Source of the DNA: a virus
Virus record (IMG/VR): IMGVR_UViG_3300032096_000019
Span: 1-60,571 of that record
Direction: 5' to 3' (one strand)
DNA: 60,571 nt
The position numbers were made by a program, and so were the translations under genes. Below, piece after piece: positions 1 to 60,571 of this stretch (position 1 is its first letter; each line of letters opens with the position of its first letter). The notes beneath the pieces are model-generated. The model searched no databases, was not told the origin of the DNA, and worked only from the letters and a program-made list of their open reading frames with translations.

Positions 1-1845
1 TTAGACATTCTCTTCGATGCCTCCACAAGCCCATAATATTGCTCTCGCAATATATTCAGGTACAATATACTCTTCGTCTATAGCTTCGGCTAGTGCATAT
101 GCAAACAAGCCTTTTCCTACTTGTGAATTATCAACATGCTTATAAATGAATTTAGCATCATCACGTAACGAACATAAATCTGTATGGTAATTATTATGTT
201 TGTCAACAATCTTTTGAAGATCAGGAGATACTGTTCCATCTGCAGTAGGCCATAGAGATTTCAATGTCTTTGCCATAACTGCTGGATTTAGCATAGCCAT
301 ATCGTATTCAAACGTTTTGAGTGGCGATATAAAGAGTCTGGAATATTTATTACTATTGATATCATTAATATAATCGCATACAGAATTATTTCCTGTGACC
401 ATTTCTCCTTTTAATGGATAAGTTTCTTTATCAGGATCACGATCGCTCAAGCCTGCACAGAAGATTGGTATATTCGGTCCTGAAGAATTATCAAAATTAC
501 AAAATAATTTCATGAAATACTTGAAATTTATACCGTTGATATTGATAACCGATATGCCCATTTCTTCAATACTATTTGCTAATACTCGCTTCCCTTCAGC
601 AACAGCTTTTCGATTATATTTTTTCAATACATTTACAGCTAATTTTGGAAGTATTAGTGCTTCAGCTATGCCCTCAACCATGATAATTCCTCGCGAAAAA
701 AGCATGGTTGATTTTGTTACATCCAGCCACCTGTTAATATATTTTTCAGAAACAGTGTCGCCAAAAACCTTTTGCTTCAGAGTTATCGCATTAATACATT
801 CATCCTGTTCTGAAACATGAATAATTTTATTAACGCTAACTGATGAAGCTAACACAGGTGAGTGCGTAGAAACAATAATCTGTGCGTTGTGCAAAGTATC
901 AGACAATGTTTCGAGATATTTGATAAATTTCACTTGTAATTGCGGATGCAAATGAGCTTCTGGTTCTTCGATTAACAACGCTGTAAATATGTCTGAATCT
1001 TTGATTAATTCCAATTCAGCAAACACAGTAGCAATATAAAGGAGATTATTATACCCCAAACTATTGGTGGCCAAATCTCTGAATTTCATTATATCTATTT
1101 CGCCGATTTTCGGAAAGAATACCATTTTTATATTTTCGACTATTTTATTGAATGTTGTTTCAGTAAACTGTAAATTGACACTTTGACCAAGTTCATTTCC
1201 AAGGGATTCTTTGATTTTTGTGTTAATACTCTTTTTTACCGAATCAATCTCAGCATATTTCCCATCGGTATTTTCAGTAATGGCATCATTGAATTTTTTT
1301 ACACTCTCGACAAGCGAATTAGTATTATCGCCATACTTTTTCTTTAAAAGCATGGCTAATCTCGACTTTCTGGCATTTGCTAGTTTATTTTCCGCATCAC
1401 GCAATGGCGGCAAATATATACACTCAATACAGTCAAACGTATCTTCTTCAAAAATACTGGCAGATGAGTTGCCACCCCAATGTTTACGTTTGAAATAGCC
1501 AAATCGAGAGGATTTTTTCGATATCAATAAATGTAAATGTGCATTAAAATCCGCACCACACCATGTCAAAAAAGTGATTTTTTCATCTTCGGTCAAACGA
1601 GAAAATTCGGCGGTAATTTTCACCTCATCAGCACGGTTCTTTTTATCTAATTAACAATATAAGTCTCCTTCCGAAAAAGCAGTATTTGATTCTTTTTCTC
1701 TCAATAGTAGCCTAAGTGCATTAATTATTGCAGTCTTTCCAGAGCCGTTTTCGCCAACGAGAATATTTAACCCTTTATTAAGGATGACGCTTGATTCCCG
1801 ATTTGTGTTTTTGTAACCTTCAATCCGTAATTTAGAAATATACAT
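1..1845 (-). pseudogene. OLD-family ATP-dependent endonuclease, interrupted by an in-frame TAA
   Basis: An ABC-type ATPase followed by a TOPRIM nuclease, the layout of the OLD (overcoming lysogenization defect) family used in anti-phage defence. Start chosen at 1845 because TGGAGG lies just upstream. Visible: Walker A GENGSGKT near residue 35, Walker B LLIEEPEAHLHPQ, switch histidine STHSPV, then TOPRIM motifs MVEGIAEA and SDRDPD. A TAA at 1651-1653 stops translation after about 64 residues, yet the same frame continues on both sides (YC-stop-LDKKNRADEVKI), so this is one gene with a nonsense codon, not a frameshift. A GTG at 1623 could restart a 540-aa protein, but that would lack Walker A. 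It lies 75 bases after the nuclease-like gene at 1921-3132 and may share its transcript. Probably inactive unless the stop is read through or is an assembly error. Confidence 0.8.
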
Positions 1846-1920
1846 AGAATCCTCCATTACAATTTATTGAAGGTGAAGCTTTTTATAGCACAAAACATAA
1901 TGTTTAAGATGGGTCTAATT

Positions 1921-3132
1921 CTAAGTTCTCGCTTCTTTAGCAATTCTTTCACGGTCATAATCATTCAAATGAAGAATAAAATGATAGACAGTCATATGCT
2001 TAGCTTTATCTTCAGGAATTATATGAACACTCTTAAAAACATATTGCTGTTCTAAATCCTTTACTGAAACTAATTTAAAATTATCGTCTACAAAATTGTT
2101 TAGGTTCTCCTTGATTTTATCTATAGCATCTTGCAAATTATATTTTTTGTTTATAGAAATAGTAATGCCGAAATGAAAATAATGATTTAAATAACCCAAC
2201 AATTGTTTAAATTGATCTAAAAAATTTTCAATGTGTTTACTTTCAATAATGGCATAGTCTTCATCCCCATAAATATATAAGTCAGTTTCCCCTAATGTTT
2301 TAATAGCTCTTCCCATCGGAAATTCTCTTGTAATTTGTAAATCATACTTAGATTTTAGAACTTCTTCGATACTATCATGTATATCGTTGCTTATCTCGGT
2401 TTCACCACGATTACGAAATTCAACTACACGCTTTTGGAATTTACGAAGTACTTTATATAATTCAGTAATCACTCCCTTTTCAATGTTAATAGCTTCTAAT
2501 TTTGTTTTTGGACTCTGGGGTAGCTGTAATTTTCCTAAGTATTGTTTTCTCAAATCTACTGGCATGAGATCTATATAATCATATAAATTTACATCTGGAA
2601 AAAACATTGAAAACAATTCTTCATTACGTAAAAACATCGTTAACATCTTACTTAATTGCGAGGGGAGAAAATCATGATCGCAGAAACAGAAATAATAATA
2701 CGATTCATAATTTTGTATTTCTTTTAAAACATAATTTGTACCATCGTTAGTTAAATAATTTGGATTAGTTGATATTAGAGAAAAAAGGTCTTTGTTTATT
2801 GGATTAGGTATAAGCTCAGAGGGATTATCATTACAATCTTCCCACCATTGTAAAATAGTATATAAAAGATACTCGTATTTTGGATTTATATAATATCTAA
2901 GTTCAGGGGATAAGATTAGTTCATATAATTCATCTACAAGACATCTACATTCTTGTGGTCTACGCATTAAATAATCTCTAGGTAGAAAACCATCCATCCC
3001 GAAATCTGGATCATTATTCAGATAATCTAATAGTACTCTTACAATTACTGCTAGGTTTCCATTTACATTTTCTGTGACTTTCATATCAATACTATTGTTT
3101 TCGCCATAATCTAAGAAATCTAAAGGAATCAT
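1921..3132 (-). CDS. PD-(D/E)XK-like nuclease protein, 403 aa, uncharacterised
   Basis: The named family is not recognised. The first ~210 residues are mostly helical and rich in aromatic residues. After residue ~240 comes an alpha/beta stretch resembling a restriction-endonuclease core: a Glu in ITREFPMGR, then GETDLYIY (Asp), then YAIIESKH (E-x-K), followed by helix LDQFKQLLGYL. That is the spacing of PD-(D/E)XK enzymes that cut DNA or RNA. There is no signal peptide or membrane segment, so it is cytoplasmic. The start is supported by GGGAG seven bases upstream. It sits upstream of the broken OLD gene on the same strand, and a two-gene defence unit is an inference. High AT content and no phage-family resemblance suggest island cargo. 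The fold call is moderate; function is unknown. Confidence 0.55.
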   Translation of the reverse strand: MIPLDFLDYGENNSIDMKVTENVNGNLAVIVRVLLDYLNNDPDFGMDGFLPRDYLMRRPQECRCLVDELYELILSPELRYYINPKYEYLLYTILQWWEDCNDNPSELIPNPINKDLFSLISTNPNYLTNDGTNYVLKEIQNYESYYYFCFCDHDFLPSQLSKMLTMFLRNEELFSMFFPDVNLYDYIDLMPVDLRKQYLGKLQLPQSPKTKLEAINIEKGVITELYKVLRKFQKRVVEFRNRGETEISNDIHDSIEEVLKSKYDLQITREFPMGRAIKTLGETDLYIYGDEDYAIIESKHIENFLDQFKQLLGYLNHYFHFGITISINKKYNLQDAIDKIKENLNNFVDDNFKLVSVKDLEQQYVFKSVHIIPEDKAKHMTVYHFILHLNDYDRERIAKEART

Positions 3133-3191
3133 TAATTATCTCCCTCGTAATTGATGGAACCGGTTCTTTAAACATTTATCGGCTTCTCACT

Positions 3192-3214
3192 TGCAAAACT
3201 TGTGCAATTTTGCA
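3192..3214. repeat. 23-bp inverted repeat beside recombinase array
   Basis: TGCAAAACTTG and CAATTTTGCA form a near-perfect dyad (7-bp perfect arms TGCAAAA/TTTTGCA). It lies between the nuclease-like gene and the downstream end of the serine recombinase array. Recombinase attachment sites are dyads in such places, but no partner copy was found by eye, so this is only a candidate. Confidence 0.35.
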
Positions 3215-3360
3215 ATGAAACATCGTTAAGCTATTCTATATTTTCTTAAAAGTTTCCTGTTAATCATAAAAATTCCAAAGAAATTAAAGCTCCTTTCTTT
3301 TTTAATACACGGTATACAAACATTTCCTATGAAAGCAACCTTCCCCAAAAAACCCCTATA

Positions 3361-3406
3361 AAAACAAAAAAAACCCGCAAGTTCAGCACCAAGCCAACCC
3401 TGCGGG
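3361..3406 (-). terminator. Rho-independent terminator after recombinase A
   Basis: On the minus strand CCCGCA ... TGCGGG forms a stem (inner pairs GTT/AAC and GC/GC) followed directly by an unbroken T-run. It begins just after the stop of the recombinase at 3423-4853 and would end transcription of the whole array. A 66-aa open frame across it is not a gene. Confidence 0.75.
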
Positions 3407-3422
3407 ATTCTAATTTTCGTAT

Positions 3423-4853
3423 TCAAATTCTTGTTCCGGCAAGAAAAACAACCACCGGTTTGCCATTAAGCCCGATTTCAATATGGTCAAGTGTCTTAAG
3501 CATCAATTCATATGGCATCGTTTCAATGCACCCGACTTCTTCTATCATGCACACCAGTTCCTTAGCCCTATATGCAGCCAAAGTATCGTCGCCGTTTATG
3601 GTTTGCTGCCGCTTTGGCAAAAAGCTCTCTTTATCATCAACCAGTTGGTTCCATGCTTTGATGAATTCCTTTTCTGCAATCTCTGCATAAATCCTTTGAC
3701 CATTCCGGGAGGTATCCTCCCCAACCGGTTTATAGCGTCCAGCCTTGAAGTTACTGCAAATCCAGTACTTCTTTCCATAATCCTCTTTTCGCTTTGATTT
3801 TCGAAGCAAAAATGTATGTCCGCATTCTTTGCAGATGATTTTCCCGCTGAGGGGATACTCCTCACTATGCCGGTGAAACTTATTCATGTAGTGGTCTTTA
3901 GCAAACTGTTCCTGCCGCTTCATTTCAAGCTGCGCGCATTTCCATGTGTCTTTATCGATAATTGCGGGATGGGTGTTCTCAAAATAATATTGTGGCAATT
4001 CCCCTTCATTCTTCACACGCCGCTTTGTTAAATAATCTGCGTTATAAGTCTTTTGAAACCTTGTATCGCCCTTCATCTTTTCATTAGTAAGAACTTTTGT
4101 GATATGGCTTGCACACCACTCCTTCCCGCCATAAGCCATCAGTACTTTCTCTGTGGTCAGGCGCTTGGCAATCTGGAAGGTACCGAACCCGTCAAGGAAC
4201 TCCTGGTAGATCCGGCGCACTACTTTGGCTTGTTCTTCATTAATGATGAGATTACCGTCTTCGTCCTTGTCATAACCCAGGAATTTACCGCTTGGAATGC
4301 TTTTGATATTACCTCTCTCATACTTTCTGCGGATGCCCCATTTAACGTTTTCTGAAATAGCAAGGCTTTCGGTTTGCGCTACTGCTGAGATCAGCGTCAA
4401 AAGCATCTCTCCTTCGCTTCTCATGGTGTGGATATTCTCCTTTTCAAAATAGACATCCACCCCGAGGGCTTTCAATTCCCTAATACAGTTAAGACAATCA
4501 AGAGTATTGCGACCGAAGCGGGAGAGGCTCTTAGTAATGATCATATCTATATGGCCATCTCTGGCGTCCTGCATCAGACGGTTAAAAGCATCGCGCTTTT
4601 TAAGGTCAGTTCCGGAGATGCCTTCATCAGCGTAAATTCCGGCAAAAGAGTAATCAGGATGTGATCTTATATAATTTTCGTAATAGGTTATTTGTGCATG
4701 ATAGCTTGAAAGTTGCTCGTCACTGCCTGTTGAGACCCGGCAGTAAGCCGCAACTCTCTGTTTATTCGTTTCATTCTTCTCGCCATCCGTTGTACTGGGT
4801 AACGGGTATAAGACGGAAATCCTTCTCGGACCTCTTCTTTCTACGGAGGTCAT
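3423..4853 (-). CDS. Large serine recombinase (A), 476 aa
   Basis: A site-specific DNA recombinase of the resolvase/large serine integrase class. The N-terminal catalytic domain (residues ~30-180) carries RVAAYCRVST with the nucleophilic Ser, SLSRFGRNT with the active-site arginines, and FEKENIHTM. A Recombinase domain follows (~200-310), with the usual HPAIIDKDTW linker, then a zinc-ribbon (CKECGHTF ... WICSN). The C-terminal coiled coil is short. The start is backed by GGAGGAGGTGA a few bases upstream, although that start lies 83 bases inside the end of recombinase B, so the genes are translationally coupled. It is the last gene of the D-C-B-A array and is followed by a terminator. It may act in integration or excision of the element, perhaps as one subunit of a multi-recombinase machine. 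Confidence 0.92.
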   Translation of the reverse strand: MTSVERRGPRRISVLYPLPSTTDGEKNETNKQRVAAYCRVSTGSDEQLSSYHAQITYYENYIRSHPDYSFAGIYADEGISGTDLKKRDAFNRLMQDARDGHIDMIITKSLSRFGRNTLDCLNCIRELKALGVDVYFEKENIHTMRSEGEMLLTLISAVAQTESLAISENVKWGIRRKYERGNIKSIPSGKFLGYDKDEDGNLIINEEQAKVVRRIYQEFLDGFGTFQIAKRLTTEKVLMAYGGKEWCASHITKVLTNEKMKGDTRFQKTYNADYLTKRRVKNEGELPQYYFENTHPAIIDKDTWKCAQLEMKRQEQFAKDHYMNKFHRHSEEYPLSGKIICKECGHTFLLRKSKRKEDYGKKYWICSNFKAGRYKPVGEDTSRNGQRIYAEIAEKEFIKAWNQLVDDKESFLPKRQQTINGDDTLAAYRAKELVCMIEEVGCIETMPYELMLKTLDHIEIGLNGKPVVVFLAGTRI

Positions 4854-5973
4854 GATTCACCTCCTCCAGAACCATAGGCTCAGTTATTGCATAATCCTTC
4901 GAAAGCGCTTCTAATATTCCATCTGCTATGCGCATCCCTATACATACGGCCTTACCTTTTTGCTGATAGGTTGCACAAATCCAGCTTACATAGCCGCCTT
5001 GATGGATGACTCTGATGAGCGATGCTCCACAGTACGGACACTTTAATAAGCCGGTAAAGGGATATTCTTTCTTTTTTCTGCCTTCACGGATGGTTTGGGC
5101 CGCCTTCCACTTTGTTCTTGGAATAATTGCCGGATGGGCATTTTCAACGTAGTACTTGGGCTTTTGCCCTTTATTTAAAACTTGCTTACCCTCCTCATTA
5201 ACGAAGGCTTTTTGCATCAAACAGTCGCCGGTATATTTCTCGTTGGAGATGATACTTAAAATCCGGTGCGAACGCCATGGATTCTTAGTATAGGTAGGGA
5301 CACCTTCGTCATTTAGTATCTGCGCAATCTTATACCCGGAAATAACATTTAGATAGAGATTATAAATCCGCTTGACGATTTCTGCCTGCTTTTTATTTAT
5401 GACCAGACTGCCATTTTCGTCCCGGTCGTAACCCATGAGGCGATTAACGTCTACCATCGCCTCTCCGCGCTTGAATTTGTTCTGCATGGCCCATTGAACA
5501 TTGGCACAGACCGACTTTCGTTCTTCTTCCGCGATGGCTGCAAGGACAGTGAGCATTAATTCTCCCTCAGCATTTATGGTGTTGATGTTCTGCTCTTCGA
5601 AGATGACACCCACACCTGCATCTTTTAATTCGCGGACATATTTAAGCAGCATTAGAGTATTCCTTGCAAATCGGGAAACCGACTTTGTAATGATAATATC
5701 TATTTCACCTGCTCTTGCTTTTTCAAGCATAGCCTTTAGGCCCGGCCGGTCTATTTTTAAGCCGGATATACCCGTGTCTGAGAAAATGCCGCAGAATTCA
5801 TACGCAGGATTTGACTTTAGCTTTCGTTCATAGTATTCGGTCTGGTTTTGGAGGGAATTCATCTGCCCGGAGTGTTCAGTTGATACACGTACATAGGCAC
5901 AAACTCTGATTTTTGGAGGTACGGTGAAGGGATTGAGGCTTCCTTTTATTTCAGTTATCTTTCTTTTCACCAT
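4771..5973 (-). CDS. Large serine recombinase (B), 400 aa
   Basis: Serine recombinase with catalytic motifs VCAYVRVSTEHS (nucleophile near residue 30), SVSRFARNT and FEEQNINTI, then a Recombinase domain and zinc-ribbon (CPYCGASL ... WICATY). It is shorter than its neighbours and lacks a long C-terminal coiled coil, ending in a basic tail. The catalytic residues appear intact. It starts two bases after the stop of recombinase C, and its end overlaps the start of recombinase A, so C, B and A form a tight operon. The compact tail resembles the small partner in multi-recombinase elements, where one protein lacks the coiled-coil regulatory arm; that role is inferred. It has no close copy in the second array at 16-19 kb. 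Confidence 0.92.
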   Translation of the reverse strand: MVKRKITEIKGSLNPFTVPPKIRVCAYVRVSTEHSGQMNSLQNQTEYYERKLKSNPAYEFCGIFSDTGISGLKIDRPGLKAMLEKARAGEIDIIITKSVSRFARNTLMLLKYVRELKDAGVGVIFEEQNINTINAEGELMLTVLAAIAEEERKSVCANVQWAMQNKFKRGEAMVDVNRLMGYDRDENGSLVINKKQAEIVKRIYNLYLNVISGYKIAQILNDEGVPTYTKNPWRSHRILSIISNEKYTGDCLMQKAFVNEEGKQVLNKGQKPKYYVENAHPAIIPRTKWKAAQTIREGRKKKEYPFTGLLKCPYCGASLIRVIHQGGYVSWICATYQQKGKAVCIGMRIADGILEALSKDYAITEPMVLEEVNHDLRRKKRSEKDFRLIPVTQYNGWREE

Positions 5974-5975
5974 GG

Positions 5976-7568
5976 TTATTCAATCCCCCATGGCAATTCA
6001 GTTCCGTCTTTAAACTGAAAAGTTATCTCTTCATTGGATTTTACAACCACTGCGTTAACAGTCGCACACCAAAGGCTCTCGTTAAACTCGGTCAGTAGTT
6101 CTTTTTGCTCTTTAAGTTGGCGGATGAAGGCGTTCATCTGATTGCGCCTGGCTTTTAAGATTGCGATTTCGCTATTAAGCTCCTGCTTCCTGTTTTGCAG
6201 CTCGTTATATCTGGTAGCAAGGGGGGTGTACCTCTTGGTGTATTCCTTCTGGTCTATTGCTGACCTTGCGTTTTCAGCAATCAGCTTTTCCACTGCCGCT
6301 TCAATGACTGTGCATTCTTCATTGATTTTTTGGCTCTCCTTCTCCTGCTTTTTGAAGTCTGTAATCGTTACAATTATTTCATTATAGGTGGATAAAATCT
6401 CATCTTTATTTTCAATAAGGCTGTTGAAGGCCTCGACAAAGGCTCGTTTCAGGACTTCTTCTTTCAGGTGAGGGGTGTTACAATAGGTTCTCTTTCTGAA
6501 CTTATTATTGCACTGCCAAACGGTGTTGGCGTACTTGGTGGTGGAGTGCCATATCTTTCTGCCGTAAAATCCGCCACAGTCCCCACAAACAATCCGGCTG
6601 GCAAAGCAGTTAATGGCGCTTGTATATCTTCCTGCCGCTTTACGCCGCCTGAACTCTTCTTGAACCAGTTCATATGTCTCGGGGCTTATGATTGCCGGAT
6701 GACTGTTTTCCACATAGTACTGGGGAATCTCACCCTCATTAATTTTCTTTTTCTTGGTAAGGAAATCCACTGTAAATGATTTCTGCAGCACAGCATCGCC
6801 TTTATATTTTTCATTCTGAAGGATACTCGTTACGGTACTGGGTTGCCATTTCTGTTTACCAGCAGGAGTCTTGATACCTTTCTCTGTAAGATGCTTTGCT
6901 ATACCCGAAGGCGTCTTACCTTCAAGAAAGAGTTTGTAAATCAACCGGACAAACTCAGCTTCTTTTTCGACAATTTTCGGCAAGCCATCTTCACCTTTTT
7001 CGTAACCAAGGAACTGTCCGTATGGCAGGCTGACTTTACCGTCGGCAAACCGTTTGCGCTGACCCCAGGTGACATTAGCGCTTATTGACCTTGATTCTTC
7101 TTGAGCCAAGCTTGACATAATTGAGATCAATAGCTCACCCTTACTGTCTAATGTGTAGATGTTCTCCTTTTCAAAATAAACCTCCACGCCTTTTTCCTTA
7201 AGCTGTCGGACAGTAGTCAGCGTATCAACAGTGTTCCTGGCAAATCTGGACACCGACTTGGTAATAATCAGGTCGATTTCACCGGCCAGTGCGTCAGCTA
7301 TCATCTTGTTGAAACCATCACGCTTTTTTGTGCTTGTAGCTGAAATACCCTCATCAGCGTAGACCTCAATGAACATCCAAGCTGGATTTGATTTGATGTG
7401 TCTAGTGTAATAATCCACCTGCGCCTCGTAGCTTGAGAGCTGTTCATCATTGTCCGTTGAAACCCTTGCGTAGGCAGCAACCCGTTTTGTTGCTGGAGTT
7501 CCGGCAGCTATGGGTGCAAAAAGTCCTGCTGTTGCCGGAATAACTTTTACTGCTCTTGCTGGATACAT
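5976..7568 (-). CDS. Large serine recombinase (C), 530 aa
   Basis: Full-length large serine recombinase. Catalytic domain residues ~30-170 with RVAAYARVSTDND, ADEGISATS, SVSRFARNT and FEKENIYTL. Recombinase domain ~190-320 with HPAIISPETY, zinc-ribbon (CGDCGGFYG ... WQCNN), then a long coiled coil (~400-500, alternating Glu/Lys/Leu) typical of the integrase arm that controls direction. It is closely related to the copy at 16098-17687 along its whole length, including the N-terminal ARAVKVIPAT stretch. Its start lies 22 bases inside the 3' end of the truncated recombinase D, the same coupling as in the second array. GGAGGAAAGC just upstream is the ribosome site. Confidence 0.93.
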   Translation of the reverse strand: MYPARAVKVIPATAGLFAPIAAGTPATKRVAAYARVSTDNDEQLSSYEAQVDYYTRHIKSNPAWMFIEVYADEGISATSTKKRDGFNKMIADALAGEIDLIITKSVSRFARNTVDTLTTVRQLKEKGVEVYFEKENIYTLDSKGELLISIMSSLAQEESRSISANVTWGQRKRFADGKVSLPYGQFLGYEKGEDGLPKIVEKEAEFVRLIYKLFLEGKTPSGIAKHLTEKGIKTPAGKQKWQPSTVTSILQNEKYKGDAVLQKSFTVDFLTKKKKINEGEIPQYYVENSHPAIISPETYELVQEEFRRRKAAGRYTSAINCFASRIVCGDCGGFYGRKIWHSTTKYANTVWQCNNKFRKRTYCNTPHLKEEVLKRAFVEAFNSLIENKDEILSTYNEIIVTITDFKKQEKESQKINEECTVIEAAVEKLIAENARSAIDQKEYTKRYTPLATRYNELQNRKQELNSEIAILKARRNQMNAFIRQLKEQKELLTEFNESLWCATVNAVVVKSNEEITFQFKDGTELPWGIE

Positions 7569-7921
7569 GAAGCTTTCCTCCTTTCCAAATATTTTAGTTG
7601 TCTCTCCCGCGCCTGTTGTCGGGCTTTCTCATTCCAGCTTTCACTACGTGATTTGTTCTGCCACTCCTTTTGGACAGTCTGGCCGTCACGAAAAACAAAT
7701 ACCAGAAGGTTAGAATCAATAGCCTGTATTTCCTTAATCTTTTGCTCAAAGACCGTCTCATCAAACTTCGTAAGCCCTAAAACCTCTGTAACTATCGAAA
7801 GCAGGATGTCTTCGGGGATTTGCTTGGTGTGGCAGAATGCCTTGCCGAATTTCAGGTAAGTAGAGCAGTTCCACGAAATCCGTCCGTGTGTGGTCTTGCG
7901 TTTGTAGTTTTTACCGCATAC
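7547..7921 (-). pseudogene. 3' remnant of serine recombinase D, fused to an IstB fragment
   Basis: Only the zinc-ribbon tail and C-terminus remain (from CGKNYKRK through HTKQIPEDILLSI to FVFRDGQTVQKEW). They match the end of the intact recombinase at 17566-18993 almost residue for residue. The catalytic domain and Recombinase domain are gone. Upstream the same open frame (7547-8056) continues without a stop into an IS21 IstB fragment, giving a chimeric 169-aa frame. An IS21 element evidently entered the gene and a later deletion fused the pieces. The surviving 3' end still provides the overlap with recombinase C. Confidence 0.85.
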
Positions 7922-8228
7922 TTCTCGCATGGATTTTTTTGAATCTAGAGCAAGTATGTATGAATTATGTATGACTCTATCCATGATAGCATCTGCGATG
8001 GTAGGATCGGGGAATAGGTCATACCATTTTGTGTGAGCGATTTGCCCTGAAAGCACGGTAGCGTTTCTAGACGACCATTTTACCCCTTAAAACAGGAAAA
8101 CCCCTTGTATCAAGGAGTTTTCATTGTATCAAAGTTTGAGTTTTTATTTGTCTAATGACTAAAATATTGATACAATTTAGCGATATTGATTTACGCTAAA
8201 AAGTACGGGATTAACGCAAAAAAGTACA
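7922..8228 (-). mobile_element. Decayed IS21-family element (IstB tail plus left terminus)
   Basis: Residues encoded at 7922-8056 (WYDLFPDPTIADAIMDR ... SMRE) are the C-terminal part of IstB, the ATP-binding helper of IS21 transposases; similarity extends a little further upstream. At 8191-8227 two copies of a TTA(A)CGC(T)AAAAAGTAC unit lie head to tail, ending in a TGTGTACTTTTTTGCG edge on the minus strand. This is the multiple-repeat terminus typical of IS21 left ends. istA and most of istB are missing between them, and no right end is visible. The remnant is non-autonomous. Confidence 0.75.
8097..8121. terminator. Perfect-arm hairpin, terminator-like on both strands
   Basis: AAAACCCCTTG-TAT-CAAGGAGTTTT pairs over 11 positions (one G-T type mismatch) and has A/T runs on both sides. 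It lies inside the IS21 remnant and would block readthrough from the DUF2971 gene into the recombinase array. Confidence 0.5.
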
Positions 8229-8230
8229 CA

Positions 8231-8503
8231 CCCCCCGGGCGAAATTCAATAAGCTTAAGGTCTTAGAAATTCGTCCCTCAACTCTCCTAAAATAGAAGTG
8301 TTTTCTCTTCGAGTGAAAGGATTATGTGAATAAGCTTGATCTATGCAACCGAATGCACTTATCCGAGAGCTTTTCTGAAAATCAAGTTTTTCAAAACCAC
8401 ATAACTTCGCTGATTTTTTTTAGAATAGTGCTTCTTCAGGTTTCTATCTATTCTCATGTCCCCTTAGTCAATAACCTTTTCCCCTTAACCGTAGGTACCC
8501 AGA
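8231..8503. other. 273-bp gap with no convincing gene
   Basis: AT-rich. A short minus-strand open frame of about 57 codons without a start ends near 8260, but nothing in it is recognisable. No promoter was assigned. Confidence 0.4.
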
Positions 8504-9487
8504 TTAAAATCTAATCGGTATTTTTGAATGATTAACTTTTACATCGTAACCTTTATTAGTCAATTGCATTAAAAGCCTTTTTTGCTTTTTCCCATTAAAA
8601 AGCGGAGAAACTGTAATTTCACATATTGCCATTTTATCAAAAAGAGGTACAAAAATATACTTTGGAATCCCAGCGTTACTACCATATCTAAGTTCAGTTT
8701 TGGCAAATGGACTTAATGCTGTTTTATCTTCATTTAATGGTAAGTGAATTGCAAGCCTTACCTCTTTCTCATGTGAAAAATTCTTTGATTTAAAAGCACA
8801 TCGCCATTTAAACAGTTCGCATGAAATTGCTAATTTAGTTTTTGATAATTGTGTATCATCTTTATGACGGTATCTATATAATGCTTGTACAAAATCTTTC
8901 AATATATCGTCTTTTTCATGGTCGTCATATTCAACAACAATTAATTCGCTTAAGAAATTTCTCTTATAAGGATGATAGTGAAAGGCTTCCTTCAATTTTA
9001 AAGAAGAAAAACCTAAGTTCCAACCCTCATATTGGCCGTTTTTAAGATAATAATTCCACATTGGTAATGAGTCTGAGAGCGTTGAAAAACAGAATATATA
9101 TGTAACATATTCAGATATGCAACATTCTTTATATTCTACTCCATCTATTATTAGGGGTGGAATTGCTTTATGGATAAAAGGAAATTCCTTAAAGGGTAAA
9201 ACATTAATTATTGAATTGAAATAATCTTTATCTATATTTTTGTTTTCCAATAACTGCTTACATATATTCTTATAATATTCAATTATATAACTTCCATCTG
9301 TTGTATCATTTACACAATCTATTCTTGTAAATCTTAATTCTATGTTTTCATTTTTCAAAATACCATCTACACCCTTTGGCGATGTATAATGATACTGTAA
9401 TTTATCATTAGGAATAACAGAGACTGATTGGAGTAGTTCTTGTTTCAATTTAATATCTTCTATACAACTGCAATCAGAAAAGTCCAT
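8504..9487 (-). CDS. DUF2971-family protein, 327 aa
   Basis: It has the marks of DUF2971: YHYTSPKGVDGIL at the N-terminus (~32-44), LRFTRIDCVNDTTDG (~50), CFSTLSDSLPMWNYY (~130), FSHEKEVRLAI (~240) and a closing IPIRF. Members are common in phages and defence islands. Their fold has been compared with ADP-ribosyltransferase-like proteins, but the function is not established. No membrane segment or signal peptide. AAGGGTGG lies seven bases before the ATG. Flanks are an IS21 remnant downstream and a repeat-rich gap upstream, so it looks like a stand-alone cargo gene. The family call is firm; the role in defence is inferred from context only. Confidence 0.75.
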   Translation of the reverse strand: MDFSDCSCIEDIKLKQELLQSVSVIPNDKLQYHYTSPKGVDGILKNENIELRFTRIDCVNDTTDGSYIIEYYKNICKQLLENKNIDKDYFNSIINVLPFKEFPFIHKAIPPLIIDGVEYKECCISEYVTYIFCFSTLSDSLPMWNYYLKNGQYEGWNLGFSSLKLKEAFHYHPYKRNFLSELIVVEYDDHEKDDILKDFVQALYRYRHKDDTQLSKTKLAISCELFKWRCAFKSKNFSHEKEVRLAIHLPLNEDKTALSPFAKTELRYGSNAGIPKYIFVPLFDKMAICEITVSPLFNGKKQKRLLMQLTNKGYDVKVNHSKIPIRF

Positions 9488-9712
9488 TTCTAGCCACCCT
9501 TAAAACAAATTGATCTTTTTATACTAATAGTCATTCGCATTATTACCCTAATGAGAAGTACAATATTTATATATCGTCCCCGGAATTCCTGACGTGTCCA
9601 CCCCAATAGGGTGCGTAATACTAAATCCCTAAACACATCCCAAATCTGCAAGTCTTGTGAAAAAGGGCTGGAGTGCTCGTGTTATATGCCGTTCTCAGCC
9701 TAAAATTAATAT
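9488..9712. other. Gap with transposon-end-like motif and palindromes
   Basis: Contains TCCCCGGAATTCC near 9575-9588, a sequence often seen at the edges of REP-associated IS200/IS605-type (Y1) transposons, but no transposase. It also carries CGTGTTATATGCCGTTC at 9679-9695, whose inverted counterpart lies beyond the HEPN-like gene at 10557-10571. No coding frame is supported. Confidence 0.4.
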
Positions 9713-10534
9713 CTAAACGTGATAATGATTTCTGTGATATGAATTCGTATTTATAAAACTAACTGCAAAAGTATCTGCAGCAATATTCACTAAACTTAGT
9801 AAACAATAAGACTTTTTGCATTCTTCTATCGCTTTTTCAGCATTTAATGTCGGGCTCCTTAATATCTGTTTTTTGCCGAGATCAAACTCATCATTTCCAT
9901 CTAACATATACATTAAAGGTGAGAATGCATGAGTTACTTCATCTCTCCATCTCTTAATATCCCCATATCTACGTTTAGCTTCAAGTAATACTTTCCAATC
10001 ATCTCTATTTTTTAGTTTAAAAGGATCTCCATCTAGAATTCGGCGTTTATTATCGCCATATTTGAGTTTTATTGAGTCAATAACATTGTTAAAATAAAAA
10101 GGAGCATCAATTATTCCATAAAACACAAAAGCTAAATATAGGCCTACACTATCCAATAAACTACAGCTTCTTACTTGAAAATCACCATAGCTTTGCCAAA
10201 AATGTTGACTAAAGTCAGCTGATTTATTTTCGATAGCAGATATATAAGGTTCTATGCTTCCAGTTTTATAAAAAAGAAGTAACATACCCATAGCACGCTC
10301 AATCTCTCTAAATCTGTACGCATTATTAAGCCACAAATTTATGAATGTCTCAAATTCATTATCTGCTATTTTTGCTTCAGCAAATATTTCATCCTCATCT
10401 TTTCCGTTTAATAACTTTTCTTTCCTATTCATAATGTCCCTAGGAATTACAAATTCACTTAACTCCTTATTAATCTGTTTGTCTAAGTTTTCAACAATCC
10501 TCTTTCTCAAATCTATTAATTCCACATTATTCAC
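9713..10534 (-). CDS. HEPN-like protein, 273 aa
   Basis: All-helical protein with IKRWRDEVTHAFSPL at residues ~195-209. The R-x4-H motif (Arg-Asp-Glu-Val-Thr-His) within a helix is the signature of HEPN domains, many of which are RNases in toxin-antitoxin and abortive-infection systems. It resembles the Cthe_2314-type HEPN group in length and motif placement, but this match is from memory. The start is well supported by GAGGTGAATA before the ATG. There is no adjacent antitoxin-like (MNT) gene, so if it is a toxin its partner is not obvious. The gene is bracketed by inverted GGCATRTAAC sequences (9679-9695, 10557-10571). Function is inferred. Confidence 0.5.
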   Translation of the reverse strand: MNNVELIDLRKRIVENLDKQINKELSEFVIPRDIMNRKEKLLNGKDEDEIFAEAKIADNEFETFINLWLNNAYRFREIERAMGMLLLFYKTGSIEPYISAIENKSADFSQHFWQSYGDFQVRSCSLLDSVGLYLAFVFYGIIDAPFYFNNVIDSIKLKYGDNKRRILDGDPFKLKNRDDWKVLLEAKRRYGDIKRWRDEVTHAFSPLMYMLDGNDEFDLGKKQILRSPTLNAEKAIEECKKSYCLLSLVNIAADTFAVSFINTNSYHRNHYHV

Positions 10535-10556
10535 CTCATTGGTTTAATAAATATTG

Positions 10557-10612
10557 GAATGGCATGTAACGTCTTGGTGTTCCCGACGCCCCTGATCTTA
10601 CGCTCATGGCCG
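10557..10612. repeat. attC-like imperfect hairpin with GGCATGTAAC edge
   Basis: CATGTAACGTC pairs imperfectly with GACG...TTACGCTCATG, giving a bulged hairpin of about 50 bases. Its outer edge GAATGGCATGTAACG is inverted relative to CGTGTTATATGCCGTTC on the other side of the HEPN gene. This recalls integron cassette recombination sites, but the core does not fit GTTRRRY exactly and no integron integrase is in the window. Confidence 0.3.
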
Positions 10613-10641
10613 GAACCGGTTTCCTGCTATCTTTATCTATT

Positions 10642-10738
10642 TTGTCATCTTTATTCAAACAACAATCCTTATAAATTATTCCACTACCACACGGACAGGG
10701 CTCAGTCTTTCGTATATAAATTAGTAAAAAACAAAATA
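10642..10738 (-). pseudogene. SEC-C motif fragment
   Basis: A minus-strand open frame encodes EPCPCGSGIIYKDCC, an excellent SEC-C zinc-binding motif (CxC...CC), as found at the C-terminus of SecA and many stand-alone proteins. There is no start codon and no body upstream: the frame begins just after the next gene's stop. It is best read as the tail of a gene lost by deletion. Confidence 0.55.
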
Positions 10739-10745
10739 ATTCTCC

Positions 10746-11318
10746 TTACATTTCAATAATATAGAATTTACTATGGGCGTTTAAATTTTCCCATACAAAT
10801 TCATGTCTACCCGATAGAGATATGAAGTCGACATTCTTTGCCCGACCGGTAGGTTTGTAAATGTCTCCATAGACAGCATATTCTTGTCTGAAATATCTAT
10901 AAATACCATCGTTTATTCTTCCTTCGTAAAAGGGTCTATCCGATACTAGAACAACACAGGCAGTTTTATTAAATCCCCGATCCTTAAGTTCTTCCATAAA
11001 TTTTATGTCTTTTGCAAAAGAGTACATTTGCTCAGGATACTGACCATTCATTGGACATTTCATCTCTATAGCATACTTTTCATGTTTGTCTTGTGTAAAG
11101 ATTGTAACATCAATTTCCTTTTTTATCGTTTTGTTATCTCGTGTGAAAAATGAAACATTACGCTCAAATTGCACTTTATACTGCGGCAGCATGGTTCTTA
11201 AGTAAATCCCCAGTTCATGTACCAGGCTGAATTCATTATAAATTTCTATGTTTTTGTCTCTAACAAACTTAAAAAAGCTTTCAACTAACCTTTTCAATTC
11301 TAACAACAAAGCCACCAC
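10746..11318 (-). CDS. Putative PD-(D/E)XK nuclease-like protein, 190 aa
   Basis: A small alpha/beta protein. KKEIDVTIF (Asp, ~residue 70) followed by KYAIEMKCP (E-x-K, ~85) gives the D...ExK pattern of restriction-like nucleases, and a helix with MYSFAKDIKFMEEL follows as expected. The C-terminal half contains ACVVLVSDRPFYEG. This resembles uncharacterised proteins annotated only as hypothetical in defence islands. The start is uncertain: the first codons are GTG GTG and the upstream ribosome site is weak, so translation could begin further in. A SEC-C fragment lies directly downstream. Nuclease activity is inferred from the motif; the target is unknown. Confidence 0.5.
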   Translation of the reverse strand: MVALLLELKRLVESFFKFVRDKNIEIYNEFSLVHELGIYLRTMLPQYKVQFERNVSFFTRDNKTIKKEIDVTIFTQDKHEKYAIEMKCPMNGQYPEQMYSFAKDIKFMEELKDRGFNKTACVVLVSDRPFYEGRINDGIYRYFRQEYAVYGDIYKPTGRAKNVDFISLSGRHEFVWENLNAHSKFYIIEM

Positions 11319-11409
11319 CTGTAATCACAAAGTCTTCCCCATTGATTTTCTGAAACAATCGTACAATCTAGATATCCATAGAAAATTAGACTAAGCCCCC
11401 CCTTTGGGC

Positions 11410-11865
11410 TCATAAAAGAGATGTTATCATCTTTTCAAATAAGTATGGACGAAGCCTCGGCATGTTTTTCTTGGACAAATTAAGCCCATACTCTGGTTTG
11501 CTTTTTAACTCTTCATAGTCCTTATCGCAAAAGAGGTCATTGGGGGCTTTCCAAGTAACTGCAGGAATAAGATAAGCGTCCGGCAGCCTGCCATCTTCAA
11601 ATATAAATAGTACAAGATAATTATCCTGGTTAGTTATGTTCCACTTTTCCTTTTACATAAAAACATAATTGGTTTGACGTACTGACTTTACTTGAATCTC
11701 GAAAAATCGTCCTTCCTTCGTTTTTGCTATAAAATCTATTCCATGATCATCAACCTCTGATGTATATACCTCAAATCCGTAAGAAGCAAATTCCATCTTC
11801 GCATAATACTCCGCATATCTACCAAGCTGCAGTTTATTTAACCGCGACCAAATTGTATTAGGCAT
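11410..11865 (-). pseudogene. DUF4365-like nuclease-fold protein with an in-frame TAA
   Basis: The first 70 residues contain GIDFIAKTKEGRFFEIQVKS, a D...(E)xQVK core like that of DUF4365 and related endonuclease-fold proteins. A TAA at 11653-11655 stops translation after YVFM, but the same frame continues for another 80 codons (KEKWNITNQDNYLVLF ... LRPYLFEKMI) to a TGA at 11410-11412. The continuation reads as an ordinary conserved protein end, so the stop is a nonsense mutation or a sequencing error. If the original codon was CAA, one C-to-T change explains it. The short N-terminal product keeps the catalytic core but probably cannot fold properly. Confidence 0.75.
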
Positions 11866-11921
11866 CTCAATTCTCCATTAATAAATTTTGTTGAGCAAAT
11901 TTCACCATATACATTTTTATC

Positions 11922-12027
11922 TTACCACCTTTTCCCATATTTTTTAAGAGCCTATTTGTCCAACAACTCATTAGTCCGATCTACAGTTGGATCAAACCTG
12001 CCAGCCTTTTTTATTCCCCAATAAATT
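11922..12027 (-). pseudogene. Eroded C-terminal relic of a 553-aa-type protein
   Basis: The frame IYWGIKKAGRFDPTVDR...ELLDK-stop-ALKKYGKRW lines up with the last 40 residues of the gene at 12897-14558 (IDWAKKKADWLDP ... KALKKFGQHWW). One TAG interrupts it. Nothing else of that copy remains. It sits directly downstream of the 271-aa gene, implying that a second copy of the 553-aa gene once stood here. Confidence 0.65.
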
Positions 12028-12044
12028 CAAGTGGTATTTTTACC

Positions 12045-12860
12045 TCATAACGCAGTATAATCGATAATCTGTTCAGGTGTAATAGTAACCCCACTCCCCA
12101 TATAAGCAATAATTTCCGAACCGCCACGTTCGAAACTTCTGCTAACGGCATTTGAAATCAGCCATTTCTTAAGTATTAACCTACTCTCCATATCTTCCCA
12201 ATAATTGTCTTCATAATCATAAAAAGAATACCAAGCAAATTGATCGAAATCAGCAAGAAAGGTAACAATATACCCTTTGCTCTTTGTGCACCAAATTTTT
12301 TCAACCTCTTTTATGCGTGGAATAAGACTTGATAAGTTCATTAAAAATTCCGGTCTGCAATGAATATCTGTTCCATAACGGGCAATATCATCTATTGAAA
12401 AAAAGGCATTCACTTGCGGATCGAAATATATTTTTCTAGCAACTTCTCTAATGCGTTCTTCTTCAGATGTAAGCCTAAATCGACCCCTAAATTTATCATA
12501 GTCAATATCAATTACTTTCTCGCCTATAACGAGGGCTTTATTCTCGATATCAAATTTAACACCATATTCTAATAATAAATTCCTTAATGTTGTCTGCTCC
12601 GACAAAACCGCCTGTAAATTTTTTATCCCTTGCATTTTAATTTCCAAACAATCATCCCAGTTAGATGTTACGTGAAGAGCCTTATATTTTAAGTGATCAA
12701 TGTTAGTCGAGTCGATGTAGTCCAATCGTTTATTCCAAAATGAATCAAAATCATTATTGCATTCGATTATATACTCATCTATAAAACCGCTACCTGTAAT
12801 ATTAAAAAAATCTTGAATGAACTTGAAAGCTGCGTCCGGTGTGCTAATATCAAAAATCAA
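12045..12860 (-). CDS. Unrecognised cytoplasmic protein, 271 aa
   Basis: No family recognised. The N-terminal third is acidic and aromatic (FWNKRLDYID), with HVTSNWDDCLEIKMQG near residue 63, followed by a helix-rich stretch. The C-terminal half has FFSIDDIARYGTDIHCRPEF and FDQFAWYSFYDYEDNY. No signal peptide, membrane helix or obvious nuclease motif. It begins 36 bases after the 553-aa gene on the same strand and probably shares its transcript. Between the two lies TTTAAGAATTTGG rather than a strong ribosome site. A relic of a second 553-aa-like gene lies just downstream, so the two genes may be a mobile pair. Function is unknown. Confidence 0.6.
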   Translation of the reverse strand: MIFDISTPDAAFKFIQDFFNITGSGFIDEYIIECNNDFDSFWNKRLDYIDSTNIDHLKYKALHVTSNWDDCLEIKMQGIKNLQAVLSEQTTLRNLLLEYGVKFDIENKALVIGEKVIDIDYDKFRGRFRLTSEEERIREVARKIYFDPQVNAFFSIDDIARYGTDIHCRPEFLMNLSSLIPRIKEVEKIWCTKSKGYIVTFLADFDQFAWYSFYDYEDNYWEDMESRLILKKWLISNAVSRSFERGGSEIIAYMGSGVTITPEQIIDYTAL

Positions 12861-12896
12861 TTGATCATCACCAAATTCTTAAAAGATTTAACTTTA

Positions 12897-14558
12897 CTAC
12901 CACCAATGCTGGCCAAACTTTTTTAACGCTTTCTGATCCTCGTTTTTTTCGTGCTCCCGCTTACCAAACAACTCATCTTCTCTAGCCACAATTGGATCCA
13001 ACCAATCAGCTTTTTTCTTTGCCCAATCTATCCAGTTCACCGTTTCTTCATCCATTCCATCTTGGCTAGCAGAATCCTCCATAGCTTTGACATAGGCTCT
13101 TATTCTAGACGCTCTCTCATAGTCCAAGGCCGCGTTCTCCAGCGCAATTGTCCGCTCGACTTCTTCATTATATCGGTTCCGGCGTTCTTCCTCCCGCCTC
13201 TCTTCTTCCATACGTTTACGCTCGGCTTCTTCACTGGCTTCACGCTCAAGTCTAAGAACTTGGGATTCTTCGTAAAGTGCTATTAAAATATCACCTAGCC
13301 TGGATTCAATAGACATCTTATCGGTTTCTCTGAAATGTCTGCGTTTCCGAATACTAACTCTCAGCCGCCCATTGAATACGTAGTCATACTTTCTGATTTG
13401 GGGTTCACTGGCCCATGTATTATGGCGTTTTGCGTCTTCATAAAGAAGCAAGTCCTTTGCTTCTTGCCTAGTGATTTCATGCTTTATTTTATCTTGGGAC
13501 TCAGAAACTTCAAAATGCACATACTCACCTCTAATCTGGAGAGATAGATCATCATTGACAGTACCACCTAGGTTTTCAACCTGTCGAAAAAGAGCATCAA
13601 GTATGCGATAAACTCGTGGGAGGGTTTCATTTGAAATAACTCCGGCAAGAAAGGGCGGACGTTTAGAATAGTAATAATTATTGAAGCCTTTTTGTGCGCC
13701 TTCAGGTCTCATGTTATTTTTATTCCATTCTTTGACCACAGACTTGTAGGCTGTTATCTTTTTGTGCAGTTTCACATTTTCAGGTGATACCTTGATTTGT
13801 TGTGCAGCAAGTAGTACTTTTTCTCTCTCGGCTTCTGATAAAAAAGCGAGCGGCTGCGAAGCTGTATTAGTTTCCTTTTCTCCTTCAAAGGTTCTTGCCC
13901 CAACTATTTCAGTGACCCCCTTTGTTTTTGGGAGCGGGGTCTTTTTGGGTTTTGCCCCAGCACGAATCTTTGACCAGTAGCCACGGGGTGGAACAGGTAC
14001 ATTAAGCGATTTACAGATTTTATGTATTGCAACGTCTGACACTCCATATTGAGCAGCAACATCAACAACCGGATTTGCCCACACCTGTTCATATAATTTT
14101 TCACGGTTATAAATGTTATGCTTACCATCCACAGTACGATAAATATGCTGCTTGTCACGAGGTGTACCCGAACCTTCAGTGACCAGCTGATTATCAGTTG
14201 CCTCAGATTCTTCTGTAGTGTTAACTTCGGAATTTAAGTTTTCCTCAACTTTGACCTCTTTACTAACTTCGGTAACAGTAGTAAATACGGCAGTGCGTTT
14301 TGACCTTTTCGGAGCCGAGTTGTCGGGCAGCGTAACTTCAGTAATCGAGGATTCCGGCAACGGAGTTTTTGTTACGGTTTTGCCGAAATTCAATTGAGTC
14401 CAGTATCCCGATGGTGGGTATGGGATATTTGTTTCTTTGCACAACTTAAGTAATTTGGCATAAGGCACATTATATTTCTTGGCGACACCGGACACGGAGA
14501 TCTCCCAGATCTCATTATACAATTGTTCTCTGGATAATTTTGTGGTTTGCTCTGTCAA
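12897..14558 (-). CDS. Double helix-turn-helix coiled-coil protein, 553 aa, unknown function
   Basis: Two copies of one N-terminal module are visible: LYNEIWEISVSGVAKKYNVP ... GYWTQLNFGK (~12-60) and LYEQVWANPVVDVAAQYGVS ... GYWSKIRAGA (~154-205). Each looks like a sigma-type helix-turn-helix with a conserved PPxGYW turn, joined by a low-complexity Thr/Glu linker. The middle (~240-420) is mixed alpha/beta. The rest is a long charged coiled coil (EERREEERRNRYNEEVER) ending WADWLDP-like and W-rich. This repeat is known from hypothetical proteins in accessory regions; no activity is established. DNA binding is inferred. It is followed by the 271-aa gene, and an eroded paralogous tail lies beyond that. 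Confidence 0.6.
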   Translation of the reverse strand: MTEQTTKLSREQLYNEIWEISVSGVAKKYNVPYAKLLKLCKETNIPYPPSGYWTQLNFGKTVTKTPLPESSITEVTLPDNSAPKRSKRTAVFTTVTEVSKEVKVEENLNSEVNTTEESEATDNQLVTEGSGTPRDKQHIYRTVDGKHNIYNREKLYEQVWANPVVDVAAQYGVSDVAIHKICKSLNVPVPPRGYWSKIRAGAKPKKTPLPKTKGVTEIVGARTFEGEKETNTASQPLAFLSEAEREKVLLAAQQIKVSPENVKLHKKITAYKSVVKEWNKNNMRPEGAQKGFNNYYYSKRPPFLAGVISNETLPRVYRILDALFRQVENLGGTVNDDLSLQIRGEYVHFEVSESQDKIKHEITRQEAKDLLLYEDAKRHNTWASEPQIRKYDYVFNGRLRVSIRKRRHFRETDKMSIESRLGDILIALYEESQVLRLEREASEEAERKRMEEERREEERRNRYNEEVERTIALENAALDYERASRIRAYVKAMEDSASQDGMDEETVNWIDWAKKKADWLDPIVAREDELFGKREHEKNEDQKALKKFGQHWW

Positions 14559-14667
14559 AATCAGCCCTCCTTTCTTTCCTTATTTCTCTGGTTCGGGGAA
14601 ATATGTTCGGCATCAGTGGTCTCCTCTGTTGAATCTGAATCCAGCGAAAACGCGTATTCAAATAGTT

Positions 14668-15003
14668 TTATGTCCCTTGTTCCGCGCTTTCGCTTAATAT
14701 AAAAAGCAGGTCTTTTTTCATTTCTTCAAATTGCGAAATGATGGTGTTAAGGTTCTTCTCAATGTTTTCAACCTGAACATTGGTTATCTTTCCATGCTTA
14801 TATGCAATAAGTCGCTCATCAATAATTTGGTAACTCCAGCTGTCGGTATACCGGTCCTCATTACGAATTGCAAATCCAATTGGTAATAAGTCATTTCTCA
14901 TTCCGAGGCTCACAGCCGTAGGTGATATTCCAAGATAATCAGCCGCTATTTTGCATGTGATTTTGGAGAAACTCCTTATTTCTTCATCTGTATATTTACC
15001 CAT
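14668..15003 (-). CDS. Small helix-turn-helix regulator-like protein, 111 aa
   Basis: Residues ~8-35 (SFSKITCKIAADYLGISPTA followed by VSLGMRNDLLPIG) form a helix-turn-helix of the MerR/excisionase-like kind that recurs in clostridial mobile elements. A basic linker and C-terminal coiled coil (VENIEKNLNTIISQFEE) follow, suggesting dimerisation. The ATG at 15003 is preferred over the GTG at 15012, because GGGGGAGGTGA ends five bases before it. The upstream region carries two ATAATTAT boxes (15042-15062), possibly its own operator. It is divergent from the plus-strand cluster at 15259 and may regulate both. Regulation is inferred. Confidence 0.6.
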   Translation of the reverse strand: MGKYTDEEIRSFSKITCKIAADYLGISPTAVSLGMRNDLLPIGFAIRNEDRYTDSWSYQIIDERLIAYKHGKITNVQVENIEKNLNTIISQFEEMKKDLLFILSESAEQGT

Positions 15004-15041
15004 GTGCTTCACCTCCCCCTTTGTGTGCTTTTTAATATTGT

Positions 15042-15062
15042 ATAATTATTCCATATAATTAT
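15042..15062. promoter_or_regulatory. Paired ATAATTAT boxes, operator-like
   Basis: Two self-palindromic ATAATTAT boxes separated by five bases lie in the promoter region of the minus-strand regulator gene, about 40 bases before its start. A minus-strand TTGAGG-17-TAATTA promoter could overlap them. Confidence 0.4.
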
Positions 15063-15199
15063 CTACCTCAAATTTGCATCATAGGCCTGCGCCTAAAGCC
15101 CTAGCTTCAATAACGGTAAAAAGATTATTTTATTGATACGTTTCCGCAATTATTTTTGAATATTTATATTGTACTTTGGGGGTTTTGTGTTATAAACCC

Positions 15200-15229
15200 T
15201 TGACTATGTATTAATGTCTGTGATAGTAT
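15200..15229 (+). promoter_or_regulatory. Sigma-A-type promoter for the plus-strand cluster
   Basis: TTGACT (15200-15205), 18-base spacer, TAGTAT (15224-15229), 30 bases before the ATG at 15259. AAAAGGGGTGTGATC provides the ribosome site. Confidence 0.6.
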
Positions 15230-15258
15230 AAATTTACCAAAAGGGGTGTGATCTTCCT

Positions 15259-15618
15259 ATGCAAACTATTCAAGAGAATTTTAAAGCAAGATCTACTTAC
15301 AGTATCCGGTTAAACGACAAACTGGCTGAAATAGCGCAAAAAACAGGTCTCCCACTGAGCAACGTGATAGAAATCTGCCTTGCAAATTTCGCCACCTTAA
15401 ATGATGATGAAAAAATTCAATTTATTGCGGAAAACGATCCTGGAAAAATAAATGCTTCAGAATTAAAAGAACCCACTTTTAATTATGCTGATGAAGCTGT
15501 TTGTAAAGCTAAGGACTCTTTAGGGGATAAGGCAAGCAAGATGAGTAATAAAATACTCATCGCAATCGGCCTTGCGTTATTAGCTGCTTTCCTTTTCAAA
15601 GGGGAACAAAATGAATAA
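15259..15618 (+). CDS. Ribbon-helix-helix-like protein with C-terminal membrane anchor, 119 aa
   Basis: Residues ~12-45 (STYSIRLNDKLAEIAQKTGL followed by PLSNVIEICL) have the strand-helix-helix pattern of ribbon-helix-helix DNA-binding proteins. A polar linker follows, then a single hydrophobic helix (NKILIAIGLALLAAFLF, ~97-114) and a short charged tail. This is tail-anchored topology with the N-terminus in the cytoplasm. A membrane-tethered DNA-binding protein is unusual, and the first part might instead be a protein-binding helix pair. It is the first gene of a short plus-strand unit in a minus-strand region. No family name recognised. Confidence 0.55.
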   Translation: MQTIQENFKARSTYSIRLNDKLAEIAQKTGLPLSNVIEICLANFATLNDDEKIQFIAENDPGKINASELKEPTFNYADEAVCKAKDSLGDKASKMSNKILIAIGLALLAAFLFKGEQNE

Positions 15619-15640
15619 TCATAGGGGAGGGGAGGTGAAT

Positions 15641-15739
15641 ATGAGTACGGCAAGGAGAAAAAAAACTAGGCATTTTAGCCTAGTATTACCCCAAGAGAAA
15701 AAACTAACTTGGGCAGGCCTATTAAAGCCTGTGTATTAA
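15641..15739 (+). CDS. Tiny basic protein, 32 aa
   Basis: GGGGAGGGGAGGTGA sits six bases before ATG AGT ACG GCA, an exceptionally strong ribosome site, so this short frame is likely translated. The product is MSTARRKKTRHF... with a hydrophobic-basic C-terminus. It shares the MST-RR opening with the next small gene. It overlaps a CTAGGC/GCCTAG hairpin at 15667-15684. Role unknown. Confidence 0.45.
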   Translation: MSTARRKKTRHFSLVLPQEKKLTWAGLLKPVY

Positions 15740-15798
15740 AAAACTGTAAATATATAATACCATAGTTTTTTCTCCCGGGCAAAGAAAGGAGGAGAAAA

Positions 15799-15951
15799 AT
15801 GAGCACAGATCGAAGAGCCGGCAAAAAGAATGTTCCACATGTCGGAAAACAGCCACGTTCTCGTACGCAAAAGGGAACCTGGCGGAAAAAAAGATCTGAC
15901 GCGGGCAAAAAGCAGGAAGGAAAAAGTCTTTTAGATAAACTACTTGGGTAA
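15799..15951 (+). CDS. Tiny very basic protein, 50 aa
   Basis: AAAGGAGGAGAAAA precedes the ATG at ideal spacing. The product (MSTDRRAGKKNVPHVGKQPR ... SLLDKLLG) has about a third Lys/Arg residues and ends in a short amphipathic helix. It could bind nucleic acid or act on membranes. It is the last gene of the plus-strand unit and is followed by a terminator. No homologue recognised. Confidence 0.55.
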   Translation: MSTDRRAGKKNVPHVGKQPRSRTQKGTWRKKRSDAGKKQEGKSLLDKLLG

Positions 15952-15965
15952 TCACATAAAAAATT

Positions 15966-15994
15966 TTTTAGGGGGAGTATATCCCCCCTTTTAT
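15966..15994 (+). terminator. Terminator after the small plus-strand cluster
   Basis: GGGGG-agtatat-CCCCC stem followed by CTTTT, 20 bases after the stop at 15951. A/T runs on both sides make it usable from either strand, so it could also stop readthrough from recombinase C'. Confidence 0.65.
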
Positions 15995-16097
15995 GCGTTA
16001 AGCATAGCCACTCATATTGCTTATATTCAATAAAAAAACTACTGCATTGGCATCATTAGATAAGCATTTCTGTAATATAACGGGTTTAGTTTTGTTC

Positions 16098-17687
16098 CTA
16101 TATCTTTGAATTCAGTTCCATTCCGTCCTTAAAAGTAAAAACAATCTCATGCTCAGGATGAACCGTCACCGCATCCACTGTTGCATTCCAAAGTTCCTCA
16201 TCAAATTCAGTCAAGAGCGTGTCACTCTTCTCCAACATCCGAATAAAAGCCCCTATACTTTCACGTTTGGCATTTCGTTCCAGCCGCTTATTATCAATCT
16301 CATCAAGTCCTTTTTTGGCGGCTTCATAACGTTCCACCAAGCTTGTATAATGCTGCTGGTATTCCCCCTGGTCAAGAGCAGAATGGGCGTTTTCCTCCAC
16401 ACACTTTCGGAGCAGTTCTGCCGCAACCTCACTTTCACTTTGGAACTTGGCGCTTTCTTTTTCAAACTCTGACGTATCGGTTAGGTCATTAATAATGGCT
16501 TCATAGTTTTGCAGGATTTCCCCTTTATTCTCAAGTAGGCTGTTAAAAGTATCTAAAAATGCCTCTTTGATTTTATCTTCATAAAGGTGCGGTGTCTGGC
16601 ACTTATTATTGTTTTTAAACTTATGATTGCATTGCCAAATGGTCCTGCGGTATTTGCTGGTAGAATGCCACACCTTACTGCCGAAGAAGCCCCCACACTC
16701 ACCACAGATAATTTTTCCTGAAAAACAACCACCACCCGTCTTATATCCCTTGGCATTTTTCCGTTTCTTAAGCTCATGCTGGACAAGATCGAAAACTTCC
16801 GGCGTTATGATTGCAGGATGACTGTTTTCCACGTAATACTGTGGAATCTCACCTTCATTGACCTTCTTTTTCTTGGTAAGAAAATCAACGGTGAAAGTCT
16901 TCTGAAGCATCGCGTCACCTTTATATTTTTCATTCTGAAGGATGCTCGTTACGGTACTGGTTTGCCATTTCTGTTTGCCCGATGGCGTCAGTATGGAACT
17001 TTTCGTAAGATGCCTTGCTATACCCGAAGGAGTCTTACCTTCAAGGAACAATTTATAAATCAACCGCACTGTTTTGGCTTCCGATTCAACAATCTTAGGA
17101 AGCCCATCATCACCCTTTTCGTAACCAAGGAATCTTCCGTAGGGTAGGCTAATCTTTCCATCAGCAAACCGCTTTCTTTGACCCCAGGTAACGTTCTCTG
17201 AAATACTCCGACTCTCTTCCTGGGCCAAGCTGGACATGATGGTTATAAGCAGTTCACCCTTGCTGTCCATGGTGTGGATGTTTTCCTTCTCGAAGTAGAC
17301 TTCCACGCCTTTTTCTTTAAGCTGTCGGACGGTGCTAAGAGTATCAACAGTATTTCTGGCAAATCGGGATACTGATTTTGTAATAATAAGGTCGATTTTA
17401 CCGATCAGAGCGTCGGCTATCATCCTGTTGAAACCTTCACGCTTTTTTGTGCTTGTAGCTGATATACCTTCATCGGCATAGACTTCTACGAATTCCCAAG
17501 CCGGATTTGATTTGATGTGCCTCGTGTAATAATCTACCTGCGCCTCGTAGCTTGAAAGCTGTTCGTCATTGTCCGTTGAAACCCTTGCGTAGGCGGCAAC
17601 CCGTCTTGTGGCTGGAGTTCCGGCAGTTATCGGTGCAAAGCGTTCTGCTGTTGCCGGAATAACTTTTACTGCTCTTGCTGAACACAT
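16098..17687 (-). CDS. Large serine recombinase (C'), 529 aa
   Basis: Catalytic domain with RVAAYARVSTDND, ADEGISATS, SVSRFARNT and FEKENIHTM; Recombinase domain with HPAIITPEVF; zinc-ribbon CGECGGFFG ... WQCNH; then a long coiled coil (~400-500). All expected active-site residues appear present. Its N-terminal two thirds closely match recombinase C at 5976-7568; the coiled coil has diverged more. It starts inside the 3' end of recombinase D' (overlap 17566-17687), using GGAGGAAAGC as ribosome site. Its place after the lysis genes fits the integrase of a clostridial or Listeria-type prophage, so it is the best candidate, with D', for integration and excision of this prophage. Confidence 0.93.
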   Translation of the reverse strand: MCSARAVKVIPATAERFAPITAGTPATRRVAAYARVSTDNDEQLSSYEAQVDYYTRHIKSNPAWEFVEVYADEGISATSTKKREGFNRMIADALIGKIDLIITKSVSRFARNTVDTLSTVRQLKEKGVEVYFEKENIHTMDSKGELLITIMSSLAQEESRSISENVTWGQRKRFADGKISLPYGRFLGYEKGDDGLPKIVESEAKTVRLIYKLFLEGKTPSGIARHLTKSSILTPSGKQKWQTSTVTSILQNEKYKGDAMLQKTFTVDFLTKKKKVNEGEIPQYYVENSHPAIITPEVFDLVQHELKKRKNAKGYKTGGGCFSGKIICGECGGFFGSKVWHSTSKYRRTIWQCNHKFKNNNKCQTPHLYEDKIKEAFLDTFNSLLENKGEILQNYEAIINDLTDTSEFEKESAKFQSESEVAAELLRKCVEENAHSALDQGEYQQHYTSLVERYEAAKKGLDEIDNKRLERNAKRESIGAFIRMLEKSDTLLTEFDEELWNATVDAVTVHPEHEIVFTFKDGMELNSKI

Positions 17688-18993
17688 GTAGCTTTCCTCC
17701 TTTCCAGTATTTTAGCTGGCGTTCCCGGGCCTGCTGACGGGCTTCTTCACTCCAGCTTTCACTGCGTGATTTGTTCTGCCATTCCTTTTGGACAGTGCGG
17801 CCGTCACGGAAAACAAATACCAGCAGGTTAGAATCAATAGCCTGTATTTCCTTTATCTTTTGCTCAAATACCGTTTCATCAAACTCTTTAAGTCCTAATA
17901 CCTCTACAGCTATCGAAAGCAGGATGTCCTCGGGGATTTGCTTGGTATGGCAGCTATCCTTGCCATATCGCAGGTAGGTAGAGCATTTCCATGAAGCCCG
18001 CCCGCATGCAGCTTTTCGGTTATAATTTTTCCCGCATTTGCTGCAGACAATTTTACTGGTGAAAGGGTATTGCTTGGGGTCATTTTTTCCAGCATTACTA
18101 TCTCTGTTTTTAGCCATAATCCCCTGAGCTTTTTGGAAAGTAATCTCATCAATTATTGGTGGATGGGTGTTTTCAGCATAATATTTTGGAAGCATACCTT
18201 TGTTGCGCACCAATGTCTTTGTCAAATGGTCTTTAACATACTTTTTCTGAAGCAACGCATTCCCTGCGTATTTTTCATTTTTGATGATCTCCGCAACTCT
18301 CTCCGAGTTCCAAGTACCCCCTCGAGGTCGTGCAACACCCATACCAGACAACTTTTTTGCAATCAAGGTGCAGCCCATACCGCCGATATAATCTGCAAAA
18401 ATCATGCGAACTATTTCTGCCTGTTTGGCGTCAATTTCAATTTCACCATTTTCAATGCGATACCCATACAAAAACCTTAAGTTTACAAGCTCTCCGTCAG
18501 CAAAAGCTTTTCGAATACGCCACTTGCAGTTTTCACTGACCGAACGGCTCTCTTCTTGCGCAAAAGAAGCGAGGATGGTAAGCATTAACTCACCATCCCC
18601 GCTCATTGAGTGGATATTTTCTTTTTCAAAATAGACATCAACATTGATGCTCTTTAACTCTCGTACCGTTTCTAACATAGTAACCGTATTCCTTGCGAAC
18701 CTGGAAATGGACTTGGTTAGAACTAAGTCTATTTTACCGTTTCTGCAGTCGCTCAAGAGCCTCTGGAACTCTGCTCTGTTATCTTTGGTGCCGGTCATTG
18801 CTTCATCTGCATAAACACCGGCATACTCCCATCCGCGTTGCTTTTGAATATAGTCGCTGTAATAACTGATTTGAGCTGATATAGAGTGAAGCATTGCATC
18901 TTTGCCACTGGATACTCTGGCATAGGCGGCAACGCGCTTCTTAACTGGTATTGTTGCCTTTATTGGCTCGATTTTTCGGATGGTTCGCGCCAT
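17566..18993 (-). CDS. Large serine recombinase (D'), 475 aa
   Basis: Intact serine recombinase: RVAAYARVSSGKD (nucleophile), ADEAMTGTK, SISRFARNT, FEKENIHSM, then Recombinase domain with HPPIIDEITF and zinc-ribbon CSKCGKNY ... WKCSTY. The last ~45 residues, from GGKLHVFSKSSK, overlap the start of recombinase C' in another frame and read as non-conserved sequence, so the protein may recently have gained a longer tail by loss of its stop. The truncated recombinase D at 7547-7921 is its paralogue. Two overlapping recombinase genes of different subtypes suggest they work together. Transcription probably starts upstream, where the HTH/zinc-finger and SHOCT-like genes lie in line. Confidence 0.92.
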   Translation of the reverse strand: MARTIRKIEPIKATIPVKKRVAAYARVSSGKDAMLHSISAQISYYSDYIQKQRGWEYAGVYADEAMTGTKDNRAEFQRLLSDCRNGKIDLVLTKSISRFARNTVTMLETVRELKSINVDVYFEKENIHSMSGDGELMLTILASFAQEESRSVSENCKWRIRKAFADGELVNLRFLYGYRIENGEIEIDAKQAEIVRMIFADYIGGMGCTLIAKKLSGMGVARPRGGTWNSERVAEIIKNEKYAGNALLQKKYVKDHLTKTLVRNKGMLPKYYAENTHPPIIDEITFQKAQGIMAKNRDSNAGKNDPKQYPFTSKIVCSKCGKNYNRKAACGRASWKCSTYLRYGKDSCHTKQIPEDILLSIAVEVLGLKEFDETVFEQKIKEIQAIDSNLLVFVFRDGRTVQKEWQNKSRSESWSEEARQQARERQLKYWKGGKLHVFSKSSKSYSGNSRTLCTDNCRNSSHKTGCRLRKGFNGQ

Positions 18994-19057
18994 ATAATCA
19001 CCTCCCTAGTGTGACATGTTAACTCTGATTTTGATACATAGCAAGCTAATTAACATA

Positions 19058-19219
19058 TCACAAACTACCTATTAAAGGCTGATATTTGGCAACGAGAAGT
19101 GAATTAATCTTGGCGAATTCCTTCCTATTAATTAACCCTTTTGAGAGCATGGTTTTTGCTATGGCAAATGATACCTGATAGTTCTTTTCACGTTCAAACT
19201 GAGCATGCGTCACAATCAT
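19058..19219 (-). CDS. SHOCT-like small protein, 53 aa
   Basis: The product opens MIVTHAQFEREKNYQVSFAI and continues AKTMLSKGLINRKEFAKINSLL, matching the short conserved protein (about 50 residues, SHOCT-type helical pair) commonly encoded beside clostridial serine recombinases. The gene overlaps the 3' end of the HTH/zinc-finger gene by 26 bases, implying coupling. Its role is unknown; it may help control recombination. It was placed by translating the short frame directly. Confidence 0.65.
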   Translation of the reverse strand: MIVTHAQFEREKNYQVSFAIAKTMLSKGLINRKEFAKINSLLVAKYQPLIGSL

Positions 19220-19631
19220 CCCTCGCTTTTTCAAAACGGTGCTTTATATAACAGGCATGCCCACAAAACTTGCGGGTTTTATTGCCATAACTTTCGAATG
19301 TTTTCCCACACTCTTTGCAAACCAGTGTGTAATAGGCTTTCTTTTTATATTGGCTGTCATTTTCTTTCCACCATGCTCGACGACATTGTTCAGAGCAAAA
19401 TTTCTTAGGGTGTCCCTTTGTTCCTTGTGTCAAGGGTTCCCCGCAGTGCTTGCAGTTGATATTTGATTCTTTGTCTTCATGTTCAACGGGCTTTTTACTA
19501 TTACCGATGTTGTTGCGCCTACAATAGGATTTCACTGTGTTTTCTGAGATTGAAAGGGCTGCAGCTATTTTCCCGTAGCTCTGTCCAAGCTTGCGCAGCT
19601 GCTGAATTTTTAGCTTTTGCTTAGTCGTCAT
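19194..19631 (-). CDS. HTH plus double zinc-finger protein, 145 aa
   Basis: N-terminal helix-turn-helix (IQQLRKLGQSYGKIAAALS then ISENTVKSYCRRN, ~8-40) followed by two Cys clusters: CKHCGEPL ... KKFCSEQCRRAWW (~60-90) and CKECGKTF ... RKFCGHACYIKHRF (~107-135). This arrangement is repeated in the phage gene at 43277-43723, so it is a family typical of these mobile elements. DNA binding is strongly suggested. It lies between the late terminator and the recombinase pair, consistent with control of integration or excision. Role inferred. Confidence 0.7.
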   Translation of the reverse strand: MTTKQKLKIQQLRKLGQSYGKIAAALSISENTVKSYCRRNNIGNSKKPVEHEDKESNINCKHCGEPLTQGTKGHPKKFCSEQCRRAWWKENDSQYKKKAYYTLVCKECGKTFESYGNKTRKFCGHACYIKHRFEKARDDCDACSV

Positions 19632-19644
19632 GGTTCTACCTCCA

Positions 19645-19678
19645 TGAAAAAAGGGGCGACCCGTTTGAGTCGCTCCCC
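19645..19678 (-). terminator. Terminator at the end of the phage late operon
   Basis: On the minus strand GGGGAGCGAC ... GGTCGCCCC forms a long stem followed by TTTTTT. It stands just after the amidase stop (19696) and separates lysis genes from the HTH/recombinase cluster. Confidence 0.8.
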
Positions 19679-19695
19679 ATAATGATTGATTAGTG

Positions 19696-20406
19696 TTATT
19701 CGTATTTCACATAGCCATCAAAACCTGCCGCTTTAATCTTCTCTAACATGGCATCTGCGTTTTGTTTATTGGCAAAAGCACCTACTTGAACACGATATAA
19801 CTTTTTGGCTTTAGCGATTGGATCATTACTATTAGCGGATTGTTCTGCCTTAAGAGCGACTTTCACAGCCTTCCGAAAAGTATCCATACTCTCACCATGT
19901 TTAGGAAACCAATGCTTCACATCTGCGTGATTACTAGCTATGGCAAGCTTATGACCTTCAGAGTGATCCACAATGTCCTGTTCACTCAGCCCATATTTCT
20001 TACAGAGCATCACACAAAGTTCCACCGCATTCTGCCAAGCTTTCCTAAAATAAGCTTCCTGCTTTAAAACATCATAGCCCACCATGTTAGCCCCACCAGC
20101 ATAAGAAAACCCACCTGGCTCACAGATTTCAAAGCCAATGTGGGTATTATTCGCCTTCCCACCAGCATGCCACCCCCGATGCTCCCAGGGGAGGTATTGG
20201 TGGACTTCCTTGTCATCCAAAAAAGCATGGACACATACCTGCCGGTTTATCTCCCCCGCCTGGTATGATTTATTCCAACGACTAAACCAGTCTACCGCCA
20301 TCATACCGGGAGTAGCGGTTGAATGTACCATAATGCCCGTGGGGTTAATTTTTCGTCCTGCCTTGTAGCAATCATTACGAGTCATATATTTTGTTATTAA
20401 CTCCAT
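19696..20406 (-). CDS. N-acetylmuramoyl-L-alanine amidase endolysin with SPOR domain
   Basis: Phage lysin that cleaves the bond between muramic acid and the stem peptide. The Amidase_2-type domain (~1-165) shows zinc ligands in GIMVHSTATPG and KHWFPKHG, with THIGFEICEP, DHSEGHKLAI and the GWHAGGKAN segment of the fold. A C-terminal SPOR/cell-wall-binding domain (YRVQVGAFANKQNADAMLEK, ~200-234) targets peptidoglycan. There is no signal peptide, so export depends on the holin encoded two bases upstream. GGGAGGAAGATTG precedes the start. It is the last gene of the late operon, followed by a strong terminator. Confidence 0.92.
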   Translation of the reverse strand: MELITKYMTRNDCYKAGRKINPTGIMVHSTATPGMMAVDWFSRWNKSYQAGEINRQVCVHAFLDDKEVHQYLPWEHRGWHAGGKANNTHIGFEICEPGGFSYAGGANMVGYDVLKQEAYFRKAWQNAVELCVMLCKKYGLSEQDIVDHSEGHKLAIASNHADVKHWFPKHGESMDTFRKAVKVALKAEQSANSNDPIAKAKKLYRVQVGAFANKQNADAMLEKIKAAGFDGYVKYE

Positions 20407-20407
20407 T

Positions 20408-20830
20408 TCAATCTTCCTCCCTGGCTTTACCGTTCAGTTGGGACAGAACATCTTGAAGCTTTTCCGGTATAGGCAGGCCGATGATGGCGGCATTCTCCAA
20501 AATACTGATACCCTCGTTAGACAAGTAGAAAAAAATAACGGCGGTGCGAATTGCACTACCGTTCTTTATTAGATGAACATCTACTATGTTTCCAATACCA
20601 ACCAAGGTAAAAATCAGTACCTTTTTAAATATCCCTCGAGCACCAACTTCACTCGAGAGCCGTTTCTCGATGATAGCCACCATCACACCGGTCAAGTAGT
20701 CTATGCCCACGAAAGCTATCAGAGCATAAAGAAAACCGTCAAGGCCGCCAAGAAGATATCCCAGCCAGCCCCCAACGGCTGCAAAAGTTAATTGAAAGGT
20801 GCTTGTATCTTTCAAATTAAGTCCCCCCAT
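20408..20830 (-). CDS. Phage holin, 140 aa
   Basis: Holin of the Phage_holin_4/toxin-secretion type: hydrophobic helices at ~12-40 (FAAVGGWLGYLLGGLDGFLY) and ~40-60 (ALIAFVGIDYLTGVMVAII), a basic loop (EKRLSSEVGARGIFKK), a third helix (VLIFTLVGIGNIVD) and a fourth segment (RTAVIFFYLSNEGISIL). It forms membrane lesions that release the amidase encoded next. The GxDxxTG-like DYLTG motif is typical of the family. It overlaps the upstream small coiled-coil gene by 14 bases. Confidence 0.9.
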   Translation of the reverse strand: MGGLNLKDTSTFQLTFAAVGGWLGYLLGGLDGFLYALIAFVGIDYLTGVMVAIIEKRLSSEVGARGIFKKVLIFTLVGIGNIVDVHLIKNGSAIRTAVIFFYLSNEGISILENAAIIGLPIPEKLQDVLSQLNGKAREED

Positions 20831-21041
20831 TCTCTTTAACTAAACTTTGATTAATAGAATCCAGTTCTGCCTGAAGCTGAGCCTTTGCCTCCGTCATTCC
20901 CTTAAGCTGAAAGTCATAAGCTTTGATAGATTTTTCAAGCTGCTTTTTCCTTCCTAATAGCCCTTGCTCGTCCAGCTCTAGTGAATGAATCACCTTAAAG
21001 TTTCCTTCCTTATCTTTCTCAACCTTAATATGCTTTGACAT
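20817..21041 (-). CDS. Small coiled-coil phage protein, 74 aa
   Basis: The start at 21041 (MSKHIKVEKD) is chosen over an upstream ATG because GAGGTGAAAGAG directly precedes it. A short beta-like N-terminus is followed by an uninterrupted coiled coil (KKQLEKSIKAYDF ... AQLQAELDSINQSL). It lies between the tail tip gene and the holin, a position often held by small accessory tail or lysis-control proteins. No family recognised. Confidence 0.6.
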   Translation of the reverse strand: MSKHIKVEKDKEGNFKVIHSLELDEQGLLGRKKQLEKSIKAYDFQLKGMTEAKAQLQAELDSINQSLVKENGGT

Positions 21042-21051
21042 CTCTTTCACC

Positions 21052-23394
21052 TCACATATACATAAATAGTTGAATAAACAAACTGGCATTTATCCTACCT
21101 AAAATACTGCTGCCTAGCTCTAAATTATGCCAGCCTGGCGACGTTATATGGGGGGATAATTGGAGTTCATTCTTGTTTTCGTTAAATGGCCCCCCAAGTT
21201 GCGCAGTAATATCAGTTCCGTCCAGAGTAATTGATATGTCAGCCGGGGCAGTTCCCTCATATATACCAAAAACCAAATTGTGAGTATGGTCCCCTAAAGA
21301 AACCATATGGCGATGATTCGGTAAATACATGTTGTGAGCATGAAACGGCAAAGAAACAGCGTGGGTATGGGAAACTGATAGCATAGCGTGAGCGTGATCT
21401 CCGGCATAAGTATTGTGAAGAATATGGTCATGATAGCCACTTTGTACCCATGAAACACTACCCGTATCGGTGATAAGGGTAGTGCCATGCTCAATTCCAT
21501 GGTTATGCGTACCATCTTTCTCCATGGTATTATCGTGAAAATGATAGCCCGCCATATCCATAAAATCGGGTAATAGATACTGTGAGGGAGAGAGAATCCA
21601 CAATCCAGGCTCGCTGGTATCTATGTCGCCGCCACCTGACTCAGTGGATGTAAAGGTATAACCACCATCTTCAGTGGATGCATAAACACCACCTCCTGAT
21701 GCTGCTCCGGTTTCATAGGCTCTAAACCATTCCTTGGTAAAGCTGAGTTTAAACTGCTTACCATTTAATAGATTGGCTCCAGGTGGAACATAGAAAATTA
21801 TCTTAAGGGGATGAGTGGCATCTACATTATCTACTACATGCAACTGCCAAGTTTGCAGCATACCACGATCATCTAAAATAACTGTCGTCCCATCTGATGC
21901 TGTAATCCTTAAACCAAAACGCTCTGTAGCGTCCACCTGCCAATGACCGGCATGGAGGCGTTCAATATTATTCTCATCATATACATGTAAACCATCAGAC
22001 ATGATTTTGGTATATTCATCAGCGGTAGATAATGCATAAAGTTCGTTAATCACTACGGTACTTGATAGCACACCTTCTCCGGTTACTGCTGTTTTGTAGC
22101 TTTGCCCACCGTCTTCAGTGATACCAAGTCCCCCTGGCGATAGGCGTACCCCCTTGCCATTTCGCCTGCCTTCAGCATCAATGCCCCAAAAGTCTATTGT
22201 GTTGTCAGTAATAGTTAGCAGCCCATTTGTACCATTGATTAAGGTGGTGGCGGTATTGATAAAGCCTTGTAACAGGCTATTGGCATGGCGGTTCCGGGTA
22301 ATTATTCTCGCAGTAGTCACAGCCGGTTTCACAGCATCACTTATCTGCGGTTTCGGAGTTCCCACGTTAATGCTGTTTCTCTGCGGTTCATAGGGGTATT
22401 CAACCATTTCAATTACTCGTACCCTTAAGCGTACAGAGATATCTTGCGGCCCGGTATATTCTACCGTTACCCAATCCCCCACCTCTATTTTATAAAGGGC
22501 CTCAGCATACAAGCGGTAAAGGTCAGCCAGCTTCACACTCACACTAAGCTTGGGCCAAGCGACGACCGCGAGCTTTCTTCGCCCCTGCTCCAACAATTCA
22601 CTAGGGTCAGCGATCTTGTCATAGGTAACCACATCTTCTCGCACCAAACGCTCCCTTATGATGCTGTCAGCCGTGTTGTAGCCGAGGGCTGTGAAAAAGG
22701 AGAAGTTTTCAATATAGCTATAGCCACCATTGACACTAGCGATATCTACGCCATCCTTTCCTTTCACATATAGCCTGGTTACCAGCCCCTTCGAGTCGTA
22801 GCTTAAATCCAAGCTGGCTAAATTTCTTCCTGAACGAATAGTCACCCCGTTATCCTGGCCAATATCGTTATATAGGCTCACTGTTTTTTCCAGAGTATCA
22901 AATTGCACGAAAGGCCCGTAACAATATTCCTCCACTGCCCCGTATAGTTTAAGTAGCTCGTTTAAAGCTTCCAGACGATTAAGATTTTCCAAACGGACAT
23001 CACGGAGAGTGGTGATAGTGGGGTCGCAATACTTTAAAGTCCAGCCCGTATTCTCAAGTACCCTGGCTACTGCATAGCTCATACTAGCATTAGAAAAGGC
23101 TAGCTCGCCGTCAATATAGCGATAGAGCAGTTCCTCTGCTGAACACACACAGGATACACTGATAAACCCCTCATCTGTCAAAGTGGCTGAAGGGCTTTTT
23201 ATGATATACTCACTACCCTCAAAGTAAATTCTGTTTTCGCTTTCGATAAGCCGCAGGGTCTTTTCATTAACCAGGCAATTAAACTTTAGGGTGCTCATGC
23301 CATTACTACTTCTTACCCGACAAAAATCACTTAGTTCCTTTTGTCCCAAATAGCCTAATCGCTTGATACCAGCTGCATCATATATCTCAAGCAT
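21052..23394 (-). CDS. Tail-associated (Tal/prophage endopeptidase-like) tip protein with HxH fibre
   Basis: The N-terminal ~370 residues match the prophage tail endopeptidase/Tal fold of siphophage tips (FEGSEYIIKSP; VGDWVTVEYTG; RVIEMVEYPYEPQ followed by R...NVG). The middle (~400-560) is a fibre-like stretch with LYALSTADEYTKIMSDG and TERFGLRIT. Residues ~615-708 hold eight H-x-H motifs (HFH, HNH, HDH, HAH, HTH, HAH, HRH, HTH), the pattern that coordinates metal ions along trimeric fibre needles such as T4 gp37. The last ~70 residues form a small beta domain. It probably opens or contacts the host wall, with the tail forming a metal-stabilised receptor needle. It is located directly after the Dit-fusion gene. 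Confidence 0.82.
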   Translation of the reverse strand: MLEIYDAAGIKRLGYLGQKELSDFCRVRSSNGMSTLKFNCLVNEKTLRLIESENRIYFEGSEYIIKSPSATLTDEGFISVSCVCSAEELLYRYIDGELAFSNASMSYAVARVLENTGWTLKYCDPTITTLRDVRLENLNRLEALNELLKLYGAVEEYCYGPFVQFDTLEKTVSLYNDIGQDNGVTIRSGRNLASLDLSYDSKGLVTRLYVKGKDGVDIASVNGGYSYIENFSFFTALGYNTADSIIRERLVREDVVTYDKIADPSELLEQGRRKLAVVAWPKLSVSVKLADLYRLYAEALYKIEVGDWVTVEYTGPQDISVRLRVRVIEMVEYPYEPQRNSINVGTPKPQISDAVKPAVTTARIITRNRHANSLLQGFINTATTLINGTNGLLTITDNTIDFWGIDAEGRRNGKGVRLSPGGLGITEDGGQSYKTAVTGEGVLSSTVVINELYALSTADEYTKIMSDGLHVYDENNIERLHAGHWQVDATERFGLRITASDGTTVILDDRGMLQTWQLHVVDNVDATHPLKIIFYVPPGANLLNGKQFKLSFTKEWFRAYETGAASGGGVYASTEDGGYTFTSTESGGGDIDTSEPGLWILSPSQYLLPDFMDMAGYHFHDNTMEKDGTHNHGIEHGTTLITDTGSVSWVQSGYHDHILHNTYAGDHAHAMLSVSHTHAVSLPFHAHNMYLPNHRHMVSLGDHTHNLVFGIYEGTAPADISITLDGTDITAQLGGPFNENKNELQLSPHITSPGWHNLELGSSILGRINASLFIQLFMYM

Positions 23395-23407
23395 CTTATC
23401 ACCACCT

Positions 23408-25360
23408 TTACAGCCACATTTCCGAAAACTCTATCTCTAAGTTTCCAGCGGAGGTACTGATCTCAGTTTCGCCCGGTTCAAGATATAAAAAATCCCCTTC
23501 AGCCAAATGTGCTGCCGGGGCACCGTTTAAGGTGATTTCTAATTTTTCGCTATCCACAATAAATATATCGGTGCTGCCAAGTGATGTATTAATATATATC
23601 TGGCTGTCACCGATGCTAATTACCGGAAATTCTGCCGGACCAGTAAGGGTTAACCTGAGAGGCGTTTTTTGTGAACCCCGGTTTAATAGCCAAACGCTAC
23701 CTGAGGTTTTGTAATACTGGGGTACACCATAAATAAAAGGTTTCGAACAATTGAATTGAAGATTAAGTATTTCCATTGAACCGACAGTTTCCATGACGGT
23801 TTTCCCCCGAAGCCTTCCTTTATAAACATTGAAATACTCATCATCAAAGCGAAGCTCACATTCTCCCTTTTTGGGATTAAGCAAAGTATTTAGCTCCTTC
23901 TGGGCAGCTACTAAGGCCGACCGGCTATCATGCTTTAATAGGCCCTTTACTACAATGGTTCGCTCCTTGAATTCGGTGTGATGATAGTAGGTACCATCCA
24001 TGCCAGGAAGCTTTGTGCTTGTTTCCTCCCCTTCAGGAATTTCCCAGCGCCCCTTAACATCAATGATGGAAAGTCCAAAGGTTGAGGTATCCACTCCGTC
24101 AAAATAAAGCTTTCTTGGCATACCGCTAGCAAAGGCTTCTAGATTAAAAAAGCCGGTGAATATACGCGCTGTCGCTACCATCTCCACCGTTTTATCTTCA
24201 AGTGACCAGTAATATAGTCCGTTGGAATTAGGGTCTAGACTATCTACCTGCACCTTCATCAACGCTTGTTCTGTTTTATAGTCATACGTCCCTCCTGTAA
24301 GACGAAGGGCCTCAAGGTAAAAAATAGTGGCTTGAGTAGCCAGATCGGGGAACTCGCTATCCTTTACTCCTGTATAGGTATATACATCATAGAAAAAGCC
24401 GTTTATCATTAAAGCTTTAGCCCTAGCAACAAAGATCGCGGCCCCACTGCCTTCATTTTTAGCCAAACCCAGCACCGACCACAGAACTGTATCTGAAGTC
24501 CAGTTAACATCTCCCCACTGGTTATATACCGGCGATAGGTTCTTGCCAGTATAATCACTTGTGCCTTCTATGGGGGCCATATACATATAAGGCAGACCTA
24601 CCGTTTCCATTACTCCCCGCTGGCTTTGTATGCAATTTGTGCGGATAAAGTTATGAAATCTATCATTAATGTCCCCGATATAGTAAGTCCCGCCCTCAGC
24701 AGTTTGCTGGCTATTTCCAAATGCAGCTATTGCAGTTTGCACCAGGTCATAGGCAATATCCCCGAGATGCAGTGGCACACGCCCGTTAACGGGATAGAAT
24801 TCTACTCCGGCATCTGTGCGGAGATAAAATTCAGGAAAAGCACCGTCCAAATATGCAGGCAGTTCGGTGCCGCAAAGGGAAGAAAAAGCAGTCTGCACTT
24901 TATAAATGCTCTCAATCAGCTTTAAAGACCACTGTTTGTAAGTATCTTCTCCACAACGAAGGTATAAGCGGCTTAAACCGTAAGCTGATAAGAACAAATC
25001 CCTTGTATATACCTCGCAATAACCATCATCTTTTCGTCTTTGCCATTGCTGATTATCAGTATTAAAGTAATGTATGGATTGAAAGTACATGGTTTGGCCA
25101 TTGACAGTAGTCTCGATAATATTATCAATCAAATTATCTGCGATTAGCTTAGCCTTATCTATCGCGTCCTTAGTACCATAGGAGCATAAGAAAATAAGCG
25201 TCCAGGCGCTGGAGGGAACTAGGGTGGCCGCTCTGGTTGCTTCCCCGGCACCCTCTGTATAATTAAGTAATACCAATCCCAACGGGGGGTTAGGGAAAAG
25301 ACGGTAAAAACTATCTGCGCTATCAGTGACAATCAGTTTACTATTCAATAGTTCTCGCAT
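23408..25360 (-). CDS. (alpha/alpha)6-glycosidase-like domain fused to distal tail (Dit) protein, 650 aa
   Basis: Two parts. Residues ~1-405 are helix-rich with repeated hairpin signatures (VYTRDLFLSAYGLSRLYLRC; LGDIAYDLVQTAIAAF; SDTVLWSVLGLAK; LATQATIFYLEALRL) like six-hairpin toroid glycosidases. From ~412 (KLYFDGVDTSTFGLSIIDVK) the protein is a distal tail protein of the siphovirus RIFT type, with ERTIVVKGLL, LNTLLNPKKGECELRFDDE and the beta-sandwich C-terminus. Normal Dit proteins start near the second part, so the sugar-hydrolase-like domain is an N-terminal addition. It lies between the Tal gene and a second glycosidase-like gene, two bases from each. The catalytic acids of the first part could not be assigned; it may bind or cleave cell-surface glycans. 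The Dit assignment is strong. Confidence 0.75.
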   Translation of the reverse strand: MRELLNSKLIVTDSADSFYRLFPNPPLGLVLLNYTEGAGEATRAATLVPSSAWTLIFLCSYGTKDAIDKAKLIADNLIDNIIETTVNGQTMYFQSIHYFNTDNQQWQRRKDDGYCEVYTRDLFLSAYGLSRLYLRCGEDTYKQWSLKLIESIYKVQTAFSSLCGTELPAYLDGAFPEFYLRTDAGVEFYPVNGRVPLHLGDIAYDLVQTAIAAFGNSQQTAEGGTYYIGDINDRFHNFIRTNCIQSQRGVMETVGLPYMYMAPIEGTSDYTGKNLSPVYNQWGDVNWTSDTVLWSVLGLAKNEGSGAAIFVARAKALMINGFFYDVYTYTGVKDSEFPDLATQATIFYLEALRLTGGTYDYKTEQALMKVQVDSLDPNSNGLYYWSLEDKTVEMVATARIFTGFFNLEAFASGMPRKLYFDGVDTSTFGLSIIDVKGRWEIPEGEETSTKLPGMDGTYYHHTEFKERTIVVKGLLKHDSRSALVAAQKELNTLLNPKKGECELRFDDEYFNVYKGRLRGKTVMETVGSMEILNLQFNCSKPFIYGVPQYYKTSGSVWLLNRGSQKTPLRLTLTGPAEFPVISIGDSQIYINTSLGSTDIFIVDSEKLEITLNGAPAAHLAEGDFLYLEPGETEISTSAGNLEIEFSEMWL

Positions 25361-25361
25361 G

Positions 25362-27362
25362 TTATTTACCCCCGCTTGCTAAAAACAGGCGGTTCATCAT
25401 TTCAAGATAGGCTGCGTATGACCAGGAAAAGGACCAGGCTCCGCTTAAATAGCCAAGCCTATTCCCATTCTTTAAATCTGCCTGCACATATTCAGGCAAG
25501 GACCCGAAAGGAAAATTATTAGCTAGAAGCTTAAGCGGCTTTAAATCACCCTCTTCAGCCGCTAACATGGCAATAATACAGACATGCGGAAACCAGATAT
25601 CTTTCTTTTTTGCTGTTCCTGTGCTGCTTTGGGAAAAGCCTACCCCATGGTCAAGTTGTAACCCCAGCCCTCCCAGGGTTGCAACTGCAGTTCTGCTCTT
25701 AAGCCAATTGAAACATGACTTGTCATTAAGCATCCAGGCTGCGAAAATATTAGCTGGCACCGTTAAAACACTGTCATACAGCGTCCCATCCTGTTTAATA
25801 GCATAATCAAAGCCCCCGTCCTCCCGGCGGTAATCAGCTAACCCCTGCTTAAGAAGACTAAGTGCGTTCACCCCAAAGGTAACCCTGCTGTTATCACCTA
25901 AGCTTCTATATACCGGGATAAGATTCTCAAGAGCATAAATCCATAAGATATCCACCATGCTTTCATATTTCACCAACGATGTTGTTATCTCACTAGCATA
26001 GTCATCCCAATAATCATGAACATGCCGGGCTAAAATATGTCTATCTGCCTCTATAAAATTGTCCTCTAGGTAGGTAAACAACTGATCTAGCTGCGGTTTT
26101 AACCCTGACAGCAATTGTTTATCATTAGTGTGCCTAAAGTATTTACCGGCTGCCGCCAGGAATACAGCCGCATTATCGGTGTTGTTATAGTTGTATTCCC
26201 CGGTACCATCTATATCAAAGTCGTTTACTGTTAACATGTTCTTACCTTCAAACCAGCTGAGAAACTGGGCAGCTAGTGCCGGTTTTATTGGGATGAGGGC
26301 ATGGATCGCCCAGGCAGTATCACGCACCCAGTTATAAGGCCAATTGGGAATTCCCGCTGACAAATAGCCGCCCACCGACAAATTAAGGATTTGCATGAGA
26401 GAAAAATATCCCTTGGCCTTTATTGCTTCCGGGGCAAACCACTGCCTTTCTAAACCGGAAAAGTATTCACACCACATGTTCTCTGCGTCCGTATATTCAC
26501 TTTCCCAATTTGAGAGGCCAGCTACCGCTTTTTCCATTACCTCAGCCTTACTCCTGCCTATGGCGATAGCAAAAACTACACTACCGCGTTCACCCAGACC
26601 ATCCGTACCCATACCAACAAAACAACTTGAATGGCTAACAGTAGTTTTAGTCTCATCCAATGCATAGATAGGTGTGAACTGAACTGAATCCACCTGATAT
26701 TCATTCATATTGGTGCAGCTTAAAGCCGCAAACCAGCCGCTATTATGTTCTTCTACCCAAATTACGCCCTGGCCATTATAAATCTCGTACGCTGCAGACA
26801 AATCATGTTTATCTGGCTGGCCGGAATCCCACCCTACCCATTCCATGGCAATCTTTAAATCATTGATGTTTTGGGCATCGGCAATTATGTACAGTACGTT
26901 ATTTCGCGAAAAGGATAGTATATCTAAGGCACGTACCTTGCCGTTATAGTCCCTGGCATAGTGCCACTCCACAATACCGGTAGGATAGCCATCTTTACAT
27001 TTAAACTTAGTTTCAAAACTGGTATTTTCGGAATTACAGGTGTTCGCTACCAAAGGATAGTAGCCCATGTCACAGGTTTTAGCCGCTATGGCCGTATTGA
27101 CATCTCTTTTTCCCGACTTAGCTAACAGCATAGATAAGAAAGGGCGTATATCTACGCTGGATATCTGATCATTTAGCACCATCGCTATTTCAGAAGTAGG
27201 GTCACTTAGTACGGCCCGCCCGGCAAAATCACTGTGCAAAGTTGAGTCATTAAGGCTAAAACCCTCTGCTGCTAAGGCTGAGGTCAAACGCTCCGGGGAC
27301 AAATCAAGCACATAACCGTTTTTAGTGTTAATAATATTCGGTATATCAAAGGCGCTTCTCAT
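25362..27362 (-). CDS. GH15/glucoamylase-like (alpha/alpha)6 glycoside hydrolase in the tail module, 666 aa
   Basis: The N-terminal ~280 residues are beta-rich, like the super-sandwich domain of glucoamylase-type enzymes. The rest is an (alpha/alpha)6 barrel containing IPNWPYNWVRDTAWAIHALI (~338-357), the WxRD-A stretch of GH15-type enzymes, YNYNNTDNAAVFLAAAGKYF, HVHDYWDD (acidic pair) and GGFDYAIKQDGTLYDS. Length and layout fit an alpha-glycan hydrolase. There is no signal peptide, and the gene overlaps the tape-measure gene by four bases, so the product is a virion part, probably a tail-tip depolymerase or sugar-binding adaptor for the host surface. Similar function was not confirmed by experiment. 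Glycosidases of this fold are rarely reported in this tail position. Confidence 0.72.
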   Translation of the reverse strand: MRSAFDIPNIINTKNGYVLDLSPERLTSALAAEGFSLNDSTLHSDFAGRAVLSDPTSEIAMVLNDQISSVDIRPFLSMLLAKSGKRDVNTAIAAKTCDMGYYPLVANTCNSENTSFETKFKCKDGYPTGIVEWHYARDYNGKVRALDILSFSRNNVLYIIADAQNINDLKIAMEWVGWDSGQPDKHDLSAAYEIYNGQGVIWVEEHNSGWFAALSCTNMNEYQVDSVQFTPIYALDETKTTVSHSSCFVGMGTDGLGERGSVVFAIAIGRSKAEVMEKAVAGLSNWESEYTDAENMWCEYFSGLERQWFAPEAIKAKGYFSLMQILNLSVGGYLSAGIPNWPYNWVRDTAWAIHALIPIKPALAAQFLSWFEGKNMLTVNDFDIDGTGEYNYNNTDNAAVFLAAAGKYFRHTNDKQLLSGLKPQLDQLFTYLEDNFIEADRHILARHVHDYWDDYASEITTSLVKYESMVDILWIYALENLIPVYRSLGDNSRVTFGVNALSLLKQGLADYRREDGGFDYAIKQDGTLYDSVLTVPANIFAAWMLNDKSCFNWLKSRTAVATLGGLGLQLDHGVGFSQSSTGTAKKKDIWFPHVCIIAMLAAEEGDLKPLKLLANNFPFGSLPEYVQADLKNGNRLGYLSGAWSFSWSYAAYLEMMNRLFLASGGK

Positions 27363-29539
27363 AACCTCACCCCAGTCAAATACATTTGTTCTTTTAAAAG
27401 CTCTGCTATCTTTTGGCTCAATTTATATATATCCAGGTCATTAGCCATTTCCATTCTTTCTACCGAGAGTAAGTTCTCTATCTGCAAACTAGAAGTCCGG
27501 CTGGTAGTTCTATCCGCAGGAACCGCCTCTTTTAAAATATTTGTATTGCCTAAGTTCGAAATACTTCCTGCTAGGTCCATGGCAGCAGACCTTATATCGG
27601 GAATACCCTTTTTGATGCCACTTTCCAGCATAGAGATCATATTGGGCATCCATCTATCAGCTTTACTGCCCGGCCCTTTTTCAGTTGGCGAGGAAAAGCC
27701 TAGGTATCCTTTCACGGTATCTGCTACCCTTGCAGTAGCATTTCTTACCCATTTAATACCGGATAAGATGCCATCAGCAATATTCTTTATAAGATTTGCT
27801 CCCCACTGGGCACCGTTAGAGATAAAATCAGCCACCCATGATTTAACGCGGTTAAATGTAGTTTGAATGCTTGAGACGATACTTGAAGCGGTGCTTTTAA
27901 TGCCGTTGTAAATCCCGGTAAACCACCGGCCAATAGCAGCCAATAGATTATTGATAAAGGTGCGAAACTGCTCGCAATTCTCATAAAGATACTTAAATGC
28001 TCCGGCAAAGGGATTAACCATCAAGAGCAAGATGCTCTGCCAATTATCTTTAAAGAAACTAACCACGTTGTTAAACAGATTGACCATAAAATCAATAGCC
28101 TTATTAACTCCATCAACAATTCCATCCCAGATAGCGATAACCGCCTTTTTAAAGTCTTCATTGGTATTCCATAGATAGACGATTGCTGCCACCAATGCGG
28201 CCAGGGCGATAACAACAAGACCTATGGGATTGGCTGACATGGCCGCATTAAGTAGCCACTGAGCTGCTGCCGCTGCCTTTTGAGCCACAGACAAAACGGT
28301 TGTCTTTATTGCTGCGATATTTTCCGCATCGGCAAGCCACTTCACAGCATTCACTGCAGCGCCGACACCACTTGTGAGATTGCCCACAAGTGAAAGGAGA
28401 GGACCTATTGCTGCGGCAAAACCGATGAAGGAAAGAATCAGTATCTGCGAGCCGTTGTCAAGGTTTCCAAACCAATCGACTAAACCAGTCAGCTTTCCAA
28501 TAAGGCCCTCGATGGCAGGCATGGCCGAATTGACCGCCTGCATCAAAGATGAACCGAGTGGCTCTAATGCAACAGCAGCCCTGTTTTTCATTATGGTCAG
28601 CTGCTCAGCAAAATCTATGGTTTCAAAAGCGGCTCCGTTGATAGTTTCACTGCTCGTTTGTAAGGTTTTCACTAGATCTGACAGTTCAAACCTGCCTTCC
28701 CTAATGGCAGCAGCCATATCGGGGCCTATGCGAGTACCGAACATTTCAAGGGCGATGGCATTGGCTTCACCGGTGGAGCCTGCCTCCTTTATTCTTTTAG
28801 TAACCTCTTCAAGAGCCGCCTTGGTATCGGTAATACCTTCTTGGGCCATCTTGCCCAGTGCTATACGAAGTCCGCCAAGCACTAGCTCGGTGTTGACCCC
28901 TTCCTTTTCAAACTTACCGAGCATAGCAGCTGAGGTCTCTAGGTCAAAGCCCATTTGACGAAGTGGCGCTCCAAACTCCACCATCTTGGCGTTCAGATCA
29001 TTAAAACCAATTCCGGTGCTTTGGGCAACCTTAAACAAATAGTCCATGGTGCCTGCAGTATCACCGGCCGCCACACTCCAGTCTCCAAAAAGGCGCGATG
29101 AACTTGATATCATACCTGATAAATCCTCTCCAGTAATGCGAGAGAGGTTCAGCATCTGGGTGGATAACTCCTGCAGTGGTTTGCCTGCAAGCCCGGTTCT
29201 CGTATTAAGATCGGCAATGGCAGTGCTCACATCCTCCATTCCAGCCGGAACGGAAGCATAAACTGCCTTGAAATCATCCTGAAGGTCCTGAAGTGCTGCA
29301 CCTGTGGCTCCGGTTCCGACTCGAATTTTCTCGAAAGTATCATCAAAGTCCATCCCCAGCTTTAAAATTCCTGTGGTAGCGGCGGCGATGGGAAGAGTCA
29401 GCCCCTTGGTTAAGGTGCCACCAATGGAAGCGAGGCTTTTACCGGCTTTATCCAATTTTTTTGCAGCACTGTTCAAGCTTTTTTGTAGCTCTGAAATATC
29501 CGCTCCGATTTTCACCACAACACTTCTAATTACTGCCAT
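27359..29539 (-). CDS. Tail length tape-measure protein, 726 aa
   Basis: Siphophage tape measure. The N-terminus is a coiled coil (ISELQKSLNSAAKKLDKAGK), followed by the TP901-type core with TRTGLAGKPLQELSTQMLNL and LRQMGFDLETSAAMLGKFE. Hydrophobic helices at ~365-390 (ILILSFIGFAAAIGPLLSLV) and ~432-452 (PIGLVVIALAALVAAIVYLW) are the membrane-piercing segments seen in this family. The C-terminus has FSSPTEKGPGS. It sets tail length and is packed inside the tube. It is preceded by the frameshifting chaperone genes, the standard siphophage order. Confidence 0.95.
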   Translation of the reverse strand: MAVIRSVVVKIGADISELQKSLNSAAKKLDKAGKSLASIGGTLTKGLTLPIAAATTGILKLGMDFDDTFEKIRVGTGATGAALQDLQDDFKAVYASVPAGMEDVSTAIADLNTRTGLAGKPLQELSTQMLNLSRITGEDLSGMISSSSRLFGDWSVAAGDTAGTMDYLFKVAQSTGIGFNDLNAKMVEFGAPLRQMGFDLETSAAMLGKFEKEGVNTELVLGGLRIALGKMAQEGITDTKAALEEVTKRIKEAGSTGEANAIALEMFGTRIGPDMAAAIREGRFELSDLVKTLQTSSETINGAAFETIDFAEQLTIMKNRAAVALEPLGSSLMQAVNSAMPAIEGLIGKLTGLVDWFGNLDNGSQILILSFIGFAAAIGPLLSLVGNLTSGVGAAVNAVKWLADAENIAAIKTTVLSVAQKAAAAAQWLLNAAMSANPIGLVVIALAALVAAIVYLWNTNEDFKKAVIAIWDGIVDGVNKAIDFMVNLFNNVVSFFKDNWQSILLLMVNPFAGAFKYLYENCEQFRTFINNLLAAIGRWFTGIYNGIKSTASSIVSSIQTTFNRVKSWVADFISNGAQWGANLIKNIADGILSGIKWVRNATARVADTVKGYLGFSSPTEKGPGSKADRWMPNMISMLESGIKKGIPDIRSAAMDLAGSISNLGNTNILKEAVPADRTTSRTSSLQIENLLSVERMEMANDLDIYKLSQKIAELLKEQMYLTGVRL

Positions 29540-29543
29540 CCCA

Positions 29544-29885
29544 TCACCTCCATTTCACCGGCACTTTCAGCCCTTTACTCTTGGCAACCTTTATTAGCTG
29601 CTCTATTGACAGGCGACTACTCGTTTTTTTCTTGATTTCGCTGTCCTTTAGAACTTTCTTCAGACTCGGTAACCTCTTTTGCCTTGCAAATGCTTCCACA
29701 TGCCAAGCCAGATATATAAGTTCCTGCCTTCGTTCTGATTTCTCTTCCGCGTGGCCCCCGAACATTAGCGCAAGCTCATAAGGGGTTAACTCCCAAAACT
29801 CAGCCGGTTTCAGTCTTAGCTTTTTTATTGCGATGGAAAACAGCTCGTCAAAGTTTAAGCTTTGACTGTCTCCACCGCCTGTGGG
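29544..29885 (-). CDS. Downstream (-1 frame) half of tail assembly chaperone, made by ribosomal frameshift
   Basis: This frame has no start of its own in its conserved part. It reads from the slippery site into NFDELFSIAIKKLRLKPAEF and continues WELTPYELALMFGGHAEE..., typical of the gpT-like part of tail chaperones (a 73-aa frame from an internal ATG is only its end). It is in -1 register to the upstream gpG-like gene, which reads through GGGAAAC at 29885-29891. A fused product of about 210 residues would load chaperone onto the tape measure encoded four bases downstream. Confidence 0.8.
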   Translation of the reverse strand, partial: PTGGGDSQSLNFDELFSIAIKKLRLKPAEFWELTPYELALMFGGHAEEKSERRQELIYLAWHVEAFARQKRLPSLKKVLKDSEIKKKTSSRLSIEQLIKVAKSKGLKVPVKWR

Positions 29886-30175
29886 TTTCCCGGCTTTGTA
29901 CCAAAAGCCAGGGTCATGGCTTCACCGAGCTTTTCGGCCACAGTGCCGATGTCACTATATTCATCGATCAGGTCTGCGCATTTTTCCGGCGTCAGATTTT
30001 TATCCTCATGAAAAAGACCCGCATAGACGATGGTCCGCAGGTCTTTGATGGAGATATTATCTAGTTCAAGTTTCGTAAGGTTTTTACCGGTAAGCTCCTC
30101 TATCCTAATGAGAGCGTTCATCCCATACCTAAAGGTCCTTGGCTTATCAAGCTCTATGGATACTCCTTGCTTCAT
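29855..30175 (-). CDS. Tail assembly chaperone (gpG-like), 106 aa
   Basis: Begins MKQGVSIELDKPRTFRYGMN, then ALIRIEELTGKNLTKLE, the XkdN/gpG-like chaperone pattern of siphophages: a short beta start, then helices. It sits immediately before the tape measure, as expected. It ends KAVETVKA-like with TAA, while a proportion of ribosomes should shift into the -1 frame at GGGAAAC 32 bases before the stop. It assists tail-tube assembly and is not part of the mature virion. Confidence 0.82.
   Translation of the reverse strand: MKQGVSIELDKPRTFRYGMNALIRIEELTGKNLTKLELDNISIKDLRTIVYAGLFHEDKNLTPEKCADLIDEYSDIGTVAEKLGEAMTLAFGTKPGNPQAVETVKA
29885..29891 (-). other. -1 ribosomal frameshift slippery site GGGAAAC
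   Basis: In the zero frame the codons read G-GGA-AAC, a canonical X-XXY-YYZ heptamer, close to the GGGAAAG of lambda G/GT. Shifting back one base joins the gpG-like frame to the open -1 frame of the chaperone's second half. Confidence 0.82.
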
Positions 30176-30180
30176 CTTCT

Positions 30181-30795
30181 TTAATCCTCCCTATAATACA
30201 GCTTACCGCTGCCTTCAAATTCAATGCTTTCATTTACTACACCATCAGCTGAAAGCTTAATGCTGTCCCCCGAAATCCTCCCATAGCCCTCATATCGTTT
30301 TTTATTGGTACCAGTGTCCAAATACAAGGCAATGATCACTTCCTGGCCGAGCCTTGAGGACAGTCTTTCATCAGCCCAATAGCTCTCTGCAGCAGCAGTA
30401 AAGCCGTTTATGGTGGGGAGGTTCTCTTTCCAGCCACCGCTTTCAAAGGTGCTCACATCAACAGTGTCCGATGAAAGATCTGCGCTCCAGCTAAAGAAGC
30501 CTCCTGCCTGGTCTACCCGAATGCTCTTTCCACTGACTGTCACAGTATCAGTACCAAGCAGGGGTACGGGAAAGATAATGACACCGCCCAAATGCCGGGC
30601 TTCAAAATTGCCATTATATTGGACATCGTTTATATAGACGGTTATGGGAGAGTTTCTATCTAAGTACCGACATAACTCATCGGTGATAGTGTAGTGCGTA
30701 AATTCAATATTGGCTGTGGCTGCTTCTTTAATGAATGTCTCATGCACATCTTCTGTTTGCAAAAACACCGCACCAACCTTACCTGCTATTGTCAT
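30181..30795 (-). CDS. Tail tube-like structural protein (long paralogue), 204 aa
   Basis: Starts MTIAGKVGAVFLQTEDVHET. The second half (FSWSADLSSDTVDVSTFESG ... FEGSGKLYYRED) runs parallel to the neighbouring 127-aa protein (WSLDLGVDTLDVTALGDD ... FEFQGTGPLTYN). Both look like the beta-sandwich tail tube fold. The first half has an extra ~90-residue domain not present in the neighbour. It could be a second tube subunit, a decorated tube protein or a terminator-like variant. It lies between the tube gene and the chaperones. Confidence 0.65.
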   Translation of the reverse strand: MTIAGKVGAVFLQTEDVHETFIKEAATANIEFTHYTITDELCRYLDRNSPITVYINDVQYNGNFEARHLGGVIIFPVPLLGTDTVTVSGKSIRVDQAGGFFSWSADLSSDTVDVSTFESGGWKENLPTINGFTAAAESYWADERLSSRLGQEVIIALYLDTGTNKKRYEGYGRISGDSIKLSADGVVNESIEFEGSGKLYYRED

Positions 30796-30809
30796 CTAGC
30801 ATCACCACC

Positions 30810-31193
30810 TTAATTGTAGGTCAGTGGACCAGTTCCCTGAAATTCAAAGGAAATGCTCACCGTATCGTCCACCGGGTCTTCCACCGACAGTCCTGAAATA
30901 TAAGCGTTTCCTGAATAGTAGTTAGTTGCATTGACATACAGCTTGAGTGATACCTCGGTGCTATTTAAATAGGCATCCTGCAGTGCTTTCTGTCCGGTGG
31001 CATCGGTATGCACCGAATAAAACCCATCTGCCGAGGCTGACCACTCCTTTAAGCCTGCGATAAACTTTTTCCAATCATCACCCAGGGCGGTCACATCAAG
31101 TGTATCAACACCCAGATCAAGAGACCAACTGCTCACATCCACTACGGTACTTACACCCAGCCCCAGTTTTCCGCTTTTGCCTGCAATGGCCAT
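30810..31193 (-). CDS. Major tail tube protein, 127 aa
   Basis: Short all-beta protein with GLGVSTVVDVSSWSLDLG, DVTALGDDWKKFIAGLKEWS, YVNATNYYSGNAYISGL and SISFEFQGTGPL, the pattern of phage tail tube proteins (also Hcp-like). It assembles the tube on the tape measure. Its position after the head-completion genes and before the chaperones is standard. The ATG lies within a good AGGAGG context. Confidence 0.78.
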   Translation of the reverse strand: MAIAGKSGKLGLGVSTVVDVSSWSLDLGVDTLDVTALGDDWKKFIAGLKEWSASADGFYSVHTDATGQKALQDAYLNSTEVSLKLYVNATNYYSGNAYISGLSVEDPVDDTVSISFEFQGTGPLTYN

Positions 31194-31196
31194 GGG

Positions 31197-31574
31197 TTAT
31201 CCCTCCTCAAATTGAAACTCAAATTCAAAAGATACCGAATATATCTCGGTATCTGGTTCATAATCGCTTATTTCTTCCATTAACAAAACACTACCGATAC
31301 TAAGTCCAGCCATCGGTCCGTTAAAGTTTTGTAATTCGCTTTGGATAATTCTCGCTGTTTGGACAGCCTCTTTGTAACTTGTGGCGTAACAGGAAAACTG
31401 TAGCCTTTGCTTGATGAAGCCTGAATCCTCGACAAGACTGCGCAGCCTTTCCACCGATACCGGTAGATAAACAACGGCCGGCAGTAGTATGTTTTGCGGC
31501 AGCAGGAAAGGATAGAGCCTGTTATTCAGTTTCGGTTGCAAATGCGCGCTTACCGCTTCTTCCAGCCGCATCAT
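31197..31574 (-). CDS. Tail completion protein (DUF3168/gp17-like), 125 aa
   Basis: Has the features of the tail-terminator/completion family: LRPKLNNRLYPFLLPQNI-like start, then YLPVSVERLRSL, LQFSCYATSYKEAVQTARI and a final beta pair SVSFEFEFQFEEG. It acts as the connector-to-tube joint. It overlaps the gp10-like gene by four bases, and the order head-tail adaptor, gp10-like, DUF3168, tube is typical of HK97-type phages. Confidence 0.7.
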   Translation of the reverse strand: MMRLEEAVSAHLQPKLNNRLYPFLLPQNILLPAVVYLPVSVERLRSLVEDSGFIKQRLQFSCYATSYKEAVQTARIIQSELQNFNGPMAGLSIGSVLLMEEISDYEPDTEIYSVSFEFEFQFEEG

Positions 31575-31978
31575 TTTATCCTCCCAATCGCCTGTAAGAT
31601 TTCCTCGTTAATTGTTCTGGCTACTTTTCTCATGTTTTTGTCAACAGCCGGTCTTAAAAAAGGCTGCGCTTTCATCTTGGAGGTTCCTAGCTCCACCGGA
31701 GCAAAATACTTTACTCTGCCTTTCTTTGTCACATAGTACTGGCTTTTAATGTGCGCTTTTTTGAGTTTACTCTTTTTCAGTATCAGACTCTCTTTAAGCC
31801 TGCCAGTATCCACCGGAACCCTCTGCTTGGCTTCAAAAAGCACAATATCCGCACCGGCTTTAGACGCTTTATCCAATACTTCAGTAGCCGCATCACCCAT
31901 TTCTTCCATCTGCTTTATGACCTCGTCCATACCCTCGATATGCGTCTTGAGCTTTCTTACCCTGGCTCTTTTAGCCAC
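31571..31978 (-). CDS. HK97 gp10-like tail component, 135 aa
   Basis: The start is GTG at 31978, chosen because AAGGAGGAGG ends six bases upstream; a longer frame beginning at 32068 has no such site and overlaps the adaptor gene heavily. The protein shows EVLDKASKAGADIVLFEAKQ, VPVDTGRLKESL and VELGTSKMKAQPFLRPAVDK, the HK97 gp10 signature (DTGRL ... G-S...PFLRPA). It acts in tail-head joining. Confidence 0.82.
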   Translation of the reverse strand: MAKRARVRKLKTHIEGMDEVIKQMEEMGDAATEVLDKASKAGADIVLFEAKQRVPVDTGRLKESLILKKSKLKKAHIKSQYYVTKKGRVKYFAPVELGTSKMKAQPFLRPAVDKNMRKVARTINEEILQAIGRIK

Positions 31979-32297
31979 CTTGAACCTCCTCCTTGCACAT
32001 GAGGTTAAGCTCGATATTTTGACTCTCAAGATTAATGACCGATATGATTTCAAATATCCTGTCATCAAAAATCACACGCATTTTCGGCGTGATCCCTGGC
32101 CGGTAACGCATCATAATTTTTGTAGTTATCTCTGCGCTTAGCTGCTGGGAAGCAAAATATTCCTTACCCGAAACAGGTGAGACATTTGCCCATACCGTTT
32201 TGAGATCAATCCATTCCGGATTCTCAGCGCCAAAGCTATCCCTTGAAGCGACATATTCTTGAATGGTGACCCGGTGCCTCAGTTTGCCAATCCTCAT
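31971..32297 (-). CDS. Head-tail adaptor / head closure protein, 108 aa
   Basis: Starts MRIGKLRHRVTIQEYVASRD, with WANVSPVSGKEYFASQQLSA and RIFEIISVINLESQNIELNL, the head-closure (gp16/SPP1-like) family. GGGAGGTGG lies seven bases before the ATG at 32297, better spaced than before the ATG at 32303, so the former is preferred. It overlaps the connector and gp10-like genes. Confidence 0.78.
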   Translation of the reverse strand: MRIGKLRHRVTIQEYVASRDSFGAENPEWIDLKTVWANVSPVSGKEYFASQQLSAEITTKIMMRYRPGITPKMRVIFDDRIFEIISVINLESQNIELNLMCKEEVQGG

Positions 32298-32575
32298 CAC
32301 CATTCCACCTCCCTGTAGGCAAATAGTAGTGTTCTTAAAACATCTGTCAGCTCTGTTGTGTTCAACTCGTTTCGTTCCTCATATAGCTTGGAAACTGCAA
32401 AATAGATGGCGTGTTTAACTGGTTCAGGCACCACACCGGCATAGTCGCTTAATGGAAAACGGAGGATACCTTCTACGATATCCTCCGCTGTAGCAATGAA
32501 GCTTTCGATGAGCGCATCCTCATCGGCTGAGTCTACTCTTAACCAAGCTTTTGTGTCCTCAAGTGTAACCACCAA
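32297..32575 (-). CDS. Head-tail connector protein (gp6-like), 92 aa
   Basis: VTLEDTKAWLRVDSADEDAL ... IESFIATAEDIVEGIL, then VPEPVKHAIYFAVSKLYEER is the helical gp6-like connector pattern that forms the ring under the portal. It ends LLFAYREVEW. It overlaps the adaptor by one base. Confidence comes from sequence pattern plus neighbour order. Confidence 0.82.
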   Translation of the reverse strand: MVVTLEDTKAWLRVDSADEDALIESFIATAEDIVEGILRFPLSDYAGVVPEPVKHAIYFAVSKLYEERNELNTTELTDVLRTLLFAYREVEW

Positions 32576-32593
32576 TACGCTCCCCTCCGTTTA

Positions 32594-32815
32594 TTACTCT
32601 GAAGCCATCAGTCCTGCCGCTTTTAGCTTTGCAAGCAGAGCATTAAAATCAGTAACTAAGTCCGCTACTGTTGCTGCTACACTGTCCGCTTGCAGTGCTG
32701 CAGGCTTTAGCTCTATGCCATTAAAGGCTAGTTTCCCGCCAGTGGCCACTTCAAGGGTTCCACCGATAACCGTTTTCTCTCCGCCCTGCTCGGTATAGTT
32801 TTTAACATTACTCAT
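32594..32815 (-). CDS. Head fibre-like small protein, 73 aa
   Basis: Starts with a TEQGG-KTVIGGTLEVATGGKL stretch, then a helix (VAATVADLVTDFNALLAKLK). This matches the short head-fibre/decoration protein encoded after the capsid gene in many Firmicutes phages (phi29 gp8.5-like annotation). It probably decorates the capsid. Small size limits confidence. Confidence 0.6.
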   Translation of the reverse strand: MSNVKNYTEQGGEKTVIGGTLEVATGGKLAFNGIELKPAALQADSVAATVADLVTDFNALLAKLKAAGLMASE

Positions 32816-32825
32816 TACATTTCAC

Positions 32826-34019
32826 CTACGCTTTCTGCTGCAGCACTTTAATGGCTTCAGCTAAGATTAGCTTTCCATCCACTCGCTGACTGCCCTTAAA
32901 TCCAACCTGACCTGTTGCGGCATAAAGTTCATTTAGTCTTTGGAAGGACCTGCCTTGTCTATCTGCCACCCAGTAGTAGCCAAAGTCACCAAAGGCTATT
33001 GTTTTAGCCGATGCTGCAATCGTCGGCACATAAGCAGAAGTTTTCACCGGGCGGTTCAGGATGGTGTCCGGCTGACCCGCTGTAATTGAAGGCTGCCAAA
33101 TGTACTGGCCGCTACCGTCTTTTAGCTTTCTGATGGCCTTAATCGTTGCATCGTTCATTACAAAGACAGCTCTTTTGCGGTAGGGCGATTTGAGGCTATA
33201 GAACAGATCCATCACTTCATCCACTGTAAGGGCTGTGGCAGAAGCTGCAGTCACGCCAAGTTCTGCACCGCCGGTAGCATTGAAAATACCGGTCGGCTTT
33301 CCAGTTCCATCGCCAATAAAGAAGGCTTCTTCTTCCTTAGCGCCAATACGGCGGGCAAACTCCTTGGCAATATATGCCTGTAAATTAAAAACACTATCAT
33401 TAAGGAGTTCTTCTGACACCTTAATCATAGTGGCAAGTTTGTAAGCGCCTATGGATACTTGGGTGAATGCATCGTCTGATTCTGGAATTGGTCCTTCTTC
33501 ATCCACCCAGGATGCTGTCCCTTTAGAAGCGACAACCGGAATTTTTCTATCCCCGGAAGATGTGGTGATGATCTTGGCTAGGGATCTAAAAATGTTCTCT
33601 TCTTCAAGAGCTTGGATCAGGGTTCTTTCAAACTCATCTGGAACCAGATAGCCTCCTTCAGAATCAGTTCCAATCTGCAGGGCGTTTTGCACATCAAAGC
33701 TATTCTTGTTTCTTAGGGCTCTCCAGAAAGCTTCTTTGTATTCATCGGTTGCTCGCCCGGTTTTATGTTCATCTGTTCCACCGGGTTTTGAAGTGATCGG
33801 GCGATTAACTGGCTTTGCAAGCTCTAAATCAAGGGCCTGCTGTCTTTCTAATCTGTCAATATCCTTACCGAGACTTACCACTTCTGCTTCCATCTTTTCA
33901 TAATTGGCCGTGTCTTCTGCAGAGATTAAACCATCTTCTCCTCTTTTGGAATCGAGAAAGGCTTTAGCCTGCTCCCAAACCTTTGCTCTTTTTTCACGCA
34001 GCTCTAAAATTTTACTCAT
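32826..34019 (-). CDS. Major capsid protein, HK97 fold, 397 aa
   Basis: The first ~100 residues are a coiled-coil delta/scaffold domain (REKRAKVWEQAKAFLDSKR), removed in maturation by the neighbouring protease. From ~115 the HK97 core follows: FDVQNALQIGTDSEGGYLVP, FERTLIQALEEENIFRSLAK, AYKLATMIKVSEELLNDSVF, and FFIGDGTGKPTGIFN. The order protease then capsid and the eight-base overlap are typical. Confidence 0.94.
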   Translation of the reverse strand: MSKILELREKRAKVWEQAKAFLDSKRGEDGLISAEDTANYEKMEAEVVSLGKDIDRLERQQALDLELAKPVNRPITSKPGGTDEHKTGRATDEYKEAFWRALRNKNSFDVQNALQIGTDSEGGYLVPDEFERTLIQALEEENIFRSLAKIITTSSGDRKIPVVASKGTASWVDEEGPIPESDDAFTQVSIGAYKLATMIKVSEELLNDSVFNLQAYIAKEFARRIGAKEEEAFFIGDGTGKPTGIFNATGGAELGVTAASATALTVDEVMDLFYSLKSPYRKRAVFVMNDATIKAIRKLKDGSGQYIWQPSITAGQPDTILNRPVKTSAYVPTIAASAKTIAFGDFGYYWVADRQGRSFQRLNELYAATGQVGFKGSQRVDGKLILAEAIKVLQQKA

Positions 34020-34722
34020 TATGGTTTCCCCCTTTAGGTTTTAAGAGGCCAAGCCTCTTATCAAGTTGTGTGATATCTGTTCCAGTTTTCTTTGTCTTTT
34101 GCGGCAGTTTATTTAAGAATGAATTGACGACTGCCATTTGGCTGTAAATCATTCCTTCCTCTGGTGATGCTTGATCATTTTCTTTTGCGAACATGACGCC
34201 GTCACAAAAGCCAAGCTCCACTGCCTTTTTCGAATTAAACCAGCTTTCAGCATCCATTAGGTGTGAAAGCTTTGCCCTTGAAAGACCGGTCTTCAGTTCA
34301 TAAGCGTTGACGATGCTTTCCTTCACCTCACTGAGCATACCCTTGGCCTTTTCCATTTCCCCTGCATCTCCAAAGGCGATGGTCATGGGGTTATGGATCA
34401 TCATCATGGAAACAGGGGACATCAGCACCTCACCGCCAGCCATAGCAATAACCGACGCGGCACTAGCTGCAATCCCGTCAATCTTCACTGTAACCTCACC
34501 CTTATATTCCATCAGCATGTTGTATATTTGACTTGCTGCGAAGACGTCACCCCCAGGTGAATTAATCCAGATGGTAATATCACCGGTACCATCTAATAGT
34601 TCTGCTTTAAACTGTTTAGGTGTTACCTCATCGCCAAACCAGGTCTCTTCAGCAATGACTCCGTCAAGATAAAGGGTTCTTCCGTCCTCATCCTTGACCC
34701 AATTCCAAAATTTTTTATTCAC
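34012..34722 (-). CDS. ClpP-like prohead protease, 236 aa
   Basis: Serine protease of the ClpP/S14 prohead family. NSPGGDVFAASQIYNML, then VKIDGIAASAASVIAMAGG holds the catalytic Ser, and MMMIHNPMT the catalytic His; the Asp is likely in the SWFNSKKAVELGFCD stretch. It processes the capsid delta domain. It overlaps the portal gene by four bases and the capsid gene by eight. Confidence 0.93.
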   Translation of the reverse strand: MNKKFWNWVKDEDGRTLYLDGVIAEETWFGDEVTPKQFKAELLDGTGDITIWINSPGGDVFAASQIYNMLMEYKGEVTVKIDGIAASAASVIAMAGGEVLMSPVSMMMIHNPMTIAFGDAGEMEKAKGMLSEVKESIVNAYELKTGLSRAKLSHLMDAESWFNSKKAVELGFCDGVMFAKENDQASPEEGMIYSQMAVVNSFLNKLPQKTKKTGTDITQLDKRLGLLKPKGGNHNE

Positions 34723-35948
34723 TTATCTCCCTCCAATCCTCCGGTATTCTTATTTGCGTATGCACCAACATCTTCAAGCTTAAGCATATTTCCATTCATG
34801 GCATAAACATCTCCGTGCTCAATTGCATTCATATTCTCCAAAGCTCTTACGTCATTTGGGCTTAAGAAACCGTTTTGTATTCCCACAGCATAGCCTTGCA
34901 TCCTGGAAGTGTAGTCTCCTCTTAAAAGGCCCTCCACTAAAAAGGCAGCAAAATATTTACCTTTTTCCGCTTTGCTAAACAGTGCTTTATTTATGGATTG
35001 CTCGATCCTTACCAACCAAGGTCTTATGGTATGCACTACAAAGCTAATAGACTGATGTTCGATGTTGCTGAAAGTCGCCTTGTCAAGGCTAGCCACAAGA
35101 TGGGGAGGAACTCTAAAGATTCTGCAGATTTCCTCCGTCTGAAATTTCCTCGTCTCCAAAAACTGCGCTTGCTCAGGCGGAATGCCAATGCTTTGAAATT
35201 TCATCCCTTCTTCTAGGACTGCAATGCGGTGCGCATTAGCACTTCCCTGATAAACTGTGTTCCAACTTTCTCTGATTTTTGCCGGGTCTTTCACCACCCC
35301 GGGATGTTCTAAAACTCCGCCGGGGCTGGCCCCGTTAGCGAAGAACTTAGCTCCATATTCCTCTGTGGCAATGGCCATCCCGATAGCGTTTTTAGCCATA
35401 GCGATAGGGGAGTATCCCACCAGACCGTCAAAGCCAAGCCCCGGTATATGAAGGACTTCTTCGCTTCTAAGGATTGCTGTGCCGGTTTCTGTTTGGTATT
35501 GATAGTAAAGCTCGCCTTTAGAAGTGCGGTTCACCGTCATTTTGTCAGGGAGCAGGGGAAAGAGGCTTAAGATATTTCCTCTGCCATCTCTGATAATCTG
35601 TGCATAGGCATTTCCCCATAATAAAAGATGACTCATCAGTGTTTCTCTGAACACAAATGAAGTCATCTCTGGGTTTGGCTCATCGTGGAGCTTGTAATAT
35701 AGGTTGTGACCCACCGCTTTTTCCTTGCCGCTATCGGTGTGTTTATATATATGAAGCGGCAGGCTTGCTATGGTTTCTGCCAGTATCCGAACACAGGCAT
35801 ATACTGCAGTGGTCTGCATGGCAGTTCTTTCATTTACTGCTTTTCCGCTTGTGGCGCTGCCAAAGAAGAAGCTATAGGTGCTTGGCCATAAGCTGTTTTT
35901 CGGGCTGGCTCTTGACTGGAATAACGTTGACAAAAAGGGTATCTTCAT
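34719..35948 (-). CDS. HK97-type portal protein, 409 aa
   Basis: The start MKIPFLSTLF at 35948 is preferred because AGGAGG stands seven bases upstream; a longer frame starts at 35984 without one. It contains TTAVYACVRILAETIASLPL, LLWGNAYAQIIRD and GYSPIAMAKNAIGMAI, typical of the dodecameric DNA-entry portal. It ends with a Gly-Asn tail. The portal is separated from the terminase by a 2.6-kb cargo insertion. Confidence 0.93.
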   Translation of the reverse strand: MKIPFLSTLFQSRASPKNSLWPSTYSFFFGSATSGKAVNERTAMQTTAVYACVRILAETIASLPLHIYKHTDSGKEKAVGHNLYYKLHDEPNPEMTSFVFRETLMSHLLLWGNAYAQIIRDGRGNILSLFPLLPDKMTVNRTSKGELYYQYQTETGTAILRSEEVLHIPGLGFDGLVGYSPIAMAKNAIGMAIATEEYGAKFFANGASPGGVLEHPGVVKDPAKIRESWNTVYQGSANAHRIAVLEEGMKFQSIGIPPEQAQFLETRKFQTEEICRIFRVPPHLVASLDKATFSNIEHQSISFVVHTIRPWLVRIEQSINKALFSKAEKGKYFAAFLVEGLLRGDYTSRMQGYAVGIQNGFLSPNDVRALENMNAIEHGDVYAMNGNMLKLEDVGAYANKNTGGLEGDK

Positions 35949-35979
35949 ACACTTTCCTCCTAAAAATGGGCATGAAAAT

Positions 35980-36000
35980 AGCACCTCATATTGAGATGCT
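35980..36000 (-). terminator. Hairpin terminator after the toxin-antitoxin module
   Basis: AGCATCTCA-ATA-TGAGGTGCT on the minus strand pairs well and is followed by ATTTTC. It lies between the antitoxin stop and the portal start, so it could keep the cargo transcript separate. The T-run is moderate. Confidence 0.5.
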
Positions 36001-36055
36001 AAATAACATGCGGTTGGATAGTCTAACTTACTTTAACCGTCCTTGAATTAATTTG

Positions 36056-37075
36056 TTACTCAATTGAAAGACTCCCTGCGAACGAATAATGAATTACGCA
36101 ATTCTTTGGTGTGTTTTTGTACGCCTCTTCGTCGTGCATCTTTTTTACAATTTGTGGAGTGGTAAGTTCCCCGAATTCATTAATAATCTTATCAATTGAA
36201 GCAATCTCATCATCTGAAAGGTTCTTAATTTCAAAACCTGGAGTCGGCTTAAATTTATAGGCAATTTCGTCATATAAAACGATATCAAAACTGACTCCTT
36301 CTAACTTTACAATTTGGTCATGCCCCTCTGGTACAGCGCCCATAGGTAATGCACTATACGCAAGACCTGTTATTGCGTTTCCATGCCTTTTAAAGTTTAA
36401 TATGTCTGAGTACCACAACATCTTCATAAGTTTCACCTTGTGAAGATTACTAACTCTTTGGGCAAGATAATTAATGACTTCAACAACTTTATCAAGCCTT
36501 AGTTCCATAGAGCCAGGCACAGTTTCTTCTTCAAAGTCGGCATAAATTGCATAGATTGCGTCTATAAGATATTGGTTCTTTCTTTTATTGTATTCTTCAT
36601 TAGCCTCATGAAAATATTTAGCAAAAGCTTTTTCTGATAATCTATCTTTTGCTCTTTTAAGCATATCCAGTAACCATTTGGGGTCCGAGTCAATTTTTCT
36701 TAAAACATCATCATGAGCTCTATCCTGTACTTGATGGTTTTCATATCGTGTTATTGTGGCTCCTCCCCAATCAAGGATTTCAGAAAAGTCTTTTTGGCTA
36801 ATTCCGTACTTTTCTCTTAAATTCTTGATCTCACTGGAGGTTAATAAACCCATTTTCTTTCTATAAGCATCTTTTACAGCAAGGTTATTTGCTCTAATCA
36901 TATCCTCTGTTTCCAACAATTCATCCGTGTTAGAGCAATATTCATAGATGGATGTGATTTCTACCTCGCCGCCCTTAAAAATCTCTTTCTCCTCAATTTC
37001 AACAATACTTACATCATGTTCTTCCATACAACTCAAACAGAGTTTGTGCTCGCTTCTTAAAGTTTCCATTTTCAT
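36056..37075 (-). CDS. MqsA-like antitoxin fused to a Panacea (DUF4065/SocA-like) domain, 339 aa
   Basis: Three parts. An N-terminal zinc finger (CLSC at ~14-17, a further Cys near 48); a central helix-turn-helix (LREKYGISQKDFSEILDWGG then ATITRYENHQVQD, ~88-125); and a C-terminal DUF4065 domain (~190-339: VVEVINYLAQRVSNLHKVKL then MKMLWYSDILNFKRHG, YSALPMGAVPEGH). DUF4065 (Panacea) acts as a promiscuous toxin-neutralising domain in PanAT systems. It starts immediately after the toxin stop (toxin first, antitoxin second), the order of MqsRA/HigBA. It should bind toxin and repress the operon through the palindrome at 37576-37591. Confidence 0.78.
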   Translation of the reverse strand: MKMETLRSEHKLCLSCMEEHDVSIVEIEEKEIFKGGEVEITSIYEYCSNTDELLETEDMIRANNLAVKDAYRKKMGLLTSSEIKNLREKYGISQKDFSEILDWGGATITRYENHQVQDRAHDDVLRKIDSDPKWLLDMLKRAKDRLSEKAFAKYFHEANEEYNKRKNQYLIDAIYAIYADFEEETVPGSMELRLDKVVEVINYLAQRVSNLHKVKLMKMLWYSDILNFKRHGNAITGLAYSALPMGAVPEGHDQIVKLEGVSFDIVLYDEIAYKFKPTPGFEIKNLSDDEIASIDKIINEFGELTTPQIVKKMHDEEAYKNTPKNCVIHYSFAGSLSIE

Positions 37076-37540
37076 TCACCCCTGTTTTTTCCTATAAGGA
37101 AAATCATCATCCACAAACTTCTCTTCAGCAAAATGGAACGACATAACAAAGATATGGTTATCGCCGCCAGCAGCAATCGCATCTAGAATTTCTACTCTAA
37201 TTTTTATATAGACATCTTCATCAGAATATTTTTTGCCGAATACTGTCATTTCTGATCGCTTTGGATATCTTTTATCTTTAACTGTTTCAATATAGTCCTC
37301 TACAGTTAGCTGTTCTAGCTCTCTTTTCATAACTTCTACTTCATCTTCATCTGGAAATAGGGTTAGCATAGTATACCGGTTTGTGTATTTTTTATCCCTG
37401 CGTTCATCTACCTTACGATCTTTTTGAAACTGAACCTTAGCATTACCGCTGTTTATTGCATATTGTAATCGATCTATATACGTTGAGATGTCCGCTTTTC
37501 TTTCTATTCTTTTTTCTTCATGTGCTTCGCTTTTCTTCAT
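37076..37540 (-). CDS. MqsR/PanT-like toxin, 154 aa
   Basis: No exact family certain. The N-terminus is very charged (KKSEAHEEKRIERKADISTY). The C-terminal half has LTVEDYIETVKDKRYPKRSE, then VYIKIRVEI ... HIFVMSFHFAEEKF, resembling the final strands of MqsR-type mRNA interferases (VYLKITV ... VLIVSFKE) in the same order. It precedes the Panacea-type antitoxin gene with no gap, the arrangement of MqsRA. The start ATG overlaps a TATAAT-like box, so promoter and start placement are uncertain. Toxin function is inferred from neighbours and weak similarity. Confidence 0.6.
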   Translation of the reverse strand: MKKSEAHEEKRIERKADISTYIDRLQYAINSGNAKVQFQKDRKVDERRDKKYTNRYTMLTLFPDEDEVEVMKRELEQLTVEDYIETVKDKRYPKRSEMTVFGKKYSDEDVYIKIRVEILDAIAAGGDNHIFVMSFHFAEEKFVDDDFPYRKKQG

Positions 37541-37575
37541 TATAACACTCCCAAAATTCCTTTGTCAATTTTTTT

Positions 37576-37591
37576 GGTATCAATTGATACC
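37576..37591. promoter_or_regulatory. Perfect 16-bp operator palindrome upstream of the toxin gene
   Basis: GGTATCAATTGATACC is fully self-complementary. On the minus strand it is followed by TTGACA, 17 bases, then a TTATAATG that overlaps the toxin start codon. It is a likely binding site for the HTH antitoxin. Confidence 0.65.
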
Positions 37592-37730
37592 GATATTTCC
37601 TGGTTAAATATGCCAAAGCCAAAGTAATTATCTCATAAAGCATTTTGAAAAGGAAGCCCCTTGGCGTTATCGGTGTCAGAATTTATCAAATTCTAGCATT
37701 TAGGGTCGTATTCCGAAACTTATGAAAAAA

Positions 37731-37752
37731 ACCGCCCTTCCATAAGAGCGGT
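37731..37752 (-). terminator. Terminator after the 100-aa gene
   Basis: ACCGCTCTT-ATGG-AAGGGCGGT followed by a run of seven T on the minus strand, directly after the stop at 37757. Confidence 0.8.
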
Positions 37753-37756
37753 AATC

Positions 37757-38059
37757 TTACTTTTTCGTGTCACAAAATTTAACATATTTATTTACTGCTG
37801 TCCTTAAACTTGATAACCCATTTTTGTCCTTGGGAAGATTGACAGTTTCTACTATTTTCTCTGAACACTCGAAGGATATTGTCTCAAGTATTAGGTTACA
37901 TCGGTCCTTGTTGTACTCGTCATCTAGATTTATCGTTCGCTTTAAATGCTCTGTAAGCGCTTCTTCCACACGTCTCACTCTTGATAAATTATCGCTGGTT
38001 TGTCTTTTATCCCTACCATCCACATACACTAGCCAATCAGAAAACGCATCATTTCTCAT
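37757..38059 (-). CDS. Uncharacterised small protein, 100 aa
   Basis: The start MRNDAFSDWLVYVDGR at 38059 is likelier than the upstream frame start, because a GGGGTGATG ribosome site precedes it. It is helical and charged (SRVRRVEEALTEHLKRTINL). No domain recognised. It is a single-gene unit between a TATAAT-bearing leader and a strong terminator, within the cargo patch between portal and terminase. A short hairpin (CCCC-TAGA-GGGG) overlaps the ribosome site and could limit translation. Confidence 0.55.
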   Translation of the reverse strand: MRNDAFSDWLVYVDGRDKRQTSDNLSRVRRVEEALTEHLKRTINLDDEYNKDRCNLILETISFECSEKIVETVNLPKDKNGLSSLRTAVNKYVKFCDTKK

Positions 38060-38238
38060 ATCATCACCCCTAGAGGGGATTATATCACAATATTTGGTAA
38101 CCCGGTTTAGCAATTTGATAGTTTACATACGTCAATTATCGAAAAATCTTACGGCCCTGTTTCTATCGTAGAGAAAGTTTTATTTTTTTTGTAAATTCTA
38201 TTGTGCTTTTTCCAATAATATGGTATTTTAGTTATGGT

Positions 38239-38266
38239 GTTTCAGATAACTGAAACTACTTATAAT
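38239..38266 (+). promoter_or_regulatory. Promoter with GTTTCAG/CTGAAAC operator
   Basis: GTTTCAG-ATAA-CTGAAAC (38239-38256) is a perfect 7-bp dyad directly upstream of TATAAT (38261-38266), with the -35 region inside the dyad. Repressor binding here would block the plus-strand gene at 38284. Confidence 0.6.
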
Positions 38267-38283
38267 ATGAGGAGGTTTTATTT

Positions 38284-38691
38284 ATGAAAGCAACTTTTAA
38301 CGACTTCATTAGGAAAGCTCCCAACTACAAGAAATTTAAAGGCAATGCAGAAGCAATCCATATCTTTAATGAGATCCTTTCTGATGATCAAAACATTATT
38401 GTAATGATTGATGCTAGTGAAGCAGGAAAGCCTGCATTATGCGCTTGCCTGGAACAAGTTGAAGATTATTACTTAAGCCAAGCATTTCCCACCTTTGACT
38501 TAAGGGATAATTTTACTAAGCAGGCACTCGGAACGATGGTACGTATTGTCCTTGAACCCTTCGGTTATTTAACGAAATCTCAGAAAGACATTCCTAAAAG
38601 TTATAACGCAAGGTTTGTCACTTCAGCCATGACCTATGCTAAAACAGGACCGGCTACCATGAGAGTAGTCAGAAGGATTGAACAGATTTAG
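38284..38691 (+). CDS. Uncharacterised plus-strand protein, 135 aa
   Basis: No family recognised. Contains LSDDQNIIVMIDASEAGKPA, AFPTFDLRDNFTKQALGTMV and RIVLEPFGYLTKS; alpha/beta, no membrane segment. It is transcribed opposite to the phage late operon from its own promoter with an operator-like dyad, and ends two bases before the terminase stop on the other strand. GAGGAGG gives the ribosome site. Such orientation is usual for lysogenically expressed cargo (moron) genes. Function unknown. Confidence 0.6.
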   Translation: MKATFNDFIRKAPNYKKFKGNAEAIHIFNEILSDDQNIIVMIDASEAGKPALCACLEQVEDYYLSQAFPTFDLRDNFTKQALGTMVRIVLEPFGYLTKSQKDIPKSYNARFVTSAMTYAKTGPATMRVVRRIEQI

Positions 38692-38692
38692 T

Positions 38693-40246
38693 TTATAGCA
38701 CCAAAATCCCTCTCCCATCATAAACACTTTCTCTATTTTCATTCCTTATAGCCCTATCCAAGGCCATAATAAGAGCTACAGCACCGTCAATACGCTCGGT
38801 GCTTTTTTCTTTGTCAGGCTTTATATTACCAGCCGGGTCGGTTTTTACAAAGATATTGTCCATCATCCATCTTAGAACCGGGTTACCCCCATGAGCAATT
38901 TTCCTTTCAAGGGTCAGTTTCATCAGTTCTTTCGAAGGTGGCGACATATCCTTATAACCTTGTCCAAAGGGAACCACACAAAAACCCATCCCTTCAAGGT
39001 TCTGCACCATCTGCACAGCACCCCATCTATCAAAAGCAATTTCCTTAATGTTATACTTTGTCCCCAAGTCTTCAATGAAAGCCTCAATAAAGCCGTAATG
39101 GACGACATTTCCTTCAGTGGTTTTGATGTAGCCCTGCTTCTCCCAAATATCATAGGGCACATGATCCCGCCTGACTCTTACTTTCAGGTTGTCATCCGGC
39201 ATCCAGAAGTAAGGAAGCACAATGAATTTCTCTTCTTCTGTCCTTGGTGGAAAAACCAGCACAAACGCCGTAATATCTGTGGTGCTGGAAAGGTCAAGGC
39301 CGCCATAACATTCTCTGCCTTGAAGCTTGTCGATATCAGCTCTTTCATTACAGGCATCCCATTTCTCCATTTGCATCCAGCGGGTTGATTGCTTCACCCA
39401 CTGATTAAGCCTCAGCTGTCTGAAAAGATTTTCTTCCGCAGGATTTTCTTTTGCGCTAAGATAAGCATTTCTAACTTTTTCTATATCAATGGTATGGCCT
39501 AGAGATGGATTAGCTTTATACCAGTTTTTCTCATCGGACCAGTCAGCCTCATAGTCAATCCCAAAAATCACTGGGTAAAAAGTGGGGTCAATTTTTCTTC
39601 CTTCCAGGACATCCACTGCCTTTTGATGCACCTCATAACAGATGGAGTGCCTATCTGTTCCTGCTGTGGTTATTAGGAAAAACAAAGGTTGAAGTCTTGC
39701 ATCGCCAGAGCCTTTTGTCATCACATCATATAGGTCCCGGTTCGGTTGCGCGTGTAATTCATCGAAGACAACCGCGTGAACGTTAAGTCCATGTTTGGTG
39801 AACGCTTCTGCAGACAACACCTGATAATAGCTATTTGTCGGTTTATAGACCAGACGCTTCACAGACATCACCGGTTTAAATCTCTTCTTAAGGGCGGGGG
39901 ACTGATCCACCATATCAACAGCAACGTCAAATACAATGGAGGCCTGTTGTCTATCCGAAGCACAACCATATACTTCAGCACCCCACTCACCATCACCAGA
40001 GGTCATGAGTAATGCAACCGCAGCTGCCATCTCACTTTTACCATTCTTCTTGGGAATTTCAATATAGGCGGTGTTATATTGCCGGTAGCCGTTTTCCTTC
40101 ACCGTACCAAACACATCCCGGATGATTTTATCCTGCCAAGGCAGAAGGTCGAAAGGCACGCCTCGCCATTGGCCTTTTGTATGTTTTAAGCAGTTGATAA
40201 AGTTGACGGCATGCTGTGCTTTTCTCTCATCATGCACCCTTACCAC
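38693..40246 (-). CDS. Terminase large subunit, 517 aa
   Basis: DNA-packaging motor. ATPase domain with PKKNGKSEMAAA (Walker A) and VVFDELHAQPN (Walker B), then the C-terminal RNase H-like nuclease with GGLDLSSTTDITAFVLVF and GAVQMVQNLEG; C-terminal MDRAIRN. Full length for the HK97-type family. It overlaps the small subunit gene by 17 bases. It cuts concatemers and pumps DNA through the portal. Confidence 0.94.
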   Translation of the reverse strand: MVRVHDERKAQHAVNFINCLKHTKGQWRGVPFDLLPWQDKIIRDVFGTVKENGYRQYNTAYIEIPKKNGKSEMAAAVALLMTSGDGEWGAEVYGCASDRQQASIVFDVAVDMVDQSPALKKRFKPVMSVKRLVYKPTNSYYQVLSAEAFTKHGLNVHAVVFDELHAQPNRDLYDVMTKGSGDARLQPLFFLITTAGTDRHSICYEVHQKAVDVLEGRKIDPTFYPVIFGIDYEADWSDEKNWYKANPSLGHTIDIEKVRNAYLSAKENPAEENLFRQLRLNQWVKQSTRWMQMEKWDACNERADIDKLQGRECYGGLDLSSTTDITAFVLVFPPRTEEEKFIVLPYFWMPDDNLKVRVRRDHVPYDIWEKQGYIKTTEGNVVHYGFIEAFIEDLGTKYNIKEIAFDRWGAVQMVQNLEGMGFCVVPFGQGYKDMSPPSKELMKLTLERKIAHGGNPVLRWMMDNIFVKTDPAGNIKPDKEKSTERIDGAVALIMALDRAIRNENRESVYDGRGILVL

Positions 40247-40721
40247 CGCCTTTTAAGAGCACCAGCTCCATCGGATCATCCGCATCACCGGACTTATCCG
40301 TAACAAGTCTGCTTCTGGCAGAAGGTGTTAACCCAAACTGCTCACAGAATCGGTTCATAATCTTCAAGTAGGTCTGGGCGATGGATACCTGGGGCACTTG
40401 TTGCCAGTACCCGGAGGGCGTTTTAACAATGGTTCCATGTTTAGTGATAAACTCTTCCGCTTCTTTCCACCTTGCATAAGCTTGGCAGTATCCAGCAAAG
40501 GCAGCCATATCAACTTCTGAAAGTATACCTAGCTGCTCCAGTTGCTTGGCCATCCTACGCCATTCCTTTTTCGCGTCTGGTTCCAGCCATGTTGGGCATC
40601 TTGGCGCTTTCTTTTCCGGTTTAGGTTCATTCTGATTAAGCTCTCTTTTTCCAGGGTTACCTTCTAGTTCTTTAATTGCGGTGGGTTTTGGTTTTCTTCC
40701 ACGTTGGGCCACAGGTATCAC
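40230..40721 (-). CDS. Terminase small subunit, P27 family, 163 aa
   Basis: Begins with basic GRKPKPTAIKELEGNPGKRE, then PRCPTWLEPDAKKEWRRMAK, LSEVDMAAFAGYCQAYARWK and LKIMNRFCEQFGLTPSARSR, all typical P27-type features. It binds phage DNA to start packaging. A ribosome site GGAGGTGA precedes the ATG, and a terminator stands upstream at 40750-40771. Confidence 0.92.
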   Translation of the reverse strand: MIPVAQRGRKPKPTAIKELEGNPGKRELNQNEPKPEKKAPRCPTWLEPDAKKEWRRMAKQLEQLGILSEVDMAAFAGYCQAYARWKEAEEFITKHGTIVKTPSGYWQQVPQVSIAQTYLKIMNRFCEQFGLTPSARSRLVTDKSGDADDPMELVLLKGGGKGA

Positions 40722-40749
40722 CTCCTCTCCAAAACCGCCATAAGAAAAA

Positions 40750-40771
40750 GAGCCTATCTTCTGATAGACTC
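40750..40771 (-). terminator. Terminator between the 254-aa gene and terminase
   Basis: GAGTCTATC-AGAA-GATAGGCTC (perfect save one pair) followed by TTTTTCTT. It separates the 254-aa gene from the packaging operon, so terminase needs its own promoter or antitermination. Confidence 0.85.
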
Positions 40772-40811
40772 AATTCCGAGTAAAATTAACCCCTAATACT
40801 TTATGGTTGTA

Positions 40812-41576
40812 TTACTCATCTTTCATATCCACTTTCCTGAAAGCCCCGCTGCCCTCAAGGTTAACAAGCAGCACCTTCCTAGTGGTTTTATACTCCTTAC
40901 CGTTCATCCCCAACCGAATTAGCCAAGTTCTAAAAGCATACTTGGGATTGTCATCTTGGGTTGGTTTAAAAGATGAGCGTTTTAGCTTTTGGGCAGTTTG
41001 GTTGATAAATGCTATAAGGTCTTGAAAAGCAGCTATCTTATCAGCATCCAAGTTCTCCGCTGCCAGTTTAAAGGTAAGGGTCTCTTGTTCAAAATCAAAA
41101 GTTAAGCCTTGGCATCTTTCTGGCCCCAGTTCCATGAGGGCTGTTTTAAAATCTTCTATCGTACTAATTTCCTTCGAGCTTAAATCCTCTGCAAAGGTCT
41201 TATCCAACAATTCCTCCGTCAACTTAAAAGCCTTCATGATGAGGTGTTGTTTGCTGGCAAGCATGTTCACGATGTTTTGTAATGTCACCCCGGTGTGCCC
41301 TTCGAGGGGTAGTTTGACTTCACAACCGTCAAAGCCAATGAGTTCTGGTTTATCTTCATTACCTTCTGGTGTACCCGTTTCTTCGGGCTGCTCTGCCTGC
41401 AAAATCTCTTCCAAAGTTGTAATCTTCCCACCTGCAGTTGTAATGGTTCCCTGCCTGTCAATGGTGTAGATCTTTTCTCCTGCCGCAACTTCATAAGCAA
41501 AACTGGGCGCTCCTAAGTACTTATGTTTTACCCCTAGGAACTCACTCAGCTTTTTCACCATTTCTTTTCTATCCAT
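40812..41576 (-). CDS. Conserved phage protein (virulence-related-protein-like), 254 aa
   Basis: Resembles clostridial phage proteins often annotated virulence-related: MDRKEMVKKLSEFLGVKHKY at the start, with YTIDRQGTITTAGGKITTLE, VNMLASKQHLIMKAFKL and a closing NGKEYKTTRKVLLVNLEGSG. Mixed alpha/beta; role unknown. It has its own near-identical promoter-leader (41585-41638) and terminator, so it is regulated apart from its neighbours, perhaps in parallel with the 105-aa gene. Confidence 0.6.
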   Translation of the reverse strand: MDRKEMVKKLSEFLGVKHKYLGAPSFAYEVAAGEKIYTIDRQGTITTAGGKITTLEEILQAEQPEETGTPEGNEDKPELIGFDGCEVKLPLEGHTGVTLQNIVNMLASKQHLIMKAFKLTEELLDKTFAEDLSSKEISTIEDFKTALMELGPERCQGLTFDFEQETLTFKLAAENLDADKIAAFQDLIAFINQTAQKLKRSSFKPTQDDNPKYAFRTWLIRLGMNGKEYKTTRKVLLVNLEGSGAFRKVDMKDE

Positions 41577-41584
41577 TCTTTATC

Positions 41585-41638
41585 CCTCCTGTGTGTTTTG
41601 GTAGTCTATATATCACTCTAAACACAGGAAATAGCAAG
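41585..41638 (-). promoter_or_regulatory. Promoter-leader, copy 1
   Basis: Minus strand TTGCTA-16-TGATAT, then TGTGTTT...AAACACA arms around the ribosome site region. About 50 of 54 positions match copy 2 at 42001-42054, including a 22-base identical core. It sits directly before the 254-aa gene. Confidence 0.55.
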
Positions 41639-41651
41639 ATGTTTCTAATCA

Positions 41652-41676
41652 AAAAAGCAGGCCGCTAAGCCCGCTT
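41652..41676 (-). terminator. Terminator after the 105-aa gene
   Basis: AGCGGGC-TTAGCG-GCCTGCT followed by TTTTTT on the minus strand, a few bases after the stop at 41681. Confidence 0.8.
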
Positions 41677-41680
41677 CTGT

Positions 41681-41998
41681 TCATTCTTCAATGGCCGTAT
41701 ACCTTGGGTAATCATAACCTTCGCTGTTTACTAGCACCCGCTCGCCGGTATCAAGATTTGTCACCCTGATGCACCTTATCTCCCCGTTTTGATTTGAACC
41801 GCCATCGTCTTTCTCAATCCAAGGTTGGTCTTCAAGCAGGTCCTTTACGAATTCCTGAAAAGCATAATCGTTAAGTGTAATCTCCTTTGTTACCTCATAA
41901 GTTGATCCAGTAAATCCCTCTTTCTTTGCTTGTCTGGTAGCCTCCATGAGTTCTTCAAGGCTTGCCATTTTTCTTCCGAAAAGTGCTCTCATTCTCAT
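41681..41998 (-). CDS. Conserved small phage protein, 105 aa
   Basis: Helical N-terminus (MASLEELMEATRQAKKEGF), TLNDYAFQEFVKDLLED, then a beta-rich C-terminus (IRCIRVTNLDTGERVLVNSE). The start is fixed by AGGAGGTAATGAG. It is a single-gene unit between its own leader and terminator. Function unknown; similar proteins lie near terminase genes in clostridial phages. Confidence 0.6.
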   Translation of the reverse strand: MRMRALFGRKMASLEELMEATRQAKKEGFTGSTYEVTKEITLNDYAFQEFVKDLLEDQPWIEKDDGGSNQNGEIRCIRVTNLDTGERVLVNSEGYDYPRYTAIEE

Positions 41999-42000
41999 TA

Positions 42001-42054
42001 CCTCCTGTGTTTTGTGGTATTCTATATATCACTCTAAACACAAGATTTAGCAAG
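42001..42054 (-). promoter_or_regulatory. Promoter-leader, copy 2
   Basis: Same layout as copy 1: TTGCTA-16-TGATAT with TGTGTTT/AAACACA arms, then AGGAGG before the ATG of the 105-aa gene. Duplication suggests common control of the two genes. Confidence 0.55.
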
Positions 42055-42057
42055 GGT

Positions 42058-43287
42058 TTATTCTGGTTTTGGTACATCTTTATAAGATATTTTTTTACCA
42101 TCTCGTTCAAGAAAGACCCCAGCATCTGAACCGGCTTGCTCAATAAATCTCTTTACAATGACATCGGTGTATTTTTCATCCAGCTCTACCGTATAACAAA
42201 TTCGGTTTGTTTGTTCACAGGCAATAAGGGTAGAGCCGCTACCACCGAAAGGGTCAAGGACAATGCAATTGCTCATGCTGCTGTTTTGGATTGGATAGGC
42301 GCAAAGAGCCACCGGTTTCATAGTCGGATGAAGTTCATTCTTTGACGGCCTATCAAAGTTCCAGATGGTACTCTGTTTTCTGTCGGTATACCAGTTATGC
42401 TTACCCTCTTTTAGCCATCCGAAAAGAATAGGTTCGTGTTTCCATTGGTACGGGCTCCTGCCAAGAACAAGACTCTGCTTGGCCCAGATACAAACACCGG
42501 ATAAGTAAAAGCCTGCATCTTTGAAGGCCTTTCTAAAGTTATAGCCTTCGGTATCCGCGTGGAAAACATAGATGGATGCATCCTTTTCCATATAAGCAGC
42601 TACGTTGGTGAAGGCTTTAAGCAAAAATTTGTAAAACTCTTCACCCCTCATGTTATCGTTCTTAATATTGCCGGCTTGGGCAGAGTAATTCACATTATAT
42701 GGCGGGTCCGTTACTACCAGGTTGGCTTTCTGCCCATTCATAAGCACCCGGTGAATCTCTGAGTCGGTACTATCCCCACACACAAGTCGGTGCCTTCCAA
42801 GCAACCACACATCACCCTTTTTTGTTATCGCCGGTTCGGCCAACTCCTCATCTACGTCAAAGTCGTCTTCCTCAATCTCTTTATCGTGGATCTCATTGAA
42901 AAGCTGATCAATTTCCGGTGGGTCAAAACCGGTGAAGGAAACGTCATAATCCAGAGACTGCAAATCCTTAATCAGATCAGCCAGCAGCTCTTTATTCCAC
43001 TCGCCACTAATTTTATTTAAGGCCACATTCAGAGCTTTTTCCTTTGTTTTATCAATGTCGATTACCACACAATCAATCTCTGTATAACCCAATTCCTTTA
43101 AAACGGTAATCCGTTGATGTCCACCAATCACCGTCATATCCCTATTAACTATAATGGGATCAACATAACCGAATTCAGTTATGCTGTTCTTAATCTTTTC
43201 AAACTCGCTGTCACCCGGCTTAAGTTTTTTCCTTGGGTTGTAACCAGCGGGAATCATATCATCTATTTTTAGTTTTTTAAATTCCAT
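42058..43287 (-). CDS. ParB-like domain plus DNA methyltransferase, 409 aa
   Basis: The start MEFKKLKIDD at 43287 is preferred to an upstream ATG, because GGAGTGAAGAAG directly precedes it. Residues ~1-150 form a ParB/sulfiredoxin-like domain (IGGHQRITVLKELGYTEIDC). From ~190 a beta-class N6/N4 methyltransferase follows: DPPYNVNY, then at the C-terminus PTMKP and LDPFGGSGSTLIACEQTNR. It methylates phage DNA to escape host restriction. Its first bases overlap the HTH/zinc-finger gene, so the two are coupled. Target sequence unknown. Confidence 0.92.
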   Translation of the reverse strand: MEFKKLKIDDMIPAGYNPRKKLKPGDSEFEKIKNSITEFGYVDPIIVNRDMTVIGGHQRITVLKELGYTEIDCVVIDIDKTKEKALNVALNKISGEWNKELLADLIKDLQSLDYDVSFTGFDPPEIDQLFNEIHDKEIEEDDFDVDEELAEPAITKKGDVWLLGRHRLVCGDSTDSEIHRVLMNGQKANLVVTDPPYNVNYSAQAGNIKNDNMRGEEFYKFLLKAFTNVAAYMEKDASIYVFHADTEGYNFRKAFKDAGFYLSGVCIWAKQSLVLGRSPYQWKHEPILFGWLKEGKHNWYTDRKQSTIWNFDRPSKNELHPTMKPVALCAYPIQNSSMSNCIVLDPFGGSGSTLIACEQTNRICYTVELDEKYTDVIVKRFIEQAGSDAGVFLERDGKKISYKDVPKPE

Positions 43288-43723
43288 CTTCTTCACTCCA
43301 AAATCTTGATTTGATATAGCAGTCATGGCAACAATACTTTCGTTTCTTGTTCCCGTAGCAGCTAAACTCCTTGCCGCAATGCGGGCAAGTATATTGATAG
43401 GTTGCTGTGTCCTTTTTGTTCCTTGCTTGGGGATTTTCTCTCCACCATTTCCGCCGGCAAAATTCCGAGCAAAACTTCCGCACCCTTCCGCGTCCTTTTT
43501 GTTTAATAGGTTTGCCACAATAGGAGCAGAGGAGATGATTTTTAATTTTTTCTTTAACGTTAAGTGCTACAACTCTCGAATCCCCATCGAGGCCATTTCT
43601 TTTACAATAGCCACGAACGCTATCTCGGGACTTCCCTAGCACTGCAGCAATGGCCTTATATCCAACCCCTTTAAGCCGGAGGTCATGAATTTGCTGCTTT
43701 TCCACTTCCGTCATCTCTCGCAC
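43277..43723 (-). CDS. HTH plus zinc-finger protein, phage copy, 148 aa
   Basis: Paralogue of the gene at 19194-19631 with the same layout: helix-turn-helix (IHDLRLKGVGYKAIAAVLGK), CSYCGKPIKQKGRGRVRKFC and CPHCGKEFSCYGNKKRKYCC clusters, and CYIKSRF end. It probably binds DNA. It overlaps the methyltransferase gene and is the last gene of a unit whose upstream promoter lies in the 43724-43966 gap. Confidence 0.7.
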   Translation of the reverse strand: MREMTEVEKQQIHDLRLKGVGYKAIAAVLGKSRDSVRGYCKRNGLDGDSRVVALNVKEKIKNHLLCSYCGKPIKQKGRGRVRKFCSEFCRRKWWRENPQARNKKDTATYQYTCPHCGKEFSCYGNKKRKYCCHDCYIKSRFWSEEDGI

Positions 43724-43966
43724 TCCTTTCTTCGTGTGCTGTGTTCAAAATGGCAACAAAAAAACGTCTTAGATAGCTCTATATCAGCTTCTTAAAACGT
43801 TCTTTCGTTTAATCTAAATTTGCAGCTGTAGTGGCACAGTTTTTACATTATGTGCAGTACTTTCGATATAATCGACCTTAAATAATATTATTATAAATTA
43901 ATTAGTTATGCCCTTGATTTCGTAAAGAAAAGATTTTTACCAGTTATACATTATGTCATAAAAGTT

Positions 43967-43982
43967 GTATGATTTGGCATAC
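43967..43982. promoter_or_regulatory. Palindrome GTATG-N6-CATAC before a plus-strand cargo gene
   Basis: GTATGATTTGGCATAC lies 34 bases before the ATG at 44017 and could be an operator for that gene. TACATTATGT also occurs twice in this gap (about 43848 and 43946). Confidence 0.4.
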
Positions 43983-44016
43983 GATTAAACAAATAGAAGG
44001 AGGTGTTGAATCCAGT

Positions 44017-44535
44017 ATGTTTTTTAGATCGAAGTTATCTGCAAAAAGACTTAATGATCTTTTAAACAATGCTTTAATACATAAGATTAGCAATTGTGAA
44101 TATACCTTGCATGACCACTGGAAAACCATTGCACTTAAACTTGAAAACGCTGAAATAATGAAACGGTTTTGTGAGCAAGGAGGTACTAATGGAGACGAAA
44201 CTATAGTAGATATAACAATTACTTTATTAAATGGAAATGCGTGTCTAGTTGTTTATAAGGCTCCTATTGAGTTTAATTTACTTGATGGTCGGACGTATGA
44301 TGATAAAGAAAATAGAGAGTTTAGTAGTAATTTAAATTGGATTCATCAAGGTCCCTGGTGCATTGAGATTCTATCCCAAGTTGAGGATCTTGAAAAAGAT
44401 ATTGTCATCAGAAAGGAAAATTTACAAAAAGAAAAGTTAAACCATAAGGAAAAAGAACAAAAAAATATCGAAACTAGAATTGATTATTTTACAAAGGTTT
44501 TTAGCCGTAACTCCAGTTCACATAAAACAAAATAA
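44017..44535 (+). CDS. Uncharacterised plus-strand protein, 172 aa
   Basis: The ATG at 44017 (MFFRSKLSAKRL) is preceded by AAGGAGG with a long spacer; an upstream in-frame start at 43969 has none. The product has LNNALIHKISNCEYTLHDHW, NGDETIVDITITLLNGNACL and a highly charged coiled tail (RKENLQKEKLNHKEKEQKN). No domain recognised. Orientation against the phage genes and an operator-like palindrome suggest moron cargo. Cytoplasmic. Confidence 0.55.
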   Translation: MFFRSKLSAKRLNDLLNNALIHKISNCEYTLHDHWKTIALKLENAEIMKRFCEQGGTNGDETIVDITITLLNGNACLVVYKAPIEFNLLDGRTYDDKENREFSSNLNWIHQGPWCIEILSQVEDLEKDIVIRKENLQKEKLNHKEKEQKNIETRIDYFTKVFSRNSSSHKTK

Positions 44536-44859
44536 GTCCAGGCAATTTTGGAGCTTCAAAGTAATTAAAAAACTTTTTGCAAAATTAACTACTGCATATA
44601 AACCATGTACTACAGCTTATTCCAATGGCACCGTTACTTCAACCGCAAAATAATAGCCAAATACATTTAACTTATTTATAACCTCATCGCAAATTCCAAG
44701 AGGTCGTAAAGTCTTATCGCTACTGAATTTTATAACTCTTTCACCATCTAAAGGATAACCCCCCTTATTAAATTCCGCGAAAATTTACGCGAAGGGGGCG
44801 GACGGTCCCCAGGTCAAGGGTTGTAGGGATTTCAGGCCTCCTGGGGGGTCGGTAAATCT
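44536..44859. other. 324-bp gap with a palindrome and a gene relic
   Basis: TTCCGCGAAAATTTACGCGAA (near 44775) is a near-perfect palindrome built of CGCG-AAATTT-CGCG, then a GC-rich GGGGGCGGACGGTCCCC stretch. Apart from the relic listed below nothing codes. Confidence 0.45.
44617..44784 (-). pseudogene. Headless C-terminal gene fragment
   Basis: A minus-strand frame of about 55 codons reads GGYPLDGERVIKFSSDKTLR ... NVFGYYFAVEVTVPLE and ends at TAA 44617-44619. It has amino-acid composition and periodicity of a real protein end, but no start codon and a stop just upstream. Confidence 0.4.
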
Positions 44860-45402
44860 TCAACGCATTTGCCATAAAACTAAATCTACTTTTTTGATAT
44901 CACTTACGTTAACGTCCTTGTATCGGTTGTCAAAGAGTTCGATTAGTCTTTCTGCATCAGCAGTCACCATAAACGCTTCATACCAATGTTTAATCCTGCT
45001 GTAGATATCGATAGTCTTTTCAAGTCGATTCTTACTTGAATAAGCTGGTTTTTTAAAACCGATGTTTTGCAGGACAAATGTGTCCCAGACAGGCAATTGG
45101 GGATTTATTGTTGCTGCTAACTTGCTAGAAAAAGATGCCTCTATTCTTTCAAATTTGTTGTAGAAATGTTTAAGCACTTCAGAGAAAGTAACTTCCCTGG
45201 ATTTATTCCTTTCCATGTACAGATAGTACTCTTTATAAAATTCCGCCTTTCTTTGGCGCATGCGGTAAAAGCCATTATACTTTTTCCGAAACTGCGTGTC
45301 TTTTGAGACATCAACCTTATGCAGCAATTTCATTATTTGTAAATACTTTTCTAACCCCGGTTCTACTCTTTCAATAGCTTCTAAGGCCTTCGCCATATCC
45401 AT
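44860..45402 (-). CDS. HhH-GPD-glycosylase-like protein, 180 aa
   Basis: Mostly helical. SKLAATINPQLPVWDTFVLQ near residue ~93 resembles the catalytic-loop region of helix-hairpin-helix base-excision glycosylases (N-PxxxPVWD pattern with the Asp). The N-terminus is basic (KKYNGFYRMRQRKAEFYKEY). The characteristic HhH hairpin is not clear, so repair activity is doubtful. It lies in a gap between methyltransferase cargo and the HNH gene. A good ribosome site precedes the start. Confidence 0.4.
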   Translation of the reverse strand: MDMAKALEAIERVEPGLEKYLQIMKLLHKVDVSKDTQFRKKYNGFYRMRQRKAEFYKEYYLYMERNKSREVTFSEVLKHFYNKFERIEASFSSKLAATINPQLPVWDTFVLQNIGFKKPAYSSKNRLEKTIDIYSRIKHWYEAFMVTADAERLIELFDNRYKDVNVSDIKKVDLVLWQMR

Positions 45403-45469
45403 GCTTTAATTCCCCCACTGTAAAATACCTTACTTAAATACTAGCATATCTTACCTTTATTTGGTATGC

Positions 45470-45823
45470 CTAGTAGCTATACCTTGGGTGTCGATCCTCT
45501 GTCATCGTCTTCCGATCATGACATTTCTTACATAAAGGCTGCCAGTTATTTTCATCCCAAAAGAGAGTCTTATCTCCCCGATGCGGTTGTATGTGGTCCA
45601 CTACCGTAGCAGGGGTAAGCTTTCCCTCCTTTTCACAGTACTTGCAGAGGGGATTAACTTTTAAAAACCTCTTACTGGCTTTCCTCCAGCGATTGCCATA
45701 GCCACGCTCTCTGGCACTTGGTCTGTCACCTTGATGCAGCCGCACATGAAATTCGCAATAGGTTTCGTCAGCGAGTAAAGGACAGCCCGGATGTTTACAA
45801 GGCTTCTTGGGTTTCATTGGCAT
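45470..45823 (-). CDS. HNH endonuclease, 117 aa
   Basis: Zinc-binding Cys pairs (CKHPGCPLL and CKYCEKEG) plus the HNH core TPATVVDHIQPHRGD ... NNWQPLCKKCHDRKT. Such genes stand near the terminase in HK97-type phages, and the nuclease aids packaging with the terminase. Here it is separated from it by five kilobases containing cargo and a methyltransferase gene. It starts MPMKPKKPCKHP. Confidence 0.9.
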   Translation of the reverse strand: MPMKPKKPCKHPGCPLLADETYCEFHVRLHQGDRPSARERGYGNRWRKASKRFLKVNPLCKYCEKEGKLTPATVVDHIQPHRGDKTLFWDENNWQPLCKKCHDRKTMTEDRHPRYSY

Positions 45824-45864
45824 CTATGTCAACTCCATACTTATCAAAGTGTGCATAAAGAAAG

Positions 45865-45891
45865 CCCTGGAAGGAACATCCTCCAAGGGCC
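45865..45891 (-). terminator. Hairpin after the ArpU-like gene
   Basis: GCCCTTGGAGG-ATGTT-CCTTCCAGGGC on the minus strand, followed by TTTCTTT. It would terminate the early/middle operon ending at 45928. Confidence 0.65.
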
Positions 45892-45927
45892 TGCGTTATA
45901 TGCTTCTTGTACAGTTTATATTATATC

Positions 45928-46362
45928 TTAGGGTGACTGTGCAAAACAATGCAAAGAAATGTCCAGTTTTACTTTTTTTAATGCTTTTGCATGAATATAG
46001 TGGACATTACGCCAACCGTAGTTCATGTGCTCTGCAATTTCTTCCCAAGTCTTGTAATTCAAATACCTAAGTTCCAGCAAAAGATGATACTCGGGTTGCT
46101 TCACTGAATTAATAACATTAATGATGTCCCGTTTTAAATCCACCAGCTTATCAATATCTCTATCAATCTCATGCTCAAGATCTACCAACTTAACAACGGC
46201 ATTTTCCATGGGACTTCTGTTCTTTGTACCGCTTACTCGCTCGGCATGAATGGTAGCAGTGGCTTTGCTAGAAAGTTCTCTTAGGTTAGCCACCTGCTCA
46301 AGTTTACTATTAATTCTCTGGTCTAGGTGAAAGGCCTGGGATAAATATTCCTTTGCGTTCAT
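45928..46362 (-). CDS. ArpU/RinA-type late activator (DUF1492-like), 144 aa
   Basis: N-terminal coiled coil (QAFHLDQRINSKLEQVANL) with LSSKATATIHAERVSGTKNR, then a sigma-region-4-like helix-turn-helix (LLELRYLNYKTWEEIAEHM, YGWRNVHYIHAKALKKVKL). This is the family of positive regulators that turn on phage packaging and late genes. It overlaps the helicase gene by one base and is the last gene of the replication operon, exactly where a late switch is expected. Target promoters were not identified. Confidence 0.82.
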   Translation of the reverse strand: MNAKEYLSQAFHLDQRINSKLEQVANLRELSSKATATIHAERVSGTKNRSPMENAVVKLVDLEHEIDRDIDKLVDLKRDIINVINSVKQPEYHLLLELRYLNYKTWEEIAEHMNYGWRNVHYIHAKALKKVKLDISLHCFAQSP

Positions 46363-47717
46363 TACATCAATCCCCCTTTGAATGTAGCCTTGACCGCATC
46401 GATGAGTGCGGCTTGTGTATTGTCCTTATCTTTCAGAGCTTTCATCACTCGCTCGTCTATCGTTTCTTTAGCTATAAGATGGTGAATGACTACAGTGTCC
46501 TTTTGTCCTTGCCGCCAAAGCCTGGCATTGGTCTGCTGATAAAGTTCCAGGCTCCATGTCAAACCGAACCAAACAAGGGTGGATCCGCCAGTTTGCAGGT
46601 TCAATCCATGTCCGGCCGAAGCGGGGTGGACTGCTGCAATGGGGATTTCACCGCTGTTCCACCGTTTGATGGAATCAGAACTGTCCAGTGTTTCCACTGC
46701 AAACCGCTTTTTGATTCGGGCAATATCGTGCTTAAACCAATAGGCTATTAGGACAGGCTTTCCATTGGCTGCTTCGATTAGATCCTCCAAAGCGTCTAGC
46801 TTACGGTCGTGAATGTGTATCACCGCACCATCATCGTCATACACGGCACCATTTGCCATCTGCAAAAGTTTGCCGGATAGCCCAGCTGCGTTTGATGCTG
46901 TGATTTCTTCGCCTTTGATTGTAGCAATAAGGTCTCGTTTTAGGGTTTTGACAGTTTCCATTTCCTTTTCCGATAGCCGGACAGGCACTTCGTTTAGTAG
47001 CAGTTCCGGCAGTTTGAGATAATCAGAACCCTTCATACTGATGGTAATGTCAGAAATCAGCTGATAGATTGCTTCTTCTGCTCCAGGTCTTGGCTTATAG
47101 GAAAACACCACTTGTTGGTTACGCTTATCCGGCACAAAGTAGTTATCGCGGTATTTACCGATAAATCTTCCTAACCGCTGCCCTATATCCAAGAGCCGAT
47201 ACTCTGACCACAAATCCATTAGTCCATTTGAGGAAGGCGTGCCGGTCAAGCCTACAATCCTTTTTACTTTGGGCCTGACTTTCAGCAAGCTCTTAAACCG
47301 CTTAGCCTGGTGGGATTTGAAGGAAGACAACTCATCGATGGCCACCATGTCAAAGTCAAAGGGAATGCCGCTTCGGTGAACGAGCCACTCAACATTCTCC
47401 CGGTTGATTATATACACCTGTGCTTTCTGTAGGAGAGCTGATTTCCTTTGCTTTTCCGAGCCCACAGCGACCTTGTATGTCAAGCCCTGCAAATGATCCC
47501 ATTTTTCAATCTCGGCTGGCCAGGTATCCCTTGCTACTCTAAGTGGGGCAATGACCAACACCTTACGGACGAGAAAGCTGTCCAGTGTCAAGTCAAAAAT
47601 AGCAGTCAGCGTGATAACGCTCTTACCAAGCCCCATATCAAGCAGAACTGCTGCAACGGGATGGGAGAGGATATAGTCTGTTGCATAGACCTGGTATTCA
47701 TGTGGTCTGTATTTCAT
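46362..47717 (-). CDS. SNF2-family DNA helicase, 451 aa
   Basis: The start MKYRPHEYQVYATDYIL at 47717 is preferred because GGAGGGATC precedes it; a longer frame begins at 47747. Motifs: DMGLGKSVITLT (Walker A), MVAIDELSSFK (Walker B), GTPSSNGLMDLW (III), SAGHGLNLQTGG and QQTNARLWRQGQ (VI). It is a phage replication/recombination translocase. It overlaps the VRR-NUC gene by 20 bases. Confidence 0.93.
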   Translation of the reverse strand: MKYRPHEYQVYATDYILSHPVAAVLLDMGLGKSVITLTAIFDLTLDSFLVRKVLVIAPLRVARDTWPAEIEKWDHLQGLTYKVAVGSEKQRKSALLQKAQVYIINRENVEWLVHRSGIPFDFDMVAIDELSSFKSHQAKRFKSLLKVRPKVKRIVGLTGTPSSNGLMDLWSEYRLLDIGQRLGRFIGKYRDNYFVPDKRNQQVVFSYKPRPGAEEAIYQLISDITISMKGSDYLKLPELLLNEVPVRLSEKEMETVKTLKRDLIATIKGEEITASNAAGLSGKLLQMANGAVYDDDGAVIHIHDRKLDALEDLIEAANGKPVLIAYWFKHDIARIKKRFAVETLDSSDSIKRWNSGEIPIAAVHPASAGHGLNLQTGGSTLVWFGLTWSLELYQQTNARLWRQGQKDTVVIHHLIAKETIDERVMKALKDKDNTQAALIDAVKATFKGGLM

Positions 47718-47979
47718 GAAGGATCCCTCCAATCTGTTCTGGTCCATCTATACAGAAAACCAAAAACCCAAGTGACTCCAACTGTCTTTTTCGTTTTTCC
47801 TGCAAAGGACGCATTTTCTTTCCTGGGGCTTTCACTTCCACAAAAGCTATTTTTCCATAAGACAGTAGAATCAGGCGGTCTGGCATTCCATCGAAACCAG
47901 GTGATATAAACTTTAGTGCAAGGCCGCCCATGTCTTTTACCGCTCTGATCAGTTTTTGCTCTACAGTTTTTTCTCTCAT
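47698..47979 (-). CDS. VRR-NUC domain nuclease, 93 aa
   Basis: The start MREKTVEQKL at 47979 follows GGAGGATAT; the longer frame upstream crosses the repeat-rich gap and is rejected. PGFDGMPDRLILLSYGKIAF then VEVKAPGKK holds the D...ExK active site, and MRPLQEKRKRQLESLGF is the family helix. Known VRR-NUC proteins act on structured DNA. It sits next to the helicase and primase. Confidence 0.9.
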   Translation of the reverse strand: MREKTVEQKLIRAVKDMGGLALKFISPGFDGMPDRLILLSYGKIAFVEVKAPGKKMRPLQEKRKRQLESLGFLVFCIDGPEQIGGILHEIQTT

Positions 47980-47994
47980 ATATCCTCCATAAAA

Positions 47995-48244
47995 CTGTGT
48001 TCCTAGTCCCGAAAAAACCCTATACGCGCGTATATACGCGTCTGCATGTGTGTTATCTCTCTCTTTCTTTACTATTATTTTTAATAGTAATCTTCGGAAC
48101 ATAGGAACACAGGGTATTAGGCAACGCATTTTATAAGGGGCTGGCGCCTGTTCCGATGTGGTGTACCGAAAGATGTTTTTTGGTTCATCGGAACCAAACT
48201 ATTCTGTCCCCAGAATGCACTTGTTCCAAGTGAACCAAATTTTT
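47995..48244. other. Repeat- and hairpin-rich gap, possible phage replication origin
   Basis: Contains an outer inverted repeat CTGTGTTCCTA (47995-48005)/TAGGAACACAG (48102-48112), a perfect palindrome CGCGTATATACGCG (48027-48040), a perfect AT hairpin TTACTATTA-TTTT-TAATAGTAA (48069-48090), and a TTTGGTTC-ATCG-GAACCAAA hairpin (48179-48198). GTTCC or GGAAC occurs at several further places. It lies immediately 3' of the primase-helicase. No protein is supported here. Confidence 0.5.
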
Positions 48245-50590
48245 TCATGCCTTGGGAACGTAAAGCCACTGTGGCCCGTATAGCGGAATTCGCTCTTTTT
48301 TCACAAGGCCACTCCAACCACCGATACCTGCCATAATTGCTGAAATTTCGTTGCCATCCATCCGGCGGAGATTGGCTCGATCTTTCCCAAAGCATTCACA
48401 CCATATCTCCATATTGGAGACGGATTCACGCTTCCATACACCCATGCGTCTACTTTCACCGAATTCTGTACCGTTAATAAAAGCCCGGCGTTCATATAAG
48501 TCCATGCTGTCCCAGTCCTCCGGCAGGAGCATGTCCAAGTAGTCCCGGACCAGCCCTTCTCGCTCATCAGACTCCATCGCTTCCCGCTGCTCATCCTTAG
48601 CAAGCTTTTCAAGACTAACATCCAGGTAGAGCTTTTCATTGGTTTTGACATAAGTAAGCGACTCTGCCCATATCTGCAGGACTTCTTCTTGGGTAAGCTG
48701 CCAAGATTGTTTATTGCTGCTTCCCGGGGTTTTTACCGGCCAAAAGCGGCGATTACCTGTCGAGTCTCTTAAGTAGCCTTTTTCCGCATTGGTGGTGCCG
48801 AAAAAGACGCACTGCCTGAGGTGAGGGGTTGCCCTGCGCCCGAAGCTGGCGCGATAGATGTCGTTCTGGCGTGATAGGAAACTGCGAAGGGTTTCCACCT
48901 CAGCCTTTTTAAGTCCGGCGAGCTCTCCGATCTCCAGTAGCCAATACCCCTGCAGCTTCTCAGCGGCGGTTTTGTCTTTTGTGTCTGAAAGGCTGAGTGA
49001 ATCGGAAAACCATTCGCCGCCAAGCTTAGCAATAAGTGTGCTTTTACCTCCACCCTGCGGGCCATTAAGCACCAACATGGAGTCAAACTTGATTCCCGGG
49101 GTTAACACCCGGGTAATAGCAGCACAAAGCGTTTTTCTGGTTACCGAGCGTACATAGGGGTTATCAGCTGCACCCAGATAATCGATCAAGAGGGTGTCCA
49201 CACGGGGAACTCTGTCCCATTCTGGTAATGCTTCAATGAACTCCCTGATGGGATGGTATGAGCGATCATCGGCGACCTTCGCTACCGCTACATCGTAGTT
49301 TCTTGCAGAGAAAGTTCCGTAGAGCGTGTCAATATAGCTGATTAACTGTGCATCATCCGCATCACGCCAAAACTTAGATGGGTGAGGCCAAGGCACGTCT
49401 CCTTTAATTTCAAGGCTGTCGGATAGCTGATTATATACAATGCTTTTCAGGTCCGAAGCGTTTTCTAAAATTAAGATCAGGTTTCGAAGTGAGTTTTTAA
49501 CGGTACCGGTCTTATCGAGTTCCAGTTGGTTTTCCCAATCTTCATCAACAAACTCACTTTCTGCCTGTGCTTTTCTTTCTTCAGCAAATTGCTCCTTCAC
49601 CCGCTCATCTTTCAAAGCAAAATCGGTCATGGCTTTGAAGGAAGGCAGCTTGCTTGGCGCAGTATTGATGGATACCTTTTCATCGAGATCTTGAAATTTG
49701 TGCACTCGAACCAAGTCGAATGCATTGAGCAGGGTGCCACTTGCAGGATCTGTCGCATGGTGGCTGTATGCGAATTTTCCATCGTAAACCACCAGCCCGG
49801 CTGATGAGTCCGCTGGGATATAGTCAAAGCGACCGTTCATTGCACTTGGCTCGTAAACATCTGGTAAGAACGTGTCAATAGCTTCTTCCGTAGTATAGGC
49901 TCTGCAAAATGCACCGATGACGCCTTCTTTGGCGAGCGGATCCGCCTGCTTGGTGATCTTGCGCTGAACCACTTCTGACTGCCTAGAGGATACCGGCCAC
50001 ATCGAGGTATCCCGCCAATCTTCGTAATAGGAAAGGTATACATCAGGGTCAAGTAGAGGCCCCTCTTTTTCTTCAAAAACAAACTCTCCGTCTGAAGGTG
50101 TTGATGGCCAATACATCAAACGGGATGGTTCATAGGTGGTATCGTCAAAGAAATCAATGCCTATTTCCTTCGCTACCATTCGTCCAAGAGCCGGGTATTC
50201 ATCTTCACTGACCTCGCGAGCCAGTGGTATAAGTAACCTTAGTCGAGGGAACTTGGGGGTGTTTTTGTGGGTAGAATAGATACAACATTTAAAATCGTGC
50301 AGTGTCTCTATCTGATCCCAGACTCCAGGTTTTGCATAATCCATATCAAGGGTAAGTAGAGAACGGCAAAGCACATAACCATTTCGGCGTTTGCCTTCAC
50401 GCAGGGCACCGCCTACAAAGCCGCCCACGTCTTTGATAGCATCCTGTTGAGCGCGACTCATCTTGCGAAACTCGGATACCGTTTCGGTTGTCCGGATGGT
50501 TGTCCTAACGCGGGCAGTGAAGTCCTCCCAGGTGATGTCTTTGTTCTTCCATTTCTTATCCATACGGCTGTTGCCAACCGCTATTTTCAT
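48245..50590 (-). CDS. VapE/VirE-type primase-helicase, 781 aa
   Basis: The start MKIAVGNSRMDKKW at 50590 is favoured. The N-terminal third has a primase-polymerase-like region (YSTHKNTPKFPRLRLLIPLA), and the C-terminal half is a superfamily-3-like helicase: LNGPQGGGKSTLIAKLGGEW (Walker A), GYWLLEIGELAGL (B), FFGTTNAEKGYL (C/sensor) and RRFWPVKT. It combines priming and unwinding for phage DNA replication. It overlaps the DUF4406 gene by four bases. Confidence 0.92.
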   Translation of the reverse strand: MKIAVGNSRMDKKWKNKDITWEDFTARVRTTIRTTETVSEFRKMSRAQQDAIKDVGGFVGGALREGKRRNGYVLCRSLLTLDMDYAKPGVWDQIETLHDFKCCIYSTHKNTPKFPRLRLLIPLAREVSEDEYPALGRMVAKEIGIDFFDDTTYEPSRLMYWPSTPSDGEFVFEEKEGPLLDPDVYLSYYEDWRDTSMWPVSSRQSEVVQRKITKQADPLAKEGVIGAFCRAYTTEEAIDTFLPDVYEPSAMNGRFDYIPADSSAGLVVYDGKFAYSHHATDPASGTLLNAFDLVRVHKFQDLDEKVSINTAPSKLPSFKAMTDFALKDERVKEQFAEERKAQAESEFVDEDWENQLELDKTGTVKNSLRNLILILENASDLKSIVYNQLSDSLEIKGDVPWPHPSKFWRDADDAQLISYIDTLYGTFSARNYDVAVAKVADDRSYHPIREFIEALPEWDRVPRVDTLLIDYLGAADNPYVRSVTRKTLCAAITRVLTPGIKFDSMLVLNGPQGGGKSTLIAKLGGEWFSDSLSLSDTKDKTAAEKLQGYWLLEIGELAGLKKAEVETLRSFLSRQNDIYRASFGRRATPHLRQCVFFGTTNAEKGYLRDSTGNRRFWPVKTPGSSNKQSWQLTQEEVLQIWAESLTYVKTNEKLYLDVSLEKLAKDEQREAMESDEREGLVRDYLDMLLPEDWDSMDLYERRAFINGTEFGESRRMGVWKRESVSNMEIWCECFGKDRANLRRMDGNEISAIMAGIGGWSGLVKKERIPLYGPQWLYVPKA

Positions 50591-51003
50591 ATTTCCTGCA
50601 CCTCCTCGCATTTTTCGGTGAAGTATCTGATGGGAATGCCCCTCTTTTTCGCTTTACTGATCTCCCTAGCCATGCCGCCCGACACCCTGCCACCGAAGAC
50701 CCATACCTCATCGCATTTACAGAGCAGGATGAGAGCGAATAATAGTCCAAGTTCGCGCTGTTCGCGATCCTCATCGTCCATAAACTGCGGGTAATGAAGG
50801 TGCGGCGCAAGGGGTATGTACTCCTTGTTGACTGCATACCTGCAATAGCCACGCGCACGGTTGATGTTGTGTTCAATGTTACCCGCAAAAGGGGAGCAGA
50901 CATAAACGAGCCGACGGAATTGCTTCTTTTCCTCTAGTGCCACATTAGCCAAAGCTTCTGCTGCTGTGGGATCTGGATAACCTTCTGCATTGTACTTGTC
51001 CAT
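50587..51003 (-). CDS. DUF4406/deoxyribosyltransferase-like protein, 138 aa
   Basis: RRLVYVCSPFAGNIEHNINR ... ARGYCRYAVNKEYIPLAPHL then FALILLCKCDEVWVFGGRVS is the nucleoside 2-deoxyribosyltransferase-like fold of DUF4406 phage proteins. Such proteins are found in phage nucleotide metabolism, though activity is unproven. The leading ~30 residues are variable. It lies between the antirepressor and the primase-helicase genes. Confidence 0.8.
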   Translation of the reverse strand: MDKYNAEGYPDPTAAEALANVALEEKKQFRRLVYVCSPFAGNIEHNINRARGYCRYAVNKEYIPLAPHLHYPQFMDDEDREQRELGLLFALILLCKCDEVWVFGGRVSGGMAREISKAKKRGIPIRYFTEKCEEVQEI

Positions 51004-51005
51004 AA

Positions 51006-51797
51006 CTACTCCACCTCATCATCAGAGTCTTGTTCAATCAGTGGTAGCATGCCATGGTCCTTTAGAAGCTCATAAATGAACAATCGCCCTTTTTGAGTCC
51101 AGTAGGTGTGTACTTTAGAATGCATCGTTCCATCATTTCCGGGGTACGTATGGGTTTTCGTAGTCGTATATCCATGACGGGCATATTTTTGATACAGAAG
51201 CCAAATCTTACCCTGTCTAAATTGAACGCCAAGATTATGCAGGTATTCATTGAACCAGCGACCGGATTTTCCATAGTCCTTGGCAATGGTAGTGATGGAT
51301 ACCGCATCCTTGCAATTAAGCACCACGTCGTAGTAGCTTGCTTTGGGCTTCATCTCTGCAATCTGCTGTTCTTGAATACCTATGGCAGTCGTAAGTTCAG
51401 CGTTCTTTGTTCTTGCCGCCTTTAACTCCTGTAATGCCTTAATTAGAAAATCTGGATTGGCAAGCAACTCGTCTGTTGCGTAGAGCCCATGCTTTCGAAT
51501 AGTAGGGAGAACCTCGTGGGTTACCCAACGCTTAAAATTTTTGGCCTCCGGTTTTCGAGAAACCAATATGACACTATAAAGACCGCTTTCATTGATAATA
51601 GATACTTCTTGTCTTCCACCAGGGGTGTCGATAATATCGACTCCCTTTTCATCACTGTCCAGGCGGGCCATAACATCGCGGTTGTTTCCAATGTCCAGTA
51701 CACTGCAAACATCTTTGAGCACCCACCAAGGGCTTCCGTTTTTCACTACAGTTCTAACTGCGCTGCCTTCGTAACTAAAAACCTTTAAATCTTTCAT
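51006..51797 (-). CDS. Phage antirepressor, BRO-N plus KilAC, 263 aa
   Basis: N-terminal BRO domain (WWVLKDVCSVLDIGNNRDVM; IINESGLYSVILVSRKPEA; FKRWVTHEVLPTIRKHG) then a C-terminal KilAC/ANT domain (TTIAKDYGKSGRWFNEYLHN, TQKGRLFIYELL). It acts by binding the repressor to allow lytic growth. GGAGGCTTTGAT precedes the ATG. A terminator lies between it and the polymerase gene upstream, so it may have separate control. Confidence 0.92.
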   Translation of the reverse strand: MKDLKVFSYEGSAVRTVVKNGSPWWVLKDVCSVLDIGNNRDVMARLDSDEKGVDIIDTPGGRQEVSIINESGLYSVILVSRKPEAKNFKRWVTHEVLPTIRKHGLYATDELLANPDFLIKALQELKAARTKNAELTTAIGIQEQQIAEMKPKASYYDVVLNCKDAVSITTIAKDYGKSGRWFNEYLHNLGVQFRQGKIWLLYQKYARHGYTTTKTHTYPGNDGTMHSKVHTYWTQKGRLFIYELLKDHGMLPLIEQDSDDEVE

Positions 51798-51863
51798 ATC
51801 AAAGCCTCCAGCATATAGTTGTAGGGCGACAAAACCTTGCCCTCACCTATAAGCCAAAAAAGA

Positions 51864-51883
51864 GGAGGTATCGAACCCCCTCC
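51864..51883 (-). terminator. Terminator after the polymerase gene
   Basis: GGAGG-GGGTTCGATA-CCTCC followed by TCTTTTTT. The flanking CCTCACCWATAAGCSAAAAA stretch is shared with the repeat at 56071, so both are copies of one element. Confidence 0.7.
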
Positions 51884-51885
51884 AT

Positions 51886-53820
51886 TTAATCTTTCTGATA
51901 AAAGTTACACTCAAAGCCATCAGCACGTAGCATAAGCCCTTTAGCCCAAGGCGGGATCTGACTCATAATAGCGCAAATTTTCTCGACGGATTCCTCCTTG
52001 GGCGCTTCCAAAACCACCTCATCGTGGACATGCATGACAATCCGATAACCTGCTTTGTTTAGGTTTCTCATGGCATAACAAAGAAGATCTCTTGAGATGG
52101 CTTGCACGATATTCTCAACAAATTTCGGACCGTAACTATCAATGCGCTCCCATTTTTTTGTTGCTCCTACACCTTCGTATGTCACCGCTTCACTGCCAAA
52201 GCTATTAAGGCCCATTCTTGGTTTTACATAGGATAGTTGTCTCCGGGACGGAAGCCATATTAAAAGCATTCCACTGCGGTATTCAAAGCGGATGCGATGC
52301 GTTTGAGTTTTGATTCGCTCTTTAACAGTATTTTTCACTGATCTATCGACATCCCACCATAGCCTTACAATATTGGGATTTGCATTTCGCCATGCGTTAA
52401 CCAAAGGTTTTAGTTCTTCTTCAGCAAGTCCCATCTCCAAGCCGCCCATAGCCTTTAGAGCTCCTACGGATCCGCCATATCCAAGAGCCAATTCTGCAAT
52501 TTTACCTTTTTGTCTTAAGGGGCTTCCTTTTGTCACTTCCTCCAGGGGGACTCTAAACATCTGAGAAGCGGATGCTTCGTATATTTTCCCATGAGTAGCG
52601 AAGACTTTATTTCTCCACGTTTCGCCTGCAAGCCAAGCAATTACTCTAGCTTCAATGGCACTAAAATCAGCAACGATGAATTTGTGGCCCTCTTTTGGAA
52701 CAAAGGCAGTACGGATTAATTCAGATAAGACATTGGGAATAGACTCGTATAAAAGTTCCAATGCCTCAAAGTACCCACACCTCACTAATTTTCGTGCCTC
52801 TTCCAAATCCGGCAAATGGTTCTGTGGGAGGTTTTGAACTTGAATAAGCCTTCCTGCAAATCTGCCGGTTCGATTGGCACCGTAAAACTGTATCAGTCCA
52901 CGCGCTCTTCCATCAGAACACACTGCATTTTCCATTGTGGTGTATTTCTTTACGCTGGACTTAGCAAGTAACTGACGTAGCTCCAATACTTCACTTAGAT
53001 GGGCTGGAGCTTTCTTTAATAACGCTTTGACGGATGCTTTATCAAGACTATCCGTTTCCAGACCATTTTCGGATAGCCAAGTTTTCATCTGGGCCACTGA
53101 ATTAGGGTTTTCTAGTTTTGTAAGCTCTCTCAGGCGTCCCATCAATTCTTCTCTGACTTTGTCGTCGCATCGGATGGCTTGATGCACCAACTTAAGATCC
53201 AACTGAATGCCTCGATCGTTGATTTGCTGGTCAAGGATATAGTTTTCCCACTCATCCTCCTGCATAGGGAACTTCTGAAGCTTTGCCTGTATAGAGAGCT
53301 CAACTTCAACATCTCGATGGTTATATGCTTTAAATCGATCCCACTTATCCGGATTATGTCCTGGCAAATTGCGTGTGCGGCCACCATTGGTCTTTGTCGA
53401 CTTACAGGGCTGACAGAAATAGCGGATGAGTTCTTTCCCTTCGGTCAGTTTTTTCTTATCCGCTCCTGTTACGATCGCTGCTCCCTTAAGGGAAAGGGGA
53501 AGCCCAAGATACGCAGACCACACCATCGTACAGCGCCATGAATCAGGCTCTAGCCACATACCAAAATAACGGGATAAACAGATGCGTTCAAACTGCGCAT
53601 TGAAAGCCCATTTTGTTACCTTGTCATCCAAAATTGCATCCAGTACCTGCTGTGGAATTTCTTCACCACATGCCAGATCAACCACATGCACCGGTCCACC
53701 ATCCACACTGTAGCCCAAAAGCAAAATATCAAAATTCGGTGCTTCAGCGTAACGATAGACCCCGCTTTTGGCGAGGTCTACGCTACTATATGTTTCTATA
53801 TCTATACTGAGGGTTTTCAT
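51886..53820 (-). CDS. Phage DNA polymerase, family A, 644 aa
   Basis: 3'-5' exonuclease domain (SIDIETYSSVDLAKSGV, NAQFERICLSRYFG, YNHRDVEVELSI) then polymerase motifs: DFSAIEARVIAWLAGE (A), RQKGKIAELALGYGGS (B) and MHVHDEVVLEAP (C). All catalytic acids are present. It replicates phage DNA. It overlaps the ssDNA-binding gene by four bases; a terminator follows. Confidence 0.95.
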   Translation of the reverse strand: MKTLSIDIETYSSVDLAKSGVYRYAEAPNFDILLLGYSVDGGPVHVVDLACGEEIPQQVLDAILDDKVTKWAFNAQFERICLSRYFGMWLEPDSWRCTMVWSAYLGLPLSLKGAAIVTGADKKKLTEGKELIRYFCQPCKSTKTNGGRTRNLPGHNPDKWDRFKAYNHRDVEVELSIQAKLQKFPMQEDEWENYILDQQINDRGIQLDLKLVHQAIRCDDKVREELMGRLRELTKLENPNSVAQMKTWLSENGLETDSLDKASVKALLKKAPAHLSEVLELRQLLAKSSVKKYTTMENAVCSDGRARGLIQFYGANRTGRFAGRLIQVQNLPQNHLPDLEEARKLVRCGYFEALELLYESIPNVLSELIRTAFVPKEGHKFIVADFSAIEARVIAWLAGETWRNKVFATHGKIYEASASQMFRVPLEEVTKGSPLRQKGKIAELALGYGGSVGALKAMGGLEMGLAEEELKPLVNAWRNANPNIVRLWWDVDRSVKNTVKERIKTQTHRIRFEYRSGMLLIWLPSRRQLSYVKPRMGLNSFGSEAVTYEGVGATKKWERIDSYGPKFVENIVQAISRDLLCYAMRNLNKAGYRIVMHVHDEVVLEAPKEESVEKICAIMSQIPPWAKGLMLRADGFECNFYQKD

Positions 53821-54377
53821 GCTAAGAAATCATCATCCACGTCGGTGACAAAATCTTCAGCTGCATTTGTTCTGCCACCTAGAGGCTCACCGTCGCGGAT
53901 CTTTTGAATGTTTCCAAGGCCGCAGGCGATTCCTTTATTGCCATTTGTGTTAAAAGCGTAGAAGTTGATACTTACTCTTGCGTACACCCCTGAGTAGATT
54001 TCCGAACGCTCGAAAATTGGGTTGATGTCTTTGTCTACGACTTGCGGTGGTGTATTGCTATTTGCATTGACGAAATAACTATTCGCATAGGCTTCATCAT
54101 CAGGACGGTCTATGTCCCCATCTCGTTGAGGAAGCTTTAAAGCTGCCTTATTAGGAATCTTGCCGCCAAATTTACCTTTACCTTCTTCAATTGCTGCATT
54201 TACTGCTTCATTAATGGCACCGAGTGTTTTCGTATCACTCTTAGGAATAATCAGGCTCACGCTATATTTTTCAGCGCCACCATTGATTGATTTTGGTTCC
54301 CAAACATTTGCATAAGAGAGTCTTACAACTCCAGTGATTACTTTCGTAGGATTTGTTCTTTTTGCTTTATTTGACAT
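53817..54377 (-). CDS. DUF2815 single-stranded DNA-binding protein, 186 aa
   Basis: NPTKVITGVVRLSYANVWEP, KYSVSLIIPKSDTKTLGAIN, NSNTPPQVVDKDINPI and YSGVYARVSINFYAFNTNGN are DUF2815 features, a phage ssDNA-binding OB-like protein used in replication/recombination. It is placed between the DUF2800 nuclease and the polymerase, as in many clostridial phages. The acidic C-terminus (FVTDVDDDFLA) is typical of SSB-like tails. Confidence 0.9.
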   Translation of the reverse strand: MSNKAKRTNPTKVITGVVRLSYANVWEPKSINGGAEKYSVSLIIPKSDTKTLGAINEAVNAAIEEGKGKFGGKIPNKAALKLPQRDGDIDRPDDEAYANSYFVNANSNTPPQVVDKDINPIFERSEIYSGVYARVSINFYAFNTNGNKGIACGLGNIQKIRDGEPLGGRTNAAEDFVTDVDDDFLA

Positions 54378-54379
54378 AA

Positions 54380-55507
54380 TTATTCCTCCATAAAATCATT
54401 TTTTGCTGTCCCAGTTGTTATTTCAGGACGCTTGTCTGAGACAGGTACAAGCGTTGGTTTCCCTGGCGGCTTCTTGATCAGACCACCTAAGATTTCTTTA
54501 AATTTGGTTTTTCCCATCAATTTTTCCATTTGGGTAATCGTGATGAGGCTTTGCCTGTAGATATCGTTATATCCTGTGTTCTTTGCTGCTTCTGCTACTG
54601 CTTTTTCATCTGTGTACTTGCGATTGGATCGACCTGTCACTACCTTAAATCCAGGCCACTCTTTTCCATGATTCACTGCTGCATCTGTTGCATAAGCCAT
54701 GATTTCATTTGCCCAGCTGGTAAGATCACCAACCGATGATAAAATCTCTGCAATTTCTTCATCTGAAAGTAGTGGCGGCAGTGCAAACTCAAATGTTGCT
54801 AATTTCATCTTGGCTTCCGCCCTTGCTCTACACTTCACTGCCGCCCGGCAAAATTGACACCATTCACCAGCACAGTAATTGCCATCACCTGCAAAGGCTA
54901 GTTCAGCTTTGGGCTTCAACTCTTCCTCAGCCCATTGATATAGGCTTTCTTTTGAAACTGTATATGTGCTAACATTTTCCCGTCTTGGTTGATAGATTGT
55001 CATTGATACTGTGTCGGTGTCATAGATCCCATCAAAGATTTCCAGTGCACCAAGTGCATAGAGCTTCATTTGCGGATTATCTTCTGCACTTACTAAAACG
55101 CCCTGTCCATACTTAAAATCAATAATGTGAAGGCTTCCATCAGCGATAATCACGCAGTCACCGGTTCCAAACCCATCAGGCACATATTTCGAGAAGTTCA
55201 GCCGCTGTTCTATCAAAACGAGTGGATCATTGCAGGTTTGCTTTGCCTGTTCAATAATCTCAAGCACAAATTCCACATAACCATCAGTGTAATTGTCCAT
55301 TTCATCGGAGTCATAAGGTGAGACAGGCTTTTTTGACTGCATCTTAAGTGCCTTTCGAAGCTTGTGTTCACTTAATTCGTGGGCGGCTGTTCCTTCGGCT
55401 GCAGCTTCACCGCTTTTATCATCAAATTCAAGCTCAAGCCTGGCCGATGGTGTGCAATTCAACCAGCGATGGGAACCTGACGCGGAAAGAATAGCATGAG
55501 TGCTCAT
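54380..55507 (-). CDS. DUF2800 Cas4/RecB-like nuclease, 375 aa
   Basis: Has LSASGSHRWLNCTPSARLEL at the start, IIDFKYGQGVLV (D...K of the RecB/Cas4 fold) and Cys residues CQFCRAAVKC for an iron-sulphur or zinc site. DUF2800 nucleases work in phage recombination with DUF2815. Length is normal. It overlaps the following small gene by four bases. Confidence 0.88.
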   Translation of the reverse strand: MSTHAILSASGSHRWLNCTPSARLELEFDDKSGEAAAEGTAAHELSEHKLRKALKMQSKKPVSPYDSDEMDNYTDGYVEFVLEIIEQAKQTCNDPLVLIEQRLNFSKYVPDGFGTGDCVIIADGSLHIIDFKYGQGVLVSAEDNPQMKLYALGALEIFDGIYDTDTVSMTIYQPRRENVSTYTVSKESLYQWAEEELKPKAELAFAGDGNYCAGEWCQFCRAAVKCRARAEAKMKLATFEFALPPLLSDEEIAEILSSVGDLTSWANEIMAYATDAAVNHGKEWPGFKVVTGRSNRKYTDEKAVAEAAKNTGYNDIYRQSLITITQMEKLMGKTKFKEILGGLIKKPPGKPTLVPVSDKRPEITTGTAKNDFMEE

Positions 55508-55812
55508 TTTAATCCCCCCGCATCAGAGAGCAGGGAAGCGTACTTTGATGGATCAATCTTGCTGAGTTTGGATGCACCATACTTTTGAAGTAGTTCTCTC
55601 ACTTCAGCAGTGAATCCATCATGGCTTTTTTCAGCAAGTACAGCTCTTACCTCTTCCAAAGTAATCTGCTTGTTGATTGGCTCATTTACCGGCTCATGTT
55701 GTTGTTTTTCCGTTTCATCATTATTAGTGATTGCATCAGCAACTGCCTGAACACTGTCTGCGAGTGACCTCAGGCCAGAGACTACATCAAGAAAAAGCTT
55801 AGTTTTGCTCAT
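55504..55812 (-). CDS. Small phage protein (Rrp5-like annotation), 102 aa
   Basis: Helical N-terminus, a low-complexity Gln/Glu/Asn linker, then a conserved tail (ITLEEVRAVLAEKSHDGFTA then EVRELLQKYGASKLSKIDPS) like the small phage proteins annotated rRNA-biogenesis Rrp5-like. Role unknown. It overlaps genes on both sides. The tail resembles a short SAP/LEM-like fold. Confidence 0.6.
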   Translation of the reverse strand: MSKTKLFLDVVSGLRSLADSVQAVADAITNNDETEKQQHEPVNEPINKQITLEEVRAVLAEKSHDGFTAEVRELLQKYGASKLSKIDPSKYASLLSDAGGLK

Positions 55813-56014
55813 GGCTCACACCTCCTTCCTTTAATTCCTTGATTTCTACCGTCTCGACTGAGTCACCAGGTGTAATCACAAGCAAGTTTAGATTTTTGCC
55901 GAGTAACCAATCGAGCATTTTACTTCGGACGGTTTTCTTGCTGCTTTCAATTACAGGTTTTCTGTCGCCACCGGGCTTTGTCACATTGATAGTGACTTTG
56001 TGTTTTAGGCTCAT
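55799..56014 (-). CDS. Uncharacterised small phage protein, 71 aa
   Basis: Beta-rich with a basic start (KHKVTINVTKPGGDRKPVIE), RSKMLDWLLGKNLNLLVITP and VETVEIKELKEG. No family recognised. It overlaps the Rrp5-like gene by 14 bases and has a GGAGACGG-like ribosome site. Confidence 0.55.
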   Translation of the reverse strand: MSLKHKVTINVTKPGGDRKPVIESSKKTVRSKMLDWLLGKNLNLLVITPGDSVETVEIKELKEGGVSHEQN

Positions 56015-56070
56015 TGTCCGTCTCCTTTCCGGGGGGCGATTTATTTGCCCCTCACCAATAAGCGAAAAAG

Positions 56071-56128
56071 AAGGTTCTTTCGAACCCCCTTTTCAGGAAA
56101 GATATTGAGGTAGGGTTCTTTCGAACCC
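56071..56128 (-). terminator. Two tandem GAAA-loop hairpins
   Basis: GGGTTC-GAAA-GAACCC (56113-56128) and AAGG-GGGTTC-GAAA-GAACC-CTT-like (56071-56092, followed by CTTTTT) on the minus strand, 20 bases apart. Both have a GAAA tetraloop. The second is a good terminator for the sigma-like gene at 56134; the first could be a stabilising or regulatory stem. Confidence 0.7.
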
Positions 56129-56133
56129 CATTC

Positions 56134-56622
56134 TCATGAAAGTACTTTTCTTAATTTTTCGTGCATCTTCTTCAATCGTTTACGAATAGCTGTCTCTGTA
56201 ACTCCTTCTTCTGTAGCGATATCCACATTGGTTCGGTTTTCGATATAGACCTTCTTAAAGAGCTCCTTTTGTTGGGGAAGGAGGCAATCCATAGCCTTGG
56301 TTAACTTGTCCAGCATATCCAGATGCTCGGCTTCTTTTTCAGCTTCAATAAGTAGCTTTTCTGGATTAGTGCTATTGTCTGCAAGATATTTATTGCGGTC
56401 ATTTGCAGATTCATCTTCACCATCATGGTATGCATCCAGATGAGTAGTCACTCGATAGTCATAACGTCTCTGTTCATCTACTTCGTTATCATCCATGCTG
56501 TGCAGTAATTCAATAAATGAATTCGAAGCTTCTCCAGGGCTAATGGTAATTTTAGTTCCATCTGCTGGATAGTAAATATACTCCGTTCTCTTATTTGGGC
56601 TTGTTTTGTACTTTTTTTGCAT
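56134..56622 (-). CDS. Sigma-70 region 4-like phage regulator, 162 aa
   Basis: The start MQKKYKTSPNKRTEYIY at 56622 is supported by AAAGGAG. The C-terminus (LLPQQKELFKKVYIENRTNV then DIATEEGVTETAIRKRLKK) is a sigma region-4 helix-turn-helix, and the N-terminus (ITISPGEASNSFIELLHSMD) is characteristic of phage sigma-like proteins. It probably controls transcription of early/middle genes. Two tandem hairpins end its transcript. Confidence 0.8.
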   Translation of the reverse strand: MQKKYKTSPNKRTEYIYYPADGTKITISPGEASNSFIELLHSMDDNEVDEQRRYDYRVTTHLDAYHDGEDESANDRNKYLADNSTNPEKLLIEAEKEAEHLDMLDKLTKAMDCLLPQQKELFKKVYIENRTNVDIATEEGVTETAIRKRLKKMHEKLRKVLS

Positions 56623-56660
56623 ATTATTGGCTCCTTTGGTTTTCAAATTTTGGTTTTGAA

Positions 56661-56758
56661 AATCCGCAGAAGCCTAAAATCCGTAGAACAAAAATAACGG
56701 CCAGGGATAGTCCTCTAATGTGAGAACTAATCCTGGCCGTCATACAGCTCTGCGGATT
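56661..56758 (-). ncRNA. Nested inverted repeats, candidate structured leader or terminator
   Basis: Outer arms AATCCGCAGA (56661-56670) and TCTGCGGATT (56749-56758) are a perfect 10-bp match. Inside are ACGGCCAGG (56697-56705) and CCTGGCCGT (56732-56740), also perfect, extended by GATAGT/ACTAAT. On the minus strand the inner stem is followed by TTATTTTTG, so it works as a terminator for the 69-aa gene. The outer stem would trap the sigma-like gene's leader. Confidence 0.5.
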
Positions 56759-56775
56759 ATCTATTCAATTATTTG

Positions 56776-56985
56776 CTATGCTGCTTGAACATGGCTTTCT
56801 ACATGAAAAGTAGAATTATTCGGTCTTAAAACTATTGTCACAACATCATCTCGTTCAATTTTCAACCTTCCTCCTATTGGTATTTGAGTGCTTGTCTTAC
56901 ATCTTTTATATGCAATTTCGATAAAACCTGTAGTCGCATTGCCCTTACATGCTAAACGCCCTTTGCAATCCCTAATATCTTCCAT
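56776..56985 (-). CDS. Small conserved early phage protein, 69 aa
   Basis: MEDIRDCKGRLACKGNATTG, IPIGGRLKIERDDVVTIVLR and STFHVESHVQAA match a small beta-rich protein found at the early end of clostridial phages; two Cys near the N-terminus. GGAGGAGC precedes it. Function unknown. It is the first gene after the divergent control region and is followed by the nested hairpin at 56697. Confidence 0.55.
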   Translation of the reverse strand: MEDIRDCKGRLACKGNATTGFIEIAYKRCKTSTQIPIGGRLKIERDDVVTIVLRPNNSTFHVESHVQAA

Positions 56986-57000
56986 TAATGCTCCTCCTTT

Positions 57001-57171
57001 GACTAATTAGATGCTTGTCTTCTTTCTATCTAAATTTTATATGTTTAATCCCTTCAAATCCTCAGCTAAGACTCGGCTAGGACTCCGCTAAGACTCACTT
57101 TTAATTAAAATATTCTTGCACAAATTAACTCAGCTAATATAAAGCATAAATAAGCGTTTTTAAATATTTGA
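57001..57171. other. Divergent control region with 11-bp iterons
   Basis: Three head-to-tail copies of (A/G/C)GCTA(A/G)GACTC at 57064-57074, 57075-57085 and 57086-57096 have exactly 11 bp spacing, about one DNA turn. GCTAATATAAAGC at 57133-57145 recurs as GCTAATATAAAAGC at 57181-57194. This is the probable operator between the phage early genes (minus) and the ABC-3C operon (plus). Confidence 0.6.
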
Positions 57172-57200
57172 TTGTAATTCGCTAATATAAAAGCTATAAT
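57172..57200 (+). promoter_or_regulatory. Promoter of the ABC-3C operon
   Basis: TTGTAA (57172-57177), 17-base spacer, TATAAT (57195-57200). The spacer contains a repeat of GCTAATATAAAGC. It drives the XRE gene at 57250. Confidence 0.7.
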
Positions 57201-57216
57201 TATAGAGATGAGTTTT

Positions 57217-57232
57217 ATTACCATGCGGTAAT
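57217..57232. promoter_or_regulatory. Operator-like palindrome ATTACC-ATGC-GGTAAT
   Basis: Perfect 6-bp arms in the leader between promoter and ribosome site (GGAGGCG). It is a likely binding site for the XRE regulator encoded 18 bases downstream. Confidence 0.6.
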
Positions 57233-57249
57233 GCTTGGAGGCGATAATA

Positions 57250-57471
57250 ATGGCTTTTAGTTATAACAAACTTTGGAAATTGTTAATTGATAGAAAAATG
57301 ATGAAAAAAGACTTAATGGCTAAAACAAACTTAACATCAACAACAATGGCTAAAATGAGCAAGGATTTGCCTGTAAGCATGGATGTGTTAGGTAGAATTT
57401 GTAAAGCACTTGATGTAAACATAGGAGACATTGTAGATTACGTAGATGACGAAAAATCTACCAATAAATAA
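57250..57471 (+). CDS. XRE/Cro-type helix-turn-helix regulator, 73 aa
   Basis: ATG at 57250 (MAFSYNKLWKLLIDRKMMKK) is preferred because TTGGAGGCG precedes it; a TTG frame start at 57235 is less likely. DLMAKTNLTSTTMAKMSKDL then PVSMDVLGRICKALDVNIGD is the Cro/CI-type fold. It is the first gene of the ABC-3C operon with a palindrome in its leader, so autoregulation is likely; it might also act on the early phage promoter. Confidence 0.85.
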   Translation: MAFSYNKLWKLLIDRKMMKKDLMAKTNLTSTTMAKMSKDLPVSMDVLGRICKALDVNIGDIVDYVDDEKSTNK

Positions 57472-57494
57472 GTGATTGAAAGGGGCTGCAATCT

Positions 57495-58730
57495 ATGAAA
57501 AAATTATGTTTTGGTAGTTTCACAACAATACTAAAACTTTGCAAAGTGAAGAGTGTTACCCAAAAGTGGCTGTGTGGTACATTGCTTCTTTCTATTGCGC
57601 CTACTTATGATATTCGTCACGACGATGGGACTGTTTCAGATTTGTTGAAAGGGAAGAAAAACCTATCTCCTCATGTCACTGAACTTGCTTTAACAGCAGA
57701 CAAGAAAGAACTGTCAGAATACTTTGAAAGAAGTGTATTGCCTTTATTAGATGGTAATAAAAGAAGCCTGATAGTTTTAGCATTGAAAGATATAATTGAT
57801 TCTGATGATACAATCGAAAATGATACTGTTATTGAAATTGTGAACGATATGACAAAGGAAGATATCGCTAACCGTAATGCTTTTGTCTTAGGAGATTTTT
57901 TAGCAGGGATATTTCTTTATACAGTCCTTAATGTCAATAATAGAAACTGCGAAGATAGTATAAAAGAAATAACCCATGAGTACATAGAAAGCTTTGAAGA
58001 TCAAAAAATCAATGTAATCTTTCAGGGTAGCTACAGCAATTTTTCTACTGAAACGGCCCATGAAATTGCTATGGATGCACGCACTTTGGTTCTACTATCG
58101 GAAACCGGAGGTAAATGTCAGCGTTGTAGTAAAGTTTTAGGCATAAAAAAAGAAGGCAACGATGTCAACTACGCTAAAATCATTAACCTTTCCGAAAATG
58201 AAGATATTGTTTTGTGTGTTGAATGTGAGCGTGAAATCCAAAATGCTTCTGATGGAGAGAAACAAGCCCTACTGTCTGCAAAACATGATTTGGAAACATT
58301 TATAACTGCAAGAGAAGCAACTTCACGTTATAAGATTGAAAAACAGATCGAGCATGTTCTACGAGAAGTTGATTTAATGGATGTCACAGTCGATACGCAA
58401 CTTAAAATAAAGCCTGTAAAAGTAGAAAATAAAATTGCTGAAAAGCGCTTAAGAGAGCGCGTACTTTACGATGTCAACAGATTGTACCAGGGGGTTAACG
58501 ACTCCTTAGATCGCTTAGCTGGAGAGAATAAATTGAATACCAATAAATTTGCAAAAAGCATAAAAAGAATGTATGAAGATGCGAATGAAACAAACATATC
58601 ACAAAGCGATCTATACCACCTACTGGTACAAACACTATTTGAAAAAACAGGACGAAAATACAGAGAAGCTTGTGAGATAATTATCTCCTACTTCGTGCAA
58701 AGGTGTGAGGTGTTCGATGAGATTACCTAA
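57495..58730 (+). CDS. ABC-3C system effector/CTD protein with HNH-like zinc ribbon, 411 aa
   Basis: Matches the ABC-three-component family: an N-terminal helical domain (SFTTILKLCKVKSVTQKWLC, then GTVSDLLKGKKNLSPHVTEL) widely shared by these proteins, a middle zinc ribbon/HNH-like region (GGKCQRCSKVLG ... VLCVECEREIQN, ~208-250) and the ABC-3C C-terminal domain with coiled coil (RLRERVLYDVNRLYQGVN). In such systems it is activated by the ATPase to attack nucleic acid; this is known at the family level only. It starts 24 bases after the XRE gene and overlaps the next gene. Confidence 0.75.
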   Translation: MKKLCFGSFTTILKLCKVKSVTQKWLCGTLLLSIAPTYDIRHDDGTVSDLLKGKKNLSPHVTELALTADKKELSEYFERSVLPLLDGNKRSLIVLALKDIIDSDDTIENDTVIEIVNDMTKEDIANRNAFVLGDFLAGIFLYTVLNVNNRNCEDSIKEITHEYIESFEDQKINVIFQGSYSNFSTETAHEIAMDARTLVLLSETGGKCQRCSKVLGIKKEGNDVNYAKIINLSENEDIVLCVECEREIQNASDGEKQALLSAKHDLETFITAREATSRYKIEKQIEHVLREVDLMDVTVDTQLKIKPVKVENKIAEKRLRERVLYDVNRLYQGVNDSLDRLAGENKLNTNKFAKSIKRMYEDANETNISQSDLYHLLVQTLFEKTGRKYREACEIIISYFVQRCEVFDEIT

Positions 58731-58956
58731 TAAAGTAACCACATATACAAACAGCATCATTGCCCTCTTCCCTAATATCCTAGAAGCACTGGAAGAAAGC
58801 GATATGATACCAAAAGAACTATTTGAACAAGTATCTTTAGGTAAAGGAACTATGGGGGATTTTTTAAGCGCCTTAGATTGCTTGTTTGCATTAGGCCAAA
58901 TTGAAATTATTGAGGAAGGGAGGGTACTACACTATGTTAAAACAGATTCACTGTGA
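58717..58956 (+). CDS. ABC-3C middle component, 79 aa
   Basis: The start at 58717 (MRLPNKVTTYTNS) follows GAGGTGTTCG; an upstream ATG at 58705 is unlikely. ALFPNILEALEESDMIPKEL then GTMGDFLSALDCLFALGQIE resembles the winged-helix-like middle component of ABC-3C systems. It overlaps the effector gene by 14 bases and the ATPase gene by 23, the tight coupling seen in these systems. Confidence 0.7.
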   Translation: MRLPNKVTTYTNSIIALFPNILEALEESDMIPKELFEQVSLGKGTMGDFLSALDCLFALGQIEIIEEGRVLHYVKTDSL

Positions 58957-60571
58957 TAAATTTGCTCCAGGGCATCAAACAATAGATTTTAGTTCCGGCC
59001 TTAATACAGTTTTAGGTAATGATGGCGGAAGCAATGCTATCGGCAAATCAACATTTCTTTGGATTATTGACTATGTCTTCGGTGGTGACAGTTACTACTC
59101 TCTCTCAGATGATATAAAATCAGAGATTGGGCCACATACTATTTTTTTCGTTTTCGAGTTTGAAGGTAAACCGCATTATTTTTATCGAAACACTGAAGAT
59201 CCAAAGAATGTATATCGAAGCGACAAAGACTACCATTTAATTGAAAAATTATCATTAGAAGAATATAGAGCCTTACTGTACCAGGAATATAGCATTGGAC
59301 TACCCATGCTCAAGTTCGGAGAAATTACTGAGCGATTTTTTCGTATTTATGGACGAAAAAACACACTAGAAAAATATCCATTATTAATTAAACCTAGAGA
59401 GCAAGATGAAAAAGCTGTTGATTTCCTGATGAAGTTTTTCGGGCATAGTGAAATACTAACCTCAATCAAAACTATGGAAGAAGAGCTGGGCGTAAAAGCA
59501 TTACAGTATAAATCGAAGCAGCGCCAGCAGGTCGATATAGAAAAAATCGAAATGAACAAAAAAGCAATAGAGTCACTTAAGGTAAGACTGCAAAAACTCA
59601 TGAAAAGTAATGAAGATGCGCAATTAGCAATGTTTGGATTTGATACTCAATCTTTTGAAAGAATTACTAAGATTCAAAAGGAGCTTAATCATTTCAATCG
59701 AAAGAGAAATAGACTTCAATCTGAAGTTAACGCTATTAAAACTAATATTTCAGATAGTAAATCAGAAATCTCTGATGAGTTTCATTCTCTAACACATTTT
59801 TTCCCAGATGCAAATTTAAAGGCCTTCGAAGAAATTGAGCAATTTCATGTAAAAATCAGGAAAATATTAAATGATGAAATGCATCAAGAGATCATCCAGA
59901 TACAACCTCTTATTTATCAGTATGACAAGGAAATTGAAGTGCTAAATGCAAAAATTGAAGATTCTGGTTTGGCTAAAGAAATGTCTGAGAGGGTCTTATC
60001 TCAATGCGTTAATGTTTCAAAAAGTATTGATAAATTGGAAGAAGAGACGGCTGAATTAATCCATCAAAAAGAACTACAGGAAGCTAGAGCCCAAGCTGAG
60101 AATAAAATGGAGAACTTATTATCAATGCAAACAGAAAAATTAGAAGAAATACAGGAAGCAGTCAACTATAAAATGAAGATAATCAATGGAATAGTAACCG
60201 AACAACACGAAACTGCTCCTAAACTACAAATTACTCCCAAAAAAGAAATATTCTTTGAAACACCGGGAAACACCAGTGAAGGTACAGCGTTTAAGAGCCT
60301 TGTGGTGTACGATTTAAGCATATTGGAACTATGCCCACTACCTACCCTGATTCATGATTCCAACATTATTAAACGCATTGAGGACATACATTTAGAACAT
60401 ATATTGGAACGCTACCAATCAAGTAGACGACAAATATTTATTGCTTTTGATAAAGCTGATTCAACTACTGAGAAAGCACATGAAATTTTAGAAGATACTA
60501 CAATTCTACGCTTATCAGATGGCAATGAATTATTTGGACGTTCATGGAGCAAGTACAAATCAAGTAATTAA
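58934..60571 (+). CDS. Rad50-like ABC ATPase of ABC-3C system (DUF2326), 545 aa
   Basis: The start at 58934 (MLKQIHCDKFAPGHQ) is backed by GGGAGGG. VLGNDGGSNAIGKSTFLWII is Walker A in the Rad50-like form, and the end shows PLPTLIHDSNIIKRIEDIH (Walker B) then SSRRQIFIAFDK. A coiled coil of about 260 residues separates the two halves. DUF2326 ATPases form the sensor of ABC-3C anti-phage systems. The stop is the last base of the window, so the gene is complete. Further operon genes beyond cannot be seen. Confidence 0.85.
   Translation: MLKQIHCDKFAPGHQTIDFSSGLNTVLGNDGGSNAIGKSTFLWIIDYVFGGDSYYSLSDDIKSEIGPHTIFFVFEFEGKPHYFYRNTEDPKNVYRSDKDYHLIEKLSLEEYRALLYQEYSIGLPMLKFGEITERFFRIYGRKNTLEKYPLLIKPREQDEKAVDFLMKFFGHSEILTSIKTMEEELGVKALQYKSKQRQQVDIEKIEMNKKAIESLKVRLQKLMKSNEDAQLAMFGFDTQSFERITKIQKELNHFNRKRNRLQSEVNAIKTNISDSKSEISDEFHSLTHFFPDANLKAFEEIEQFHVKIRKILNDEMHQEIIQIQPLIYQYDKEIEVLNAKIEDSGLAKEMSERVLSQCVNVSKSIDKLEEETAELIHQKELQEARAQAENKMENLLSMQTEKLEEIQEAVNYKMKIINGIVTEQHETAPKLQITPKKEIFFETPGNTSEGTAFKSLVVYDLSILELCPLPTLIHDSNIIKRIEDIHLEHILERYQSSRRQIFIAFDKADSTTEKAHEILEDTTILRLSDGNELFGRSWSKYKSSN

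Follow-up and report, generated by a model that had tools for sequence, protein, structure and literature searches.

A prophage tail-tip operon encoding a diverged glycosidase-like protein and a distal tail protein apparently fused to a relative of Thermus phage proteins

In solved siphophages, the distal tail protein (Dit) is hexameric (PMC7291167). Evolved Dits, found in siphophages with Gram-positive hosts, among them Lactobacillus, lactococcal and streptococcal phages and Bacillus phage Deep-Purple, carry carbohydrate-binding modules inserted in loops of their galectin domains (PMC7291167), and it is host saccharides that these modules bind (PMC7291167, PMC9863714). The tail-associated depolymerases and Tal glycosidases that have been reviewed take the form of spikes, fibres or extensions of Tal (PMC7291167, PMC9863714); Listeria PSA Tal and the phi29 tail spike are two cases in which a glycan-active domain belongs to the tail module. 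Here, we describe a prophage locus that shares with the evolved Dits a Dit whose added domain presumably points toward host glycans, and with the tail depolymerases a glycan-active domain in the tail module, which in this case is predicted and resides in the protein P2.

The window analyzed, a stretch of 60,571 nucleotides, is part of a 3.72-Mb bacterial genome assembled as one contig. It contains a prophage whose siphophage late module, on the minus strand, encodes TerL, portal, a ClpP-like protease, an HK97-type capsid protein, two tail-tube-type proteins, a tail chaperone, the tape measure, P2, P1, Tal, holin and an amidase. Four consecutive minus-strand genes concern us here: the tape measure protein (TMP, 27359-29539); P2 (666 aa, 25362-27362), a diverged GH15/GH133-clan glycosidase-like protein situated between the tape measure and Dit; P1 (650 aa, 23408-25360), in which a domain that we call P1N is fused to Dit; and the Tal or prophage endopeptidase tail protein (21052-23394; Prophage_tail, 1.3e-33). 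The first-pass annotation of this DNA had placed P2 between the tape measure and the Dit-fused protein, and its coordinates were exact. TMP and P2 share 4 nt, start to stop, P2 and P1 are separated by 1 nt, and P1 and Tal by 13 nt. The ribosome sites of P2, P1 and Tal are strong, and the G+C content of P2 and P1N is about the same as that of the neighboring genes. P2 and P1N give the impression of residents of the tail module, not of recently acquired cargo.

P2 had been called GH15-like from its sequence alone. In a Pfam scan, no match to PF00723 (GH15) was obtained, and GDE_C (PF06202) was matched below threshold (E 0.013-0.023; 14.1-14.9 bits against a cut-off of 21); P2 lay below every curated family cut-off, in Pfam, including GH15 and GH133/GDE_C, as well as in the other family scans. 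Profile-profile comparison gave a GH15/GDE_C signal. Against a profile of 12 bacterial GH15 proteins, P2 reached an hhalign score of 57.9 (probability 90%) over residues 257-646, which falls within the band of real debranching enzymes, and against two groups of GDE_C proteins it scored 43.8 and 51.5. The maxima of 100 shuffles of P2 were 24.9 for GH15 and 32.6 and 31.3 for the two GDE_C groups, and the reversed sequence scored no higher than 19.9. When 160 real ORFs of 400-900 residues taken from fetched loci were used as a further control, scores at or near that of P2 appeared only in loci that had been fetched as GH15, GDE_C or GH125-type matches. The GH15-like call was thus upheld by profile comparison with shuffled, reversed and real-ORF controls, while the HMM search suggested as its check brought P2 to no curated Pfam cut-off. 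When 300 genomes of the phylum were searched, weak matches of P2 residues ~334-430 recurred on long proteins; of these, two were scanned, and one proved to be a GH125 protein, the other a GDE_C debranching enzyme. Judged from sequence, P2 is a diverged relative of the GH15/GH133 six-hairpin glycosidases at clan level, and because the curated cut-offs were missed, we assign it as a member of neither family.

Alignment of P2 to the 12 GH15 proteins pointed to its candidate catalytic residues. The WxRD-A stretch mentioned in the first-pass annotation was found at residues 345-350 (WVRDTA), and W345-V-R-D348 (26319-26330, minus strand) represents the WxRD motif that GH15 and GDE_C have in common. 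R347-D348, W452-D453 and L622-P-E624 were paired with the W-x-R-D, W-E and L-P-E-Q motifs of GH15, of which we take W-E to supply the general acid and L-P-E-Q the general base. Accordingly numbered, the base E624 (25491-25493, minus strand) is retained, and the acid position is occupied by Asp (D453; 26004-26006, minus strand) instead of Glu. Asp is likewise found at the acid position of GDE_C proteins, whose conserved Asp (W-x-D) and C-terminal catalytic Glu are matched in the alignment by W452-D453 and E624. P2 resembles the GH15 glucoamylase family, GH133 (GDE_C) and GH125 in its catalytic region at clan level, with W-x-R-D, W-D/E and L-P-E in common, but differs from them in lying below the family cut-offs, in its location in a tail operon and in the Asp at the GH15 acid position. 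Since clan-level profile similarity is joined by residues in place at the catalytic positions, P2 is plausibly a working glycosidase.

P2 and P1N might instead be structural or lectin-like tail modules, with P2 retaining the glycosidase fold yet binding without cleaving and P1N acting as a helical spacer or adhesin, so that the assembly would provide grip and not hydrolysis. P2 is very diverged from all of the enzymes compared and has Asp where GH15 has its acid Glu, and known Dit decorations bind but do not cut (PMC7291167, PMC9863714). However, for all this divergence, the W-x-R-D motif and a carboxylate at each of the two catalytic positions are preserved in P2, and we consider a purely gripping role somewhat unlikely.

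From its natural start Met414, P1 (aa 414-650; 23408-24121, minus strand) matches Sipho_tail (PF05709; 1.6e-13, profile positions 4-118 of 118) and SPP1_Dit (PF22768; 2e-10, positions 2-97 of 97), both above cut-off, as well as phrog_33 (1.5e-32) and PDB entry 2x8k (SPP1 gp19.1; E 1e-5). By these matches, the C-terminal part of P1 is a complete, uninterrupted distal tail protein with a ring domain and a C-terminal domain. It lies between the tape measure and Tal, as expected of Dit genes, with P2 intervening on the tape-measure side. In line with the proposed fusion, P1 reads as a Dit preceded by ~410 extra residues in one open frame. We opened and compared 30 Dit loci, that of P1 among them, from the 399 genomes of the phylum that were searched. 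The Dit profile match begins 425 residues into P1 and 8-47 residues into the other 29 Dits, none of which has a comparable N-terminal extension. P1 also departs from the evolved Dits: their carbohydrate-binding modules are inserted in the galectin domain, whereas in P1 a large unrelated domain that matches no Pfam family precedes the Dit, which is itself uninterrupted.

The reading of P1 as a single fused gene depends on a T6 run at codons 404-405 (TTT TTT; 24146-24151, minus strand), located 24 bases before Met414. One T more or fewer ends the frame at once, and a stop in both frames within four codons follows ~5% of codons. P1N and Dit could accordingly be two genes, with a one-base error in the run joining the frame or with slippage yielding both products; Met414 lies 12 residues ahead of the Dit profile match, roughly where other Dits begin. 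Against this, Met414 has almost no ribosome site, with a Shine-Dalgarno energy of -2.6 kcal/mol compared with -10 to -19 for P1, P2, TMP and Tal, and the fusion is favored for this reason, although the holin (-2.9) and portal (-1.5) genes of the same module are equally weak. We judge the two-gene arrangement unlikely.

P1N (aa 1-413 of P1; 24122-25360, minus strand) matched no Pfam, PHROG or NCBIfam family, and hmmscan against phrog_36175 alone was likewise empty. A permissive tblastn search aligned P1 residues 5-331 with P74p100-type proteins of Thermus phages (E 0.01). A profile of four of these Thermus proteins gave P1 32 bits, compared with 4.4 for the best of 2000 shuffles, while the runner-up among 1065 real ORFs got 4.8, and hhalign of P1N against the Thermus proteins returned a probability of 93%. 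P1N is detectably homologous to the P74p100 family (phrog_36175), and the only relatives detected for it are P74p100-type proteins, from the Thermus phages P74-26, P23-45, TSP4 and phiLo. That P1N is a second glycosidase on the Dit, as the first-pass annotation implied, is not supported; it groups instead with these Thermus proteins.

The known family members, including P74p100, P23p101 and phiLo_80, are separate proteins of ~505 aa that have a C-terminal part of their own and are not fused to Dit. In P74-26 and P23-45 only a few genes separate the family member from the tape measure upstream of it, P74p100 being five genes downstream of that of P74-26. In phiLo, phiLo_80 (7488-8999) lies two genes before a 1098-aa M23-peptidase protein (10194-13490), and this proximity hints that the family belongs with cell-wall-penetrating virion proteins. 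The order of parts differs between P1N and its relatives. The N-terminal hairpin found at the start of the Thermus proteins is missing at the start of P1, and their C-terminal part is missing as well; a stretch of P1 seemingly at the other end (aa 366-400; 24161-24265, minus strand) resembles this hairpin with 11.7 bits, the best of 5000 shuffles reaching 10.2. Because the hairpin resembles a P1 segment near the opposite end, the alignment suggests that P1N is circularly permuted relative to the Thermus proteins, which a ring-shaped fold would tolerate.

Structure prediction for P1N with AF2 gave a pLDDT of 36 and a pTM of 0.39 when one relative (P23p101) was supplied, and a pLDDT of 32 from the single sequence. 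The low-confidence model contains about five successive helix pairs (residues 49-86, 116-162, 194-254, 288-320 and 338-368). A Foldseek search of the PDB with this model gave no significant match (E >=0.03); many of the matches were alpha/alpha toroids, among them GH76, AGE epimerases and designed proteins. Profiles of GH15, GDE_C, GH88, GH76 and AGE returned nothing for P1N, which counts weakly against a six-hairpin glycosidase, as true toroid families mostly miss each other in this comparison, and no relationship between P1N and P2 was detected by sequence or profile comparison. The idea that P1N is a second six-hairpin domain is therefore weakly supported: the model does show consecutive helical hairpins, and the six-hairpin families tested offered no sequence tie.

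Apart from the Thermus proteins, no close relatives of P1 or P2 were found in phages, plasmids, viral contigs or genomes. P2 yielded no relatives in phages, plasmids or viral contigs, and among 50,697 phage records none was detectable for P2 and only the Thermus proteins for P1N. DNA patterns for P1N motifs returned P23-45 as the sole true relative in viral contigs; weak genome matches to P1N look like chance. With P1 as the only N-terminal fusion in the 30 Dit loci, the first-pass description of the arrangement as unusual is justified. We found no description in the open-licence literature of a Dit whose N terminus carries a glycosidase-like domain, and no precedent for a GH15-clan enzyme between the tape measure and Dit. 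Two 'Bacteriophage sp.' records with a GH15-type gene, MT839665.1 and MT837254.1, were rejected as phage precedents, as their gene content looks like that of bacterial chromosome fragments.

Our search turned up no genuine phage record with a GH15-type gene, and the GH15 and GDE relatives of P2 are cellular metabolic enzymes. Both observations would fit a P2 that is a passenger, a cytoplasmic or secreted glycosidase that is expressed from the prophage to the advantage of the lysogen and is not built into the virion. P2, however, sits within the tail operon, overlaps the tape measure gene start to stop and has no separate surroundings, and we regard the passenger explanation as very unlikely.

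We propose that the locus is a siphophage-type prophage tail-tip operon in which P2 is a tail-tip alpha-glycosidase that trims host glycan and P1N is a host-surface module on the Dit ring. We infer the virion location, activity, substrate and copy number as well as the role of P1N, and consider the proposal about as probable as not. The clan match of P2 with its controls, the tight coupling of the genes, the intact Dit and the position of P1N kin downstream of the P74-26 tape measure and close to an M23-peptidase protein in phiLo speak for a tail-tip role, as does the precedent of glycan-binding decorations on Dits (PMC7291167, PMC9863714); against a tail-tip enzyme speak the position of P2 under all curated cut-offs and its Asp at the GH15 acid position, the absence of a family of known function for P1N and the T6 run at the junction. 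On this view, the tail tip would carry P2 as a diverged alpha-glycosidase of the GH15/GH133 clan, and as the phage adsorbs or penetrates, the enzyme would trim alpha-linked, probably glucosyl, residues from polysaccharide of the host wall or surface. GH15 enzymes work from chain ends, and for this reason P2 more likely trims decorations, such as glucosyl groups of wall polymers, than cuts chains. As Dit is hexameric in the solved siphophages, six copies of P1N would be displayed at the tail tip, possibly as a decoration that binds or processes host glycan, in a role comparable by analogy to that of the evolved-Dit carbohydrate-binding modules.

A decorated Dit together with a tail enzyme is a known type of arrangement, and it is the component parts that are unfamiliar. 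In its strongest form, the tail tip would pair a GH15-clan exo-alpha-glycosidase with a Dit ring of six circularly permuted (alpha/alpha)6 domains from a family that long-tailed Thermus phages also have. Such an adhesion device, built of two kinds of toroid and processing glycan, would be undescribed so far; we hold this version to be improbable. If the proposal as a whole is right, additions to Dit would not be confined to inserted carbohydrate-binding modules, since a whole large domain may precede the ring; enzymes of the GH15 clan, familiar from the metabolism of starch and glycogen, could act as tail enzymes; and the orphan P74p100 proteins of Thermus phages would be tied to a defined place in the tail, the Dit ring.

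Several other features of the prophage were observed, all on the minus strand. The C-terminal third of Tal ends in a His-x-His run (HDH, HAH, HTH, HAH, HRH, HTH), and its residues 503-778 match phrog_4311; this may be a metal-binding, fibre-like receptor-binding region. The two adjacent tail-tube-type genes (30181-30795 and 30810-31193; 204 and 127 aa) both match Phage_tail_2 and the major tail protein family phrog_1407, and in the 204-aa protein, which may be a decorated second tube protein, the match is confined to the second half. The gene at 36056-37075 (339 aa), adjoining that of the portal, encodes an HTH-domain protein that resembles antitoxins of the SocA/Panacea type and is possibly a member of a toxin-antitoxin pair. 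The lysogeny region contains two overlapping serine recombinase genes (16098-18993) of 529 and 475 aa, the first identified as Resolvase/Recombinase by profile match and the second assigned from its sequence.
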